Assembly (NCBI RefSeq): GCF_964019385.1
Contig: NC_088644.1
Location: forward strand, 40,661,859-40,725,858
Source: Sycon ciliatum
Taxonomy: Eukaryota; Porifera; Calcarea; Leucosolenida; Sycettidae
DNA: 64,000 nucleotides
Reading direction: 5' to 3'
Part shown: positions 1-64,000 of the stretch, in pieces
Position numbering within the stretch: position 1 is the stretch's first letter
How the letters are laid out: each line of letters opens with the position of its first letter
The notes under the pieces: generated by a model
The model's input: the letters and a program-made list of their open reading frames with translations, nothing else
Databases searched by the model: none
What the model was told of the DNA's origin: nothing
Made by a program: the position numbers and the translations under genes

Positions 1-132
1 CAGTCCGTATTTCAAATTGCAGAACGATAACCTCATGAATCCCGGTTTTTATGATTGCACAACCGTTGCACCACCACGTACTCATGCAGTGACAATGCTG
101 CACTAGGCACCGTCCAACCCGCGATATTCATG
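1..132. other. Left-edge sequence without a recognised gene
   Basis: Short unique-looking sequence up to the TTAA target site of the first transposon. No coding or RNA feature is supported. Confidence 0.5.
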
Positions 133-136
133 TTAA

Positions 137-3100
137 AACAAAATGGCGTCACGATTTATTGAAAGTGGTATAGTTGGTGGAACGAGTGTTCAAACCCATT
201 TGAACTTCATACTGTTCGTCTTCTTTTTGACATGCTCCCTTTCCATCGTCCTTAGCTTTTATTTGTTGAGAGCTGTTTTGGCTTTCTCCTATACCTCTGG
301 GGGATGCCAAGTGATGGTTTTGAGAGGCTGGTGATGGCTGTGAGCGAGAGTTTGCCGATCGGCGTCGTCCTCGCTATAGCGATGAAAATACTAGTTACTG
401 CGCACCTGGCAGATATCACAACACGTCGGAGCGTCCAGGAGCAAAGGAATCTTGGGTTTTCACTGGAATCTAGTTCCTCCAGCATCGTGTAGCCCACCGT
501 CGGTGAATGGCGGTCCAGAAAGGTCGAACCTGGTCTTCTGCAGCATCTCGCAGTCCTGCGAGGCACACTGAATACGCCTGTCATGTATTCTACAAATAAA
601 AATCACGAAGTTGTGGACTTTACAGTGATGAGTCTATCCTGTATGCTGCAAAAGACGCAGGAAATGTGACTGGTGTCTGTACACTCAGTGACTGGACGCC
701 AACACCCCAGTCTTCTCCTGCAGGATCTGTTTGACATTGACATTATGCAGTAGGTCGGCATTGACCTGGTTTGGCAGCTATCGTTATAGTATCTGCCTGG
801 TTGGATGTAGCAGGTTGGTGTTTGCTCGTCGTCCAGTCCGGAATTTTCTTGTAACTCACGGTGGAGTACGCGCAGGGTTTGTGATCATCCCTGTTCACTT
901 CAATATTATCAAACACAACGTTCCCTTTGTCACTCATCTTATCCTGAGTACTGAATTTGCTGACAATATTGCACCATACTTGTCACAACCTACCGCCACT
1001 GCTGGCGGTGGCGACTGGTTCGTCAATGGCGGTGACCAGGCTGACTGACTAGCTTCGAGACAGCGGCCTCGTTGTCAATCCCGCGGCAGCCTAAAGGTTG
1101 ATTTTATTCATCCAGCCTTAGCGCCATGTTGACGATGCCCTAGTGACTGTGTGTCATGGATTGCCTTGCCATCAGCGGTCATTGCCGTCCACCTTGATGC
1201 AGCCCTCAACAACTGGCTCAGCCCATGGGAGTCTCAAGTGGACAAAATTGTTGCCAAAGTAGCTCAGAAGATTGGTGCATCGTGGTGTAGGTGAGCACAT
1301 AACTAGGACTTCCCAGCGTCTATTTGTCCAGGCTGCGATACTATGTGACATGCTGTACTGCACATTCTTTTCAGCACTGCAAGGCCGGCAGCTGGACCGA
1401 CTGCAGGGGCCGCGCACATGCAGGCCGCCTGTTGCCAGTGCAGCATTCTGGAACGTTCCTTCCTTCTGAGATCCGTGGAATAATAACTTTCTTTGCTTCA
1501 AAGCAAGTTGCTTACCTTTCTGTTGTGCTCCCAGTGTCCTTACAACAATAACCTATAGCAATGTTTTATTTTCCTTTCCATTCCCCAACCAATGAATACT
1601 ACGATGTCGATTCTATTTCTTCATACTTTGGTGTGTGCCCGCGCACGCACGTGTGTGTGTATACCTCACTCGCCACTCGAAGTTCTGTTCCCCATCACTG
1701 GAACACTGCCTGTTCTTTCAGGACCTGCCATCATCTGCGGATGGGCATTCAATAATTGTATTGTGTGTGTGTTTCATTCAGAATCAGATCCGCTATCATT
1801 GCTATTAGAGAAAATCTGTGGGTTCACATCCAGTGCATTTTTAGATCTGCGTGCTTTTCTCGCCACGGGCGCATACATGGGACATTGTGTGTGTGTGCGT
1901 CTGTGTGTATGGGGATATTGTCTGTATCGGCTTTTGGTACTAATGTTCAGGTCTGTGCTTGCATGTGTGAACATGAAATTGTTCGGTTCTGTGCATGCTA
2001 TTGCTATGTTGTATATTATTGTATGTATGTGTGCATTTCCACGAACAGTGTAGACGAGCGTGGAGAGTACATTCATCCCTCATCAACCACTTCCCCTTGG
2101 GCTTACGAGAGTTTTTTCTGCGTACCTCTCTGATACTGTATTGATGCCGGCACCTGTACCTCGATGTGTTCCTCTATCTGCAGTCGCCTTTAACCTTCGG
2201 TCAAGTTAACGTTTATTGTGCTCTATTTATCGTGCGAATCAAAATAAACAATAATAACACAAGTCGTGCTAGAGTGACGACATGTGCGTGTAGTAGGGTT
2301 GATGCGATGGGACGTTATAATTAGGTGGAACAGAACACACATTGGGCAGATTGATTGGGCATCATTGATTGTGCTCAGTCTAAACAGTGAACATAATAAT
2401 TATCTCCAGTGACAGACTGTAGCGGCTAGCCTCCAATAGGTAGCTGGCACTAGTCGCTACTGCTTGTTTGACAGGTGCCGCCAGAACCCCTGTTGTGTCA
2501 TGCTATAGATGCACATGCCCTGTTCTGGGGCATACTGAGGTACTTTGATTTTGTTGACTGCATGTAGACAGCATCCAATAGTAGTACTCGTAGACCTTGG
2601 CTCTTTGTAGGTCAACCACCATCGCATGGATCGATCGGTGACTATGCACTTGGAGGTTGGAATAGCCCGCGCTGAACAGATCTTGCCATGGCCCAGGGAG
2701 TGAACTCGCTTACTCGACTATCCCGGTTTTAGTTAACCAGCATGAGTGGTGCAATTTGTCCATACCATGTTGCGAGCTCACAGTTGTTTGGGCAGGTTTT
2801 GAGCTGCACCACGAAACAAAGCGAAATAACGGCGTGACTGTAGAGCAAGGAAGCGGCGAGACGGCACTTCCAGGACGAGACAGGCAGTAGAGATGTGTTC
2901 ACAGCACGAGCAACCTCTCAGACCCTGCCGGTACTCCACAGTTACAAGAAAATGTCGGACTGGACGACGCGCCAATGCAAACCTGCTACATCCACCCAGG
3001 CAGATAGCTGCCAAACCAGGCCAATGTCGACCCACTGCATACCGGTATGTCAATGTCAAACAGATCCTGCAGGAGAAGACTGGGATGATATTGGCGTCCA

Positions 3101-3648
3101 GTGTACGGACACCAGTCACATTTCCTGCGTCTTTTGCAGCATACAGGATAGACTCATCACTGTAAAGTCCACTACTTCGTGATTTTTATTTGTAGAATAC
3201 ATGACAGGCGTATTCAGTGTGCCTCGCAGGACTGCGAGATGCTGCAGAAGACCAGTTTCGACCTTTCTGGACCGCCATTCACCGACGGTGGGCTACACGA
3301 TGCTGGTGGAACTAGATTCCAGTGAAAACCCAAGATTCCTTTGCTCCTGGACGCTCCGACGTGTTGTGATATCTGCCAGGTGCGCAGTAACTAGTATTTT
3401 CATCGCTATAGCGAGGACGACGCCGATCGGCAAACTCTCGCTCACAGCCATCACCAGCCTCTCAAAACCATCACTTGGCATCCCCCAGAGGTATAGGAGA
3501 AAGCCAAAACAGCTCTCAACAAACAAAAGCTAAGGACGATGGAAAGAGAGCATGTCAAAAAGAAGACGAACAGTATGAAGTTCAAATGGGTTTGAACACT
3601 CGTTCCACCAACTATACCACTTTCAATAAATCGTGACGCCATTTTGTT
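137..3648. mobile_element. TTAA-flanked DNA transposon with ~750-bp inverted arms, non-autonomous
   Basis: The two ends are long inverted repeats, roughly 137-890 and 2915-3648, starting AACAAAATGGCGTCACG and ending in its complement. They lie between TTAA at 133-136 and TTAA at 3649-3652. A TTAA duplication is typical of the Kolobok and piggyBac superfamilies; which one applies is inference. Each arm contains an outward-reading open frame of 110 codons (252-584 minus, 3201-3533 plus). The two frames differ at only a couple of residues, so the arms are nearly identical and the element is probably young or homogenised. The 2-kb centre has TG-rich stretches and no transposase that I recognise, so the copy is judged non-autonomous. 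Confidence 0.8.
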
Positions 3649-3735
3649 TTAACACGCATACGGTCCACTGCGCAACCCCTAAGCAGTCAAAGTATAAGCA
3701 GTCAATATTATAAGGGGCCGTCAAGACGATATTAA

Positions 3736-6243
3736 GGGGGGACGGGAGGTTCGCTGGCCATATTGCAGTGCCCGTTATAAATTCGCTTGAATCTCAGCAC
3801 TCAAACATCAGAATTCCTTCAAATTTTCAGTATATGTTCCTTGACATCCACTGACGACATTGCAACCAAGAACTGTGGAAAGTATACTGGTATCATGGAG
3901 AAATGCAGGAAAGCAATTTTGGAAAAAATGCGATAGCCGGGCATGATTTCTGCGCAGTTTTTCTCAAACACGGTCACTTGAAGATAAACACATAACACTG
4001 CAAAATGATCAGGTACCAAGGGGCTAGGGCTGTTGCCTAAGCACAATGCGATTACAGTTCCCATGGTGTGCCACTGCAGCCTTGAAATAACAATGCACGT
4101 GCGCAAGATAACTTGACTGAAGTTCAAGGTCCATTATTTTGTTTCTAACAGAAGATCTTGTGTCCTAAGAAGGCAACGGATCTAGAATGGACCGTACAGA
4201 ACCAGAAAATATATACTTTTACATACAAGATATGTACAGCATTTCTAAAAAACTGCGCGGAGTGCCCATAATACCCCTAAAATCAGTGAAAAATGCACCT
4301 AAAAATTACATAAAAAGGACTGATAGTGGAGTGCTACTGAAATATTTTCACATATCTGACCTGAAGTTGCCATTCAGAAACCACCTTTGTCATATGTAGT
4401 GCCCTCTTTCTCAATAGTGGTCTCCTCCCAGCCTTTCCTCTGCCTCCTTCTCCTTTTCCTGCTCTCCTTTTCCAGTGCTGATGACTTGCGGAGGGACTTC
4501 TTCACACGCCATTGGTCTTCTAGCTCAAGCGCTGCCTTCGTGTGATTGCCATCAATGCATCCACACTCTTTCAGCACACTGAGCAAGGTGATAGCGCCGT
4601 TGTTGAAGTTGAGCACTGCCAAACTACTTGCCAGCTGAACGGTGTCGACGGAGCAGAAGCCTTCCTTCGGACGCATTCTCCAAATGACGTTGTTGAACGA
4701 CTCGTTCGCATTCTGCGTTGCACCCATCTGGCAGCGCTCCAGCAGACTTCGTTCGGACAGCTGCATGTAGATGGGCTTCACGACTTCGAACACAGCCTTT
4801 GGGAGAGGGTTCTTATGAGGCCTCCGCGTGTGCCCACAGACCGCTGCCAAATATCGCACGCAGCTTCACTCTCCATACCGGGTGCAGATGCCGCTGTGTT
4901 TATGCTGCACTTGTGATTATCCAGCCAGGTTGAAAAGGCTTCCTCCGTGATTGCACCACTTCGCTTCTTCTCAGTCCAGATCTTACATTCGTGACAGTAT
5001 CGACCCTTCACTGTGATGTCCAGTACACGGCCGCTCTGGAAGGAGATGCACGCGAACACACCATACAGCGACGAATATCCCCTGCGCATCCAAGTGCCGT
5101 CGAACGTCACTGCGACGTGGGTGGAATCTGTCATGGCACGCAACTCAGCTGCGGATTGAACCATGTCAGTTTCAGCTAGCTTTACGGCTGCAGCAAGGAC
5201 AACTTCCTGGTGGCTGCGGTACGCTTTCTCCGTTACAGGAGCAGGAAAATTCATTACGCCGCAAAACTTTCGGAGTCCACCATGGCCACGTCCAATGCAT
5301 CGCATCGCCAGTACAGATCGTCAATTCAGATCATAGCTCCTGCAAATTTTCTTGCTCAGAGACGTACTTCCACTGTGTCCACACAAAGCGCATTGAAGTC
5401 GCAGGGTCGATCCAAGTCCAGTGTCATGACAGTTACTGACGATCATGTCTCCCTTCGTGCACTTCCTACAGACAGTAAATTGATCCATCAGTTCCTGGAG
5501 ACACTGTAAATCCACGATCTTGTAGCCAGAGACAGACTCCTCAACATCAGGATAGAATGCATCATCATCATACTCCTGGCAGCTATCACTGGACGACTCG
5601 TCTGAATCACTGTCACTCGAGCACACAAGCTCAGATTCAAATTCCATGACCATAATTATCACTAAGCCATTTTGGCCTCGACGAAATCTTCCGAGAGGAA
5701 GCGCTCTGCGCCGCTTCAACGGTGCCTTCTTCCACAACTGGTACAGAGCTTGACTGCTTTGGGGCGTAGTATCTCCCTTTCTTCCTCCTATGGCCACTTC
5801 CAGAGCTGCTGGTGCTTCTCTTTCGGTTCCCCATGTAAAATAATTTAATTGTTCACTTTCACGATCACAAACAAAAAAACAAAGATTTTTTCCTTCGCGT
5901 GGGCGTCGTGGCGCTGCAGAACGTCATACGCGATCAAGGAAGCACGTGGCAGCTCTCCATGACTACAAAAACAGAAGCCAGGGTCGCTTACCTGGCGAAG
6001 TTGAATCAAAAACGCTTGATTTTGGACTAAACCAAAGTCACAAAATTAGGCAATTGTAAACATTTGAGTATTTACATTTGAAATTTATCTCGACATACTT
6101 TAGCTCATAACTCCACTTCTACTAAACCGATTACGCTCAAATTTGAAATTCTGGCGCTTCAAATATCCTAAGACAAGATTCCATAGCAAAAAGTTCAAAA
6201 CTCAGAAATTCATTTTTTGACCCTCTGAACCTCCCGTCCCCCC
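3736..6243 (-). mobile_element. Kolobok-like DNA transposon with its own (broken) transposase
   Basis: A 2508-bp element bounded by TTAA at 3732-3735 and 6244-6247. Its terminal inverted repeats are about 17 bp: GGGGGGACGGGAGGTTC at the left and the complement at the right. The interior carries a minus-strand transposase reading in three pieces. The TTAA duplication together with a transposase of the Mutator-like-domain family suggests Kolobok rather than piggyBac; this is inference from family knowledge. The right-hand TTAA is shared with the next element (6248-7108), so the two transposons sit back to back. Confidence 0.8.
4374..5834 (-). pseudogene. Transposase of the Mutator-like-domain type, disrupted
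   Basis: Minus-strand reading from an ATG at 5834 (basic Ser-rich N-terminus) to a stop near 4374. The N-terminal part has Cys pairs (CRKC, CALCGH) that look like a zinc ribbon. A central block reads VTFDGTWMRRG, with a likely catalytic Asp, and is followed by CHECK and HKCSIN. A late block reads NANESFNNVIW, with the probable catalytic Glu. This order resembles the domain annotated as Mutator-like transposase in many invertebrates. It is broken by a frame change between the first ATG frame and the 5797 frame, an in-frame TGA at 5321-5323, and another frame shift near 4800-4860. Introns could explain one of these, but not the in-frame stop next to conserved sequence. I judge it inactive. Confidence 0.75.
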
Positions 6244-6247
6244 TTAA

Positions 6248-7108
6248 AGGGGAAGTATACCCTAAAATCAAATTTTCACCAGTTGTAGTCTTCTGGGTGC
6301 TGAGTCGAATGGTCTTGGTCCGAGAAAGCTGCGACGCTCCCTTCCTACTTGAATCCCAATCGAACTCGCGCACTTCCACCGAAACTGGGTGACTGCGCCC
6401 TACTAGATGGGGATTTGTATGCAAAATGTCACTAAAAGCGCCATTTCGTTCTTATAAAAGCACGGATGACCGCGATTGGCCCATATGTTGTAGTCTTTTG
6501 GACGCTGAGTCGACTGGTTTTGGTCCGAAAAGGCTGCGATGCAGCGTTCCTCCTTTATTCCCAATCGAACATGGTTGAACAAGCGGTCACGTGCTCCTGG
6601 GTGCCCAAATCACCTGGTCACCGCGCCAGCAGGCGAGAACTTTCACACCAAGGTTCAACTCGAGTTCAACTCGAGTGACAGGACTGCACCCAAAAAAGGT
6701 CAAACAGGCTAGTAAGTTGTACCCTGCAGGCACGGTGACCAGCTGACTGGTGTACGCAGGAGCACGTGACCGCTTGTTCAACCATGTTCGATTGGGAATA
6801 AAGGAGGAACGCTGCATCGCAGCCTTTTCGAACCAAAACCAGTCGACTCAGCGTCCAAAAGACTACAACATATGGGCCAATCGCGGTCATCCGTGCTTTT
6901 ATAAGAACGAAATGGCGCTTTTAGTGACATTTTGCATACAAATCCCCATCTAGTAGGGCGCAGTCACCCAGTTTCGGTGGAAGTGCGCGAGTTCGATTGG
7001 GATTCAAGTAGGAAGGGAGCGTCTCAGCTTCCTCGGACCAAGACCATTCGACTCAGCACCCCGAAGACTACAACTGGTGAAAATTTGATTTTAGGGTATA
7101 CTTCCCCT
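6248..7108. mobile_element. 861-bp palindromic MITE, copy 1 (TTAA-flanked)
   Basis: The whole unit is one long inverted repeat, beginning AGGGGAAGTATACCC and ending GGGTATACTTCCCCT, between TTAA at 6244-6247 and TTAA at 7109-7112. The arms can be followed almost to the centre near 6675, where a short palindrome around CTCGAGTTCAACTCGAG occurs. A second copy of exactly the same length lies at 24864-25724. It encodes no transposase; the TTAA site suggests mobilisation by a Kolobok- or piggyBac-type enzyme. Confidence 0.88.
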
Positions 7109-7112
7109 TTAA

Positions 7113-7862
7113 TTATTTTATTTTGTTCATGTCTCCCCGGACCCCCGTACATTATTGTCACAGTCTCTCAACCTTCCCCTGGCTGTATTCTTGGGTTGAC
7201 TTTCACTTTGTGTAGGTCATCAACTACATGATCATGTCATGCCCATGTTTGCACAGTGCCCGCCCAAATAATTTAATTTAGAGATCGATATTTTTTTGAA
7301 AAGGACGAGACGAACAGGGACCAACCCCCCCCCCCCCCCCAACCGGCCCTCCAAACGAACGAATATCTTCTCTAAAAAAATATGGATATTTGTGGACGAC
7401 GGAGTGAAAATGCAGGAATATTTGACTGCTTAGGTATAGCGAAAATCTAGTCAAGCAGAATACTTCGGCCGTAAAGACTAAGCTAAGAGAGTGATAAACA
7501 TGCTTAGCATTCTACCGTTCACGCTATTTTCGACGGTCGGACAGTACCGTTTTTTTTAATGAGTACCGGTATTACTATTAAGTATTAGTATTAGTAAACG
7601 ACACCGTTTACTTTTCTTCTTTGTACTAACGGTACCCATTCAGCCATTGACACAGAGTATCCCGCGGCCCGAAGTATTCTGCTTGCACAACCGGTGTACA
7701 TGTACATAATTATGTCTTGTAACTAGGGAGTGGTAAAGTTCCTGCTTGTAAAGACAAGTACTACTGAAGTAGCGTTGTAACCCCGGAGGTCATTTCGCGA
7801 TTAGAGTGTGGGAGCGTGTGGTTCAACCGCCGTTGACGGAAAAGGACGGAGCAGCCGGCGAC
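7113..7862. other. Intergenic region and presumed promoter of the TRIM gene
   Basis: Contains a run of about 20 C near 7322-7340 and AT-rich sequence with short T runs. No gene or repeat family is recognised. The segment just before 7863 should hold the 5' untranslated region of the downstream gene, but no clear core promoter motif is visible. Confidence 0.4.
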
Positions 7863-10154
7863 ATGCTGTCGCCGCGAGTTCGGGTCAAATCGGAGCGAGA
7901 CTCTCAGCTACAACAGGAGAAAGAGAATGGAAGTCGCTGGACATGCGCTCTCTGTTCGGGTGAGCTGAGAGGTGCAAAGCTATTGCCTTGCTTGCATCCT
8001 ATTTGCTCGACATGCAGGATATCCGCAAAGTGCCAAGACGGATCACTGCGATGTGACCGTTGCTCGTACATCGCCTCGCCACGTCAAGTCGACCGATTGT
8101 GCACGGACTACTTGGCGTGCGACAAAGTGGCGCTGCGGACGTTGCACGACCCGCAAAAGGCCATTGTCTGTGATGAGTGCGTGGCAGAGGAGATAGCCAC
8201 CCATCGCTGTGTCAACTGCTACCTATTCTTGTGCGGTGTTCACCTTGCCTCACACCGACTGAGCAAGAGCACAAAATCACACAATCCAATATCACTGAAC
8301 AGAGCTTCGTTTGCATCTCTTGCAGCAGGGAGCAAATCAGAGCAAATGGACATGTCGTCGTCGCTGCTGCCTTCGGCGCAGAGTGGCATACAGTGTCCCC
8401 GGCATGCACAGAACGAAGCCGAGTTGTTCTGCGAGAGCTGCAGCGAAAGTGTGTGCCGGGACTGCATAGTGGTGGATCATAAGTGTCACAAGTGGTACTT
8501 CATGGAAGATGCCGTGCAGCGGGCAAACTTCTCACAGCTTGTGCCCAGCGCTGAGAAAGCGCTGCACAAAGCCCGTGCCGCCTTGGATGCGGTGAGAGTA
8601 TCGAGAGAAGCACTGGCCACAAACTTGTGTTCTGCGCGTGATGATGTTGAGAAGGTGCAGCATGAAATTCAACAGCTGCTTGATCAGCGCTCAAGCGAGC
8701 TGCGCACTCAGGTCCACGCCATGCAGATGAGAAAATCCACACTCCTCGACAATCAGCGAATGCAGTTGAGCTCTCTGGAAGGAAAGCTAGCGCATGCATG
8801 TATGTTTGCCAATACGCTACTGGAGTATGGGAGCGAACGGCAATGTCTAGCTCTCAAGGGTGTAGTGGATGCTCGCCTGAAAAGTCTTCTTGCTGATGCC
8901 TGCGAGAAGCCATTTCTGCCGCACGATGATGGCTCTTTGGACGTGAAATTTGACTTGTCTAGCTTTCAGGAGACTTTATCACAGCTGGGTCAAGTGACGT
9001 CGGCAGCTCTGACAAAGCACAATTGGCTGATGGTGCCTGACAGTTGCTACACACAGGACAGTGTGCTGATCCGTGTGGACATGCGAGATGATGCGGCCCA
9101 GGTAGCCGGTAGGACACTGGGCACTGCAGCCATAGGCTGCAAAGTCACCGGACCTGCTGGCCAAGCTCAAGACGTGGATGATGCATGCACAAACGATGGC
9201 CAGAAAACGTTCAAGTTCACTCCGAACTGCGGCACAGGATGTTACACGGTTAACCCTACTGTCGGTGGACTTCCTGTCTTGGGTTCCGTGGCAACCATCT
9301 CTGTCACTGAGCCACCATGGCGCTTCCAGTATAGTTCCAAGTCTTCCATACTCAAACAGCATGGACGGAAGCACCCAGCGTACATCTCACCATCCGGTCT
9401 TCTTGCCACCTTTCAGAATGAAATGCCCAGGGGCAAGATTCAGCAGCAGCAAATCAACAAGTGCAAGTTTTTTGGCTCCTGGGGCTTATCAAAGCCGTAT
9501 CGACTCATTGCTGGAAGCAGGGAGCTAAGCAAAGACGATAAGAACGGTACATGCATTTGGCGTGTCCGCATAGTTCGGCAGCAAGAGAGCTCTTCAATAA
9601 AAAGCAGTGGTTCCCAAGACCTGGATCAGCCCGACTTTGGGGTCGGAGTGCTGGTCAACTTGTCGGCGGAGAGCATTGAAGCGCGCATCCAGGCACGTGG
9701 CTACAGCCATGACTTTGTTCAATCATGCCACACCAGTGCCGTGGTATGCTTTAGCACCGGCACAGTGTTTTGTGGAGAAATGCGCTGCGAGCACCCTCAT
9801 TTAACAACGCGCAGCGAAGACAAGTCGAGCAAGCTGCACTTCCAGAACGGGGAAGAACTCACTCTAGAGTACGAAGCCAGCAATGCGTGCTTGATGATTT
9901 CCCAAGCAACCCTGGACTTGAAGTGTATTGTACACATCCCAACTGGATCCATGCGAATCGTCCCATTGGATGCCGACAGCGAAACTGTGTTTCAAAACAT
10001 TGTCTTTCAGAATATTGTGCGTCACACGCAAGTAACAGTGGAGGAGCCGCAGGACAACTTTGGCAGTGTTTCCTGCATAGTACCAGTGGTGTGGGTTTCA
10101 GCTGACTGCTCTTGTCAGGTTTCTCTTGCCTTTCCGGTCACAGTGCAGCATTGA
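7863..10154 (+). CDS. TRIM/RBCC protein: RING, two B-boxes, coiled coil, filamin-like domain
   Basis: Single-exon gene of 763 codons. I use the first true ATG at 7863; the frame continues upstream to 7806 only through a GTG. The RING finger is a complete C3HC4 set at C28, C31, C43, H45, C48, C51, C64 and C67. B-box 1 has C103, C106, C116, C119, C124, H127, H131 and H140. B-box 2 has C178, H181, C190, C193, C198, C201, H206 and H209. Residues about 220-325 form a Glu/Lys/Gln-rich coiled coil. Residues about 391-483 resemble a filamin-type Ig domain. The last 280 residues contain WRVRIVRQ, FGVGV and GEELTLEYEA and could be a divergent SPRY-like or novel domain. TRIM proteins are usually RING E3 ubiquitin ligases that dimerise through the coiled coil. 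The substrate is unknown and I cannot assign a vertebrate orthologue. It ends in TGA at 10152-10154. Confidence 0.9.
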   Translation: MLSPRVRVKSERDSQLQQEKENGSRWTCALCSGELRGAKLLPCLHPICSTCRISAKCQDGSLRCDRCSYIASPRQVDRLCTDYLACDKVALRTLHDPQKAIVCDECVAEEIATHRCVNCYLFLCGVHLASHRLSKSTKSHNPISLNRASFASLAAGSKSEQMDMSSSLLPSAQSGIQCPRHAQNEAELFCESCSESVCRDCIVVDHKCHKWYFMEDAVQRANFSQLVPSAEKALHKARAALDAVRVSREALATNLCSARDDVEKVQHEIQQLLDQRSSELRTQVHAMQMRKSTLLDNQRMQLSSLEGKLAHACMFANTLLEYGSERQCLALKGVVDARLKSLLADACEKPFLPHDDGSLDVKFDLSSFQETLSQLGQVTSAALTKHNWLMVPDSCYTQDSVLIRVDMRDDAAQVAGRTLGTAAIGCKVTGPAGQAQDVDDACTNDGQKTFKFTPNCGTGCYTVNPTVGGLPVLGSVATISVTEPPWRFQYSSKSSILKQHGRKHPAYISPSGLLATFQNEMPRGKIQQQQINKCKFFGSWGLSKPYRLIAGSRELSKDDKNGTCIWRVRIVRQQESSSIKSSGSQDLDQPDFGVGVLVNLSAESIEARIQARGYSHDFVQSCHTSAVVCFSTGTVFCGEMRCEHPHLTTRSEDKSSKLHFQNGEELTLEYEASNACLMISQATLDLKCIVHIPTGSMRIVPLDADSETVFQNIVFQNIVRHTQVTVEEPQDNFGSVSCIVPVVWVSADCSCQVSLAFPVTVQH

Positions 10155-11666
10155 TGAAAACAGTACCTGGCGTGGTCCACTGTTCAGGCAGCAGATTGCT
10201 GGATTGGGCACTGTTATCATTCTGAATTGAATTCAGTATGGTGTGCACATCGCACACGTTCATGTCCCACATTTGGATTGGGCAGCCTCCAGCCAAATCT
10301 TTGGGTCAGACATTTTTGAGATAGAATTCAAAGCTTGATTTGGTGCAAAGTTTGCATTGAGGATGGTTGGCCAGACTGATTTTGATCTTAGTTGCGCAAC
10401 ATGTATGTCATCACTGATCACTACTGCAGATGATGATTGTTCATAATGCCAACCTTACTGAGCTGGACACGTGCCTCTTTGCATTGGGGTTTTGCTGTGC
10501 TCTTGCAAGAGATGTGCATGTGTTTGTGTGTGTGTGTGTGTGTTTGTATGTGTTGCTGTGTGTGTATTTGTGTGCTTGTGGTTGCACCCTCACCGTGTTT
10601 GTATTCTGTTGAAAATTGTAGACTTTAATCATTGCTGTTGGTCATTGGTTCCTGTTATATGGTCGTACACGCAGTAATAGTTGTAAATCTCAGTTTTTTA
10701 TTTCCTCATCCCATCTGCTTTATCATAACTGCTCGTTCACATACTTCTAGATTACTGTTTCCCAATGGTTTGTGACACAACAGAATTATGCCAATGGGCA
10801 ACATCTTTTTCATACTTGTTTTCCACTGATGAAGTCAACGCTCCTTATATCGGCTTATGTTCTACTTCAATTCGCTGTTTAGTCTTTTAGAACCATTTAC
10901 TCTGACCAAATATCTCCCAAACTGGCATTGCTGGATGGGGGTTAATGATTCTTCGAAGTGTACGTATTCATAAAGCCTTTCCGAATACTCGATGTTTAAA
11001 ATAAAACTTTTATAAGTGATGTCCATTCTCTTCTTGAATAACAAATACTTCGAGGTATGCTGGTCGGCCTGGAGGTCATTCCTCCACTGTCTGGGGCTCA
11101 GTATCTGACCTACGTCCAAAATAATTATGAAGTAAAAACAGAGGGAAGAAATACTTCATGGGCACAGATGTGATGAGTCAAATCAGTTATGAATGTCCAC
11201 AAGTTACTATAGTTGAAGTAGTTGATAGGTCCCACGCATACCAGTACCGCTAGAAAACCCACGTGCAGACAGGAATTGAACCAGGTAACTCTCTCCGTGA
11301 TCTCAGTCATGGTCTTGGACCGACCCAATGGGCTATTCTTGATGTAAGCAGGCGCAGTGAGTTTCCTCGGAATTGGGGGAACAGAGGCATGGAAATATAC
11401 TCTTTCTTGTTAGCAATGAATACAACTAATTGTGCACTCATAACCATGACTGTATGGACTCGGATTGAGAGCCAAGGATACATTTAGCCAAGGATAAATT
11501 TATAGAAAAGAAAAAAGTATCAAGGAACTACTTGTTGTTGGACATTGTAGCGTAAGTTGTATTTCCTTGGTCCTTTTTCCTTTCTATAAATTCATAACCA
11601 TAACATTATATACCCCCTATTTCCTTACCTGGTTGAGCACTCTCATACCGCCGTCCCATACCTTGG
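10155..11666. other. 3' flank of the TRIM gene and intergenic sequence
   Basis: Contains a short TG-rich stretch (about 10515-10575), scattered AATAAA-like hexamers (for example near 10998) that could serve as poly(A) signals, and no recognisable gene. The right end runs into the reverse-transcriptase remnant. Confidence 0.4.
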
Positions 11667-12745
11667 ATGATGGAGCAGCCAAGACTGATCAACTTCAACT
11701 ATTCGTTGAAGAACATTCCTCTGCCTACAGCTGACTCTTACCGGAAGCGCCATATAGGGAATGTCGAGAAAGTCCTGAAAAGAATGTGCTGGATGGCTTT
11801 CTTCTTCAAGAACGGTGGAAATGAGCCAGAACAGGACAGGGACGAGAGTGACAATTTCGGATTCAAGTCACGCAAGTGCCCGCCCGCGCTACCCGAATTT
11901 ACTGCGTTCGAAGATGAAATGCTGAGACCCGTTGAGGGTATCTCGTTCCGGAAGGTTTCGGACCAGTTCCAGAATGAGCTCAGACAAGACGTGGACATGA
12001 TCAAGAAGTCAACGGATGTCTTCGTCCCCGCTGACAAGACCCGGAATATGTACGTACTCGGCCAAGAGAGCCACCAGCAGCTTTTGAGAAACAACATCAC
12101 CAAGCATTACAAAGGCTGCCCCTCTTGATGCATATCATTGAAGAGATTAACACCGAGGTTAAACAAATAGCTGTAAACCTTGGCATTGCGGACCGAGTTG
12201 ATGTCATGCCGACTCATGGCGAAGAAACCATCAAGGATCATAAAGAGAATTTCAGGCAAAGCCTTCCATGCAGATCAATCAACCCTGCGAAAAGTGAGCT
12301 CGGAGCAGTCAATAAACGCATCCTCGATGCTATCCCCGGTAAGCTAACACCGCAAGTCACTCCCAACCTATGGAAAAAGTCCATGTCTGTGATTGAATGG
12401 TTCAAGGGCCTGCAGGACAAGAACAGCCTCTCCTTCATAACGTTCGACATCGTGGAGTGTTATCCCTCGATCACGGAGCAGCTCCTGAGTCTCGCCCTTC
12501 AGTTTGCCAGGGAGCGTGTCTGATCGAGATATCGATATTGGATATCATCCTCCATGCACGGAAGTCCTTGCTGTTCGGAGATGGCGGGAGCTGGGCAAAG
12601 AAGGGCGATACCGGCACCTTTGATGTGACGATGGGCTGCTTTAACGGAGTAGACGTTTGCCATCTGGTCTGGGCTTTTGTCCTCCACAAGCTCGCGAGCC
12701 TGTGTAACAAGCGTATGATCGGGCTGTATAGAGACGATGGACTTA
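11667..12745 (+). pseudogene. Penelope-like reverse transcriptase remnant, frameshifted
   Basis: Three overlapping frames make one reading: 11667-12128, then 12125-12523, then a third frame to about 12745. Visible blocks are FVPADKTRNMYVL (comparable to the DKG motif of Penelope-like elements), DHKENFRQSLPCRSINP, FITFDIVECYPSI (the first catalytic Asp of the palm), DVTMGCFNGVDVC and GLYRDDGL, which is the Y-x-DD box. The same block order occurs in reverse transcriptases common in cnidarian genomes; that comparison comes from memory of the family. Two frameshifts and a sudden end at a small inverted repeat (12744-12881) make it a dead copy. A GIY-YIG tail like the one at 54.6-55.9 kb is not seen here. 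Confidence 0.75.
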
Positions 12746-12881
12746 CACGTTTGGGTGGTTTTCCTTGGCAGCATAGTGGCACATCCATCGGTAGGTGTGG
12801 GTCCATAACCGGGAGGGTCTAGTCCAATCACTACCGGTGGGTGTGTCACTATGCTGCGAAGGAAAACCACCCAAACGTGTA
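12744..12881. repeat. Small inverted-repeat element interrupting the RT remnant
   Basis: About 36 bp at 12744-12779 (ACACGTTTGGGTGG onward) is repeated in inverted orientation at 12845-12881, with about 65 bp between. Its left arm begins just after the YRDDG codons, so it may be a short MITE that cut the retroelement or formed at its junction. No target duplication could be defined. Confidence 0.65.
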
Positions 12882-12910
12882 TGGACCCATACAAAAACTG
12901 GACTAGTGGA

Positions 12911-13500
12911 TCCAAAGGTCATTATTATTTTGTCCGTTTATAGATTTTGACTTCTGACGTCATCACCTTCAAGCCCATATCGGACGCCGTTCGTCCTCGT
13001 TCACAACCTCTTTTAGTACACTCATTAGTTGGTCAGTGTCGAATGCTTTTGATAGGTCAATTCTGAGGATGTGAATATCCCAGTGAAAAGCGTTGGGATT
13101 TGGCAGCCAGCCATGTGTGCGCCCATACAACATCTGACGTTGACCGTCCACTCCGAGTTCACTAGTGGCCATTATGGGTCTCAGCCAGAAACTCCTCCAC
13201 TTTCGGTCTGATCCTTGCGCGGGTTATGAGCGATAGTGCTTTCCCGAGTGTTGTAAGTAGCACTATGGCGGTATGGGCCGGAGATTGGACGGTGGTCCGG
13301 GAGGTTTATCCGGCTTTTGAAGTGGTACATGTATGAGGATCACTCCGCCTACTTCCACTGACTGATGATGGTTAATACACCATTGATAACTGAGGAAAGG
13401 GTAGAAGCCATGGCGTCTCCTGACTCTCCTCCATACTTGAGCAATTCAGCTGGGGTATCGTCTTCTCCAGATACCTTCTTTTTCTCAGTTGTCCCCACCA
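12911..13500 (-). pseudogene. LINE-type reverse transcriptase fragment, minus strand
   Basis: Read on the minus strand, the region contains AELLKYGGESGD, then VPLQKPDKPPGPPSNLRPI-like pieces in shifted frames, then ILRIDLSKAFDTDQLMSVL. These correspond to the start of the fingers and the first palm Asp of non-LTR (LINE) reverse transcriptases. Stops and frame changes separate the pieces, so this is a decayed fragment. It lies directly beside the Penelope-like fragment in opposite orientation, a nest of dead retroelements. Confidence 0.7.
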
Positions 13501-14870
13501 TGGCTGGTTAAAATCGCCCGCATCACATGCTTATTGGCACTATGTCATCGTGATTGTGGAATAATAATAATAATAACAATAATAATACTCGTCCGTTGTT
13601 GAGTTTCATCAGGGTTTTAGCAACTAATGCAAGTGTGACAGTGACCGCGGAGGTGGAACTGTCTGTGCAGGGGCAGGGACAGGGTTCTACCCTTACCCAT
13701 TCTTATTTTTAGCGAACACAGCAGTTTCGTCCTTATCCGTTGGTACAGTCTTACATGTATTTTGAAGTACAGTTACGCTGCGTTATACAAGTACAGCTAT
13801 GCTGCGTTATACATCTGCGTGTACACTACAGTGTAGATTACGGTTTCCGTTCTTATCTGCAAAAATCCAGCCAACACCGTTCTAAAAAATTGGTGAAACT
13901 CTACCCTGGCCTACACCGTTCTTAAAACTGGCCGTTCTTCGGCGCCCGACAGTACATGTACTGTAGCCCAGACATTGGCTTCTACAGGAATAAGCCTGCT
14001 GATCATGCTTAGATGGACATCAATCGCACTAAAAATCAAATAGAAGACAGCAACCCTTATGTAGCCAGGGTCCTAATTTCCACATGATCGCTAAAAGGCA
14101 TAATGGTCCGGATCCAATGGGAAAGCGAAATGTTAGGCTGCTAAGTTCAAATAACACAGCACTGCTATGCGAATCAAGAGTGCGTACACCAGCAGACAAC
14201 AACTATAAAAACAAACATCTGTAGCAAAAGAAGGCCCACACAGAGCACGGCTGCTATAAGACAGAGTACTACGCAGCCACACGGCACAGGGTAGCGTAGT
14301 CAGCCGCTCGGTTTCGTTCCCGAAACGGACACGAACAAGCGGCGATCAAAGTAAGAAGCAATGCCTATAGCAGCACACTGTGACAGAACTAAAATTGAAT
14401 AAAAATATATATATGTTTCATGTGTTGCGTGCCACTAGACGGTTTCATGAATCAGAAGGTACAGCCGTACATATAAGCAGTACGCACTACAGACTAGAGA
14501 AGAAGTCTACAGCAGGCATGTTAGCGTACACTCCAGTATCAGCAGAAAAAAGAAAGAAAGAAAGAGGTTCACTCATTTCACGGCGCGGAGAACGGACAAG
14601 AGCTTAATTAAACGTCACCAGCGAGAGCAATTGTCAACGTTTCTAAAGCAGACCCACCGCTATGGCAGGGTAAAGTCCTGCCCGGGATAGGCAAAGGTAC
14701 TGGACTACAGTTGCAAGCCAAGCCAAGCACCAAGTATAATGGTCACTGCCAGCTCCCAGCATGGGTAGATTGTAGCAGAAGGCAGCAGTAACAGCAGCTG
14801 TAGCTTGCTCGCAGCTATAGCGCATCAACCAGAATCCTCTCCGGTAGACGAAGACTGTGACTGGAGCACT
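13501..14870. other. Intergenic, low-complexity patches only
   Basis: Contains an ATT/ATA-rich microsatellite near 13560-13590 and a short duplicated phrase around 13775-13815 (TGCGTTATACA repeated). No gene or element is recognised. Confidence 0.4.
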
Positions 14871-14871
14871 G

Positions 14872-14970
14872 CCCTCATGGCAGCGAGGGAACGGCGGAGC
14901 TACACCCTCATGGCAGCGAGGGAACGGCGGAGCTACACCCTCATGGCAGCAGGGGAGCAGCGGAGTTACA
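14872..14970 (+). repeat. 33-bp tandem repeat, three copies
   Basis: The unit begins CCCTCATGGCAGCGAGGGAA. Copies start at 14872, 14905 and 14938. The first two are identical and the third has several changes. It reads open in several frames simply because the unit is a multiple of three; I see no gene around it. Confidence 0.9.
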
Positions 14971-15891
14971 CCATCGCACATGCGTCTAGATGTACAAGCC
15001 TTGGATCACCATGGAGTACAAGCCAGTATTCACATCAGTTCAAACTCACCTAGCACGCACACAAGAACGGACCAGATTGCGTTGCGTCACCATCATGATT
15101 GCTTTTGCTGCAGCACAACAACATCAGGCATGACAAAAAATAGTATGAAATACGGGAATCTGTGAGCAAGTGAAGCCAGCGATGTATGGAGGGGAAGGGG
15201 GTGTCACTCGTGCCAAACCGCAAATATAGTATGCTAGGCCATGCGAAAATGGCCGGACATCGGACATTTCCCGACCGTTTTCGGTCGTTGTCTGGGCGAA
15301 ATATCCGTGCGTCGGACAAAGTGTCCGATCGATCCGAGAAAATACTCCTTGGGCATTCATATGCACGTGGGCGCAGTCAAACGTTCGTTACTCGGCCAAA
15401 TCTTGATCAAATTTAACAATCGAAGCGCTAGATCACTGGTGGTAGAGAAAACTCTCCGTTATCGCCTCGAACAGGTCCGAAGTCTCGTCGAAGAAGTTGG
15501 AGTGAGCGGTGATCGATCGAACTTTTCGAATTTTTGCGCTGCGTGCTGCGAGTCAGCAGTGCATGAAAAAGGGATTTTCCCAGCTTGAGGACAGGCAGCA
15601 CGTGCCAGAACCGGCACGGGGCGAAGCCACGGACAACACGGTAAGCTCACACTCACAAAAAATGAGCAGTTCCAGGCTAACGTTATATCAGGGTAGATTC
15701 AGTGAAATGGCTGAAGGAGACTGATTTCGCCTGAGATCTGGAACTGGACTCGCGTTTGGAGCGCGTTGTGGCGGTCAATGAGTAGTGCTCTTGGCGAGTT
15801 TGGGCTCATTGTATTTCTCTCATTAAGAGCTTTCCAAGGAGCCCAAGATTTTCAAAACAGTAAAGTAGAACCAAAGCCAGATATAGCAAAT
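14971..15891. other. Intergenic; no recognised gene
   Basis: Short open frames occur in both strands but none resembles a known protein or has support from splice signals. Sequence around 15240-15330 is rich in CGGACA-type words and may be an old repeat, without clear boundaries. Confidence 0.35.
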
Positions 15892-15903
15892 AAAGCCAGT
15901 TAT

Positions 15904-16244
15904 TTAAAGAGTCGGCGTGGCGAAAGCAATTTTATTAGTGCAATTAAGAGTATAATCGATGCAGACATGGCCAGACAACAACGAGTTCATGGAAATTTTT
16001 AAGGATTTTTATGTTATTCAAAATCGATTTTCGTGTTCCGCTCATCAGTGAATAGTATCGGAACTGAGGGTACTGTGTACAAAAAATAGAACATTTTATA
16101 ACAGCATAATTAAAAGTGTGAACAAAAAAAAAGGAAGTGCAACAGCATTACATAATAGGTGTTAAACATAGTGCTAACATATTTCCATGAACTCGTTGTT
16201 GTCTGGCCATGTCTGCATCGATTATACTCTTAATTGCACTAATA
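15904..16244 (-). mobile_element. Truncated retroelement 3' end with an inverted partial duplicate, 12-bp TSD
   Basis: Bases about 15904-16187 are the reverse complement of the 3' end of the element at 54615-55955 (matching about 55640-55918). Bases about 16187-16244 repeat part of the same 3' end in the opposite (+) orientation. The unit is bounded by AAAGCCAGTTAT at 15892-15903 and again at 16245-16256, a 12-bp target-site duplication. Head-to-tail or inverted partial copies with target duplications are known for Penelope-like elements. A twin-priming event is another explanation, but the two pieces cover the same segment, which simple twin priming does not produce. Confidence 0.75.
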
Positions 16245-16256
16245 AAAGCCAGTTAT

Positions 16257-17072
16257 GTTGGAAATTGAATGTGCATTTTCAGGCAAGAAGCTCATGCTGT
16301 GCGAGTGGCCACTTGTGACAAGTGGACTGCTGAGCGCGCGGGTCAAGGACCTTTCGACACCCATTTTGATTGGAGTATGAGAGATGCGAAGACGATCGTG
16401 CAGGGGTGGTGCTTAGATGCAAGGTTTGTGTGCGGTTCGCATTTTTGGACGAAAATGCCTCGGAGACCTTCATTGTTGGGTGAGAAATTTGAAAACGTCG
16501 GCTTTCAAGAACATGTGTGGCAAAAGGGTATGCCCGGGCATGTCCGATCGAGAAGTGTCAGGACATTATGTCAGAACGACCATGATTTGCGATTGCATGC
16601 CCTGATATGCCATACCGCCCTAATGAAAAGCGTGATCATCTTTGGGTACGGAGTCATGGGTTTTCGTGTGCGTATGATACGAAGCCTACCAGTCATCATC
16701 ATCATCATGGCACGTAAGTGACGTAACGCTGCGTTATTGGTGCCATATACTGCAAGGCCATGACACTACAAACAAAGAACTGTGCACTCAAATGTGGCAT
16801 TTCTATCCGGGGGGTACCATCGATATGTACGCCCTGTGCCCAAAACGAGTACAGCTGTGGGAATCCATAGCAGACACAAAAGATCGCACACTTACGGACT
16901 CTCCAGGAGACTAATAGGCACAATACAGACTGACCTACGCAGACCAGAAGGGTCCCTCACCAATGAAACCTATCCACCACTGTGAGTATCACGACCTCAA
17001 TCAATCACCAGGCAACATAATCAACTGACAGAAAGATGTGTGCGTGTGTGTGTGCCGTGATACTGGTCTCAC
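16257..17072. other. TAF9: Region 3' of the last recognised TAF9 exon
   Basis: The gene's remaining C-terminal exon(s) should lie here or further left. A minus-strand stretch near 16945-16985 is framed by acceptor- and donor-like signals, but its translation does not resemble the family, so it is not called. No other gene is recognised. Confidence 0.3.
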
Positions 17073-17257
17073 CTTTGAAGGCTTTACATGCTTGACTTGG
17101 AAGTTATTTCCGAGAAGGCAATAGCGCTCGGCGGGCAATCTCTGGCCGTTCTTTTCGACAATGGCCGGCAGTGGCTTTTCATTCTTCTCCTTAGCTAGCT
17201 CCAACATAAACTATGTAGAAAGGGGAAACATAGAGGTATGCACAGAGAGAAACACGC

Positions 17258-17298
<41 letters not shown>

Positions 17299-20200
17299 CA
17301 CCACATACGCATACACACGCACACACACACACACACATGTACTCGCAAACACCAAACAAACAAGGAGGATAAGGATTACATGATGGGCGCCGGTTGAGGC
17401 AGATGAAATTCACGGTGCGGGTAGTTGATACGTACCACACCCGTAAGATCCGCTAGGGCACATCGCAGAGCCCAGGACTTTACCCGTTACAATTTTGAAA
17501 TGTGGTTCAACCCTGGGAGGCCGAAATCTACACGTGCCGAAAATGTGTAGACTTAGCTGTGTTCACAACTGGCGCGTGGACGCGGTACGCTTGCGGTTCA
17601 TGCGTGCCCAAACGCGCGCTCAGGCTTTCACAAAAAACAGCAATTCGACTCGTACTCAGGGCGTGCGAAGCCCGGGGTACTAATTTTTTGACCCCGCCAG
17701 TCAAGGTGATTGGTTTGTACACTGGTACGCACCTGACACGCGCTGAAAATTCCAACAGGTTGGAATTTCCATTTCGGCGCGTTTCCATACGCATGGCGCC
17801 CCATAAGCCAGCAAAATAATTATGCACAAACGCGTGGTTTCACGCGTACACGCGCCAGTTGTGAACACAGCTTTACAGTATGTCAACTCTATGCGTGTAC
17901 TGTGCATACAATTCTAAACTCACCTCACGTGGCGGTGGTCCCACAAAAGAATGTTCAGCAACTATATTGACCGCCACTTTCGCATCCTGTGCATCAATTG
18001 CCGCCTTGCCGGCATGGTCTGAAAGCACTCGAGCTTCTTCCAAAACTGTTGTTACGTGTCCTGCAGCGAAGCACGCACACGCACGCACACGCACACACAC
18101 ACACACACACGTACATGCAAGTGCATACCTCGTCACACTTTCAACCGACCCATTGCTGAATGCAATGACAGTGAACTAAGCTAGGCATGGCTATTGCAGC
18201 TGGAGTTGCACCATTCACCAGCTTCCAAAGCTGAAAATTGATCACTCCTAAGCTGGTCTTACACCACACAGTTTGCAGAAGATGCTTTCCGACAAGTGAA
18301 TTTCTACAGTTGGCTCTCTTGCAATCTGTGCCCCTCTCAACAAACACACAGGCAATCCTACTCATACAGTACTCACTCGACTAGAGCCCTCTCTTGAATA
18401 GTGCCCCCCCCCCCCCCCAGCGTGTCATCAAGCACATGTGACATTTTGGTGTTGCTTCGCTAATGTTCTTGTCCATGTCAATCTTTCTTCTTCGTCTTCT
18501 GGGTTTTGTGCTGGATGACGTCAATGTACCAGCATGGAAGAAATAGTACCTTCTCTTCAAAAGTGCCCCAGACACTGGGCACTACACCAATCGTGCGCGA
18601 GTACAGCATATGCCGCACACACATTTCTCATTGCGGGGTGAATGTGGCAAAGACAGCTCTAATTGCAAAACAATGTTACATTTTCACCAGCATGTAGAAA
18701 TTTGTCGTACAGCCAAACCTCATTAGGACGAACACTGATAAGGCGAACTTTCCTTTAGTACGAACTAGGACCAATCATATGGTTGGCCTGGCATCATATC
18801 AAGTCAAAATTATTCGTTTACGACAAACTCCTGTACGGCGAACGTTCGTGAAGACGAACTAATTCAAGCGAGATTTGAACAAAATCAACGTGTAGTTCGG
18901 TCCCTGTGGGTGCGCTGGTCGTAGTTTTTTCCGATATTTGAGGCATCTTGTACTGGCGAAACATGTTACAAGGCGGAGGACATGCTGTCATAAATTCATT
19001 GCACATTGTACTTACCTTCCTGCTGGGTTATGTTATGAAAAAATGTTATACATTTGCCACAGCATGCACCTTCACTTAAATACAATCCGTATGACATGCA
19101 TATCAATTTTTTGTTAGGTCTGGATAAGAAGAACTCCGGATAAGACAAACAAACTTGCTCGGTCCCTTGAAGTTCGTCCTAACGAGGTTTGACTGTACAT
19201 GTAAGGGCTCGTCCCTAAATATCGAACTTTTTCATTTTTTTGAAATTTTTCACAAAACGATATATTTTCGTTATGGGCTGGTAGGGAGTTGACCAATTTC
19301 GTTTCAGAAAACTTCGATACATGTATTGTACATGGTCCGTACGAGCAGTGTCACATTTGCGACTTTTGTTGTATATGCATGTTAGACTCCGGCGGATTAT
19401 GCTCGCAAAAATCATGGAATTATGCTTTCATGGATGCTCGCATTTATGCTCGCAAAACCCTCACATTATGCTTTGGTATGTGGGGATACTTATTGAAGTT
19501 ATTCACTGTGTTGTACTTAAGCGGGGTTCATAGAAGCTTTTTGCGATGCGACACGCGATGCGACTGCCGCGAAACCGGGAAAGCCATACCAAGGACTTAG
19601 GTGGCCATGCATGCTAGAGGTCAACATAGAAAAGAGAAAAATTAATACCGTATTACATTTCTATTCATTTGAAACTCGGGTATTGAGCCAATAATAAATG
19701 TAGAAAGGAAAAAAGGACATATGGAAACGAGTTAAGACTGTAGCTTGTGCTCATTTTAGTTGTGCTTACCTTCCCCTCCATCCATTAGATCAAATCATTC
19801 AAATGCATACACCAGCATCGATATTTGCAATGGGAGTTGGCCATAAGATTATAGCCTGCACAGTCATGGCTGCTAACATCCAAAGGTCATGACTTCGCAT
19901 CATGCATAATGTACATGAACACGTACATGTAGAGTTTTGCGGACTACCCGTCGCTATCTCGCCCCGAGATACCAGATAAAGGCTGATTCACTCGCATCTT
20001 CTGCTAATGTACTGTGTCGGTGTGAGAAAGAACTTTGAAGAAGACGACTTCGAGCATACAACAATGTATTGCCATTATTTCTACCCTGCTTTCCACTCAC
20101 GGAATCACTGTCTGTATGACCTAACCCTTTACCACGCAGACCACCAGCACAGATCGGGTATATGTACATTGTATTGTACACAATTGTGTAGCCTACATAC

Positions 20201-20796
20201 TAGAACTGGGGCAAGGTACTGAGCAAGTGTACATGCTGTAGTGGACTGCTGAGAATATCTGCCCTGTGTGAATGTATTTCTCAGCTTGCTACATTCTGAA
20301 GAGCTCTCAGCACCCAGTCATGTGCGTACCGACGGCACCACTGTTGACCATCGTGTAAAATATCCCCTACTTTAGAATTTCATGCCAGTTGGAGAAAGTG
20401 CCCCGTTGTCGGATGACTACCAGCTGACACGCAACACTGTACGTCCTTCCTTGTAAGTTGTAACACACGGGAAATGTAATTAGTCTATTTTGAGAATGTC
20501 AATTGATGTCACATCCGTGTAGCACACTCAGCTACATGTATACGTAGACCTATGCCGTCTTTTTCGGTTGTAATCAAGTACTCAAGATTGGAAGATTGCT
20601 AACAATACTTACTGTATGTAAACTCCAGCATTTGGCGAACAACCTGTGGCTCGTATTCCAGAACACCCATCTCTTTGAGAATTGCTGACATAACAAGGGC
20701 ATCTTTGGGACAGCCGGCGTTTGCCTGACCATGTGCTCCACTACTGCCATCGTTCACAATGCCTGCACTCGTGGAGTTGCCACCCGTCGACGCCAT
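17073..20796 (-). CDS. TAF9: TAF9, TFIID/SAGA histone-fold subunit (3' exon missing)
   Basis: Three coding exons on the minus strand: 20796-20613, 18060-17924 and 17210-17073, giving 153 codons with matching phases (1, 0, 0) and GT-AG borders. I start at the ATG at 20796; the frame extends upstream only to a GTG. After a short Ser/Gly/Asn-rich N-terminus, [20 protein letters not shown] begins the histone fold. [17 protein letters not shown] and [13 protein letters not shown] complete it. Next come [15 protein letters not shown] and [13 protein letters not shown], the conserved block after the fold in TAF9. TAF9 pairs with TAF6 in TFIID and SAGA for RNA polymerase II initiation. The acidic C-terminal tail seen in some orthologues was not found. 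Intron 1 holds a pogo-like MITE (18710-19195) and intron 2 holds another MITE (17555-17872). UG repeats lie close to two acceptors. Confidence 0.92.
17252..17338 (+). repeat. (CA)n microsatellite in TAF9 intron 2
   Basis: Alternating CA with a few CG and TA interruptions. Read on the gene strand it is (UG)n ending roughly 45 nt before the acceptor of the third TAF9 exon. Confidence 0.9.
17555..17872. mobile_element. MITE with ~24-bp TIRs in TAF9 intron 2
   Basis: The ends are inverted copies of AGCTGTGTTCACAACTGGCG, about 318 bp apart. A clean target duplication is not visible (flanks CTT and TTA). The interior has AATT-rich palindromes and no coding capacity. Confidence 0.75.
18066..18113 (+). 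repeat. (CA)n microsatellite abutting a TAF9 splice acceptor
   Basis: On the gene strand this is a (UG)n/(CG) tract that ends within about 15 nt of the CAG at 18063-18061 preceding exon 2. Confidence 0.9.
18710..19195. mobile_element. pogo/Tigger-like MITE, TA target site
   Basis: TIRs CAGCCAAACCTCATTAGGAC and the complement of CAGTCAAACCTCGTTAGGAC are flanked by TA on both sides. Repeated CGAAC words next to the TIR are typical of Tigger-like Tc1/mariner elements. Length 486 bp with no transposase. Lies in TAF9 intron 1. Confidence 0.82.
19527..19600. repeat. Fragment of a TGCGATGCGAC-type repeat
   Basis: GCGGGGTTCATAGAAGCTTT followed by GCGATGCGACACGCGATGCGA. Similar words recur inverted at 24190-24477 and 27440-27675, so this appears to be a piece of a dispersed MITE family. 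Confidence 0.55.
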
Positions 20797-21091
20797 TGAA
20801 AACGCATAGGTCAGGCGATGGACGCCTCGAGGCTCAACACCTATCTCTCTATCATCGCACAAATCGTCCTCAAACACATTTTGTCTGAACCACTTCTCAC
20901 ATTCAGCTTATTTCGCGATTATCATGGTACTTTGCACAAAAATCCTTAGCGTAAAAATCAAGAGAAAACATACGAAAAAATGACGAAAATTGTATGAGAG
21001 TCATAACAATACGACTTCTTGACAAAATGATAGCGATTTCGTATATCTGTGCGCATGCTCTCTCTGGACGTTCCTTCTTCAACCATCAAAA
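20797..21091. promoter_or_regulatory. Shared TAF9/RPS11 divergent promoter region (295 bp)
   Basis: The ATG codons of TAF9 (-) and RPS11 (+) are only 295 bp apart and point away from each other, so both promoters must lie here. Pyrimidine-rich sequence just before the RPS11 start (TTCCTTCTTC) is compatible with a 5' TOP-type leader as in ribosomal protein genes. No TATA box is obvious at a useful distance. The function is inferred from arrangement only. Confidence 0.6.
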
Positions 21092-22896
21092 ATGGCGGAG
21101 CAGGTTGGTAGTTTTTCGTCTTGTTCAAGTACCTGAAGACTTTGAAATAAGGAAGAAATGGCTTATTGTTTGTGCCGTGCAGACCGAGAAAGCTTTCCAG
21201 AAGCAGCCTACGGTCTTCTTGAACCGCAAGGCGGTTCCAGGCCAAAAGAAGACTTCTCGCTTCGTGCGTAATGTTGGGCTAGGCTTCAAGACCCCTCGCG
21301 AGGTAATTGCAGAGTTGTGATGGAGAAACTTGGGAATGGAGGACGTTACTGATACCATGTTGTGTAATTGTATTGCCTTGCATAGGCCGAGGAGGGCACA
21401 TACATCGACAAGAAGTGTCCATTCACTGGAAATGTGAGCATTCGTGGTCGCATTTTGACTGGTGTCGTTGCTTCAATGAAGATGAAGCGCACCATTGTCA
21501 TCCGCCGTGACTACTTGCACTACATTCGCAAGTACAACCGTTATGAGAAGCGCCATAAGAACATCAGCGCTCACTTGTCGCCCTGCTTCCAGTGAGTATA
21601 GCTTGCTTCTAATTTTGTTTAAAATTTATTTTAGAAAATTTTGTGAAGACTTGCAAATATTGACAATTGTTACTGACATCGCAAATCATTCACCGATTTA
21701 ATAATGGTGTAGTACAAGTCATGCTTCCATTGTAGTTGCATGTTACATAATGTAGTGCTCATCGTCATGCACTGTTCTTGAGCCACGTGTCAAGATCATT
21801 GTATGCTAGTATTTGTTTCAACAAGTGGGGTAATAATGTTTTTTTGATATTACAAATGTGCATGGTCAAGATCAAGTGTTCAGTGTCGTGCATATCGTAT
21901 ACCCGAGCATTTTCTGTTGCACGGAGTCGTCTATCTGTTTTCTGAACACCCTAGTACAACCATATGCTTTTATTAGTTTGTGTAACCCTGGTTTATTATT
22001 CAGTAAACTTGCCCTAGCCAATGTGCAACCTCCTTTATGCCGGATAGTACTGTTAGTCAGTATTAGGATAACCACATGGCTGTTATTGTAGTCAGTTTGC
22101 GGCCAAGAGTGTATTTCCGCATCCATGGAGCATAAGTACTGACCACAGTCAAGTTTGTTGTTTGAGTTATAAATGAGGATCCCGGTTACACCCTATCGTG
22201 TTTATTGTTACGCTCGGGATGGGAAGTTTCTGTGTGCATCAGTCGCCTTTCGTGTGCCAAACTATGCATGACAATCCCTTGGGTAGAGGGTAGATTGGTT
22301 ATGTAGTCCACTTGGGATTCTGTATTAGCACAGTATGTGTACTTGTCATTCTCTGTGTATTCTTGCTTTTGGGAGTTGCATCTAGGTGTACTCCTTTCCT
22401 TTCACATTGCCCATCATGCTGCACTTGATGGCTTTGATTTAGCTCTCGCAATTGCCCAATAGCGAGGGGTTCTATGTCTGTGCTCTTGCCTGAAGTTTGC
22501 ACTGGCATTCTTTCTACTGAAGATGCAGTATTGTACTGTGTTTGTTGCTTGTCTGTGTGCATGCGTATCGACTTAATGCAGTTTCGGTTTGTGGTGCCGG
22601 TGCTGCATGTCATTAGTGTGTGTGCTTGTGCCTTGTGTTATTTCTGTGTGGGAGTCATTATGTTCTGGCTGTGTGTGAGCTGGCAATATGACTTCCTCTG
22701 TATCATATCAACCTTGTGTGAACCTGTGTGTTAACCGTGCTTGTGGTTCATTCGTGTTTTCCTTTGTTACAGGGATGTACAACTCGGTGACATTATCGTC
22801 GTCGGACAATGCCGACCTCTCAGCAAAACAGTCCGCTTCAATGTGCTGAAGGTCCAGCGATCTGCCGCAGGCAAGAAGTCTTTCAAGAAGTTCTAA
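21092..22896 (+). CDS. RPS11: 40S ribosomal protein S11 (uS17)
   Basis: Four coding exons: 21092-21103, 21183-21302, 21386-21591 and 22773-22896, totalling 462 nt and 153 residues plus TAA. The protein begins [16 protein letters not shown] and includes [52 protein letters not shown] and [17 protein letters not shown], the hallmark order of eukaryotic S11 (human 158 residues). The protein binds 18S rRNA in the small subunit body. The first exon encodes only four residues, a layout common in ribosomal protein genes. Intron 1 is just 79 nt. All introns are GT-AG. The 3' splice sites of exons 2-4 end GCAG, ATAG and ACAG. A poly(A) signal follows 12 nt after the stop. Confidence 0.97.
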
Positions 22897-22907
22897 GCTC
22901 CCTTTCT

Positions 22908-22913
22908 AATAAA
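22908..22913 (+). terminator. RPS11: AATAAA poly(A) signal of RPS11
   Basis: Perfect AATAAA 12 nt after the TAA stop. The short 3' untranslated region is typical of ribosomal protein genes. Confidence 0.8.
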
Positions 22914-22995
22914 AAAGGCAAAAGAACTCCACAGTTTGTTGTTTTGTTCGTTCATGTGGAGTGTGTTCCCTTATTCATTGCGCTGAGTTTGCATG

Positions 22996-23239
22996 GTCCC
23001 AAGAGTGCAACTCCAGCTATGGGGTCTGCGACGGCAGAAGTTCACATCACGTGATGAACCCGTGCGCATTATTTGCACTCTGTCCGTGATAGATACAGGG
23101 CTCCACGCAACCCAGCTTGGTGCTCAACTCTCTTGTGGCCACAGTTTGCCAGCGTAACCTTTTGAACCAAGACGCGTGCTGTGAAGTTCTGCCGTCGCCG
23201 CACAGCATGGAGGTTGTGCAGGCAGTTGCACACTCTTGG
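22996..23239. repeat. Inverted-repeat element, CAAGAGT family
   Basis: CCCAAGAGTGCAACT at the left is mirrored by AGTTGCACACTCTTGGG at the right. Inside, GACGGCAGAAGTTCACA is mirrored by TGTGAAGTTCTGCCGTC. Related termini recur at 23271-23300, 23826-24104 and 58442-58744. Confidence 0.7.
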
Positions 23240-23825
23240 GTATTATGTACTCTAGATGGTTCCAAGAGTACATAGTCCCCCAGGAGTGTGCGACTAGACT
23301 ATGGGTACTGTCCCGACAGAATTTCATGTTGACGGCTTCTTTATAATTAATGCAATGTGTACTGCACCCGTGTTATCAGACTTTAGTATCCTGAACCTGT
23401 GGTTCAGAGAGCCCCGTTTGATTCTCTACCAACTGGTGCAAAGAAAAGTGTGCGCTGGCATCCCGTTCGTGTGTCGTACATCACTGGTGCAATGTTGTTT
23501 TGCGTTGCGCAAACGTGCCACGCCCCCACAGGGGATTATTCCCACTAGATGACTTAAGGTGACCTTGCGCAAGCACGCACTCGCGTACGACATCCTGGCG
23601 AGCCACCCTTCGCCTGGCGGATGCATCCGTAGATGGCTCATCTACTGCTGGCTGATGTAATTTTTGCCAGTTGTCTGTTTTGCTGTGAGAGCTCGCCACG
23701 CAATTTTGTTTCCCACCCTCCCACACCTACCGGACGGAGGGGAGGCACGGGCTCGGCAGTTGCCATAGCAATGTACTGGTACGCCCAGCCTTTATGATTG
23801 TTCCATGAGTCTTTCATAGCCGATA
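23240..23825. other. Intergenic; partial copy of CAAGAGT-family terminus
   Basis: Around 23260-23315, CCAAGAGTACATAGTCCCCC followed by AGGAGTGTGCGAC matches the terminus of the palindromic element at 58442. The rest has no recognised feature. Confidence 0.4.
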
Positions 23826-24104
23826 GCAAGAGTACATGAAAACCAGAGTGTGCAGCTGGGATGGGTTGCTGTCACGGCGCGGCAAAATTCTGTGATTACA
23901 TCATTTTACAAGTGATGTAGTGCATTCAAGCGGGTCTCTTCTGTCTTTCTGCACAACTGCAGCTCAGTTGTACGCACTGCGCCATTTCCCGCCTCAGATC
24001 TGCGCCAAATAATATTATGATGTCATCATGGAATTCCGCCGTGACAGACACCCATAGCAGAAAAGGCCCCAAGCTGCACACTCTGGTTTTCATGTACTCT
24101 AAGG
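23826..24104. mobile_element. Palindromic MITE, CAAGAGT family
   Basis: Starts CAAGAGTACATGAAAACC with CAGAGTGTGCAGCT following, and ends with the complement AGCTGCACACTCTGG then GGTTTTCATGTACTCT. The right-hand terminal bases have drifted and no target duplication is clear. Confidence 0.7.
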
Positions 24105-24477
24105 GCCGGGTTCCACTGCGGCTCCGCGGCACTTGGCTGCATGCAGCGGAGCAGCGCGGTTCCACTGACACTCGCCATTCGCAACAGGGCCATCGCAGAA
24201 GTTGAGCTTGGCTCAACTTTTGCGATGCGATGCGACAAACGATTTGGCGTACGATCTTGACCTTTTCTACAGCAAAGTTGTACAAAGGTTCAAGAGTTGC
24301 CTATAAATTTGTACAAGTTGTATCAAACCGCGCGAATATCATGGTGACGTAGCCAAATCAGCAAGACTTTGTCGCAAAGCTGACTTCTTCTGTGAATGGT
24401 ATTTCGCGAGTTCGCATCGCACCCATCCATCGCAGATCGCGTCGCATCGCAAAAAAGCTTCTGTGAATCCCGCTTTA
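24105..24477. repeat. Dispersed TGCGATGCGAC/GGGCCGGGTTCCACTG repeat
   Basis: Two mirrored zones of GCGATGCGAC-like words (about 24190-24240 and 24405-24465) flank a central part. This is a member of the same family seen at 19527 and 27440-27675. Boundaries are uncertain. Confidence 0.5.
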
Positions 24478-24859
24478 GGCTGTGTTTACATGAAGCGTTT
24501 CAACCCGCCATGTGCACAAAATGAATGGCGCGTTTACATGACGCATTGCGCTTGACCTGGGTTCAAATTTCGCCCCGGGTTGATTTCAACCCTCCCCCCA
24601 AGGGGAGGGTTGAAATCAACCCGGGTCAAGAAAATCGTAAAAACGTACTTCTGTGCGTATCTCGCGCCAGGTTTGAACGGCACTGCAGATGCAAATTTCG
24701 CGCGAACGGATTCACGTGACCATACAGGACTGTAGAAGTGGACTTTTGGCGGCATATCAGTATTTGACCCGGGTCAACTGTCTTGATGTAAACGCTCACC
24801 TCTTTTGTCTATCGTACAGACTTTCAACCCGGGTTGAAATTTCTCATGTAAACACAGCC
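24478..24859. mobile_element. PIF/Harbinger-like palindromic MITE, TTA target site
   Basis: TIR GGCTGTGTTTACATG with its complement at the right end, flanked by TTA at 24475-24477 and 24860-24862. A 3-bp TWA duplication is diagnostic of PIF/Harbinger. GTTGAAATCAACCCGGGT-type palindromes fill the interior. Length 382 bp, no coding capacity. Its right-hand TTA is also part of the TTAA used by the next element. Confidence 0.82.
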
Positions 24860-24863
24860 TTAA

Positions 24864-25724
24864 AGGGGAAGTATACCCTAAAATCAAATTTTCACCAGTT
24901 GTAGTCTTCGGGGTGCTGAGTCGAATGGTCTTGGTCCGAGGAAGCTGAGACGCTCCCTTCCCCCTTTATTCCCAATCGAACTCGCGCACTTCCACCGAAA
25001 CTGGGTGACTGCGCCCTACAAGATGGGGATTTGTATGCAAAATGTCACTAAAAGCGCCATTTCGTTCTTATAAAAGCCCGGATGACCGCGATTGGCCCAT
25101 ATGTTGTAGTCTTTTGGACGCTGAGTCGACTGGTTTTGGTCCGAAAAGGCTGCGATGCAGCGTTCCTCCTTTATTCCCAATCGAACATGGTTGAACAAGT
25201 GGTCACGTGCTCCTGCGTACACCAGTCACCTGGTCACCGTGCCTGCTGGGTACAACTTACTAGCCTGTTTGACCTTTTTTGGGTGCAGTCCTGTCACTCG
25301 AGTTGAACTCGAGTTGAACCTTGGTGTGAAAGTTGTCACCTGCTGGCGCGGTGACCAGGTGATTTGGGCACCCAGGAGCACGTGACCGCTTGTTCAACCA
25401 TGTTCGATTGGGAATAAAGGAGGAACGCTGCATCGCAGCCTTTTCGGATCAAAACCAGTCGACTCGGCGTCCAAAAGACTACAACATATGGGCCAATCGC
25501 GGTCATCCGTGCTTTTATAAGAACGAAATGGCGCTTTTAGTGACATTTTGCATACAAATCCCCATCTAGTAGGGCGCAGTCACCCAGTTTCGGTGGAAGT
25601 GCGCGAGTTCGATTGGGATTCAAGTAGGAAGGGAGCGTCGCAGCTTCCTCGGACCAAGACCATTCGACTCAGCACCCAGAAGACTACAACTGGTGAAAAT
25701 TTGATTTTAGGGTATACTTCCCCT
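24864..25724. mobile_element. 861-bp palindromic MITE, copy 2 (TTAA-flanked)
   Basis: Same ends and same 861-bp length as the element at 6248-7108, bounded by TTAA at 24860-24863 and 25725-25728. The central loop is inverted relative to copy 1, as expected for a near-perfect palindrome. It shares its left target site with the Harbinger-like MITE. Confidence 0.88.
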
Positions 25725-25728
25725 TTAA

Positions 25729-26728
25729 TGATCTTGCCGATAGATGGCGTTATTTGTTCCTATCATACTATCTTTCAGATGGACGGCCCAGTCCGATCAT
25801 TTCACGCGAACTAGGGGCCGTCCAAGGTTACCAATAATATTTTCAAAACGAAAAGTTTTCGTTTGGGGGTGGGTGGGTTTGAGGGAGTTCGTTTTGAAAA
25901 TAATTATTGATTGCAGATGGAGAATGCCCAGCTAGTTACTTCTGGGTGTCAAAAAGTCACATCAATATTTTATTGGGATTCGTTGTACCTGCAGAAAAGG
26001 TGTGGGTGTGGGTTGAAAAATACTAAAACTTTTCGTTTTGTAAAAACAATCGGTAACCCCGGACGGCCCCTTATACGTCATCATGATCACAATAATCATG
26101 TCGTGCTCACGTTCAATATAAGCTTGCGACGCCCCACTGGCCTGGCTCATCTCTTCTGTGGTGTGAGGGTTAAGGAGCATTGCATCGTATATTTTCTGTC
26201 CCTCTTGAATTCCGCGGATTGCGACCTTTCCGCAGAATCCAGTACGTCCACAGAATTCAGAAAATCCCGTGGAATATTACAGAAAAGGGAGAAAACTGCT
26301 TTTTCTGGAGACTTTTTGTGTATGTATTTCACAGCCAAACCAACCTCCTTGTGACTTTCAAAATCAACTTGCATGGTATATTTTGGACCAGGATTTATAG
26401 GGACAACAAACTTTGGTGTGGTTGTGGAAATTCTGTTTTTACGCTCATTTCCCTTGCAGAATTGCGAAGGATTTGCAAAATTTACTGTTTTCAGCCGCAG
26501 AATTCTGCACGGAATTTCTGATATTCTGCCGAGGTAATTCACGGGGACAGCATAATAAATAATGCCCTCGACTTAGTTCTGTCGGGACAGAAGGGTGTGC
26601 GGGAGTTGCACCCTCTTGGAGGGTTGTGTATGCTTGATGATGCTGTCCCTTACTGGCCTTTAAAACGCGGACAAGAATTCTAAATACCGCGGAGAAAGGG
26701 GGTTTATTCTGCGGCACCTTCCGCAGTA
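25729..26728. other. Repeat-derived intergenic sequence
   Basis: Around 25815-26070 a GGGGCCGTCC...GGACGGCCCC inverted pair with AAAACGAAAAGTTTTCG words suggests an old MITE. CCGCAGAATTCTG-type words recur at 26205-26530 and 26990-27060. No gene is recognised. Confidence 0.4.
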
Positions 26729-26900
26729 CAGTGGTCCCTCTATAATCCGGCACCATTTGTGCCGCGGAAAATCTGCTGGATTAGGGAGGGTGCTGGATTA
26801 ACAAATCTGATTTTCTGCTAGAACATGCATGAAGAGGACATTTTGGCTAATGAAAATTGTGCTGGTTTATCGAGGGTGCTGGATTAGAGAGGGACGACTG
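26729..26900. mobile_element. pogo-like MITE, TA target site, 172 bp
   Basis: Ends CAGTGGTCCCTCTATAATCC and the complement of CAGTCGTCCCTCTCTAATCC, flanked by TA on both sides. No coding capacity. Confidence 0.8.
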
Positions 26901-27159
26901 TAATATCTAATTTCTGCAAGTTTTTCACCCTCCTTGTTGAGGATACAGTAGAGTCACGCGTCCAAGAATGTTGTTTCCAAGGAGTTAGCCTGTCACCAGA
27001 ATTTCTGCAGAATTCAGAAAATCCTGCGGAAGGTTGCAGGGAAGAGAGAGAACTGCTTTTCTGGATGTATTTCACAGTCAAACCAGCGTGTGACTTCTAA
27101 AATCATCTTGCAGTATATTGGAGCTTTTGGACCAGGATTCCGCTGCAGCTGTCATTTCG

Positions 27160-28215
27160 TAGGGCACGTTCAGACTACCGATAAAAGTGGCAGAATGGGG
27201 AAGTTTCCAAGGTGATTTAATCACGTGACTTTACTGGCACTTGCCGGCGGAATAGTTTTATTGCTGCGGCGCAAACAGCATTCCGGCAGTAAAAAGGTGC
27301 TCAGGCTGTGAGTAAGAGAAATTCCCTTCTCAGAGCTGCGGTGAGAGCTGCTCAAGTAATGTTAGTTTACCGGTAGTGCAAATGTCCTTCACGGTTTATC
27401 GGCATTCACGGTTTGACGGGTTTCTTGGTAGTCTCAGGCCCGATTCACAAAATTATTCATGTTTGTTGCGACATCTAGATATCCTCATGCGCAAGTAGTA
27501 CTATGCACGTGCACTGCATACATGTACTCCATTTGTGTATGTCGCGTGTCGCATGTCGCAAAAGTTGAACTTTCTTCAACTTCTGCGACAGGTGCCTTGC
27601 AACAGCTTGCGACAACTCGCGACTGTCGCAAATCGCGTGTCGCATCGCAGAAAGTTGTATTGTGAATCGCCCTTAAGGGCGCGTTCAGACTACCGTGAAT
27701 CCCGGCAAACCGTGAATGGCGATAAACCGTGAAGGACATTCGCACTACCGATAGACTAGCGTTACTGTTTATTATAATACGTAAGTTTTGCAGCTCCCAC
27801 CGCGGCTTGCCTGGGTTGCAGTACCGGGCAAAGTAACAGAAGGACATGTGTACTTGATGGACATGCATGCAATAGTGCATAGCTTCGAGTATTTTCCGAA
27901 ACGAACTCGTTCTTTTCAAATTTTCGAGCGAGTGCTCGAGTATTCAATATGCTCGTTTCACCCCTATGATGATGTCAACCTGGGTCAAGCACAATGCGTT
28001 ATGTAAGCGCTCCAGTCAATCTTGCGGGTGAAAACTCCACATTGGTCAACAGCTCTCATGTAAACACAACCCAACTTGGCTTTTAGGGCGCGTTCAGACT
28101 ACCGATAAAAAGTGACCGATTGGGAAAGTTTCCAAGGTGATTTGATCACGAGACGTTATTGGCACGTTACCGGCGGAAAGGTCTTACTGCCGCGGCAGCT
28201 GCCGCAGTAAAACTT
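27160..28215. repeat. Cluster of GTTCAGACTACCG-type MITE fragments
   Basis: AGGGCACGTTCAGACTACCG at about 27160, AGGGCGCGTTCAGACTACCG at about 27674 and again at about 28086 are three starts of one family. A shorter, more complete copy with both ends lies at 41524-41617 in UXS1. Between them lies a TGCGACA-rich repeat (27440-27675). Confidence 0.6.
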
Positions 28216-28549
28216 TTCCGGCAGTACAAAATTTTTAAAAAAGTGCCCATGCTGGGGAAAAAGAGAAAAACCTTTTCAGCACACCTACTGCGGCCTAGCA
28301 CCTCCGGATCTGAAGCTTGTGAAGTCCAGTGCTTCCACGAGTTATAATAATACTTTAATATTATTATTAGTGTTGTCGTTGAAGAATGACGTCTCTCCGG
28401 CAGTCTTCGTCCATTCCAGGACCACCGACAACATGTGTCGGTGAAATAGATGAAGACTGTCGATATAACTCACGCTTTTAAAAGTATTATTGCTTGTCTT
28501 TACTTAGCCTTTAATACCAGCAAAAGACCGTACATGGGCTAGGACATTA

Positions 28550-28924
28550 GAGAGGTTCCGGGGTACGATTTTCCGTGCCAAAATCCGTATGGGCGCTACG
28601 GATTTTTTCCAGGCGTGCTCCATACGATTTTTCGGCACGGAGAATCCGTGTGGACTGGCTTTCATACGAACCATGTTTCGTATGGAGATTTTGCGTCATC
28701 GGGTGCAGAAAGATTTTTCGCGGGAAGTTTTGATTTCGGTACAAATTTTCAAAATAAAAAGACATAGCGCGGGAATGTGACGTGTTTGCGATCGTAACCT
28801 AGGCAATGACGGCAAACACATAAGTTCCGTACCCCGGAACTTTTCACTGCTCGAAAACGACGTATAAAAAATCCGTAGAGCCTCCACGGATTTTGGCACG
28901 AAAAATCGTACTCCGGAACCTCCC
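28550..28924. mobile_element. Palindromic MITE with GAGAGGTTCCGG ends
   Basis: Inverted ends GAGAGGTTCCGGGGTACGA and the complement of GGGAGGTTCCGGAGTACGA, each bordered by TA. Interior inverted pairs such as TGCCAAAATCCGT/ACGGATTTTGGCA. The same first 11 bases occur on the element at 38030-38965. Confidence 0.78.
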
Positions 28925-29015
28925 TAATGTGTAGAAAAAGGATTGATGGCATCAGGGTGTCCCAGGATCCAACTGCATTTACACCTGCCCCCCCCCCCCC
29001 CTCAGTGAAGGTAAT

Positions 29016-29414
29016 CTGTCCCCGGGGAAAATTGCGGAAAAAAATCGCAAAAAACGCGGCAAAAAACGCGGCATAATATGGCATAATTTGCGGTGAATTT
29101 GCGGTAAATATGCGGTAAATATGCGGTGAATATTATTGATATCATCTCGCGGCGGCAAGTTTTCAGTTGATATGAGGCAATTTTCAGTGAATATGTAGTG
29201 AAATCAATCAGTTACGAGTCTCTGGTGTAAGCGCTGTCCATATTTGAGTACAAACCCGCCACGTTGCTGACCGAACAGTGCACTGTGTGTACGTGTAGTG
29301 CAACAGAAAAGTTCAAAAAACGCGGGAAAATCGCGGAAAACGCGGTCTTTTAAAAAATCGCAAAAAACGCGGAAAAAAACGCGGCCGCGGAATCGCAATT
29401 TTCCCCGGGGACAG
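29016..29414. mobile_element. 399-bp MITE with 6-bp GGTAAT target duplication
   Basis: Ends CTGTCCCCGGGGAAAATTGCG and its exact complement, flanked by GGTAAT at 29010-29015 and 29415-29420. The arms are built from GCGGAAAAAA and AACGCGG words. The superfamily is unclear from a 6-bp duplication alone. Confidence 0.8.
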
Positions 29415-29421
29415 GGTAATA

Positions 29422-31330
29422 CAGTAGATATTGGTTATAACTTGCCCTTCTGATTTTTCACATTTTATCACTATTACCGGTATATCACTACAGGCGATTT
29501 TCAACTGCGCTCGTCTTACATACACATTATACACGTGAGGGTACTCAATCGCGCTAATGTAGCGTACTGATACATGATGCATGCTGCTGCACCTTCCCCA
29601 GTCTAGAGTGAAGAACTAATTTACTTCTTGGCCCCAGGGCATCATCCAGGAAGCATCAGACCAGAATACACTATGAAAACACACAAGTACATGTGGCTCC
29701 AAGTCGAGACATCAATGCCTCACACTCGTGTGTTGCTATCACTATAGACGATCATTTTTCTGCACACAGAGGTGTTTTGAATGGTGATTCTGTATCCTTA
29801 TATATATAAGTTATAGCCGATTTATCGCTATATCCGATACAGTAGGTATCGGTTATAGCGTGGGTGTTTGAAAAACGACATTATTTTGATTCTTATTGCC
29901 GATATTTCTTACACACGATAAATCACGTGTGACATATCATAATTATGCGCGCACGTTTGGCATGTGGACACGTACGTAACGTCGTTTGCAGTGCATGAAC
30001 TCATGGCCAGTCGTCCCCGTACGCAAAATGCGTACGCATTTGTATTTACCGTACATTTCCTCGTGTTTTGGGCGAATCTGAGCGGTACGACGCTGTCGAA
30101 TTGGGCCTGAATTTGTCCTGAACCAGCCGCTATTGAAGTAAAATTAGGTGTTTTGATGGCCACACGGGAACACTGCGGCCATGTCTTCTTTCCTGCGTCG
30201 TTTGTTTGAAAATCGGCGTGTTTTTGAGCTCGTAGTTTCGTCTTCGTTGTGGAATGGCCGTGCGTACATTCTCCTTGGAATTACCAAAGTCACACCCCCG
30301 TTTATTACATTACTAAGAGTTTTGCCGGCAGCCACGATAGTTTTTATCCCTGCTTCCATACGTCCTTTCATTGAACAGCCAAACGAAACTTTGTGGCGCG
30401 CCTTAGTTTTTTGTGGCGCGGGGGTCTCAAGTTTGTCACTTCGAGTTGTACACAACAATCACATCAACACCTCAAAGGACCAAAAAACCAAGTGAGCAAG
30501 TATTTCAACCTTGCGATTCTGCCAGGCCTACTCTGAAGATGGAGACTTCTACTCGGTAGCACATACTCGTATCAATAAGCTGGGAGGGAGAGCGTGGCGA
30601 GTAAAATGTTGGGATGAAAGGAGCCACATTCTCTCTTGGAAAAGGTCGTCGTTCCTGCACTGGCTACACACTTGCTCTACCCAGCTCTGCAGAAGGCTAG
30701 ATTTTGCATGCACGTGCGAGATTCGCATCCGCCGCGCACATAGGCAGAGTCGAAATTTTTGTACTCTCGGATTTGCCGCCATCTTGACGAGTGGCCACTG
30801 CGAAACACCCGTGGTACGTACACACGGATCAATCAGACTCGCGGTCGTGCTACGCGACTGCGGAGCAGCGGATACGAGAGAAGTCGAAAGAAAGAGTCCG
30901 ACTGGACAGAAAAAGTGATTCTCCAATACTCCCTTGGACATACATGTAACTCTCTTTTTGTGTTGAATTATTGTATTGAGTATGCACAGGGCACAGATGT
31001 TATTACTACAGGCGATACACTTTGCGCTAATCTGGCATATTTTGCTACACAAAATCCATTCTTAGGGCCGATATATTCTACTATGCGATAATACTGCTTG
31101 TAAGAATAAATATACACATAAAATATGTGTTATGATTATGAAAAAATGAGTGTTCATTCTTGTAAGCAGTATATTCTTGTATACGACCACACTATAACCG
31201 ATACGCACTGTATATTGGTTATAATGATAATTTGACTGGCTTTTTCTGGTTTTGCTTTTGATATTTTCATTTTGTATCAATATAGCCGGTTTATCACTAT
31301 GTCCGATGACTTTATAACCGATATCCACTG
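29422..31330. mobile_element. pogo-like element with a second copy of itself nested inside
   Basis: Outer TIR CAGTAGATATTGGTTATAA matches the complement of the right end, with TA on both sides (29420-29421, 31331-31332). A second pair, CAGTAGGTATCGGTTATAG at 29840 and its complement ending at 31210, again TA-flanked, lies inside. The inner unit (about 1.37 kb) has open frames at 30181-30495 (+) and 30511-30918 (+), but neither resembles a transposase. Confidence 0.7.
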
Positions 31331-31332
31331 TA

Positions 31333-32600
31333 CTTGATACAACACGTGTGATGTGCTAAATCAAAGTGCCCCCCCCCCCCCCCCCCCACACACACACACA
31401 GAATACAAGAAGCCACTTGAGACAAGTTGTTACTCAGGCAGTTGCAGGGTCAGCACATGCAATCTTCCGGTACACGGAATCCTGAGCAGCAAGTCTTGGG
31501 GAGTGCACACACCAACTTGCAAAACAATACCCAGGATACTGCTGGCGCTTATGAAAGGTTGTGTGCCATGGCATTGGTCCGCGGGATATGCATTATGTTG
31601 TAGATACACATTCTTGGAGCATCAAGTGTGCCGCAGTAGTAGCTGCATTGGTCCTCTGCTAAGTCCACAACAGGAACACATGGCTCTGTATTTAATAATA
31701 TGTATGAAAACAAATGGTTCTAAGTAATTCTTAAAAAGCAAGCGTCCAGCACAATAATAGATCACAGATCTGTAGCGGGTGCTCAAATAATGACAGAATA
31801 CCAAAACCCATATCCATAATGCACAGTTTCCTCGTGCTGCACATTTCGAAAAAGAGAGAAAAGAAGCAATGCCATGCTGCTGTCTTGTACACAGCACTAG
31901 GAATTGGAAAGTTGCTGCTAGATAGGTTGCTGGAGAGCGGCAAGGAGGTAATACCTACTATTATCTAGTACTGCGGTGCTATAAGGTGTACACACATGCC
32001 ACGCACACACCGACACGAAGCTATGAAGCCATGGTGAGGAGAAATGGGCACGTGTACTGCATTGCAGTATTGTTACTCGACACAAAGTTGTTACTACTAT
32101 TCAGTGCGGCTAGCCGTGTATTGTCAGTGTATTGTCAGTGTATTGTCACGGCACACACTCTACATGCACAACAATGCTGCACGGGTGCGAAAAGATAAGC
32201 ACACTGTCTTCAGATCGACCTCAAGCTGTCCCAGGCAGGTGCCAAGTGGACAAAATATCTTGTAAAGTATGTAAAATAGAATCAGTCCTGGAACAAAAGT
32301 CTACAAGGCAGAAAGGACCCATTCAATCTTGTATCTTTGGGTCTCGGCTCATCAAGATCAAGGGGAAGGGGAGTACTCGAGTCTTGAGTCTCCCCAATTC
32401 CCAACATCACCATGGCAGCACCCTCAGCCCAGATAGCCATAGCAACCAGGAAAGGGGAAGGGGAGTCTTGAGTCCCCCTCCCCCCACACACACTCCCAAC
32501 ATCACCATGGCAGCACGCTCAGCCCAGGTAGCCATAGCGACCGGGAAATCAGCCCAGCCAATCGCTGTAACTATGATCATCACCAGTGGTGTTGTTCTAC
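31333..32600. other. Region downstream of UXS1, convergent with the MITE block
   Basis: Starts with a poly(C)/(CA) tract (about 31368-31400). It should contain the UXS1 3' untranslated region near its right end, but no clear minus-strand AATAAA close to the stop was found. No other gene is recognised. Confidence 0.4.
32345..32545 (+). repeat. Imperfect tandem duplication of ~105 bp downstream of UXS1
   Basis: AAGGGGAAGGGGAGT followed by CCAACATCACCATGGCAGCA and CAGCCCAGATAGCCATAGC appears twice with small differences. Confidence 0.75.
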
Positions 32601-35600
32601 CTAGGACTGCGATGTGTCAGCTAACTGTCTCTTTAGCTCACGTCTGAAGTAGTCAATAGTTTGTTGAATACCGGACTGAAAGGAGACCTGGGTCCGGAAA
32701 ACACACAAGATGAAAAGACAACGAAATCAAACTATCATCATCGATCGGAAGCATGAGCTGTGGAGACACGGAAAGGAGCGTAGAGCACAACTGCAAGCTA
32801 GGTACATCCCACCCACAGTGACGCTTACTGCAGTACACATACAGGTATGTCAGGAGCCAGCTTAGGAAATCATAAATAATCATAATTCCTGAAGTGAAAA
32901 TATGTAAAAACGCCACCGGGAGAAGCGAATCTCAAAACTAGCCGGTGCTCAAACATGACCCACGTAAAAATGGGAGTCACCATCTAGAAGGGATGGAACC
33001 ATAATGGAACAGTGCTGCAAAACAAAAGAGCAGTCTTGAATTCCCGGTGTGTCTCAACTTATAGACTTATTTCGAGTGAATGATACACGTTGATGAGTAT
33101 TTGGGCCAGTAATGTTCTGCTATGGAACTGTCCCCGTCCCCCTCCCATGTGGAATTCAAAACAAACAAAGGCATCTTGTATTGCTACAATACAGAGACTG
33201 GATTCCCATTAGCACCCAAATCACTGCTTCTGCTGCTGTAAATGTATTTACTGTCTTATGGATTAGAACTGACCTTTGGTTTCCAGCCGAGCACACGTCC
33301 AGCAAGAGAAATGTCGGGCTTCCTGCGCCTGGGGTCATCCTCTGCAGCTGGCTTTAGTACAATTGGCGGCGGACTGCTCCCTCCTACGAGTGAGTGAGTG
33401 CAACATAATAGTTATAGAAAAACAGAATTGATACAGAAGAACATGTGATGCAAAGCACATGGTACATATACGTTGATTACCGCGTGAAGAAGACATGGAC
33501 AGAATTCATGCTTATCAAGTGTCGCCCCTTCGAGTAGTTCAGCTACCGTAAAAGTCCGTAAATAAGTACCTGCCCGAAAGAAATACCCCCTTCATTCTTT
33601 TGGCTCTGTCTGTTGAAGTCAAGTCAAGCCCGATAAACATACTGCCCGAAATAAGTACCGGTACGATGCGCACATGCAGCACGTAGCATGTACAACGACA
33701 TGAAAATGACTTCTCCACTACACACAAGTCAGGTCTGAAAGTTAGTTCGTGCCCGAAAGTCAGTACCCGCCCGAAAGTTAGTACGGGTGTGGTCACTAAA
33801 TTCGAAAGTAAATACGTACTTATTTACGGACTTTTACGGTATCGCCTTACAATCTTGAATCGGGTTTTTGCTGAGGTACCGTGCATATCAGAAATAGTAT
33901 ATTGAAAGGGCCTCGAGCCGAGGTCCAAGCTTCCAAGTGCGTTTTTGTCGCAGACTTCGGAAGGTTTCGTGTGTGATGCATTGCATACAGTTACTGCCTT
34001 TGAGCCTACTACAGAGTACTAGTATAAGTGAAACGTTTGTGACTAAACCACAGCAGACTTCAAGTCCAGTCAGTCCGAGCATCATTTCAATACGTAATGA
34101 AGGCAGTGAGCCACGTGCCGCACCCATAGCTCGGAGAAAAGAGTCGCATAATCTTATGGACTCTTCAAAATACTTTATATCCCATTATTATACCGTATTT
34201 CCCACGATCACAAGTCGCACCCCTATTCTCAGGTTTGAGCCATATTTTTTCGATCTTTCCACTTCAGTAGTACTGGAGTAAGCCATGCTCGACTGTATGT
34301 CTTTTTGCCCTTGAATTTTAGTGTAAAAAGGTGCGACTTATATTTGGGGAAACACGGTAACCAGAGTCTACACTGATGTTTCAATGCACAAGCGAGAATC
34401 TCACCGGCCAGATGCTGGATCTCCTTAGCAAAGTCTAGGATCGTTCGCTCCTCTGGGTTTCCCTGTCAAACGAGAGCAGAGAAACAGAAAAGCAACAACA
34501 TGAGCACAACCATGTGGGCGCAGGGCATAATTAGCACAGACCTGTCAGAGCAGATTCGGGTACTACAGGCTGGGTCCCTATGAATCAAAGTTAGGATGTA
34601 GTCGTCGTACTGAATAACTAACAATTCGCAAGGCCATACCGCATGTGATCTGCACAGTCCACAGTGGACAATGCACACTACTACATCATAGCTCAAAGAA
34701 GCATTGCATACGTTCTACATGTAGCGCTATGCAAGTTGACAACGGCACGAAACTCAATTCAGTTGCTACCCTGAGTTTTGTGGCATTTAGCCAATCCTCA
34801 GACAACACCGGATTGGCAGAGTGACATGACAGTCTGAGCAACAAGCAAATTGAAAGTTCCCTGCTACTGTCAACTTGTGTTGTAAGCTCTGCTTCGTGTA
34901 AATGAGCACTTTAGTTTTCTCAGTCCAAACACCTAGAGCACTTTCGCAAGACAAGGGCATCTTAACGTTGTGCATTTAGTACTATACATAGGAGCTCACC
35001 ACGTTGACGGGGCCAGAGTAATTGCCGTTCATCAGGCGAATAAGTCCATCCACAAGATCACTGTCCACGCAGAAAATGAGTGAGCGTAAGTGAGCACGCG
35101 CGTCACACACATACATACAGAGGAATGCAATAGTTGCAGCAGATCAACGCTAAAAGCCACGGGTCTATGCCTGACATGCAGCCAGGATGCTTCTACTGTT
35201 AACAGGCATAGCACACTCCGGCAAAGCACACGTGCTGTACGTCACAAGAGAAACCGTGCCCAGCATAAAGAGGCTTGCACCTATGCACACCACACTCGAT
35301 GTGTACTTGAAGTGCTGGTGCAGTTGTGTGACGTTGGGCAGTTGAAGCGGAAGGCAAGCACTCAGGTCAGGATTAGTACAGTTATAGCAAGTGAAGTTCC
35401 ATTCTGGCTCTCTGGCGGATTCAGCACCATGATCCAGGGCTCAGTGACACCATCACATCTCAATTACAAATCACCATACAATACAACAACGGCCTCAGAG
35501 TGGCTGGTAGAACACAAGGTCAGGTCTTACAACACCAAGACAAGCTAGGTATGTCTACTTCAAAGTAGCTTGTACTGACCTCACGTATTGGAAGGAGCGT

Positions 35601-36605
35601 GTTTGCTGGCCCTTGCCATAGATCTACACACCAAATCACACAAGAATAAACCGTTCTCTCTCTTTAACTCGGATACTGAGCCAGTAATAAAAGTAAAATA
35701 AAAGAAAGCACAAGGGAACGAGCCATTGGTTTGCGCACTGGAGATGTGTTAGAGCTAGGTCTCAGGTCGTTGAATGTCACAGTAGCTTGTCAGTTTTGTG
35801 CCCTGTTACCGTGCTTATAGACTGCTTATTACCTTGTTACAGTCGTGGATAGTTGCTTCATAGCTCGTTCCCTTGTGTTCTCTCTTTCAAAATCAAACCC
35901 AACCACAAGGGAATTACTCACACACAAACAGGGGCAAAGTTTCCACGCGGGCAATTTCAACACAGATTGTGTGCCCCGTGTACCAGCAGAGCTTCACAAA
36001 CACAAAGTCAACTAGTGATTCGAAGTCGTCCACAGGAAAGGAGACAAGGGACTGCCGTACAGGTTAATATCTACACTCATATATCTTTCGTTGACCAGAT
36101 CTCAAAGTTACGGGTAAATCAGTCTACCGGCACCCTGTGCGTGAGCTTAAGTGGAAATATTACTACCGTCAGACCTCGCTTAGCCGCACACATCCGTTTC
36201 CCACAAAAATATCCGGATAGGCAAGGGAACCGGATAATCAAACACACACACTGTACGTATGCATGATTTATGCTGTAAATCGGTACCCAACAATTTTCTT
36301 CAGGGTGGCGAGGGATCCTGATAAGCGAGGTCTGACTGTACACGACACACTCCTTTGACATTTTTGTGGAAATGGTGACGCCATATGCCAGATCTCTGGC
36401 CCTTCCCAATCAAATGACGCGATTCAGAGTTACGGACATTTCAAAGTTAGGGCCAGTGGCTGGTCCCGGGCCTCCCGGATAAGAGAGATATGAGTGTAGA
36501 CGTAGATGCAACTGCCTAAAAGAGACGTAAGCAGTGCACAAGCGAACGATTGCACCAGCACATAATTATACAACGATTGCACCAGCACACCCACAACGAT
36601 TGCTC

Positions 36606-36677
<72 letters not shown>

Positions 36678-37476
36678 GAACACACACACACACACACAAC
36701 GATTGCACCAGCACACACACAACGATTGCACCAGCACACACACAAGACCATAGAGTGGATACGTACCGTGAGAGGATCGCCCGTCAGCGCCTGCATTATG
36801 AAATTGCTCACCACTCGACCTGCACATAACACATAGTCACACATACATGTAGGTGGGATACAATGAACAAAGAACGTGCATGCCAAACTACACGCATGTA
36901 CCTTTTTCAGGCTGCGCTCGTACACCATTTTTTCAAAAATCCAGCCAACAAAAGCTCTAAACATATTTCATCTTTATAATTTCAACACTACACTAGGAGT
37001 GTGTGTGTGTGGGGGGGGGGGGGGGGGGGGACAAGGCAACATTCACGACTAAAACTCTGACGTGCATGCTTACGTTGCATCAATCGCCAGCGATAGGTAA
37101 ATGCCAGTGATGGGTAAATGAAAGAGACGAAGCTGGACATCAGTAGAAAATGTAGTGAAGGGAGTTCCCTCATTACCAGCACAATCAGCAACAGGTGGGG
37201 TTTGTGCAGACAATTGTCCACAAGGAAGACAGGATGGACATCACTATAATTCTGAGTACTAACCATCGTTCATATGCATTCTAGGACCATATGTGTTGAA
37301 GATGCGAGCAACGCGTACTTCCACCTTAGCCTGTGTAACAACACCATACAAACACCATAGTGCAAATCAGCCAACAGAAGCACAGTTCATAGCACACCAT
37401 GAACTGTGCAAGGCATACAGCAGAGGGAGATAGATAGATAGAGAGGGATAGATAGACAGGGAGGGAGGGAGGGAGG

Positions 37477-37540
<64 letters not shown>

Positions 37541-40500
37541 TAGATAGAGAGACGGAGAAAGATGAACAAGCACGCACATACTGTACAAACACCAAGTACA
37601 GTGTACCGTGCACTTGGCCGCCAGCACCCCTACACCCACGCAAGTAAGCTTAGGGGTCATTTAGACTTCATGCAAGACAACATACTCACTCACCTGCTTC
37701 TGGTATGCGTAACACATCGTCTCCGCCACACGCTTGCCTTCATCGTAACAAGCCCTGGGACCGATGGGATTAACATTGCCCCAATACGATTCCACTTGAG
37801 GATGTACCTGTGTTAACAGATCACCACAATCATCACGGAGAAGAAGGGAAAGAGTTTCTTTCATACACTAGTGCATGTAAAATAGCAGACAGATAGTGCC
37901 GAAAGCTTTCTTTGGGCCAGAAAATGGCAAAATAGAAAAAAAGTAACCTTCCCACACCGGGAATCGAACCCGGGCCGCGGCGGTGAGAGCGCCGAATCCT
38001 AACCACTAGACCATATGGGAGAGACAATAGAGAGGTTCCGCATAACGTAATTACGTTAGTAAAAAACCTACGGAGAGTCTTAAGTAAACTGCATGCACAT
38101 CTGGGTTCCGCCATACGGAGCTTTCAAATCACGTAGCTGCCCTTGGCAACTCCGAACACGGCAGTGTACGACCAGATCGACCCGAGGAGAGAGTCATAAA
38201 TTTGTACCCCACTCCACTTACGGACCAGCTACGTTATCAGAGCCCTATCTACGTACTCTCCGTAGACAACTTTCCGTAAGTGGAGTGCAAACTCGCGAAT
38301 TCACGGGGTTTTCCCGCCCACTAACAGAGAGGTTCCGCACTACGTAAAGTTGAGCAACTTTACGTTAGTGGGCGGGAAAAACCCGTGATTTCCCGAGTTT
38401 GCACTCCACTAACGGAAAGTTGTCTATGGAGAGAACGTAGATAGGGCTCTGATAACGTAGCTGGTCTGGAAGTGGATTGGGGTACACATTTATGACTCTC
38501 TCCCCAGGTGGATCTGGTCGTACACTGTCGCGTTCGGAGTTGCCAAGGGCAGCTCCGTGATTTGAAAACTCCGTATGGCGGAACCAAGATACGCATGCAG
38601 TTTACGTAAGACTTTCCGTAGATCGATTACGTTTTTTACTAACGTACCGTAAAGTACCGTTGATCCGCCCCCTCTCTAATTCCCGCCCCCTGTCGATTTT
38701 CTCCTTGTGAAGCGACTTCGGCGTACACAACGAAATACGATGTTGAACCGACGCATGCACTGCTGTACACAATACTTGCCAATCCAGGATCAACATGTGC
38801 ACAATCCAGCACATTGAGTCTGATCCTCTACGTTGTTGTACATCGTACTGCACTTGACAGCCTTGATCTAATTCCCGCCCCCTGCCGAAAACCCAGCTGG
38901 GAAGCGACATGGCGTTGGGGCGGATCAACGGTACTTTACGGTAATTACAATATGCGGAACCTCTCTACTTGTACATGTAAAGTAGCTAGTAATAGTACCA
39001 AAAGCATTCTTCTTTGGGCCAGAAAATGGCAAAATAGAAGAAAAAAAGTAACCTTCCCACACCGGGAATCGAACCCGGGCCGCGGCGGTGAGAGCGCCGA
39101 ATCCTAACCACTAGACCATATGGGAGAGACAATAGCCAAGACCCAAGTACTCCACACAACCTGTTGGTGGTGGTAGTACAGTACAAAGCAGGTCCTGTTG
39201 TGGACATTGAAGCAAGATCAGTAAATTAGCGTAGTGTATTGCATCCGTCTTCTTTCTTTCTTTCTTTCTTTTGTAGAGGCCAATTTGGCAAGGTACAGTA
39301 ACCTCGGTGTCACAGCCAGTACCAACGTTGTGCTGGACTGGAGATGCGGTCACAGCCAGTACCAACGTTGTGCTGGACTGGAGATGCCAGTACCAACGTT
39401 GTGCTGGACTGGAGATGCGGTTTGCAGCTTCAACGAAAACCATGGCCTCAACTATCCACATATGTAGGAATGTCACCAAACTAACACGATGAATTCAGGT
39501 TTTCCAATTCCAACACTATGTAACAGAATGGTCCTAACTGCAACGTAGTGCTTCAGCCCTATACATAGGTGGTCAGAGAGGACCCACTGCTTATGACTTA
39601 CATCCGGGTCTAGCGTCAAGCAGTCCATGACGATCATCCACACGCCAACACAATCAGACGAACCGGGAGGTTCAGAGCGAAAACAAACAAAATTCAGAAA
39701 GTTAGACGAAACCCTTGAAGACGTTTTCAGAGACTCAAGGTGTGTAGCATTCAGAGACACAAAGTTTTCTGAAACACAGTGCTAAAAAGTCAATATAATG
39801 ATGTACCACAAAATTGTCTAGAATACAGTACTCTCTGCTGTGTATTGGCCAACGGAACGGACTCAACGACCTACCTCCATAGACTTCAGATGTTGATGCC
39901 ATTAGGAAACGTGCACGCACTCGCTTGGCCAGACCTGCAGGCAGTGAACACCGGTACAACGCAGAACAGAATGCTGAACGTTACACCAAAGAAACTCCTT
40001 CGCTTGGTTCGACATGGATTTAATTGCTATGTAGCCCCTCTACAGTCAACATCAACGTGAGAAAGAACAGAGAACATCACCAGGGTGAAGTAATGGTCTC
40101 ACCTAAGAGGTTGAGCGTTCCTTGAGTGTTAGTCTTGATCGTCTGCAATTCATATATACAAAAAAGAGGCAAAATATTCACTGGTTTGAGGGACAGATGC
40201 AAACGGGAAAAGTCTAAAGAAAAATTTGACTGTCACCACCAGGACTCGACCCAGTGACATTCGCTTGAGGCCAGTGATGCTCTAACCACTGAGCTATGGT
40301 GTAGCTGTCATCCAAGCAGAGACCGTTCAACACTGAGGCAAAATAGTTGTTACTTTGCGCTTCAATTTGCTTTTCCTACCCCTCCTGATTTTTCTCTCAA
40401 AGCCTAATGCTAGTTACATCACATGGCTACTTCAAAGGAAGAAGTTCATTGTTGAACGTCAAGGCATGAGCATCAGAAACTCTCTCCACTGCCTTCCTCT

Positions 40501-40869
40501 TGCGCGGTCTGCCTCTACGCAAACACAACCTCTGTTCCTTGCTTACCGTCACTGGTCTCTCCTAACACATCTAGAATCCTGCCAATATTATAAGACGTTC
40601 ATGCAGCTGCAGAATGGAACACGCTAATTGATACCCTGCTCTGCTTTGGCTCCCCCCCCCCTCCCCTTGCTTCTCATACATTTCTGTTCCCACTTTCATT
40701 TTTCCTTGTATTGTGGCCATGGCTGGCTATCGCCTACATCACCTCTTCATCAGCTAGTGCCACGTGTTAATAAAGAACACTAAGACAAACCACACAAACC
40801 TTGATTGGGTTGTACATGTAGTGAGGCGGCGAGGCTGGTGATGCAAGGTGATAAATCTGATCAACTACA

Positions 40870-40926
<57 letters not shown>

Positions 40927-43900
40927 AGAGAGAGTTACAATACTCTAAAGCATTTCAAGAAGGCTCCAATCTAATCGGCACAGGAAGGCAACACTGTTCA
41001 TCTACTTCAAATAAAACAGACAACAGACAACAGACAGCACCACCGCCATCACCACCACCGCCACCGCCATCACCACCACCACCACCGCCATCACCACCAC
41101 CAGCAATGGCAACAACAACTAACAGAAACAGCTACATTCCTAGCACCAAACCATGAACAGAATGCTGGTTCAACAGCGTACCTTCAATGCGCAACGGGTC
41201 GACCACGTCGTGGTTTATCATTTCAAAGTTCTCATGGCCAACCCTGCAGGCAAAACAGAACAATATACTTGTTTTCTTCGTGAAGTACGCAACGCCTTGC
41301 ACGCAGCAGTGGTCCGTCTACCAAGACTAGCAGTTGTCTAAGTCCTACATACAAGCATTGACAAGCCTCTGGTGCAACCATGTGAACCAAAGCCACTGCA
41401 TGTACACGTACTCAGCAAGGCAAAGTGGAACAAGAAGCAAACTAAAGATATGCGTCTGGTTTACAGCATTACATAATCATCAGATCTTCACTGCACAATA
41501 AGGCGTATCAAGGTATACTAGTTAGGGTGCGTTCAGACTAACTATAAAAAGTGACGGCATGGGAATGTTTCCGGTTTATCGCCGTTCACAGTTTGACGGG
41601 GTTCTCGGTAGTCTGAACTAAGCAACGGTTAGATCTTCGTGTACACTGTGGCATGCATGTAAGCCACTTAGTACATGTATCTGGGCTACCAGTGGAGATG
41701 TGGTGACTGAGTGCTTACTACCAGTGGAGATATGGTGACTGAGTGCTTACTACCAGTGCAGATATGGTGACTGAGTGCTTACTACCAGTGGAGATCGGGT
41801 GAGTGCTTACCAGTGCTCCACATTGCTCTTGCGCCCTGTGAAGAAGTTATCTGCCACAGTCACCTGCAGTGAGGGAAGAACACAGACACACACACACACG
41901 CACACAGACACACACACAGACACACACACAGACACAGGCACACAGACACAGGCACACACACAGACACACACACACAGATACACGCACACAGATACACGCA
42001 CACACATACACAATCAATCAATACGAGTGCACTGCATGCAAAAGAAGTGGCTAGGAAAGCCGAACACCCCGCCTCATGCCCCCACACGCAGATAAATATC
42101 TACATTTGCGCATGTAGCACTTGCGCATGTAGCACAGACGCCCCTGGAAAATCTGGTAAGGTCTCTCCCACCATCACTCTTCCTAATTGGTATAATGCGG
42201 ATATGAGCAGAGGCCTGTAAATCATAATATCCATCTAGCTCTCGCATGGGTCAGAGCAGCGACAGATTGGCACCTTAGAAGGGGTGAGTAATGCCAGCTA
42301 GACAGTAGATAGTGAAACCAGAAATACACAGAATATCATCACACAACAATGGGGACTACAGTATTACAATGCCATAACAGAAATAAGAATCGTACGTATT
42401 TCTTCTGCACACACAGACTGTCAGCTCAGGTTTCAGCTTGGCAATATACTTTGAATATTACATGTAGTACACTGCCAGCAGCACAGCCAGGTGAGATTTG
42501 TTGCGTGCTCCCACTGGAATTTTAACCCTTTATTGGCCGATTAAAATATAAACAAGCCCACGCAATCGCCAAACCCGTACCTAAATTGGACGTAACTTTA
42601 GTTTGCACTGGACAAATTCCATGATCTTGGGCATTCTGGAAAGGCCTTGGCGAGAGGAGCACAATGAGCGTACACCCGACTCCATGGGATGCACTGGCCC
42701 AGCGCTGCAAGCCGGGGAAGGCCCACCAGCGCTGGGCTCACGCTCGAGATCTATCTCTATCCACCATTTCACTCCTGTTGCTCGTATCAAACTAAATTTT
42801 TTTGTATAGACTCCCGGGAACCTGCTTTTGAAGTTGAATCGGTGTAGCATTGTCAACAGGTGACGTAAGCAGGGAAAATCCCGGTCATTGACCCACGCAT
42901 CACGCTCTGAGCGCAAATTTCCCGGGACCAACATTACGAGTGATATAACTCAAGAACCGCTCTTTGTATCGCTTTGAAAATTGTTCGAGGTGGCAGCTGA
43001 GAGTTTTCTCTTTGACCTACATATTTCGATCTCTCCGAAAGACCGAGATTTGACCGAGTTACGATAATTTCAAAATGCCTACCCCATCGAACATCGGTGT
43101 TCGATCAATGTATGGGCCAGCCAATAAAGGGTTAAGTGGGAATGGATGTTGTGTTTGTATTTCTAGTTACACAATGTAGCTGGTGCCACGCAGGCTCTTT
43201 CAGGTGTCGATCTGTCACTCCTTTGACTACCAAAAAGCTAGATAAACAGGATTGGCTTGCTTCTCCTCATATCACCATTGTGCCAATTACAAAGAGTAAT
43301 GGTGTGAACGCCTTAATGGATTTTCCAGTGCCTGTAGTCCTATGTGCGCTGATTGTCTTCATGCAACAGAATACTTGCACATCGCCCATGCTAGATTCTA
43401 CAACGAAGAACATTTCAAATACACATACACGAGCGAGCAGGGAGTATGCACACAGACAGACAGACAGACACACACATCCACACCGGCAGCCACTGAGGGC
43501 GCTTACTTCATGTCCTTGAAGCATCAGGGCGTCAACAAGGTGCGAGCCAACAAAGCCAGCGCCACCTGTCACCTACGAGAGAACATTGAGCACACCCGAG
43601 AATATCAACAACATAACTAATTAATTGTGAAAAGAAGAAGGACAAACCATCCGAGTTACATAACTAATTGTGTACATATAGCAAAGACACACATAGATAC
43701 TGAATCAGCTGTGATGTCTACTACTGTAGAATGGCTAATTTTAGCGGGCAATTTCTTTGCATTTTCGGAATCTGGACCAATTTGCATCTGAGTTTCAGAC
43801 TTCAAAAAGAAGGATGACTGTACTGTACATGCTAAATTTCGATTGGCGCGGCAAAATTTTAGCGAAAACACTCCTTTCGTTAAAATCGCTAAAATATCAC

Positions 43901-46900
43901 CGTGGCTAAAATTAGCCGTTTTACAGTACAGGCTAAAGCTACATGACAAGCTCCTACAGACAGAATACTAAGTGCACTGTTTAAGAGGTAATTTGACGGA
44001 GTTGGCGCTATCCAAGGCCAGGTAAACAGGCATTATTTCACTAGTGATGTGGCTGCAGTCGGTTTATGTCCCAGAATGTCATTGCAATCGCCCTGAAATA
44101 TAGTGCGTGTCTGTGTGTGTGCGCGCGTGCGCGTGTGTGTGTGCACGTGTGTTTCCTGCATGCACCGGTCGAAAACAGCATTCCGTGAGTACATGTAGCA
44201 TGTGCAAGTTTGACAGGCAGGTTACACGCAGTATTCTGAAATCACACAGCTGACTCGATGTTCTGCTGCACCAAACCATCTCCAATGATCAGCTTACCAA
44301 GATTCGCTTTCTGTCTTTGATGGAGAGAAATTTCGTCTTCATGTACGTTTTTACTCCACTATAGAGAGGACAGTCACCACAACAAACGGAGAAAAAAAAA
44401 CAGAAAAAAGATTTGACTCCTGAGTCCTTATGAAAATACAACATGTATTCAAGGCTGAGAGCTGGCTAATCTCACGGCATGTTTTTCATGTTGATTACGT
44501 CACACAGGACAACACAACAGTGCGTAGGAATAACATGATTAACACGTTGAGTTTGCATGCCTTTTTCAGGTAATCGTGACGTCACACTGAGAATACCGAT
44601 GGTCGGCGGCTCTTCAAGAACACATAAATAAATAAATAAATAAATTCGACGGGGTTCGCGTACCGGGCTGCCGACAGGTCAAGAACAAGGAGTCGTACAA
44701 CTCCCTGGTCAAGAACCACCTTTTTTTTCAAGAACACATAGCACTGCATATCAGGTGGTGGTGTTTCGGGAACAATACGGGCAAATAATACTGTTCTTCG
44801 CATAGCACCGGCGTTATGAAATTGTTCTTTTTTCACCATGGCTAATTACGAATCATAGGTACAGTACAAGGTCAGTGTAATAAAGAGCGCCTTACGTTTG
44901 AGCTGTTTGCTTTTCCAACTGGCTGATGCGCTCCTCTAGATTGTGCAACTGCTGCTGTATGGTGTGCACGTCCTGTCGTTCACTCCTGTGCAAGGACAAC
45001 AGACAAACAACAGAGCACTGATTGGAAGGGCAAGCACTGAAACTTGAAGCGTGTAGCAGCACGCACTCAACACTGGCTGCACATCATTGTATGGACCATC
45101 GCTGTTTCATTGGACATTTGTGTCTCCTTGTCCACCGTCAGGATGAATGCTGATTCAACATGACATCCTGTACATGGGACGCTCACATCATGCATGCAAT
45201 GCATTTTCTTTACTTTGTGACAGTCAGGAGTATTGCCGTAGTCGGCGCTACTGTTGCGGTTACGATTGCGGGTGGCACTGGTCGCAAGGTAAGCTCTTGC
45301 TGGCTGTGCCAAGCCGTAACGTACGATGTCATGCTGTTAGAGAACGGCTAAGCTGCATCCCAACCCAGTGTGCTATCCTTGTTGATACATGTACAGTGTA
45401 TTTGCGATACTTGACGTACATTATCCGTACCAGAGCCCTAGCTAGAGCTGCATTGGGGCAGCAGGCAACGAGCTGCTGCTCACACTTGTGCTTATACACG
45501 TATATGCAACTACAGTCGACCTACCCTTATAACGATAACCTCTATAACGATATTACCCTTATAACGATATTTTTCTGCCAAACCAAATCACTCCATTGAC
45601 TTTTGTATACAATGCCCTACCCTTATAACAATATTGCTATAACGATATTACCCCTATAACGATATAAAATGGGCTGACCAATCAACATTTTCCATTTTAT
45701 AACAATATCTAGCAGGGAAGATGTAGAGCCCACTATCCAGGTAGGGCAAGCTTCACTTGATAAGTCGCTGGGACATGACGACATGCAATGGGGGCACCAG
45801 TGGGCACCTTGCTGTGTACATAATGTGCATGTATGTCAGTTTTTTATGCTATGAAGAGTGTAAAAATTGAACAAAATCCATGCATTATGACGTATGTGTA
45901 TGAAATGAACCAGTTACCCCTATAACAATATTACCCTTATAACAATATTTCTTGGTCTGACGCAAATATCGTTATAAGGGTAGGTCGACTGTAATTGGAG
46001 ATAGTTTTTTCCACACGTGTACTTACACTCCTCGCGGCAAGGATACCAGTAGTGCTGCATAGAAGTGGACAGCACAGCAAAAAGGGGACAGAACAGGGAA
46101 ATAAAGAGTACTCGTTTAAACCATTACATCATGAACATTCAAGTGTTAGTGTTGTTTGTTTGTTTATTTAGAGTCGAAGAACAAACAGGCAAATTTGCCT
46201 AATTACAGGATATCGACTAAAAGTTGATCTGCCTTTCCTACAGCATACTCATCTGTACAGCAGAAAGAAATCTGTATGCAGTACTGAAAGACATGTATAT
46301 ATAACGAGGAAGTAAATCTAACGTTTTAACGGATGACATTTCTTCGTTATAATAAGATCTGTTGAGGCCATACTGCTTCATATATGTTGTATGAATTTTG
46401 GACAATTGTTAAATTTGCGACTCGTTGTAATAACATGTCTTACAGTAGTCACAATGTCCCACTGCCAGTGTATCTACAGCCACAGACCATGAGCACCACC
46501 AAGCTAAATACTTAGTACATCATGGATACTACTGTGGTGGACAGGACATGGAAATCCGGTCGAAGGCCAAGCGGCCCCAGGGCGCTGGCCATGCAGCCGT
46601 GAGCACGCATACGATCAACACGTGCACTGCATGCAACGTTCTGTATGCACTGAGGGCGCCGGCCCAGGTCATTAGACTGGATTTCCATGTCCACGACAGC
46701 AGTACAGCACTGATATCATGGTCGCCGTGGTGATGACTGGAAATGGGCCAGGCCCTTTTCAAAGCGTGTTCATAACAACAACCAGACCATCGACACACGA
46801 TGACAGCACAGTAGGAGTCTCTGAAATTACGCTCACCATGCCTTTATTAGGTTCCAGAATAGGTCACACTTTACGCAAAGCACTGTTTATTTTATACACT

Positions 46901-48504
46901 AAAAATTAAACACTTTTGAACAAAATCCGGCAGTCTTTGCTGTATAAAACGCGCAGGTTGGTCTCCTGAGCACCTGCTGGACATATGGCAGAGTGCTGGT
47001 GTTACAACAATACATAATAATTATTATACACTACATACAGGGCAACCAATGTGTTCCGGTCACTTCAGATACATGTCCTCCGCAATGTGCTAGTAGGGAG
47101 GTTTAGTCCCACGTAGTCCGTGGGTACTTTACGTGTGTGTACCACGTGATACTCAGTGACCCACGTACAGACGTTTTCTGGTTCACGACATACCGTGCAT
47201 GGCGGCTCACCCACGTTCCGCCAGAACGTGGGTGAAAATCAGAATGGAGCGTATTGTGCAAGCTGTGAGGGTGCTCAGCTGAAGAAGTTTCCGAAGCACG
47301 AAATCAAAATATTGGATGAGCTTCTTAGGCCCGGGTAGCTTCGTCTTTGACCAGGTTTGGGCCTTTCGCTTCATGCTTTTGTTTGTTCCGTGTGACTAAA
47401 CACAACATTGCAACGTAGGTGCCCTTCATCCACTTTACGTGGATCACCCACGTACGCGTTTCCGTTACGTGGGAACTAAACCTCCCTAGTGATTGTATCG
47501 CCATTTTGATGCAACCAGCCATATTTATGGCACGCGTAGATATCACCCTACTACGTGCTGGAGTGTGCTTCAGTACTTGGTGCACGCTTTTGCTAAGCCG
47601 CGCTGCCTTACTTGCACCCTCAATGTCTGTCTTTTTGCTCTTTACTTACTTGCAATTTTTGTAAACCCAACAAGTCATGTCTTGTGTGCGTCTCTAGAGT
47701 GCGTTTCAAAAGTATAGACCTCTAGACTCTAGACTTTTACTCATAATTCAAATTCGGTTTGAGCTTTTTCGAGAAATTTCTTCGGGAGATTGCTCGGGCA
47801 GCTTCCGCAATTTTTTCTCATATACATTTCTAAGCAATTGGATAACAAAAACCCAATTTTGGAAATTTTATGCACAAAGTGATCACAGAATTTTTGTAAA
47901 CCCAACAAGTCATGTCTTGTGTGCGTCTCTAGAGTGCGTTTCAAAAGTATAGACCTCTAGACTCTAGACTTTTACTCATAATTCAAATTCGGTTTGAGCT
48001 TTTTCGAGAAATTTCTTCGGGAGATTGCTCGGGCAGCTTCCGCAATTTTTTCTCATACATTTCTAAGCAATTGGATAACAAAAGCCCAATTTTGGAAATT
48101 TTATGCACAAAGTGATCACAGATTTTATGTGGTATAGAATGATAGATGCTGGCCTACTACTAGTAACATTTGTTTTTGAAACCAGATGTCTGCAGATCTG
48201 GACTTATGAAACGCACTATAATCACTACGGGTACTACTGGTATTGTAAGCTGTGCATTACTGTATCCATCATAGCTATACTGTATCCATCATAGCAAGAG
48301 TGCATATGGACCTTGATCATAGCTATACTGTAGCAACATTGATCAATACTCATTACGCGGAATCAATGGGAAATTATTGTAATAATTGATGAACTTCTTC
48401 ACTACGAACTCAGCAAAGCACACAAGCTCACCGAAAGCAACAAAGACTAAAGACGTCCATAGCGCGAACTTCACGCCTGTCCTGACCGAAGCCGACGAAA
48501 TCAT
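32601..48504 (-). CDS. UXS1: UDP-glucuronate decarboxylase (UDP-xylose synthase)
   Basis: Nineteen coding exons (minus): 48504-48432, 46054-46027, 44985-44896, 44358-44298, 43572-43507, 41863-41811, 41243-41182, 40864-40800, 40142-40103, 39934-39875, 39609-39602, 37807-37694, 37330-37264, 36819-36767, 35623-35580, 35060-35000, 34462-34405, 33383-33274, 32687-32601. They total 1200 nt, all phases agree, and they give 399 residues (human 420). It is an SDR-type enzyme that makes UDP-xylose from UDP-glucuronate with bound NAD in the Golgi, for proteoglycan linkers. Residues 13-30 form a type II membrane anchor and 32-80 a coiled stem. The Rossmann glycines are G87, G90 and G93. Catalytic residues are S/T in ASTSEVYG (192-199) and Y223/K227. 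A different in-frame ATG at 48582 would add 26 residues. The first two exons are supported by phase and membrane-anchor logic only. Introns are packed with MITEs, two tRNA genes and microsatellites. Confidence 0.95.
33546..33839. mobile_element. TA-flanked MITE in UXS1 intron
   Basis: Ends CCGTAAAAGTCCGTAAATAA and its complement, flanked by TA. Interior words CCCGAAAG and AAGTTAGTA. 294 bp, no coding capacity. Confidence 0.8.
34193..34357. mobile_element. TA-flanked MITE (CCGTATTTCC type) in UXS1 intron
   Basis: Left end CCGTATTTCCCACGATCACA and AAGTCGCACC; right end GGTGCGACTTAT then GGGGAAACACGG; TA on both sides. 165 bp. Shares an intron with the previous MITE. Confidence 0.75.
36166..36338. 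mobile_element. pogo/Tigger-like MITE in UXS1 intron, 173 bp
   Basis: Left end contains GTCAGACCTCGCTTAGC; right end contains AAGCGAGGTCTGACTG followed by TA. The GATAAGCGAGG phrase is typical of Tigger-like termini. Confidence 0.75.
36608..36752 (+). repeat. (CA)n microsatellite with ACGATTGCACCAGCACAC units
   Basis: A long (CA)n run is flanked on both sides by 2-3 copies of an 18-20 bp unit ACGATTGCACCAGCACAC. It starts close to the donor of the UXS1 exon at 36767. Confidence 0.9.
37010..37031 (+). repeat. Poly(G) tract in UXS1 intron
   Basis: About 20 consecutive G after a short GT run. Similar homopolymers occur at 7322, 18405, 28989, 31368, 52660, 58706 and 60317, a recurrent feature of this window. 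Confidence 0.85.
37430..37555 (+). repeat. GATA/GGGA/(GA)n compound microsatellite
   Basis: Runs of GATA, GGGA and GA in succession in a UXS1 intron. Confidence 0.9.
37949..38020 (-). tRNA. tRNA-Glu (CTC), copy 1
   Basis: A 72-nt gene on the minus strand. Acceptor stem TCCCATA pairs with TGTGGGA plus discriminator A. The A box is TGGTCTAGTGGTTAGGATTC. The anticodon arm CGGCG-CTCTCAC-CGCCG has anticodon CTC, which reads GAG. The B box is GGTTCGATTCC. No intron. All stems pair, so it looks functional. It lies in a UXS1 intron on the same strand as the host gene. A T-rich tract on the gene strand lies just downstream (plus-strand run of A at 37934-37942), which fits a pol III terminator. Confidence 0.95.
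38030..38965. mobile_element. Foldback MITE (GAGAGGTTCCGC) between the two tRNA genes
   Basis: Outer ends GAGAGGTTCCGCATAACGTAAT and a complementary right end CGTAATTACAATATGCGGAA..., each bordered by TA. Inside, roughly 38030-38640 is a palindrome centred near 38345, where another AGAGAGGTTCCGC occurs. This suggests a copy nested in or fused to another. 936 bp, no coding capacity. Ends match the element at 28550-28924. Confidence 0.75.
39054..39125 (-). tRNA. tRNA-Glu (CTC), copy 2
   Basis: Identical in its 72-nt body to the copy at 37949-38020. Flanks are also shared: TTTGGGCCAGAAAATGGCA on one side and GAGACAATAG on the other. The gene was therefore duplicated as a block of at least 150 bp. 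Same UXS1 intron and strand. Confidence 0.95.
39317..39422 (+). repeat. Tandem repeat, 3 copies of a 34-42 bp unit
   Basis: The unit CAGTACCAACGTTGTGCTGG followed by ACTGGAGATG occurs three times, two with an added CGGTCACAGC spacer. In a UXS1 intron. Confidence 0.9.
40231..40340 (-). mobile_element. tRNA-derived SINE-like repeat, copy 1
   Basis: On the minus strand TAGCTCAGTGGTTAGAGCA is a good A box and GGGTCGAGTCC a near-consensus B box. The acceptor and T stems pair only partly, so this is a tRNA-like relic, not a tRNA gene. The A-box half and the sequence beyond it (to ACCGTTCAACA) recur at 56868-56932, indicating a dispersed element. Confidence 0.6.
40871..40935 (+). repeat. (GA)n microsatellite forming a UXS1 polypyrimidine tract
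   Basis: Read on the gene strand this is (CU)n, ending a few bases before the acceptor TGTTGTAG of the exon starting at 40864. Confidence 0.9.
41038..41106 (+). repeat. ACC/GCC trinucleotide repeat in UXS1 intron
   Basis: Imperfect CACCACCGCCATCACCACCA repeats. Located 60-70 nt upstream (plus) of the exon at 41182-41243, i.e. downstream of its donor. Confidence 0.85.
41524..41617. mobile_element. Short MITE with GTTCAGACTA ends
   Basis: AGGGTGCGTTCAGACTAACT at the left and GGTAGTCTGAAC at the right, about 94 bp apart. Family also at 27160-28100. Confidence 0.65.
41681..41815 (+). repeat. 33-bp tandem repeat reaching into a UXS1 splice donor
   Basis: TACCAGTGGAGATATGGTGA followed by CTGAGTGCTTAC occurs about four times. 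The last, shortened copy overlaps the splice donor of the exon at 41811-41863. On the gene strand each unit carries a CACTGGTAGTAAGCACTC phrase that resembles the true donor CACTG/GTAAGCACTC. Confidence 0.88.
41880..42010 (+). repeat. (CA)n-rich microsatellite beside a UXS1 acceptor
   Basis: CACACAGACACA-type array. On the gene strand it is UG-rich and ends about 17 nt before the acceptor CTGCAG of the exon at 41863. Confidence 0.9.
42526..43131. mobile_element. TTAA-flanked 606-bp MITE in UXS1 intron
   Basis: Ends CCCTTTATTGGC and GCCAATAAAGGG, bordered by TTAA at 42522-42525 and 43132-43135. The TIRs are short and the interior is not palindromic. No transposase. Confidence 0.8.
43724..43926. 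mobile_element. TA-flanked MITE in UXS1 intron, 203 bp
   Basis: Ends CTGTAGAATGGCTAATTTTAG and CTAAAATTAGCCGTTTTACAG with TA on both sides. The arms contain AAATTTTAGCG words. Confidence 0.78.
45513..45991. mobile_element. pogo-like MITE in UXS1 intron, 479 bp
   Basis: TIR CAGTCGACCTACCCTTATAA and its exact complement, flanked by TA. Internal TATAACGATATTACCCTTAT repeats point inward from both ends. Confidence 0.85.
46542..46702. repeat. Inverted-repeat element in UXS1 intron
   Basis: GGACATGGAAATCC near 46542 is mirrored by GGATTTCCATGTCC near 46690, with GCGCTGGCC/GGCGCCGGC pairs inside. Confidence 0.6.
47092..47490. mobile_element. Palindromic MITE (GGGAGGTTTAGTCCCACG) in UXS1 intron 1
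   Basis: Left end GGGAGGTTTAGTCCCACGTA and right end TACGTGGGAACTAAACCTCCC. CCACGTA words recur inward. The flanks share TA or TAGT, so the exact target duplication is ambiguous. Confidence 0.75.
47654..48122 (+). repeat. Tandem duplication of a 235-bp unit in UXS1 intron 1
   Basis: The sequence beginning AATTTTTGTAAACCCAACAA at 47654 starts again at 47889 and runs to about 48122. The copies differ only by a 2-bp deletion and a few substitutions, so the duplication is recent. Confidence 0.93.
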
Positions 48505-50180
48505 TGTAGATGGCAGCAGAGCAATTCTTTGGATATAATGCTTGATTACTCTCACTTGACTTGGAGGACGCAGAGGATTCATTCCTCACAAGGTCTCTCA
48601 AGAACAAACGCTACGTTGATAGCAGCTTGTCTGAAGCACATGTCGTGTGCATAGGCATTGAAGGCCACACACGGCCGCCTAGTACCACTAAAACTGACAA
48701 CCAGAAGTCAAACTGCAGCCACGTAACTAGTACTAGATCTAGACCACATATCTTCGTCTTGATCGTGAGATAAAAATTACAAAGAGCAACAGCATTGTTT
48801 TGCCGTGGATCATGGAAAAAAAGAGTTGCGCGTAGACCTACGCACGAGTCGCGCGTGGCGCGGCCTGCATGACTGCATTCGTCAAAAGGGCCCGCGCCCG
48901 GTGCTCTCCCCGCCCCTCCCTGTCCCCCGGGCCACCTACCAGCTACCCCTAGGCCCTCGGCCCTCGATATTTTGCACCCTATTTTGCACATATATCTACC
49001 AGCATGCAGCAAGAGTTCATGAACTCTTGCTACCAGGCATAAACGATGATAAAGACGTACACGACAGTATTGTACAATACATATACTATCAATCAAGAGT
49101 GCATTATTTTATGGATTCTTGGTATTAGAATAGCAAGAGTATAATTACCGGTATACTCTTGATAATACCAACATAATACATGTAGCCCCCCCGGGGGTTA
49201 TACTACCATGTACAATGTACATGTACATGAGTGCACAAACATCATCGCCAGTGATATCTGGTGATCACTGATGTGTTGATGATCTAGACAACAGAAAGTA
49301 CACTAAGTATTAGTGATTCAAGTAGGCCTGTCCACACATTGATTGCTTTATTTTTATGGATTGCATGGATGAAAATGCAATGCTTTCAGCAGTAACTTTT
49401 AATGGATGTTGATATCTGGCTAAAAAATATATGCTGTCAACCAACCTAACGACACAGTCATATTGCCTGGAGTATTACGACCAAATATTTAGGTCATGAC
49501 TACTGCCCTAACATCAAGGCGATGAACCGAATTAGAAAACAATGCTGTATACATCATCAAAAGTCTTGACACCATGCATACGAGTCGGTATGAGTGATAT
49601 CAGGTAACTGTAACGACTCATGACGTCACAGGGCCGGTTGCATCTGCAATCATAAGTTACTGGAACATGACTTGAATAAGTAGGAAAAGGGGGTTTGTCA
49701 ACTGGCAAACGCCCTTTTCTTTCATAATGCAGTTGCGTGATGTCCACACATTCTTAGTGTAGAATAAGAAGACGCACATATCCTACCAGGAACGAAGTAC
49801 ACGCCATTAGTGGCAGTGGAGTGCCAGTGTGATCAGTGCAACTACATGTACAGAGAGTCCTGCGTGTGCTCAGTGACTGCTCATCTTGCAAACGGACTAA
49901 TATCAAACGCACAACTACACCCGGCTACCTGGCATAGTGGTTTTTTTTTGAATTTTACCTGCTGTCTGGTCTGATCTGAATGTAGCAGGGTGTCTCGGCT
50001 TGCAGTTACATGTACACCTACATTATTAATTTTACACGTACATTTCGAGAATCCATGCTCAGCTGATAAGCAATTAAAAATGTGATATTTCCAAAAAGAA
50101 TGAGAAAAGTAAAGCAACTTTGGTGCATTGTCGTTGCACATGAGTTCAGATAATCGCATCTTGTTTGTCACGTCAATAAA
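48505..50180. other. Region between UXS1 and MAD2L1BP
   Basis: The left part holds the presumed UXS1 promoter and 5' leader. A GC-rich patch at about 48835-48965 is consistent with a CpG-rich promoter. Short hairpins of the CAAGAGT family occur at 48296, 49009-49030, 49096-49122 and 49135-49163. The right part should contain the MAD2L1BP 3' untranslated region. No further gene is recognised. Confidence 0.45.
49009..49163. repeat. Three CAAGAGT...ACTCTTG hairpins
   Basis: GCAAGAGTTCATGAACTCTT plus GC is a perfect 22-bp palindrome. Two further hairpins with CAAGAGT and (A)CTCTTG/ATTCTTG arms follow within 150 bp. Arms match the termini of the palindromic MITE at 58442-58744. Confidence 0.7.
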
Positions 50181-51125
50181 TCAACTAGTCCCTGAGAATC
50201 CTCTCAATGTGACTGGAATCTGATACCAAGCTACAGCCTTGTCACAGATTGCAGCAGCAGCATCAGCAGCAGCGCATGCTGTTGCTGTTGAGTCTGCACT
50301 ACCAGAGCCTGTTTCCTCACTGGACACACTGAAAGTTTCCATGCGACTGGCCAGGTCATCAGCGTCGCTTGCAGTTACACCATCGAGAACTTCATGGGTA
50401 GCATCTACAGGAAAGCCAGGCATTGCTGCAGCTGCAGGTGAGACGGTTTCAGCATTGCTCTCTCTGGCAAGTGTCTGATCCCGACTGGCTCCCGGTCCAC
50501 GGGCAACAAAGCGAACGTGGACCGCGGTTCTTGGTATCCTAAATGCTCTTACCGGCTTCAGGCCCAGGTGCTCGGGAGGCGGATAAGGGATGTTTAGCAA
50601 AACAGATGCTCGCATTATTGTCTTAGCTGGCTTTAGTCTCTTAGTCCAATCAACATGGCTTGCTAGCATTCCCAGCAGACTAAAACGGCAGAGCTTATCG
50701 TTGTTCGTCGCTTGGCCGGCATCTGGGCACCGAGTAAGTTGGCTAATGTCAACCTCGTACACCTCCTTAGCACTGATCGTTGTCGCACCGAACATCAGCA
50801 TGACACTCTTCACATCGACATTCGCCACGGCTGCCTTCATTGCGTCCGACACGAGCTGCAGCTCAGCCAGGAACTTGCTCCTGTCCTGCCGCTGTGGGCC
50901 ACGCCGTCGCACTGGCGCTCCATCAGCAGCCCCCTCTTCCTGACTTTCCACTCGCCGTAGGATCTTGACTACACACGGGATCTGGCTGCGCTCGAAGAGA
51001 ACCGCTTCCAGGACGGCAATGACCAGGCAAGCTAGAGAGTCAGCAGTCAGGTCATCTCGCTCCACGGGAAGACACGTCTCCGTGCAAGCAGATTGCTTTG
51101 GCTTTCTCACTGGCCGTCCAGACAT
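50181..51125 (-). CDS. MAD2L1BP: MAD2L1-binding protein (p31comet)
   Basis: Minus-strand exon of 314 codons from the ATG at 51125 to TGA at 50183-50181. p31comet binds closed MAD2 and, with the AAA ATPase TRIP13, takes apart the mitotic checkpoint complex. Conserved pieces visible here are SLACLVIAVLEAVLFERSQIP near the start (residues 30-50), VMLMFGATTISAKEVYEVDIS (about 108-128), and a final WYQIPVTLRGF next to the C-terminus (about 300-310). Human p31comet has 274 residues; an Ala/Ser-rich insert at about 230-290 explains the extra length. The open frame continues upstream to an ATG at 51386, but a pyrimidine-rich stretch ending CAG at 51132-51130, just before the chosen ATG, looks like a splice acceptor. 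An additional 5' exon is therefore likely and the start is uncertain. Confidence 0.85.
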   Translation of the reverse strand: MSGRPVRKPKQSACTETCLPVERDDLTADSLACLVIAVLEAVLFERSQIPCVVKILRRVESQEEGAADGAPVRRRGPQRQDRSKFLAELQLVSDAMKAAVANVDVKSVMLMFGATTISAKEVYEVDISQLTRCPDAGQATNNDKLCRFSLLGMLASHVDWTKRLKPAKTIMRASVLLNIPYPPPEHLGLKPVRAFRIPRTAVHVRFVARGPGASRDQTLARESNAETVSPAAAAMPGFPVDATHEVLDGVTASDADDLASRMETFSVSSEETGSGSADSTATACAAADAAAAICDKAVAWYQIPVTLRGFSGTS

Positions 51126-51992
51126 CCACTGGCAATAGAGATACAGCAACAAATCAGCCCAGACCAGCGTATAACGGGTGAATGTGATGAGCCAGTGTGT
51201 TGCTTGGTGCAGTGACCACGATTCGCTGAATCTAGAGAATTTGGAATGGAAAGAAATTTCTAAGTTTCCTGTTGCTGTACCAAATTTCCAAATGCCACTG
51301 GAACTAAGTCGAGAGGAAATACCTGTAAGTGCTGACTCCTCACAGGTCACACATGTAGATAAGTGTGAATATTTGTTCACTGACACATGGATTTGTCCAA
51401 TTGGTTCTCACCTTCACTCGATGCGCGGTATGGACCTACTCAATGACATACCGTAGATGTGCGAAAGACCAAACGAAAGAAACAAAGACCCTTGCTATGG
51501 GATCCTGCTTCAAGTTATCATGGGAAGACACACGTAGTGACATATGCACCCCAGATACTACTATTACTAACAGTAAAGCAGACAAGCCATCGCTGCACTG
51601 ACAGTCTCTAGACTACTAGTATTCTAGTCTGTCTCTGTGTTGTTTTGATTTGTGCTTCTCTTGACTCAGGACTTTTTACTCTGTACATGTGCATTTTTTC
51701 TTTGTCTTCTTTGATTTTTGAATCTGCCGCTTCCTCGGATGACGTAAACACTTGCACACCCATGATGTCATCTGCTAGTTGTCATGGAAACGAGTGGTGT
51801 AGGACGAAAAAGACGACGTTCAGATTGCATTGATGTTTTGTTCAAGACAAGAGGCTGTTTTTTGTTGTTGTTCGTCCATGGTGACTTGTAATGTTTGTTG
51901 TGGGAACAGTCAAGTTATCTGGTCTCGACCCCTCTCATACTGGATTCGTAAATACTGGTAAAGGATATAATCTCTGAATCGTTTCTAAAATA
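51126..51992. promoter_or_regulatory. Divergent intergenic region MAD2L1BP / aminotransferase-like gene
   Basis: Two genes point away from each other across about 870 bp. Transcription starts for both are expected here, possibly with a 5' exon of MAD2L1BP. No distinct core motif was identified. Confidence 0.4.
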
Positions 51993-52974
51993 ATGGACAA
52001 TCCACCGGTGAGCATTTCATCGGGCAGAAACTTGGGAGAAAAACTTTTCTCCTACATCGATAACAACGTCGTTGGCAAGGATGCAGTCTTTCAGAGCAAA
52101 TACGGAAAACGTCGAGGTGAGTGTTTGTGTAAACTTGAGTTCTTCTCTGTACAGGAGAAGTTCCGACACGACACGATTTGTGATGATGATCTGCTATGCA
52201 CAGAACCAAGAGTCCATTTTTATGTACTCTTGACAGAACCCATACAGTAGGTGTGCGACGATTTGCTGGGTGTTCAGTAGCGCTGCAGTCATGGGTGGGT
52301 TGTTATGTATCGTGTCGCGCTATTTCCTTGCTGTTTGAGCTGATCAGGGCCCTCAGCTCCTGCGTTTCTGGTGTGCTCCGCATGTGATTGTACACGGACT
52401 GGAGATCAGATGTACAAATACATTATAGCTACAGGCACTGCATTTCTTTCATCACATGTGACCATCGCAGTGTCTGCTCTAGGATTTCAAACCAACCGGG
52501 TACACGTGTGCCTGGCACAACCCTTGCAACCGGGTCAGTCCCGGGTACATTCATGGGCGGCTACTGTACATCGCGATATCGAGGAGTCTTAGGACTCCCT
52601 GATTGAGTCCCAACCGGGTCGCAAGTGACCCGGTGTTCTTTTTCCAAGCGGGTCCACGTACCCCCCCCCCCCCCCCCAACTGGGTCGCTGACCCGGCTCT
52701 GGAGCAGACACTGCATCGGGCTTATGTTACAAGGTTTTTCTTTACCACATGGTATTATTTGATGACTTTTCTTCCAGCAAGACCTTGATTTGTTGATGCA
52801 GTTCTATTAATATTGTGCCCCTAGAACTGCGTGTGCGTGTGCGTTTGCGTGTGTTTAGATGTGTCTGCATATCTTTCTACTGCCTGTGCATTGGTCTGGT
52901 TGTGTATGGACTATGAAGTATGAATACATGAATCTTCGTTGTTGTCTCTGCCGTGTGTGTGCTTGTGTGTGTGT

Positions 52975-53029
<55 letters not shown>

Positions 53030-56000
53030 CGTGTGTGGGCGCGTGTGTGTGCGAGTGTGTGCGCGTGTGTGTGTGTGTGTTGTCATGCATGTTTGTTCCT
53101 GCATGTGCGCATGTGTATGTGTGTCTGCATCTGCGTGTGTATGCGTGTGCATTTGTGCATGTGTGTGGGTGCTGTGCAATGCCTTGTCTGATTGGATTGG
53201 ACTGACTACTTGCAGTTGTCTACTGTGACTACACGGCATCCGGCAGGTTAGCCCCATGTCCTTATGCCGCTGTCTCGATGTAGTTGAATACTCCTCTTGT
53301 CCGGACACCCCTAATGTGGGCACGTCTGTCTACCGGGCACCTTTCCAGTGCCGCCAACCTTCTGTATTTTTCCGTATTTGTACGGAAAGTCACTCCATCA
53401 TCCGCAGTACGGAATTTGAGCAAGATGATCATGCATGCACTACTTTCCGCATGTGACTTTGCTGTCTGTAGCTGGCTAGTTGTGGTTTGTTTGTCTGTTG
53501 TTTGTTTGTTTGTTTGTTTGTTTGTTTGTTTTGCCTCGCCAGGTGATTACCAATGGACTCTTGCTCTTTCTCTTTTTCTCTCTGTGTGACTGCATCTATT
53601 TGTCTCTCTCTCTGCCTCTCCTGTACCTCTGTCTATTGTAGATCACTATCATTCATCGAGGATTTCTTACGTAAGAATGTGATGCCGTACTATGCCAACA
53701 CGCATACGACCACCGGAATTACATCTCGTCAGTCAACATACTACCTACAGGAAGCGAGGTGTGTGGGTATGGGTATGGGTATGAGTGTGGGTATGAGTGT
53801 GGGTATGGGTATGAGTGTGGGTATGGGTATGAGTGTGAGTATGAGTGTGGGTATGGGTATGAGTGTGGGTATGAGTGTGGGTATGAGTGTGGGTATGAGT
53901 GTGGGTGTGGGTATGAGTGTGGGTATGAGTGTGGGTATGGGTGTGGGTGTGAGTGTGGGTGTGAGTGTGGGGGTTTGTGTACACTCATATGCGTGCATGT
54001 GTTAGTGTTATTGCTGATCCTGGCTGTTGCAGCTGACCAATTTTTAGAAAGAATTTCTGGAAGGTGTGGTCACTTTCCCTTCTTTCACAGTTATAATTGT
54101 TACCACGCTCAGCCTGTCTGTGTCGTGCCGATGACTCTGCAATGGTGCACAACTGTGCTGTTTGCGGATGGAGTTTTAAATGTGTGTGTGTGTGTGTGTG
54201 TGCGCGTGCGCATGTTCGTGGTCTTGGCCACCTTCTCTGATCCCACAGGGATATCATTCGCAACGCTGTCAATGCAAGCAGCAAGGACAGTGTTCTCTTC
54301 ACGGGAAATGGATGTACGGGAGCCATTCACAAACTGGTGTCATGCCTCTGTGAAACCTGGAGCAGTGACAAACAACAACCGGTGAGTACCAATATTGCAC
54401 AACACGGCCTTTCTTTACTTTTTCCCCGACAACTTAGCCACCAGAAGATCTTCCCAGTATACCTCATGGACTGGTCCAATGCACATGCAGTGTACAATGT
54501 ATGTGTGGTCCTACAGGTTTGTGTAACAATGGCATTGTCTCTGTTGGTAGCACTGTAGTTGCTACATATACTTTGCAGTGTTTAGTACTCTCTTCATGTA
54601 TTACCAGTAGACCTTTTCTTACCAGGCGTGGGCCATCCCCTGATTTCATAGGTGCCAAACATTTTTACATTTTTACGTTTTTCAAAAAATAAATAAATCA
54701 CCGGCCCCACCACCTGGGGTGCCGTGGGTGGCTGGGGCTGGGGTGGGTTTGCCATCAGTGACCTGGCCACCACTTCTCGACCCACTGCGAACGGCAGCGG
54801 AGCCTACTCTAGCACAACATCATCGTCCTGGAATGGAGGAGGGGCCACCGAGAGACACTGAACCCTCACCTCGTCAGTTGCCCTTGCCTCCGCCTGAGCC
54901 ACCCCCTTTACCTTTGTTGACTACCGAGACGGTGGTCCCCCCGGTGCTGGGATCCACGGTGCCAACTGTGTCTGGACAGAGAGGGAGATCATCGACAAAC
55001 AAAAATGATACCAATATCCTTACCCATAGACCCAGAAGAAGCACAGCAAACTATTCACTTGAAATTTATGCACGGAATGGACTTGCCCCACGCAAAATGG
55101 ACAGTGGAAATGGGTGTGCAGTAGCAGAGAACCCAGCAACGGTGACGCGGAGCAGCGGTCAAACGACTTGTGATGCTGGTGGAGATGATGGAGCCATGTT
55201 GGAGGCTGATAAGGAGTGCAGTGAGACTGAGCATCAAACGGATGATGAGGAAGTGACTGATGATGATGATGGTGGTGATGAGGACGATGATGATGAAGAT
55301 GAGACGGAGAACGAGGATAAGGCGGAGGAGGTTGAAGGAAGGGAGCGGGATGAGACGGAAGAGAGCGACGTGAGCAAAAAGTCAGCTGTATTTTGTCACT
55401 TGTTATCACGTCCAGATTGTCTTAGTGTGTACGATGATTCTCACTTTTCTGTTTTGTGCCGTGCAAGTTATGTTAAGCAGTTGAAGGTTCTGGAAGCTGT
55501 ATGTATTCGTGTGCATAATCCTGTTCTTTGTAAACAAAAGAAGCATGTAGTCGCGCTAAAGTTGTTCTCGTAGCTGGTTATCAGATGTAAATGTTGTGTC
55601 ATGTTGCACTGTATCACCTCATGCTTTGTGCCTGCACTCAGTTTTATATGTTAGCACTATGTTTGACACCTATTATGTAATGCTGTAGCACTTCCTTTTT
55701 TGTTCACACTTTTAATTATGCTGTTATAAAATGTTCTATTTTTGTACACAGTACCCTCAGTTCCGATACTATTCACTGATGAGCGGAACACGAAAATCGA
55801 TTTTGAATAACATAAAAATCCTTAAAAATTCCATGAACTGGTTGTTGTCTGGCCATGTCTGCATCTATTATACTCCTAATTGCACTAATAAAATTGCTTT
55901 CTCCACGCCGACTCTTTAAAAAATAAATAAATAAAAATAAATAAATGTAAAAAAAATTACCAGTAGACCTGGGTGTGTGAATAACATGGAGAACAAATTA

Positions 56001-56095
56001 TAAGTGTGTGTGTGTGTGTGTGTGCGTGCGCGTGTGTGCGCGTGCGTATGTGTGTGTGCGTGCGTGCGTGCGTGCGTGTGTGCGTGCGTGTGTGC

Positions 56096-56141
<46 letters not shown>

Positions 56142-59100
56142 ACGCGCGCGCGCGTGTGTGGTGTGTGTGTGTGTGTGCGTGTGTGTGTGCCATCTCCATG
56201 AAGGTGGTGTTTACAGGACCATATGAGCACCACTCAGTCATCTTACCATTCAGAGAAGCTGGATTCGAAGTAAGATTCAACATCATCTACTTTTTGCAAA
56301 TTCCAAGTGAATGTTGTGTTGTTGAATTCCGGCTTTGGTGGACATTTTTGCTATGTGTCTGCTCCTGCTCCTCTTCCTCGTCCCCACCCCCTTCTCCTCC
56401 TTACAGTCTACTTCCTTCTCCAGCATTTTAATCTGCTTCGAGTATGAACAGTTCAGTACTCTCCTTTGTGTCTGGTGTTGATTTGTTAGGTGATCCGAGT
56501 TGGCCAATCCCCAGATGGCGGAGTTGACATGGAAGAGCTGGAGAGTAAACTCAAGGTACTTGTCGGCTTTCTGTTGTATTGCCCTAAGATAACCGTAATC
56601 TGTATTTCAGGATTTCCCAAAGGCTATAGCCTATCGTGGGATCTCCTACCGGTATATGCGACACAAACAGGGCGTGTATGCTGCGTGGTAACCACCAGAG
56701 GGCATGTGATACTGATGGGTAAAGGAGGAAAGGGAAAGTCAGTGAGGCATCAAGGTTAGAAATAAGGCAAAAGAGGGAAAAGGCAATCCATGTAGAATCA
56801 ACAATAAAAGCCAGAGTTATGCCAGTGCAATCCACTTTTTCACAGGGGGCACTCAATGAGAGTAGGAGGGTGCTGCTCTGACCACTGAGCTATGGTGTAG
56901 TCGTCATCCCAGCGGCAACCGTTCAACATTTTCTTCAGACTACAACCTGAACGTCCTCCACTGAGCCTGCTATGTTTTCTTCAGACTTCGTAACTCACAA
57001 AAAAAAAACTTTCTTTGTGTATTTCTCCGACGCCCTGCAAACACAGTGATGTGAGCCCATTCGTTTTCAAGGAACAAAAATATTGGAGACGTATCCGATT
57101 CCGAAAGAAGTGTCAGCACCGACGCAATCCCCGCAGTCAAGTCAAGCCAATCTAGTAACCGAATGTTTTCGTTCTCTTCTCATCAATCGTTTTGTGTAAC
57201 ATGTATTATTATTATTATTATTATGTGCTTGTTCGCGTAGACATCAGCATGGCCTGCAGCTGCATTAATGGGCATGCAAATCATGCAAACCAGCCAAAAG
57301 TGTTCGCATAAGCCACTTCGAATAGATACAAAAGACCACAACAGTTTCAGAAAAAAGAAGAAATATGCGAAAAGAAGACAAAAACTAGGGTGCCGACACT
57401 ACTCGGGCACAGATGCCCACCCAACCGCTTCGGTCAGCAGCAAGGGCACTGAACGCCTCCAGATCGACTTTGCTTGACAAGGAAAGTCCAATCCGCTTGG
57501 CATCATCTTGTAGTAGCGTTGGTAGTGTGTGTCTTGGTCGTCCCCTCCAGCCCGCTGGACGAGGCTCTGCGAAATACGCTCCCATGGCCAGTGATGGTGG
57601 GGAGTCAGCCGGGAGCCGGAGGACGTGCCCAAAGAGCCTCCACCTAGCTCTCAAGATGATAATGCTGAGAGGAACCGCGCCGGTACGCTCATAGAGCCTC
57701 TCGTTCCTAATCCGATTCATTTATCTAATGTAAAGTTAGTTGTGCAGCAAGGCAGTGAGGCACGTAACGTAACGGTATCTATGTTTGTACTCTTGTTGGT
57801 CAGGATCAGCCGGACGGTCGCCATGTTGTTGGTTGCTTTTCTGCTGCGTCGAATGTCACCGGACAGCTGGTGGACACGACTGCGTTGTCCATCTGCCTGC
57901 ATCGACATGGAGCACTGGCATTCTTTGACTATGCTACCGCAGGTATGCTATACTTACAATCTGTTGCCCGTAATACCAAGAGTATGTATATACAATGTAA
58001 TGTACTCGATCTGCGGACGTATGTAAGTTTTGCCGTCAGAGACCCCATATGCAGAGTTGCACACTCTTGGGAGCTTATTCACTCTTGGTCATACTTCGCA
58101 CAATACTGGATTTTAGCTTGTATGTGTTTGATTTCCGGGTGGGAGTCACAGGCGCGTGTGCCGGTGCCCTTCAAGGGGGGGGGGGGGGTTCCGGGGGCCT
58201 CCCCCGGGAAAAATTTCAAAAAATGAAGCAAAATCCTGCATTTTGAGCGAAAAAAGGGGGGGGTTCCGGGCACCCAGGAACCCATACGGGGCACGCGCCT
58301 GGGAGAATGAGGAGAGCACGGTGAATGTCTGATGTTGCATTATGTTGCTTGTTAGCATTCTATATCGACATTTAGTAGCGACAGGCTGCTTTCAGCTGCC
58401 TGTTGCTGACCAGTGACAGGCACGGCCCAGTCACCTGCCACCAAGAGTACATAACCCCCCAGAGTGTGCAACGCCGATTCAGCTCTGCATAGGGTCTTGG
58501 TCGAGCGGAATCGGATCTTCTGATGTCATGCGTACACTCCACACCAGCGCAAGGCCGGTCTCGAGGCAGGGCACCATTGTTTTTGATCCGAGAGTACCCG
58601 CGACTTCCCGGGTTCCCCTCAGATGTGTACGGTATTATGACGCAAAGATCCGATTCCGCTCGACCAACACCCTATGCACAGCTGGATCAGGCGTTGCACA
58701 CTCTGGGGGGGGGGGGGGGGGGGGGGGGGGGTTATGTACTCTTGCTGCCACCAATGTGGTGCAAGGTGCCGGGGTCCTTCTATCCATGGTGTACATGTCA
58801 TCATCGGATGGTTTGGTTTAATGCTTTTGTTGTTGACTGGACTTGCTTGCGATCGGTTCAGCCAGTCACTCACTCTGAGCTCAGGCAATGTGACCCCTGA
58901 CTAGGTTGAAACAGCTGCACGCAGCTACACGTAGCTGTCTGCGGATCGTGTATAAACAGAACATGTATACATGTACTCGTATTCCATACCTGGGGTGGAT
59001 TTCTGGGCCAGTTTTCAGGAATGCATGCACAGCTTTAAACCCTTGACAATACAGTGCTACCTTGTGGCCGATGTCCCTGATTGTGTTGCTGTTGTTGCTG

Positions 59101-62100
59101 TCTTTGTCGTTTGTCGCTGCTGCCGCCATCACCGCTTCTGCTCTTCTCTCCAGCACCGTATGTACAGATGGACATGAATCCGGTGACGCAGGAGAAGTAA
59201 GCTACGTGTAGCTGCTGGATACATGTGCTGATTGGTAGTGTTGTAGGCACACTGATAATGCTGTTATTGGCACTGATGAGCACTGGCTTCTAGTGATATT
59301 GTGTTATACACAGAAGCAGTGCACGGCCTTAAAGGGAAACTGAACGCCAAAAATAAGTATGGCTTATCCGAAGGGGAATTGGGCACTGATTCCGATGAGC
59401 TATGTCTCGAGCCGATCAGAGATGAGGAACCGTGTCAAATTTCATAAATAACACCTTCCATATTTGGAAATTGGGCTTGATGACGTGCGTACTGCTTAGC
59501 TGTCACCATGCTGTGCATGCTCAGCAGTGTAATTGAATGGAAGAAAACAATTACTTTGGTGTTTTGCAGCTCTATTTCGTTCCCTGACGGTAACCAAATC
59601 TAGATGTAGGTATCTGTTGAGCAGGAGAGTGACACATGTCTTCCCGAAGGCTGTCCAGGCTGCAGTGGTCATGAAGAAGACACGATCATCACCCCGAGAT
59701 CGATTGTAGCGAATTGGAAAACTCATGGTGAATTTGCTTCCACTCCAAGGCAATGTCGAGGTATGAAGGGTGCTTGTACTGCCTTCCAAAGTGAAGAGGA
59801 GATGAACATGGCTGTGCATAGCTGTTGTTCTACGCCAACTTACCTACTCTTGCTGATACCGTAGTGGCATATTGCAAATTTCGTGGACGAACAACTCTCT
59901 AGTCACTAGTGGCTAATGAGCAACACTAACAGGTGAGATTTTTCAATTTGACAAAAATTGTTTTTGTTTGAGAACTGACAGTGGCAGTCATTTGACTCAG
60001 TAGGTGTCTTTGCTGCTTCTTTCCCTTCATTCGTAGGGTTGTGCTTGAATAGTACAAGTGCTTGAAGTAAAATAAAATAAATAGAACATGTGGAACATAA
60101 ATCTAATCAAGCATGAGTACATGTATTGCGAATTTCAACTTCAAAGTACATGAAATCACAATGATCACAAAGTTTATGGAATCAAGAGGACACCATGTGT
60201 TCAACGAACACATACACACATGCTGTATCAGTGCGCGCACACATGTGCGTGCACCCCCACCCCATCCCACAGACATGCGCGTGCAGCGCGCACATCCATA
60301 CACATGTGCATGTACCCCCCCCCCCCCCCCCCCTCCCCCGACACACACACTCATACCCATACACATGTGCGTAGGACCCACGCACACACACACACACACA
60401 CGTGTGCACAGACGAATACACAAACACACACGCCCGAACACACAGAAGATACGTGTAAGTGTACATGGTCTTCCTGGTGCAGATGCGAGGCCAGCACAAT
60501 GGAAAATACCTCCATCAAGATGCTTGATCAAGTGTTGTGATAATGGCACTGTTTGTTTGTTTTTACAAAGAAGTGTGGGAAGGATTACTATGCGTTATAA
60601 TTCATAATTGTTCTTTGCCTTGTACTGTGCAGACCAGAATGCTTCGCTATCAACTCCTGGCTTTCCATCGGCATGGTGTTCAGCTGCAGCGGCATCTGGT
60701 CCGGGGAGTTGAAGTTGCTGGATGGCTGCACTGACACAGGATGGGTTTGCGTTGGCAATGCGATACGGCAGTCATTCCACATCATGAGCTACATGTTTAT
60801 GTAATTTATATTGTCGCTCGTCCAGCAACGTCAAGGCTCCGCATGTAAACACAGGAGAACACCATAATAAAAAATACTACTCATACTCAGGGGATAATAT
60901 ATTTGGATTAGCAATTTCGTGCCATTTATGGGTTCCTGTCTAAACCATGCTGTGATATTGATTTCTATCTGCTCACAAAGTACCTTGTATTGTAACAATG
61001 CTCTGCCTAATCACTACCCTCCGCCAATTATTAGATTCACACAATATTCACAACACAATGCTGTCTATTTACACTACTTCGAACTGAAATGCTCACTACT
61101 CTTCTCCCGTTTTCAGCTCCCTCTACCTTATGAATACTCTACATTACTGGTTTCGTTTCTACCCTTTCCATTGCTGCCAGCTCCCAGTCTTTTTCAATGC
61201 ACAGCACCACCTTGAAATTTTTGTGATTTGATGTACACATACTTTGAAGTTGAAATTCGAACTACATGATCAGATTTTTGTTCCACATTTTCTATTTATT
61301 TTTACTTCAAGCACAACCCTACCGATGAAGGGAAAGAAGCAGCAGAGAGACACCTACTGAGTCTAATGACTACCACTGTCAGTTCTCAAACAAAAACAAT
61401 TTTTGTCAAATTGAAAAATCTCACCTGTTAGTGTTGCTCACTAGCCACTAGTGACTAGAGTTGTTCGTCCACGAAATTCGCAATATAGCACTACGTCTAC
61501 GGTACCAGCAAGAGTAGGTAAGTAAGTTGGCATAGAACAACAGCTATGCACAGCCATGTTCATCTCCTCTTCACTTTGGAAGGCAGTACAAGCACCCTTC
61601 ATACCTCGACATTGCCTTGGAGTGGAAGCAAATTCACCATGAGTTTTCCAATTCGCTACAATCGATCTCGGGGTGATGATCGTGTCTTCTTCATCACCAC
61701 TGCAGCCTGGACAGCCTTCGGGAAGACATGTGTCACTCTCCTGCTCAACAGATACCTACATCTAGATTTGGTTACCGTCAGGGAACGAAATAGAGCTGCA
61801 AAACACCAAAGTAATTGTTTTCTTCCATTCAATTACACTGCTGAGCATGCACAGCATGGTGACAGCTAAGCAGTACGCACGTCATCAAGCCCAATTTCCA
61901 AATATGGAAGGTGTTATTTATGAAATTTGACACGGTTCCTCTTCTCTGATTGGCTCGAGACATAGCTCATCGGAATCAGTGCCCAATTCCCCTTCGGATA
62001 AGCCATACTAATTTTTGGCGTTCAGTTTCCCTTTAACTTTCCGGAGTACTCAATGCCTGTGATAGGCAGAGTACAGTACACACGGGGTGCACAAAGGAAA

Positions 62101-63961
62101 GGAAGGGCTTGTTTGTTGTGACTCAGAGAGTTTCATAGTTTAACAACCACTCATCAGACAACAGTGAAAGACATATTGTTTTATAAAATGATTTTACTTG
62201 CTTGAGCGTGCTGTAGTTCGAAACGAAGTCGTACTGCCGGTGCAAGTAGGAACACTTTAATGGAAAGGAACATGCTTCATGATCCTCACAATCAGCATCC
62301 TCAAAGTTCTTCTACTGGTAGTACAGTCGAATGTCACTTATCCGGTCGCCAGTTTAATATCCGAGCACGTCGGTTATCCGACAAGCCCGGGAGTGGTAAT
62401 TTTATGACTCTCAACAGTAAAATTCTTTAAAAAAAATTTTTGTTTGGTGTATATTATGCGGTGTAATAATTATGCATTTACTTGAAGTAGATGTGGTCAA
62501 GTATGCTAACATGTACATGTATGTGTGCATGGAGCAATTCATGAATATGCATGAATATATTTGGGTATTGTGTACATAAATCAGTGAAATCCAGCCATAT
62601 ATGCACATCAAAAATGATATCAGTTATCCAACATATTCAGTTATCCAACATGCCTGATTCCCGAAGTGGTCGGATAAGTGACATTCGACTGTACTCCCAA
62701 AGCTCTTCCACCAGTAGTTTTCACTTGTTCTTGAGGATGTTGATTGTGAAGGGCCTAAAACTTGTTCTCTTCTTGAGTTATAATATTTTGTAATTGCATT
62801 TTGTCTGCGAGAAAACTGACCTCAAGTAGTTATTGGTGCTGTGTCAGAAAAAAAGAAGATATCTGCACATTGCTTTTTGAAAGCCTGATCTTAGCATGTG
62901 TTGTTTGTGTGTTTTGTGCAATGTGTCTTTTCCACGTGTATTGAGCAGTATTAACCACCATCTTGCACATAAGGATGCCATCTTCATCTCGCCTCATAAG
63001 TTTGTCGGCGGTGTGGATACTCCAGGTAGGCGGCAATTGAACAATCCTACAGCTTTTTTGTTGACTGTATAAGTCTGTCTGTCTCTTCCCCGTGAAGCAT
63101 GGCTGTGGGGAGGACCAGTGAGAATTTATCACAGTCAACTTTGTGAATAACGGCCCTGGATCGTGCATGAGCAAAGTGTTGTTGTTCATGAGTGGTCATT
63201 ATTCATGAGTGGTCATTATTCATGAGTGGTCATTATTCATGAGGTTGAAGGTACTGTAAATATACAAATTTTCGGCAGCTATTAAATTTCGGCTATATTC
63301 GGCACCGAACCAAAACGCCTAAATTAAAACGCCGATGAAATTTTTCACAGCATCTGTCGCAATACCATGCCCTCTACCCCACGCTGAAAATAAATCGCCG
63401 CCGAAATGTCAAAAATCGTGAAGTGCCGAAATTTTGCAGCGCCGAAATTTTGTATATTTACAGTATGCAGTTGAATGGGTCCTAGGCCTGAGGATTGTGT
63501 CATTAGTCATGGGTTGTTATAGTCGGAGGTCGGTATAAGCCCATTGCGCAATGACGTAATTTGTACAATAAGCACCCCACACAGCCACACCTGGGCATGG
63601 TCGTCTGGGGTGTTGAACAGTGCATTGCTGATCCCAGTGTACTCATAAGCATTCCTCATATCCTCCGTGTTTGGCAATGCGCAGTGGTCTTATTCACAAG
63701 GTTGTCTGTATGTACATGTAGAGTGAAGATTGTGCATACAACGAATGGTCGGTGTGCTGCTGCATCCGAATGAGCATGACGAAGTGAAACCTGTCGTTGC
63801 AGATAACCTATCTTTGTATGTGTGTCTGGCTCTGTTCACTCGAATCTATTAGCACTGCTATGCTCTGTTTACTGTGTCCGCTCGCAGGTGTTCTCGTTGC
63901 TAAAAGCATCCTGTTCTCACGTCATGCACCGAGTGTGTCCGGCGGTGGAAGTGTTCTCTTT
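51993..63961 (+). CDS. Class V PLP-dependent aminotransferase / cysteine desulfurase-like protein (5' part)
   Basis: Ten exons: 51993-52116, 53216-53246, 53642-53758, 54249-54381, 56204-56269, 56490-56555, 57804-57942, 59154-59196, 62949-63025, 63888-63961. They give 290 codons with matching phases; the donor GTAAGT at 63962 shows that the gene continues beyond the window. Motifs: [45 protein letters not shown] (phosphate-binding loop), [11 protein letters not shown] (136-146), [18 protein letters not shown] with D221 facing the PLP ring nitrogen, and ISPHKFVGG with K257 as the predicted Schiff-base lysine, then [10 protein letters not shown]. This order matches a NifS/class V family found in bacteria and scattered eukaryotes. 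Substrate and role are unknown; a desulfurase needs a catalytic Cys loop that would lie downstream. Introns carry several mobile elements. Confidence 0.9.
52206..52233. repeat. CAAGAGT...ACTCTTG hairpin in aminotransferase intron 1
   Basis: CCAAGAGTCCATTTTTATGT then ACTCTTG forms a short stem-loop of the same family as those at 49.0 kb. Confidence 0.65.
52965..53085 (+). repeat. (TG)n microsatellite in aminotransferase intron 1
   Basis: TG repeats with GCG interruptions, about 130 nt before the acceptor of exon 2. Confidence 0.9.
53759..53975 (+). repeat. GGGTATGAGTGT minisatellite starting at a splice donor
   Basis: About 18-20 units of 6- and 12-bp words (GGGTAT, GAGTGT). The array begins with the GTGTGTGGG that is itself the 5' splice site of exon 3. 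Confidence 0.9.
54615..55955 (+). mobile_element. Retroposed element with perfect 15-bp target duplication
   Basis: ATTACCAGTAGACCT at 54600-54614 is repeated exactly at 55956-55970. The insert ends in an A-rich TAAA-repeat tail just before the right copy, the signature of target-primed reverse transcription in plus orientation. It is truncated at its 5' side and carries the 3' part of an open frame (54719-55573). Its last 280 bp recur, reversed, at 15904-16187. Located in intron 4 of the aminotransferase-like gene. Confidence 0.92.
54719..55573 (+). pseudogene. C-terminal part of a retroelement protein with a GIY-YIG-like tail
   Basis: Open frame of 284 codons inside the retroposed insert. 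The first 100 residues are Pro-rich. The middle (about 165-215) is an Asp/Glu run. The last 60 residues ([20 protein letters not shown], then [20 protein letters not shown]) match the conserved end of GIY-YIG nuclease regions in Penelope-like elements: an LEA helix followed by P-x-LC-x-QK. That assignment rests on memory of the family. It lacks an upstream reverse transcriptase because of 5' truncation and is not a host gene. Confidence 0.6.
56005..56196 (+). repeat. (TG)n microsatellite ending at the exon 5 acceptor
   Basis: TG with CG interruptions, ending about 14 nt before the acceptor ATGAAG at 56203. No pyrimidine tract of normal type is present between. Confidence 0.9.
56840..56935 (-). 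mobile_element. tRNA-derived SINE-like repeat, copy 2
   Basis: On the minus strand ATAGCTCAGTGGTCAGAGCA (A box) follows sequence shared with the copy at 40231-40340. The B-box side is degraded. Confidence 0.5.
57385..57720 (-). pseudogene. LINE ORF2 C-terminal fragment, minus strand
   Basis: The open frame reads [36 protein letters not shown] and [17 protein letters not shown], ending near DRSGW. The order R-x-LFGHVLR...GRP+...DR+W is typical of the region after the reverse transcriptase in many LINE proteins. Only this fragment remains. It lies in intron 6 of the aminotransferase-like gene. Confidence 0.75.
58151..58290. repeat. Inverted G-rich repeat in intron 7
   Basis: GGCGCGTGTGCCGGTGCC and GGGGGTTCCGGGGGCCTCCC at the left are partly mirrored by GGGGGGTTCCGGGCACCC...GGGGCACGCGCC at the right, an old MITE with poly(G). 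Confidence 0.5.
58442..58744. mobile_element. Palindromic MITE, CAAGAGT family, 7-bp target duplication
   Basis: TIR CAAGAGTACATAACCCCCC with the complement at the right. Next inside come CAGAGTGTGCAACG and GATTCAGCT with their complements, then GGAATCGGATC on both sides. CTGCCAC flanks both ends (58435-58441, 58745-58751). The CCCCCC of the left arm has expanded to a poly(G) of about 25 in the right arm. A 7-8 bp duplication and a CA... terminus fit a hAT-like origin; this is inference. Confidence 0.83.
59333..62032. mobile_element. TTAA-flanked 2.7-kb transposon with ~755-bp inverted arms
   Basis: Starts AGGGAAACTGAACGCC and ends GGCGTTCAGTTTCCCT, bordered by TTAA at 59329-59332 and 62033-62036. 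The arms (about 59333-60095 and 61278-62032) are nearly identical; each holds an outward open frame of 107 codons differing at one residue. The 1.2-kb centre has CA repeats and poly(C), and no recognisable transposase. Same architecture as 137-3648 with different sequence. Occupies most of intron 8 of the aminotransferase-like gene. Confidence 0.82.
60225..60440 (+). repeat. CA-rich and poly(C) tract in the centre of the 2.7-kb element
   Basis: ACACATGTGCGTG words, a C run of about 18 at 60317, then (CA)n. Open frames read here are low-complexity artefacts. Confidence 0.85.
62334..62691. mobile_element. pogo-like MITE, 358 bp, intron 8
   Basis: TIR CAGTCGAATGTCACTTATCC and its exact complement, flanked by TA. 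Repeats of TTATCCGACA point inward. Confidence 0.85.
63185..63243 (+). repeat. 17-bp tandem repeat, 3-4 copies
   Basis: TTCATGAGTGGTCATTA repeated in tandem, last copy partial. Confidence 0.9.
63254..63463. mobile_element. TA-flanked MITE, 210 bp, intron 9
   Basis: Ends CTGTAAATATACAAATTTTCGG and CCGAAATTTTGTATATTTACAG, flanked by TA. Several GCCGAAATTT words inside. Similar in style to the MITE at 43724 but different in sequence. Confidence 0.82.
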
Positions 63962-64000
63962 GTAAGTGCCCGCTGCGTCAGATGCATTCTGACAGAGCAC

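What the first reader, a model, noticed from the sequence alone, without database searches (positions are those of the whole stretch)
39602..39609. An 8-nucleotide microexon in UXS1
The upstream exon (39934-39875) ends in phase 1 after EVYG, and the downstream exon (37807-37694) starts in phase 0 at VHPQ, so they cannot be joined directly. Between them, ACCCGGAT sits precisely between a minus-strand AG and GTAAGT. It supplies D-P-D, which is what UXS1 proteins have at this place (YG-D-P-E/D-VHPQ). With it, the whole gene closes in frame at 1200 nt. Exons this short are rare and need special recognition. This one lies next to a 1.8-kb intron that holds two tRNA genes and a foldback MITE.
Basis: partly seen in the sequence, partly recalled or inferred. 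Interest (0 to 1): 0.75.

Follow-up and report, generated by a model that had tools for sequence, protein, structure and literature searches.

The report
Eight-nucleotide exon in UXS1 gene
An animal's gene for a sugar-handling enzyme appears to carry an exon only eight letters long that must be spliced in to keep the protein readable; it is a convincing new example of a known kind of very short exon.

Summary
UXS1 (UDP-xylose synthase) lies on the minus strand as 19 exons, 1278 nt, 425 residues, one stop at the end. Exon 11 is ACCCGGAT (39609-39602) between TAG and GTAAGT and codes D-P-D. Of the combinations of 29 donors, 9 acceptors and 2159 middle exons (or none) tested, exactly one restores the UXS motif: this one. 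In 160 relatives the P is invariant, D is 154 of 160, indels 0 of 160. An AG-exon-GTRAGT pattern coding D-P occurs 101 times in 538 Mb, about 0.0002 per 2067 nt of one strand. Skipping gives an early stop. The donor is strong; the acceptor scores lowest of the gene's 18, but a 102-nt AG-free zone upstream holds CTAAC and a T-rich tract. I therefore propose, as inference, a distant branch point. This resembles fly eMIC-dependent exons, yet no eMIC domain was found in this genome (inconclusive). There is no RNA evidence, and no other animal genome could be compared. New member of a known kind.

The parts
39602..39609 (-). 8-nt microexon (exon 11) ACCCGGAT; with the last G of exon 10 it codes D226-P227-D228
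39875..39934 (-). exon 10 (60 nt), ends in phase 1 after EVYG
37694..37807 (-). exon 12 (114 nt), starts in phase 0 at VHPQ
39610..39874 (-). upstream intron, 265 nt, GTAGGT...CTAG
37808..39601 (-). downstream intron, 1794 nt, GTAAGT...CACAG
39612..39713 (-). AG-free zone of 102 nt before the acceptor AG of the microexon; holds CTAAC (branch-point-like, A at -93), a T-rich tract at about -91 to -66, and a second branch-like CTGAT (A at -45)
   Evidence: role inferred
32601..48582 (-). whole UXS1 coding region, 19 exons, 1278 nt, 425 residues
37949..38020 (-). tRNA-Glu (CTC) in the downstream intron
39054..39125 (-). tRNA-Glu (CTC), second copy
38028..38967 (.). composite insertion between the two tRNA units: 27-nt outer inverted repeats, foldback arms 38059-38325 / 38364-38630, nested repeat about 38644-38945

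Best explanation
It is an obligatory 8-nt exon of UXS1. It adds two bases to the G left by exon 10 and then two whole codons, giving the conserved D-P-x between EVYG and VHPQ. If it is skipped, the frame shifts and a stop follows in exon 12 with seven exon junctions downstream, so the transcript would probably be lost (NMD, inferred). Shown: sequence, frame, uniqueness, conservation of the encoded residues. Inferred (about 0.4): because factors on both sides of an 8-nt exon would crowd each other, the 3' side is recognised from a distance. The branch point would be CTAAC (A at -93) with a T-rich tract after it, and the first AG after them is the exon's acceptor. The donor GTAAGT, recalled as the full U1-pairing sequence on the intron side, anchors the other side.
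For: One solution among the combinations tested. Gap-free alignment to human UXS1 with DPE at the place. P 160 of 160, D 154 of 160, indels 0 of 160 in relatives (one of six scan patterns contained DPD, so the 17 DPD rows may be selected; the other 143 cannot have come through that pattern). Donor third best of 171 GTs in the span, the real donor of exon 10 counted among them. AG-free zone of 102 nt: reached by 3 of 728 decoy AGs and by 2 of 17 other real acceptors. CTAAY inside the AG-free zone: 15 of 664 decoys, 1 of 17 other acceptors, and here. Frameshift and stop on skipping. Genome rate of the pattern about 0.0002 per span. One UXS1 locus found; the single other hit of 14 is a 29%-identical SDR.
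Against: No RNA data. The acceptor scores lowest of the gene's 18 (-4.07) and only 47th of 112 AGs in the span. The weights rest on 17 introns. By plain pyrimidine content (-20 to -3) the acceptor is not unusual: 0.56, with 5 of 17 other real acceptors at or below it, which weakens the case that recognition must be distant. The long AG-free zone is shared by 2 of 17 other acceptors, so it is not special to the microexon. CTAAC can be chance, and CTGAT (A at -45) would be nearer the usual distance. TGC near the acceptor is also present in 11 of 17 others. No processed retrocopy with the junction was found. D-P-any with a plain GT arises in 967 of 20000 shuffles.
Confidence: 0.8

Rival explanations
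1. The exon is real but longer: the same acceptor is used with a donor further downstream, inserting residues after D-P-D.
For: Six longer in-frame exons from the same acceptor are open (26, 65, 71, 95, 122 and 128 nt).
Against: Indels here in 0 of 160 relatives, none in human UXS1, and GTAAGT at the 8-nt boundary is third of 171 GTs in the span; none of the six longer exons' donors is among the twelve best listed.
Confidence: 0.04
2. The octamer is a coincidence: a different splice route (non-canonical sites, or two further tiny exons) supplies D-P-x.
For: Low acceptor score. Two-middle-exon combinations and sites other than GT/GC-AG were not enumerated. D-P-any with a plain GT is found in 967 of 20000 shuffles.
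Against: The search with none or one middle exon has one solution; with the strong donor the rate is 8 of 20000 shuffles and about 0.0002 per span in the genome.
Confidence: 0.03
3. The exon is alternatively spliced, and skipping is a regulated off switch (unproductive splicing) for UDP-xylose supply.
For: Low acceptor score, long AG-free zone and CTAAC recall the architecture reported for regulated eMIC exons (PMC8797185, section 10 read); skipping gives an early stop with 7 junctions downstream.
Against: The donor is strong; no eMIC domain was found (inconclusive); there are no expression data; an exon that codes an almost invariant D-P is an unlikely target (inference).
Confidence: 0.13

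Closest known systems
Constitutively spliced micro-exons of human genes (PMC4317164; 12 passages seen)
   Same: Very short internal exon, here expected to be included in all functional transcripts.
   Different: Those have stronger splice sites, shorter flanking introns and, in 96%, a U2AF-associated motif 10-20 nt upstream; here the acceptor scores low and the downstream intron is 1.8 kb. Presence of a U2AF motif was not tested formally.
eMIC/SRRM4-dependent neural microexons (PMC8797185; section 10 read, other passages seen)
   Same: Low-scoring 3' splice site, long AG exclusion zone, CUAAY upstream, TGC near the acceptor.
   Different: Those are alternative and neuronal, in flies with weak 5' sites and short introns, and eMIC is reported as arising in bilaterian ancestors; this exon is needed for the frame, has a strong donor and a 1.8-kb intron, and no eMIC domain was found in this genome.
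Human UXS1 (PDB 2b69, 4gll, 4lk3, 4m55)
   Same: Gap-free alignment through EVYG-DP[DE]-VHPQ.
   Different: Whether the human gene has exon boundaries at the same two places could not be looked up here.

Membership tests
UXS1 (UDP-glucuronate decarboxylase) | Similarity over the whole catalytic domain to solved UXS1, with TSEVYG and YDEGK (motifs recalled) | tested here: met
   phmmer E 2e-164 to 2b69 over residues 104-419; Pfam GDP_Man_Dehyd 2.9e-54
Microexon (short internal exon) | Length and canonical AG/GT boundaries | tested here: met
   8 nt, TAG / GTAAGT
Microexon (short internal exon) | Present in spliced RNA | not testable with these tools
   no transcripts held; no retrocopy with the junction in the genome
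Human-type constitutive micro-exon | Strong 3' splice site | tested here: not met
   acceptor score lowest of 18 with weights from 17 introns; pyrimidine content alone is not low (5 of 17 others at or below)
Human-type constitutive micro-exon | U2AF-associated motif at -10 to -20 | not tested
   only base content was counted
eMIC-dependent exon | Weak 3' splice site, long AG exclusion zone, CUAAY, UGC near the site | tested here: inconclusive
   all four can be pointed out, but the zone is as long in 2 of 17 and TGC present in 11 of 17 other acceptors of the gene
eMIC-dependent exon | Genome encodes an eMIC (SRRM_C) domain | tested here: inconclusive
   no hit at E 0.001; at E 10 eight weak hits, best 0.22, none over the cut-off and none on C10 where cwf21 lies; the tool's control genomes did not ring at 0.001, and a domain split by introns could be missed
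eMIC-dependent exon | Neuronal, alternative inclusion dependent on SRRM3/4 | not testable with these tools
   no RNA data

The most novel reading that the evidence does not exclude
A 3' splice site with a distant branch point and a long AG-free zone, known from eMIC-dependent neural microexons, serves an obligatory 8-nt exon in an animal without a detectable eMIC domain. The layout would then be an older, general answer to the crowding problem of tiny exons, which the eMIC programme later adopted.
Probability: 0.17. Interest if true: 0.6.

Novelty: new member of a known kind. Interest (0 to 1): 0.4.

Why it matters
Exons this short are easily missed by gene predictors and read aligners (general knowledge), and without this one UXS1, which makes the xylose donor for proteoglycans, would look broken. 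Because skipping destroys the frame, the locus is a clean natural test of how a spliceosome handles an 8-nt exon outside the neural microexon programme.

Tried and rejected
Direct joining of exons 10 and 12: frameshift and stop. Alternative donors and acceptors near both exons with none or one middle exon of up to 150 nt: only the proposed exon works. Longer D-P exons, from 39609 or from 38513: rejected for the insertion they bring. A processed retrocopy as proof of splicing: none with up to 3 mismatches. A second UXS1 gene: none found; an SDR in one open frame on C1 is only 29% identical. A special meaning for TGC near the acceptor: it is in 11 of 17 other acceptors and 200 of 664 decoys. A viral relative, L001, matched at 24% identity only and was not used. 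Papers: UXS1 with microexon, UXS1 with micro-exon, UDP-xylose synthase with microexon: 0 papers each; a search with the decarboxylase names found 28 papers, of which the 20 listed had no occurrence of microexon and 8 were not shown. Supplements could not be read. Species: not identified; Dysidea avara (575 Mb, 162 scaffolds; passages of PMC12909245) does not match 538 Mb in 313 contigs. Other animals could not be searched with the collections on hand.

Full report
What was checked. The stretch 32601-48582 on the minus strand was rebuilt exon by exon. Nineteen exons join into 1278 nt, 425 residues, with a single stop at the end; all 18 introns are GT-AG. The protein matches human UXS1 over residues 104-419 with E 2e-164. 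The human sequence reads EVYGDPEVHPQ where this one reads EVYGDPDVHPQ, with no gap.

The microexon. Exon 11 is ACCCGGAT (39609-39602), between TAG and GTAAGT. Exon lengths in the gene are 8 and 28 nt for the two shortest and 40 to 151 nt for the rest. Direct joining of exons 10 and 12 gives twelve wrong residues and a stop, with seven exon junctions still downstream.

Is it more than chance? Combinations of 29 donors (GT or GC, from within exon 10 to 200 nt beyond it), 9 acceptors (200 nt before to 20 nt inside exon 12) and 2159 middle exons of up to 150 nt, or none, were translated. In dinucleotide shuffles of the 2067-nt span, an AG-8-GT exon coding D-P-any without a stop appears in 967 of 20000, and with a GTRAGT donor in 8 of 20000; the donor condition was set after the fact. 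In the whole genome the latter pattern (stops not excluded) occurs 101 times on both strands of 538 Mb, about 0.0002 per span of one strand; the tool's reversed-pattern control gave 171. One of the six scan patterns contained DPD, so the 17 DPD rows may be favoured; the other 143 cannot have come through it. Being the best matches, the 160 are not a random sample of the family.

Splice signals. Scored with weights from the other introns of the gene, the donor of the microexon is third of 171 GTs in the span, but its acceptor is 47th of 112 AGs and the lowest of the 18 real ones. Against this, its plain pyrimidine content at -20 to -3 (0.56) is not unusual: 5 of the 17 other acceptors are at or below it. 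There is no other AG for 102 nt upstream. Only 3 of 728 decoy AGs in these introns have so long an AG-free zone, against 2 of the 17 other real acceptors. This supports a genuine acceptor independently of the protein, but is not special to microexons. Inside the zone lie CTAAC (A at -93), a T-rich tract to about -66, and CTGAT (A at -45). CTAAY inside the zone is found in 15 of 664 decoys and 1 of 17 other acceptors.

Proposed working. With 8 nt between the sites, factors bound next to both ends would crowd each other; steric hindrance is given as a possible reason why exons of 51 nt or less tend to be skipped (PMC4317164, passages). Placing the branch point and T-rich tract about 66-93 nt upstream would leave room for U1 on GTAAGT, and the first AG after the branch would be chosen. 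This is inference, at about 0.4; a branch at -45 would be more ordinary and would refute it.

Comparison. [quoted passage not shown] The acceptor score and the 1.8-kb intron here do not fit that; the U2AF motif was not tested. In flies, eMIC-dependent exons show extremely weak 3' splice sites, long AG exclusion zones, UGC near the site, longer polypyrimidine tracts and strong CUAAY branch motifs, said to be largely unique to eMIC regulation, together with weak 5' sites and short introns (PMC8797185, section 10). The present exon shares several 3' features and lacks the last two. The same paper places the origin of eMIC in bilaterian ancestors (passages). A cwf21 match, the domain of the SRRM2 family, is found on C10; the eMIC domain is not, which is inconclusive because the control genomes did not ring and a split domain could be missed.

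Surroundings. The 1794-nt downstream intron holds two tRNA-Glu(CTC) genes in a 97-nt stretch that is identical in both, part of units alike over about 170 nt, on either side of a composite insertion (38028-38967). Forty tRNA-Glu-type matches were scored of 98 candidates, the two here included. The nested repeat has at least 39 other copies at 97-99% (which scored 40 of 2261 candidates). I saw nothing that ties these to the microexon, and made no test of it.

Limits. No transcripts, no second animal genome and no annotation of this genome were available. I could not look up whether the human or any other animal UXS1 gene has the same exon, so its age is unknown, and it may already be annotated. 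Four paper searches showed no paper on a UXS1 microexon (and the 20 of 28 papers listed), in an open-licence library and without supplements.

Verdict. A very probably real, obligatory 8-nt exon: a new member of a known kind, with a splice-site layout worth testing.

Noticed in passing
37934-38030 and 39039-39135: Two identical 97-nt stretches with tRNA-Glu(CTC), part of units alike over about 170 nt, flank a composite insertion; 40 tRNA-Glu-type matches scored of 98 candidates in the genome, these two included.
   Followed up: partly
38028-38967: Composite insertion with 27-nt outer inverted repeats, a foldback with 267-nt arms (90% complementary) and a nested repeat of about 300 nt with at least 39 other genome copies at 97-99% identity.
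   Followed up: partly
46027-46054: Exon 2 of UXS1 is also short, 28 nt.
   Followed up: no
about 40228-40300: tRNA-like stretch in intron 8, seen by eye, not called by ARAGORN or Rfam; possibly a tRNA-derived repeat.
   Followed up: no
50184-51407: Open frame of 408 codons on the minus strand with a p31comet match, E 1.3e-7.
   Followed up: no
7773-10151: Open frame of 793 codons with a B-box zinc finger match, E 9.8e-7.
   Followed up: no
L018 (G000:C1:26121757-26122719): SDR/epimerase-type gene in one open frame, 29% identical to UXS1.
   Followed up: partly
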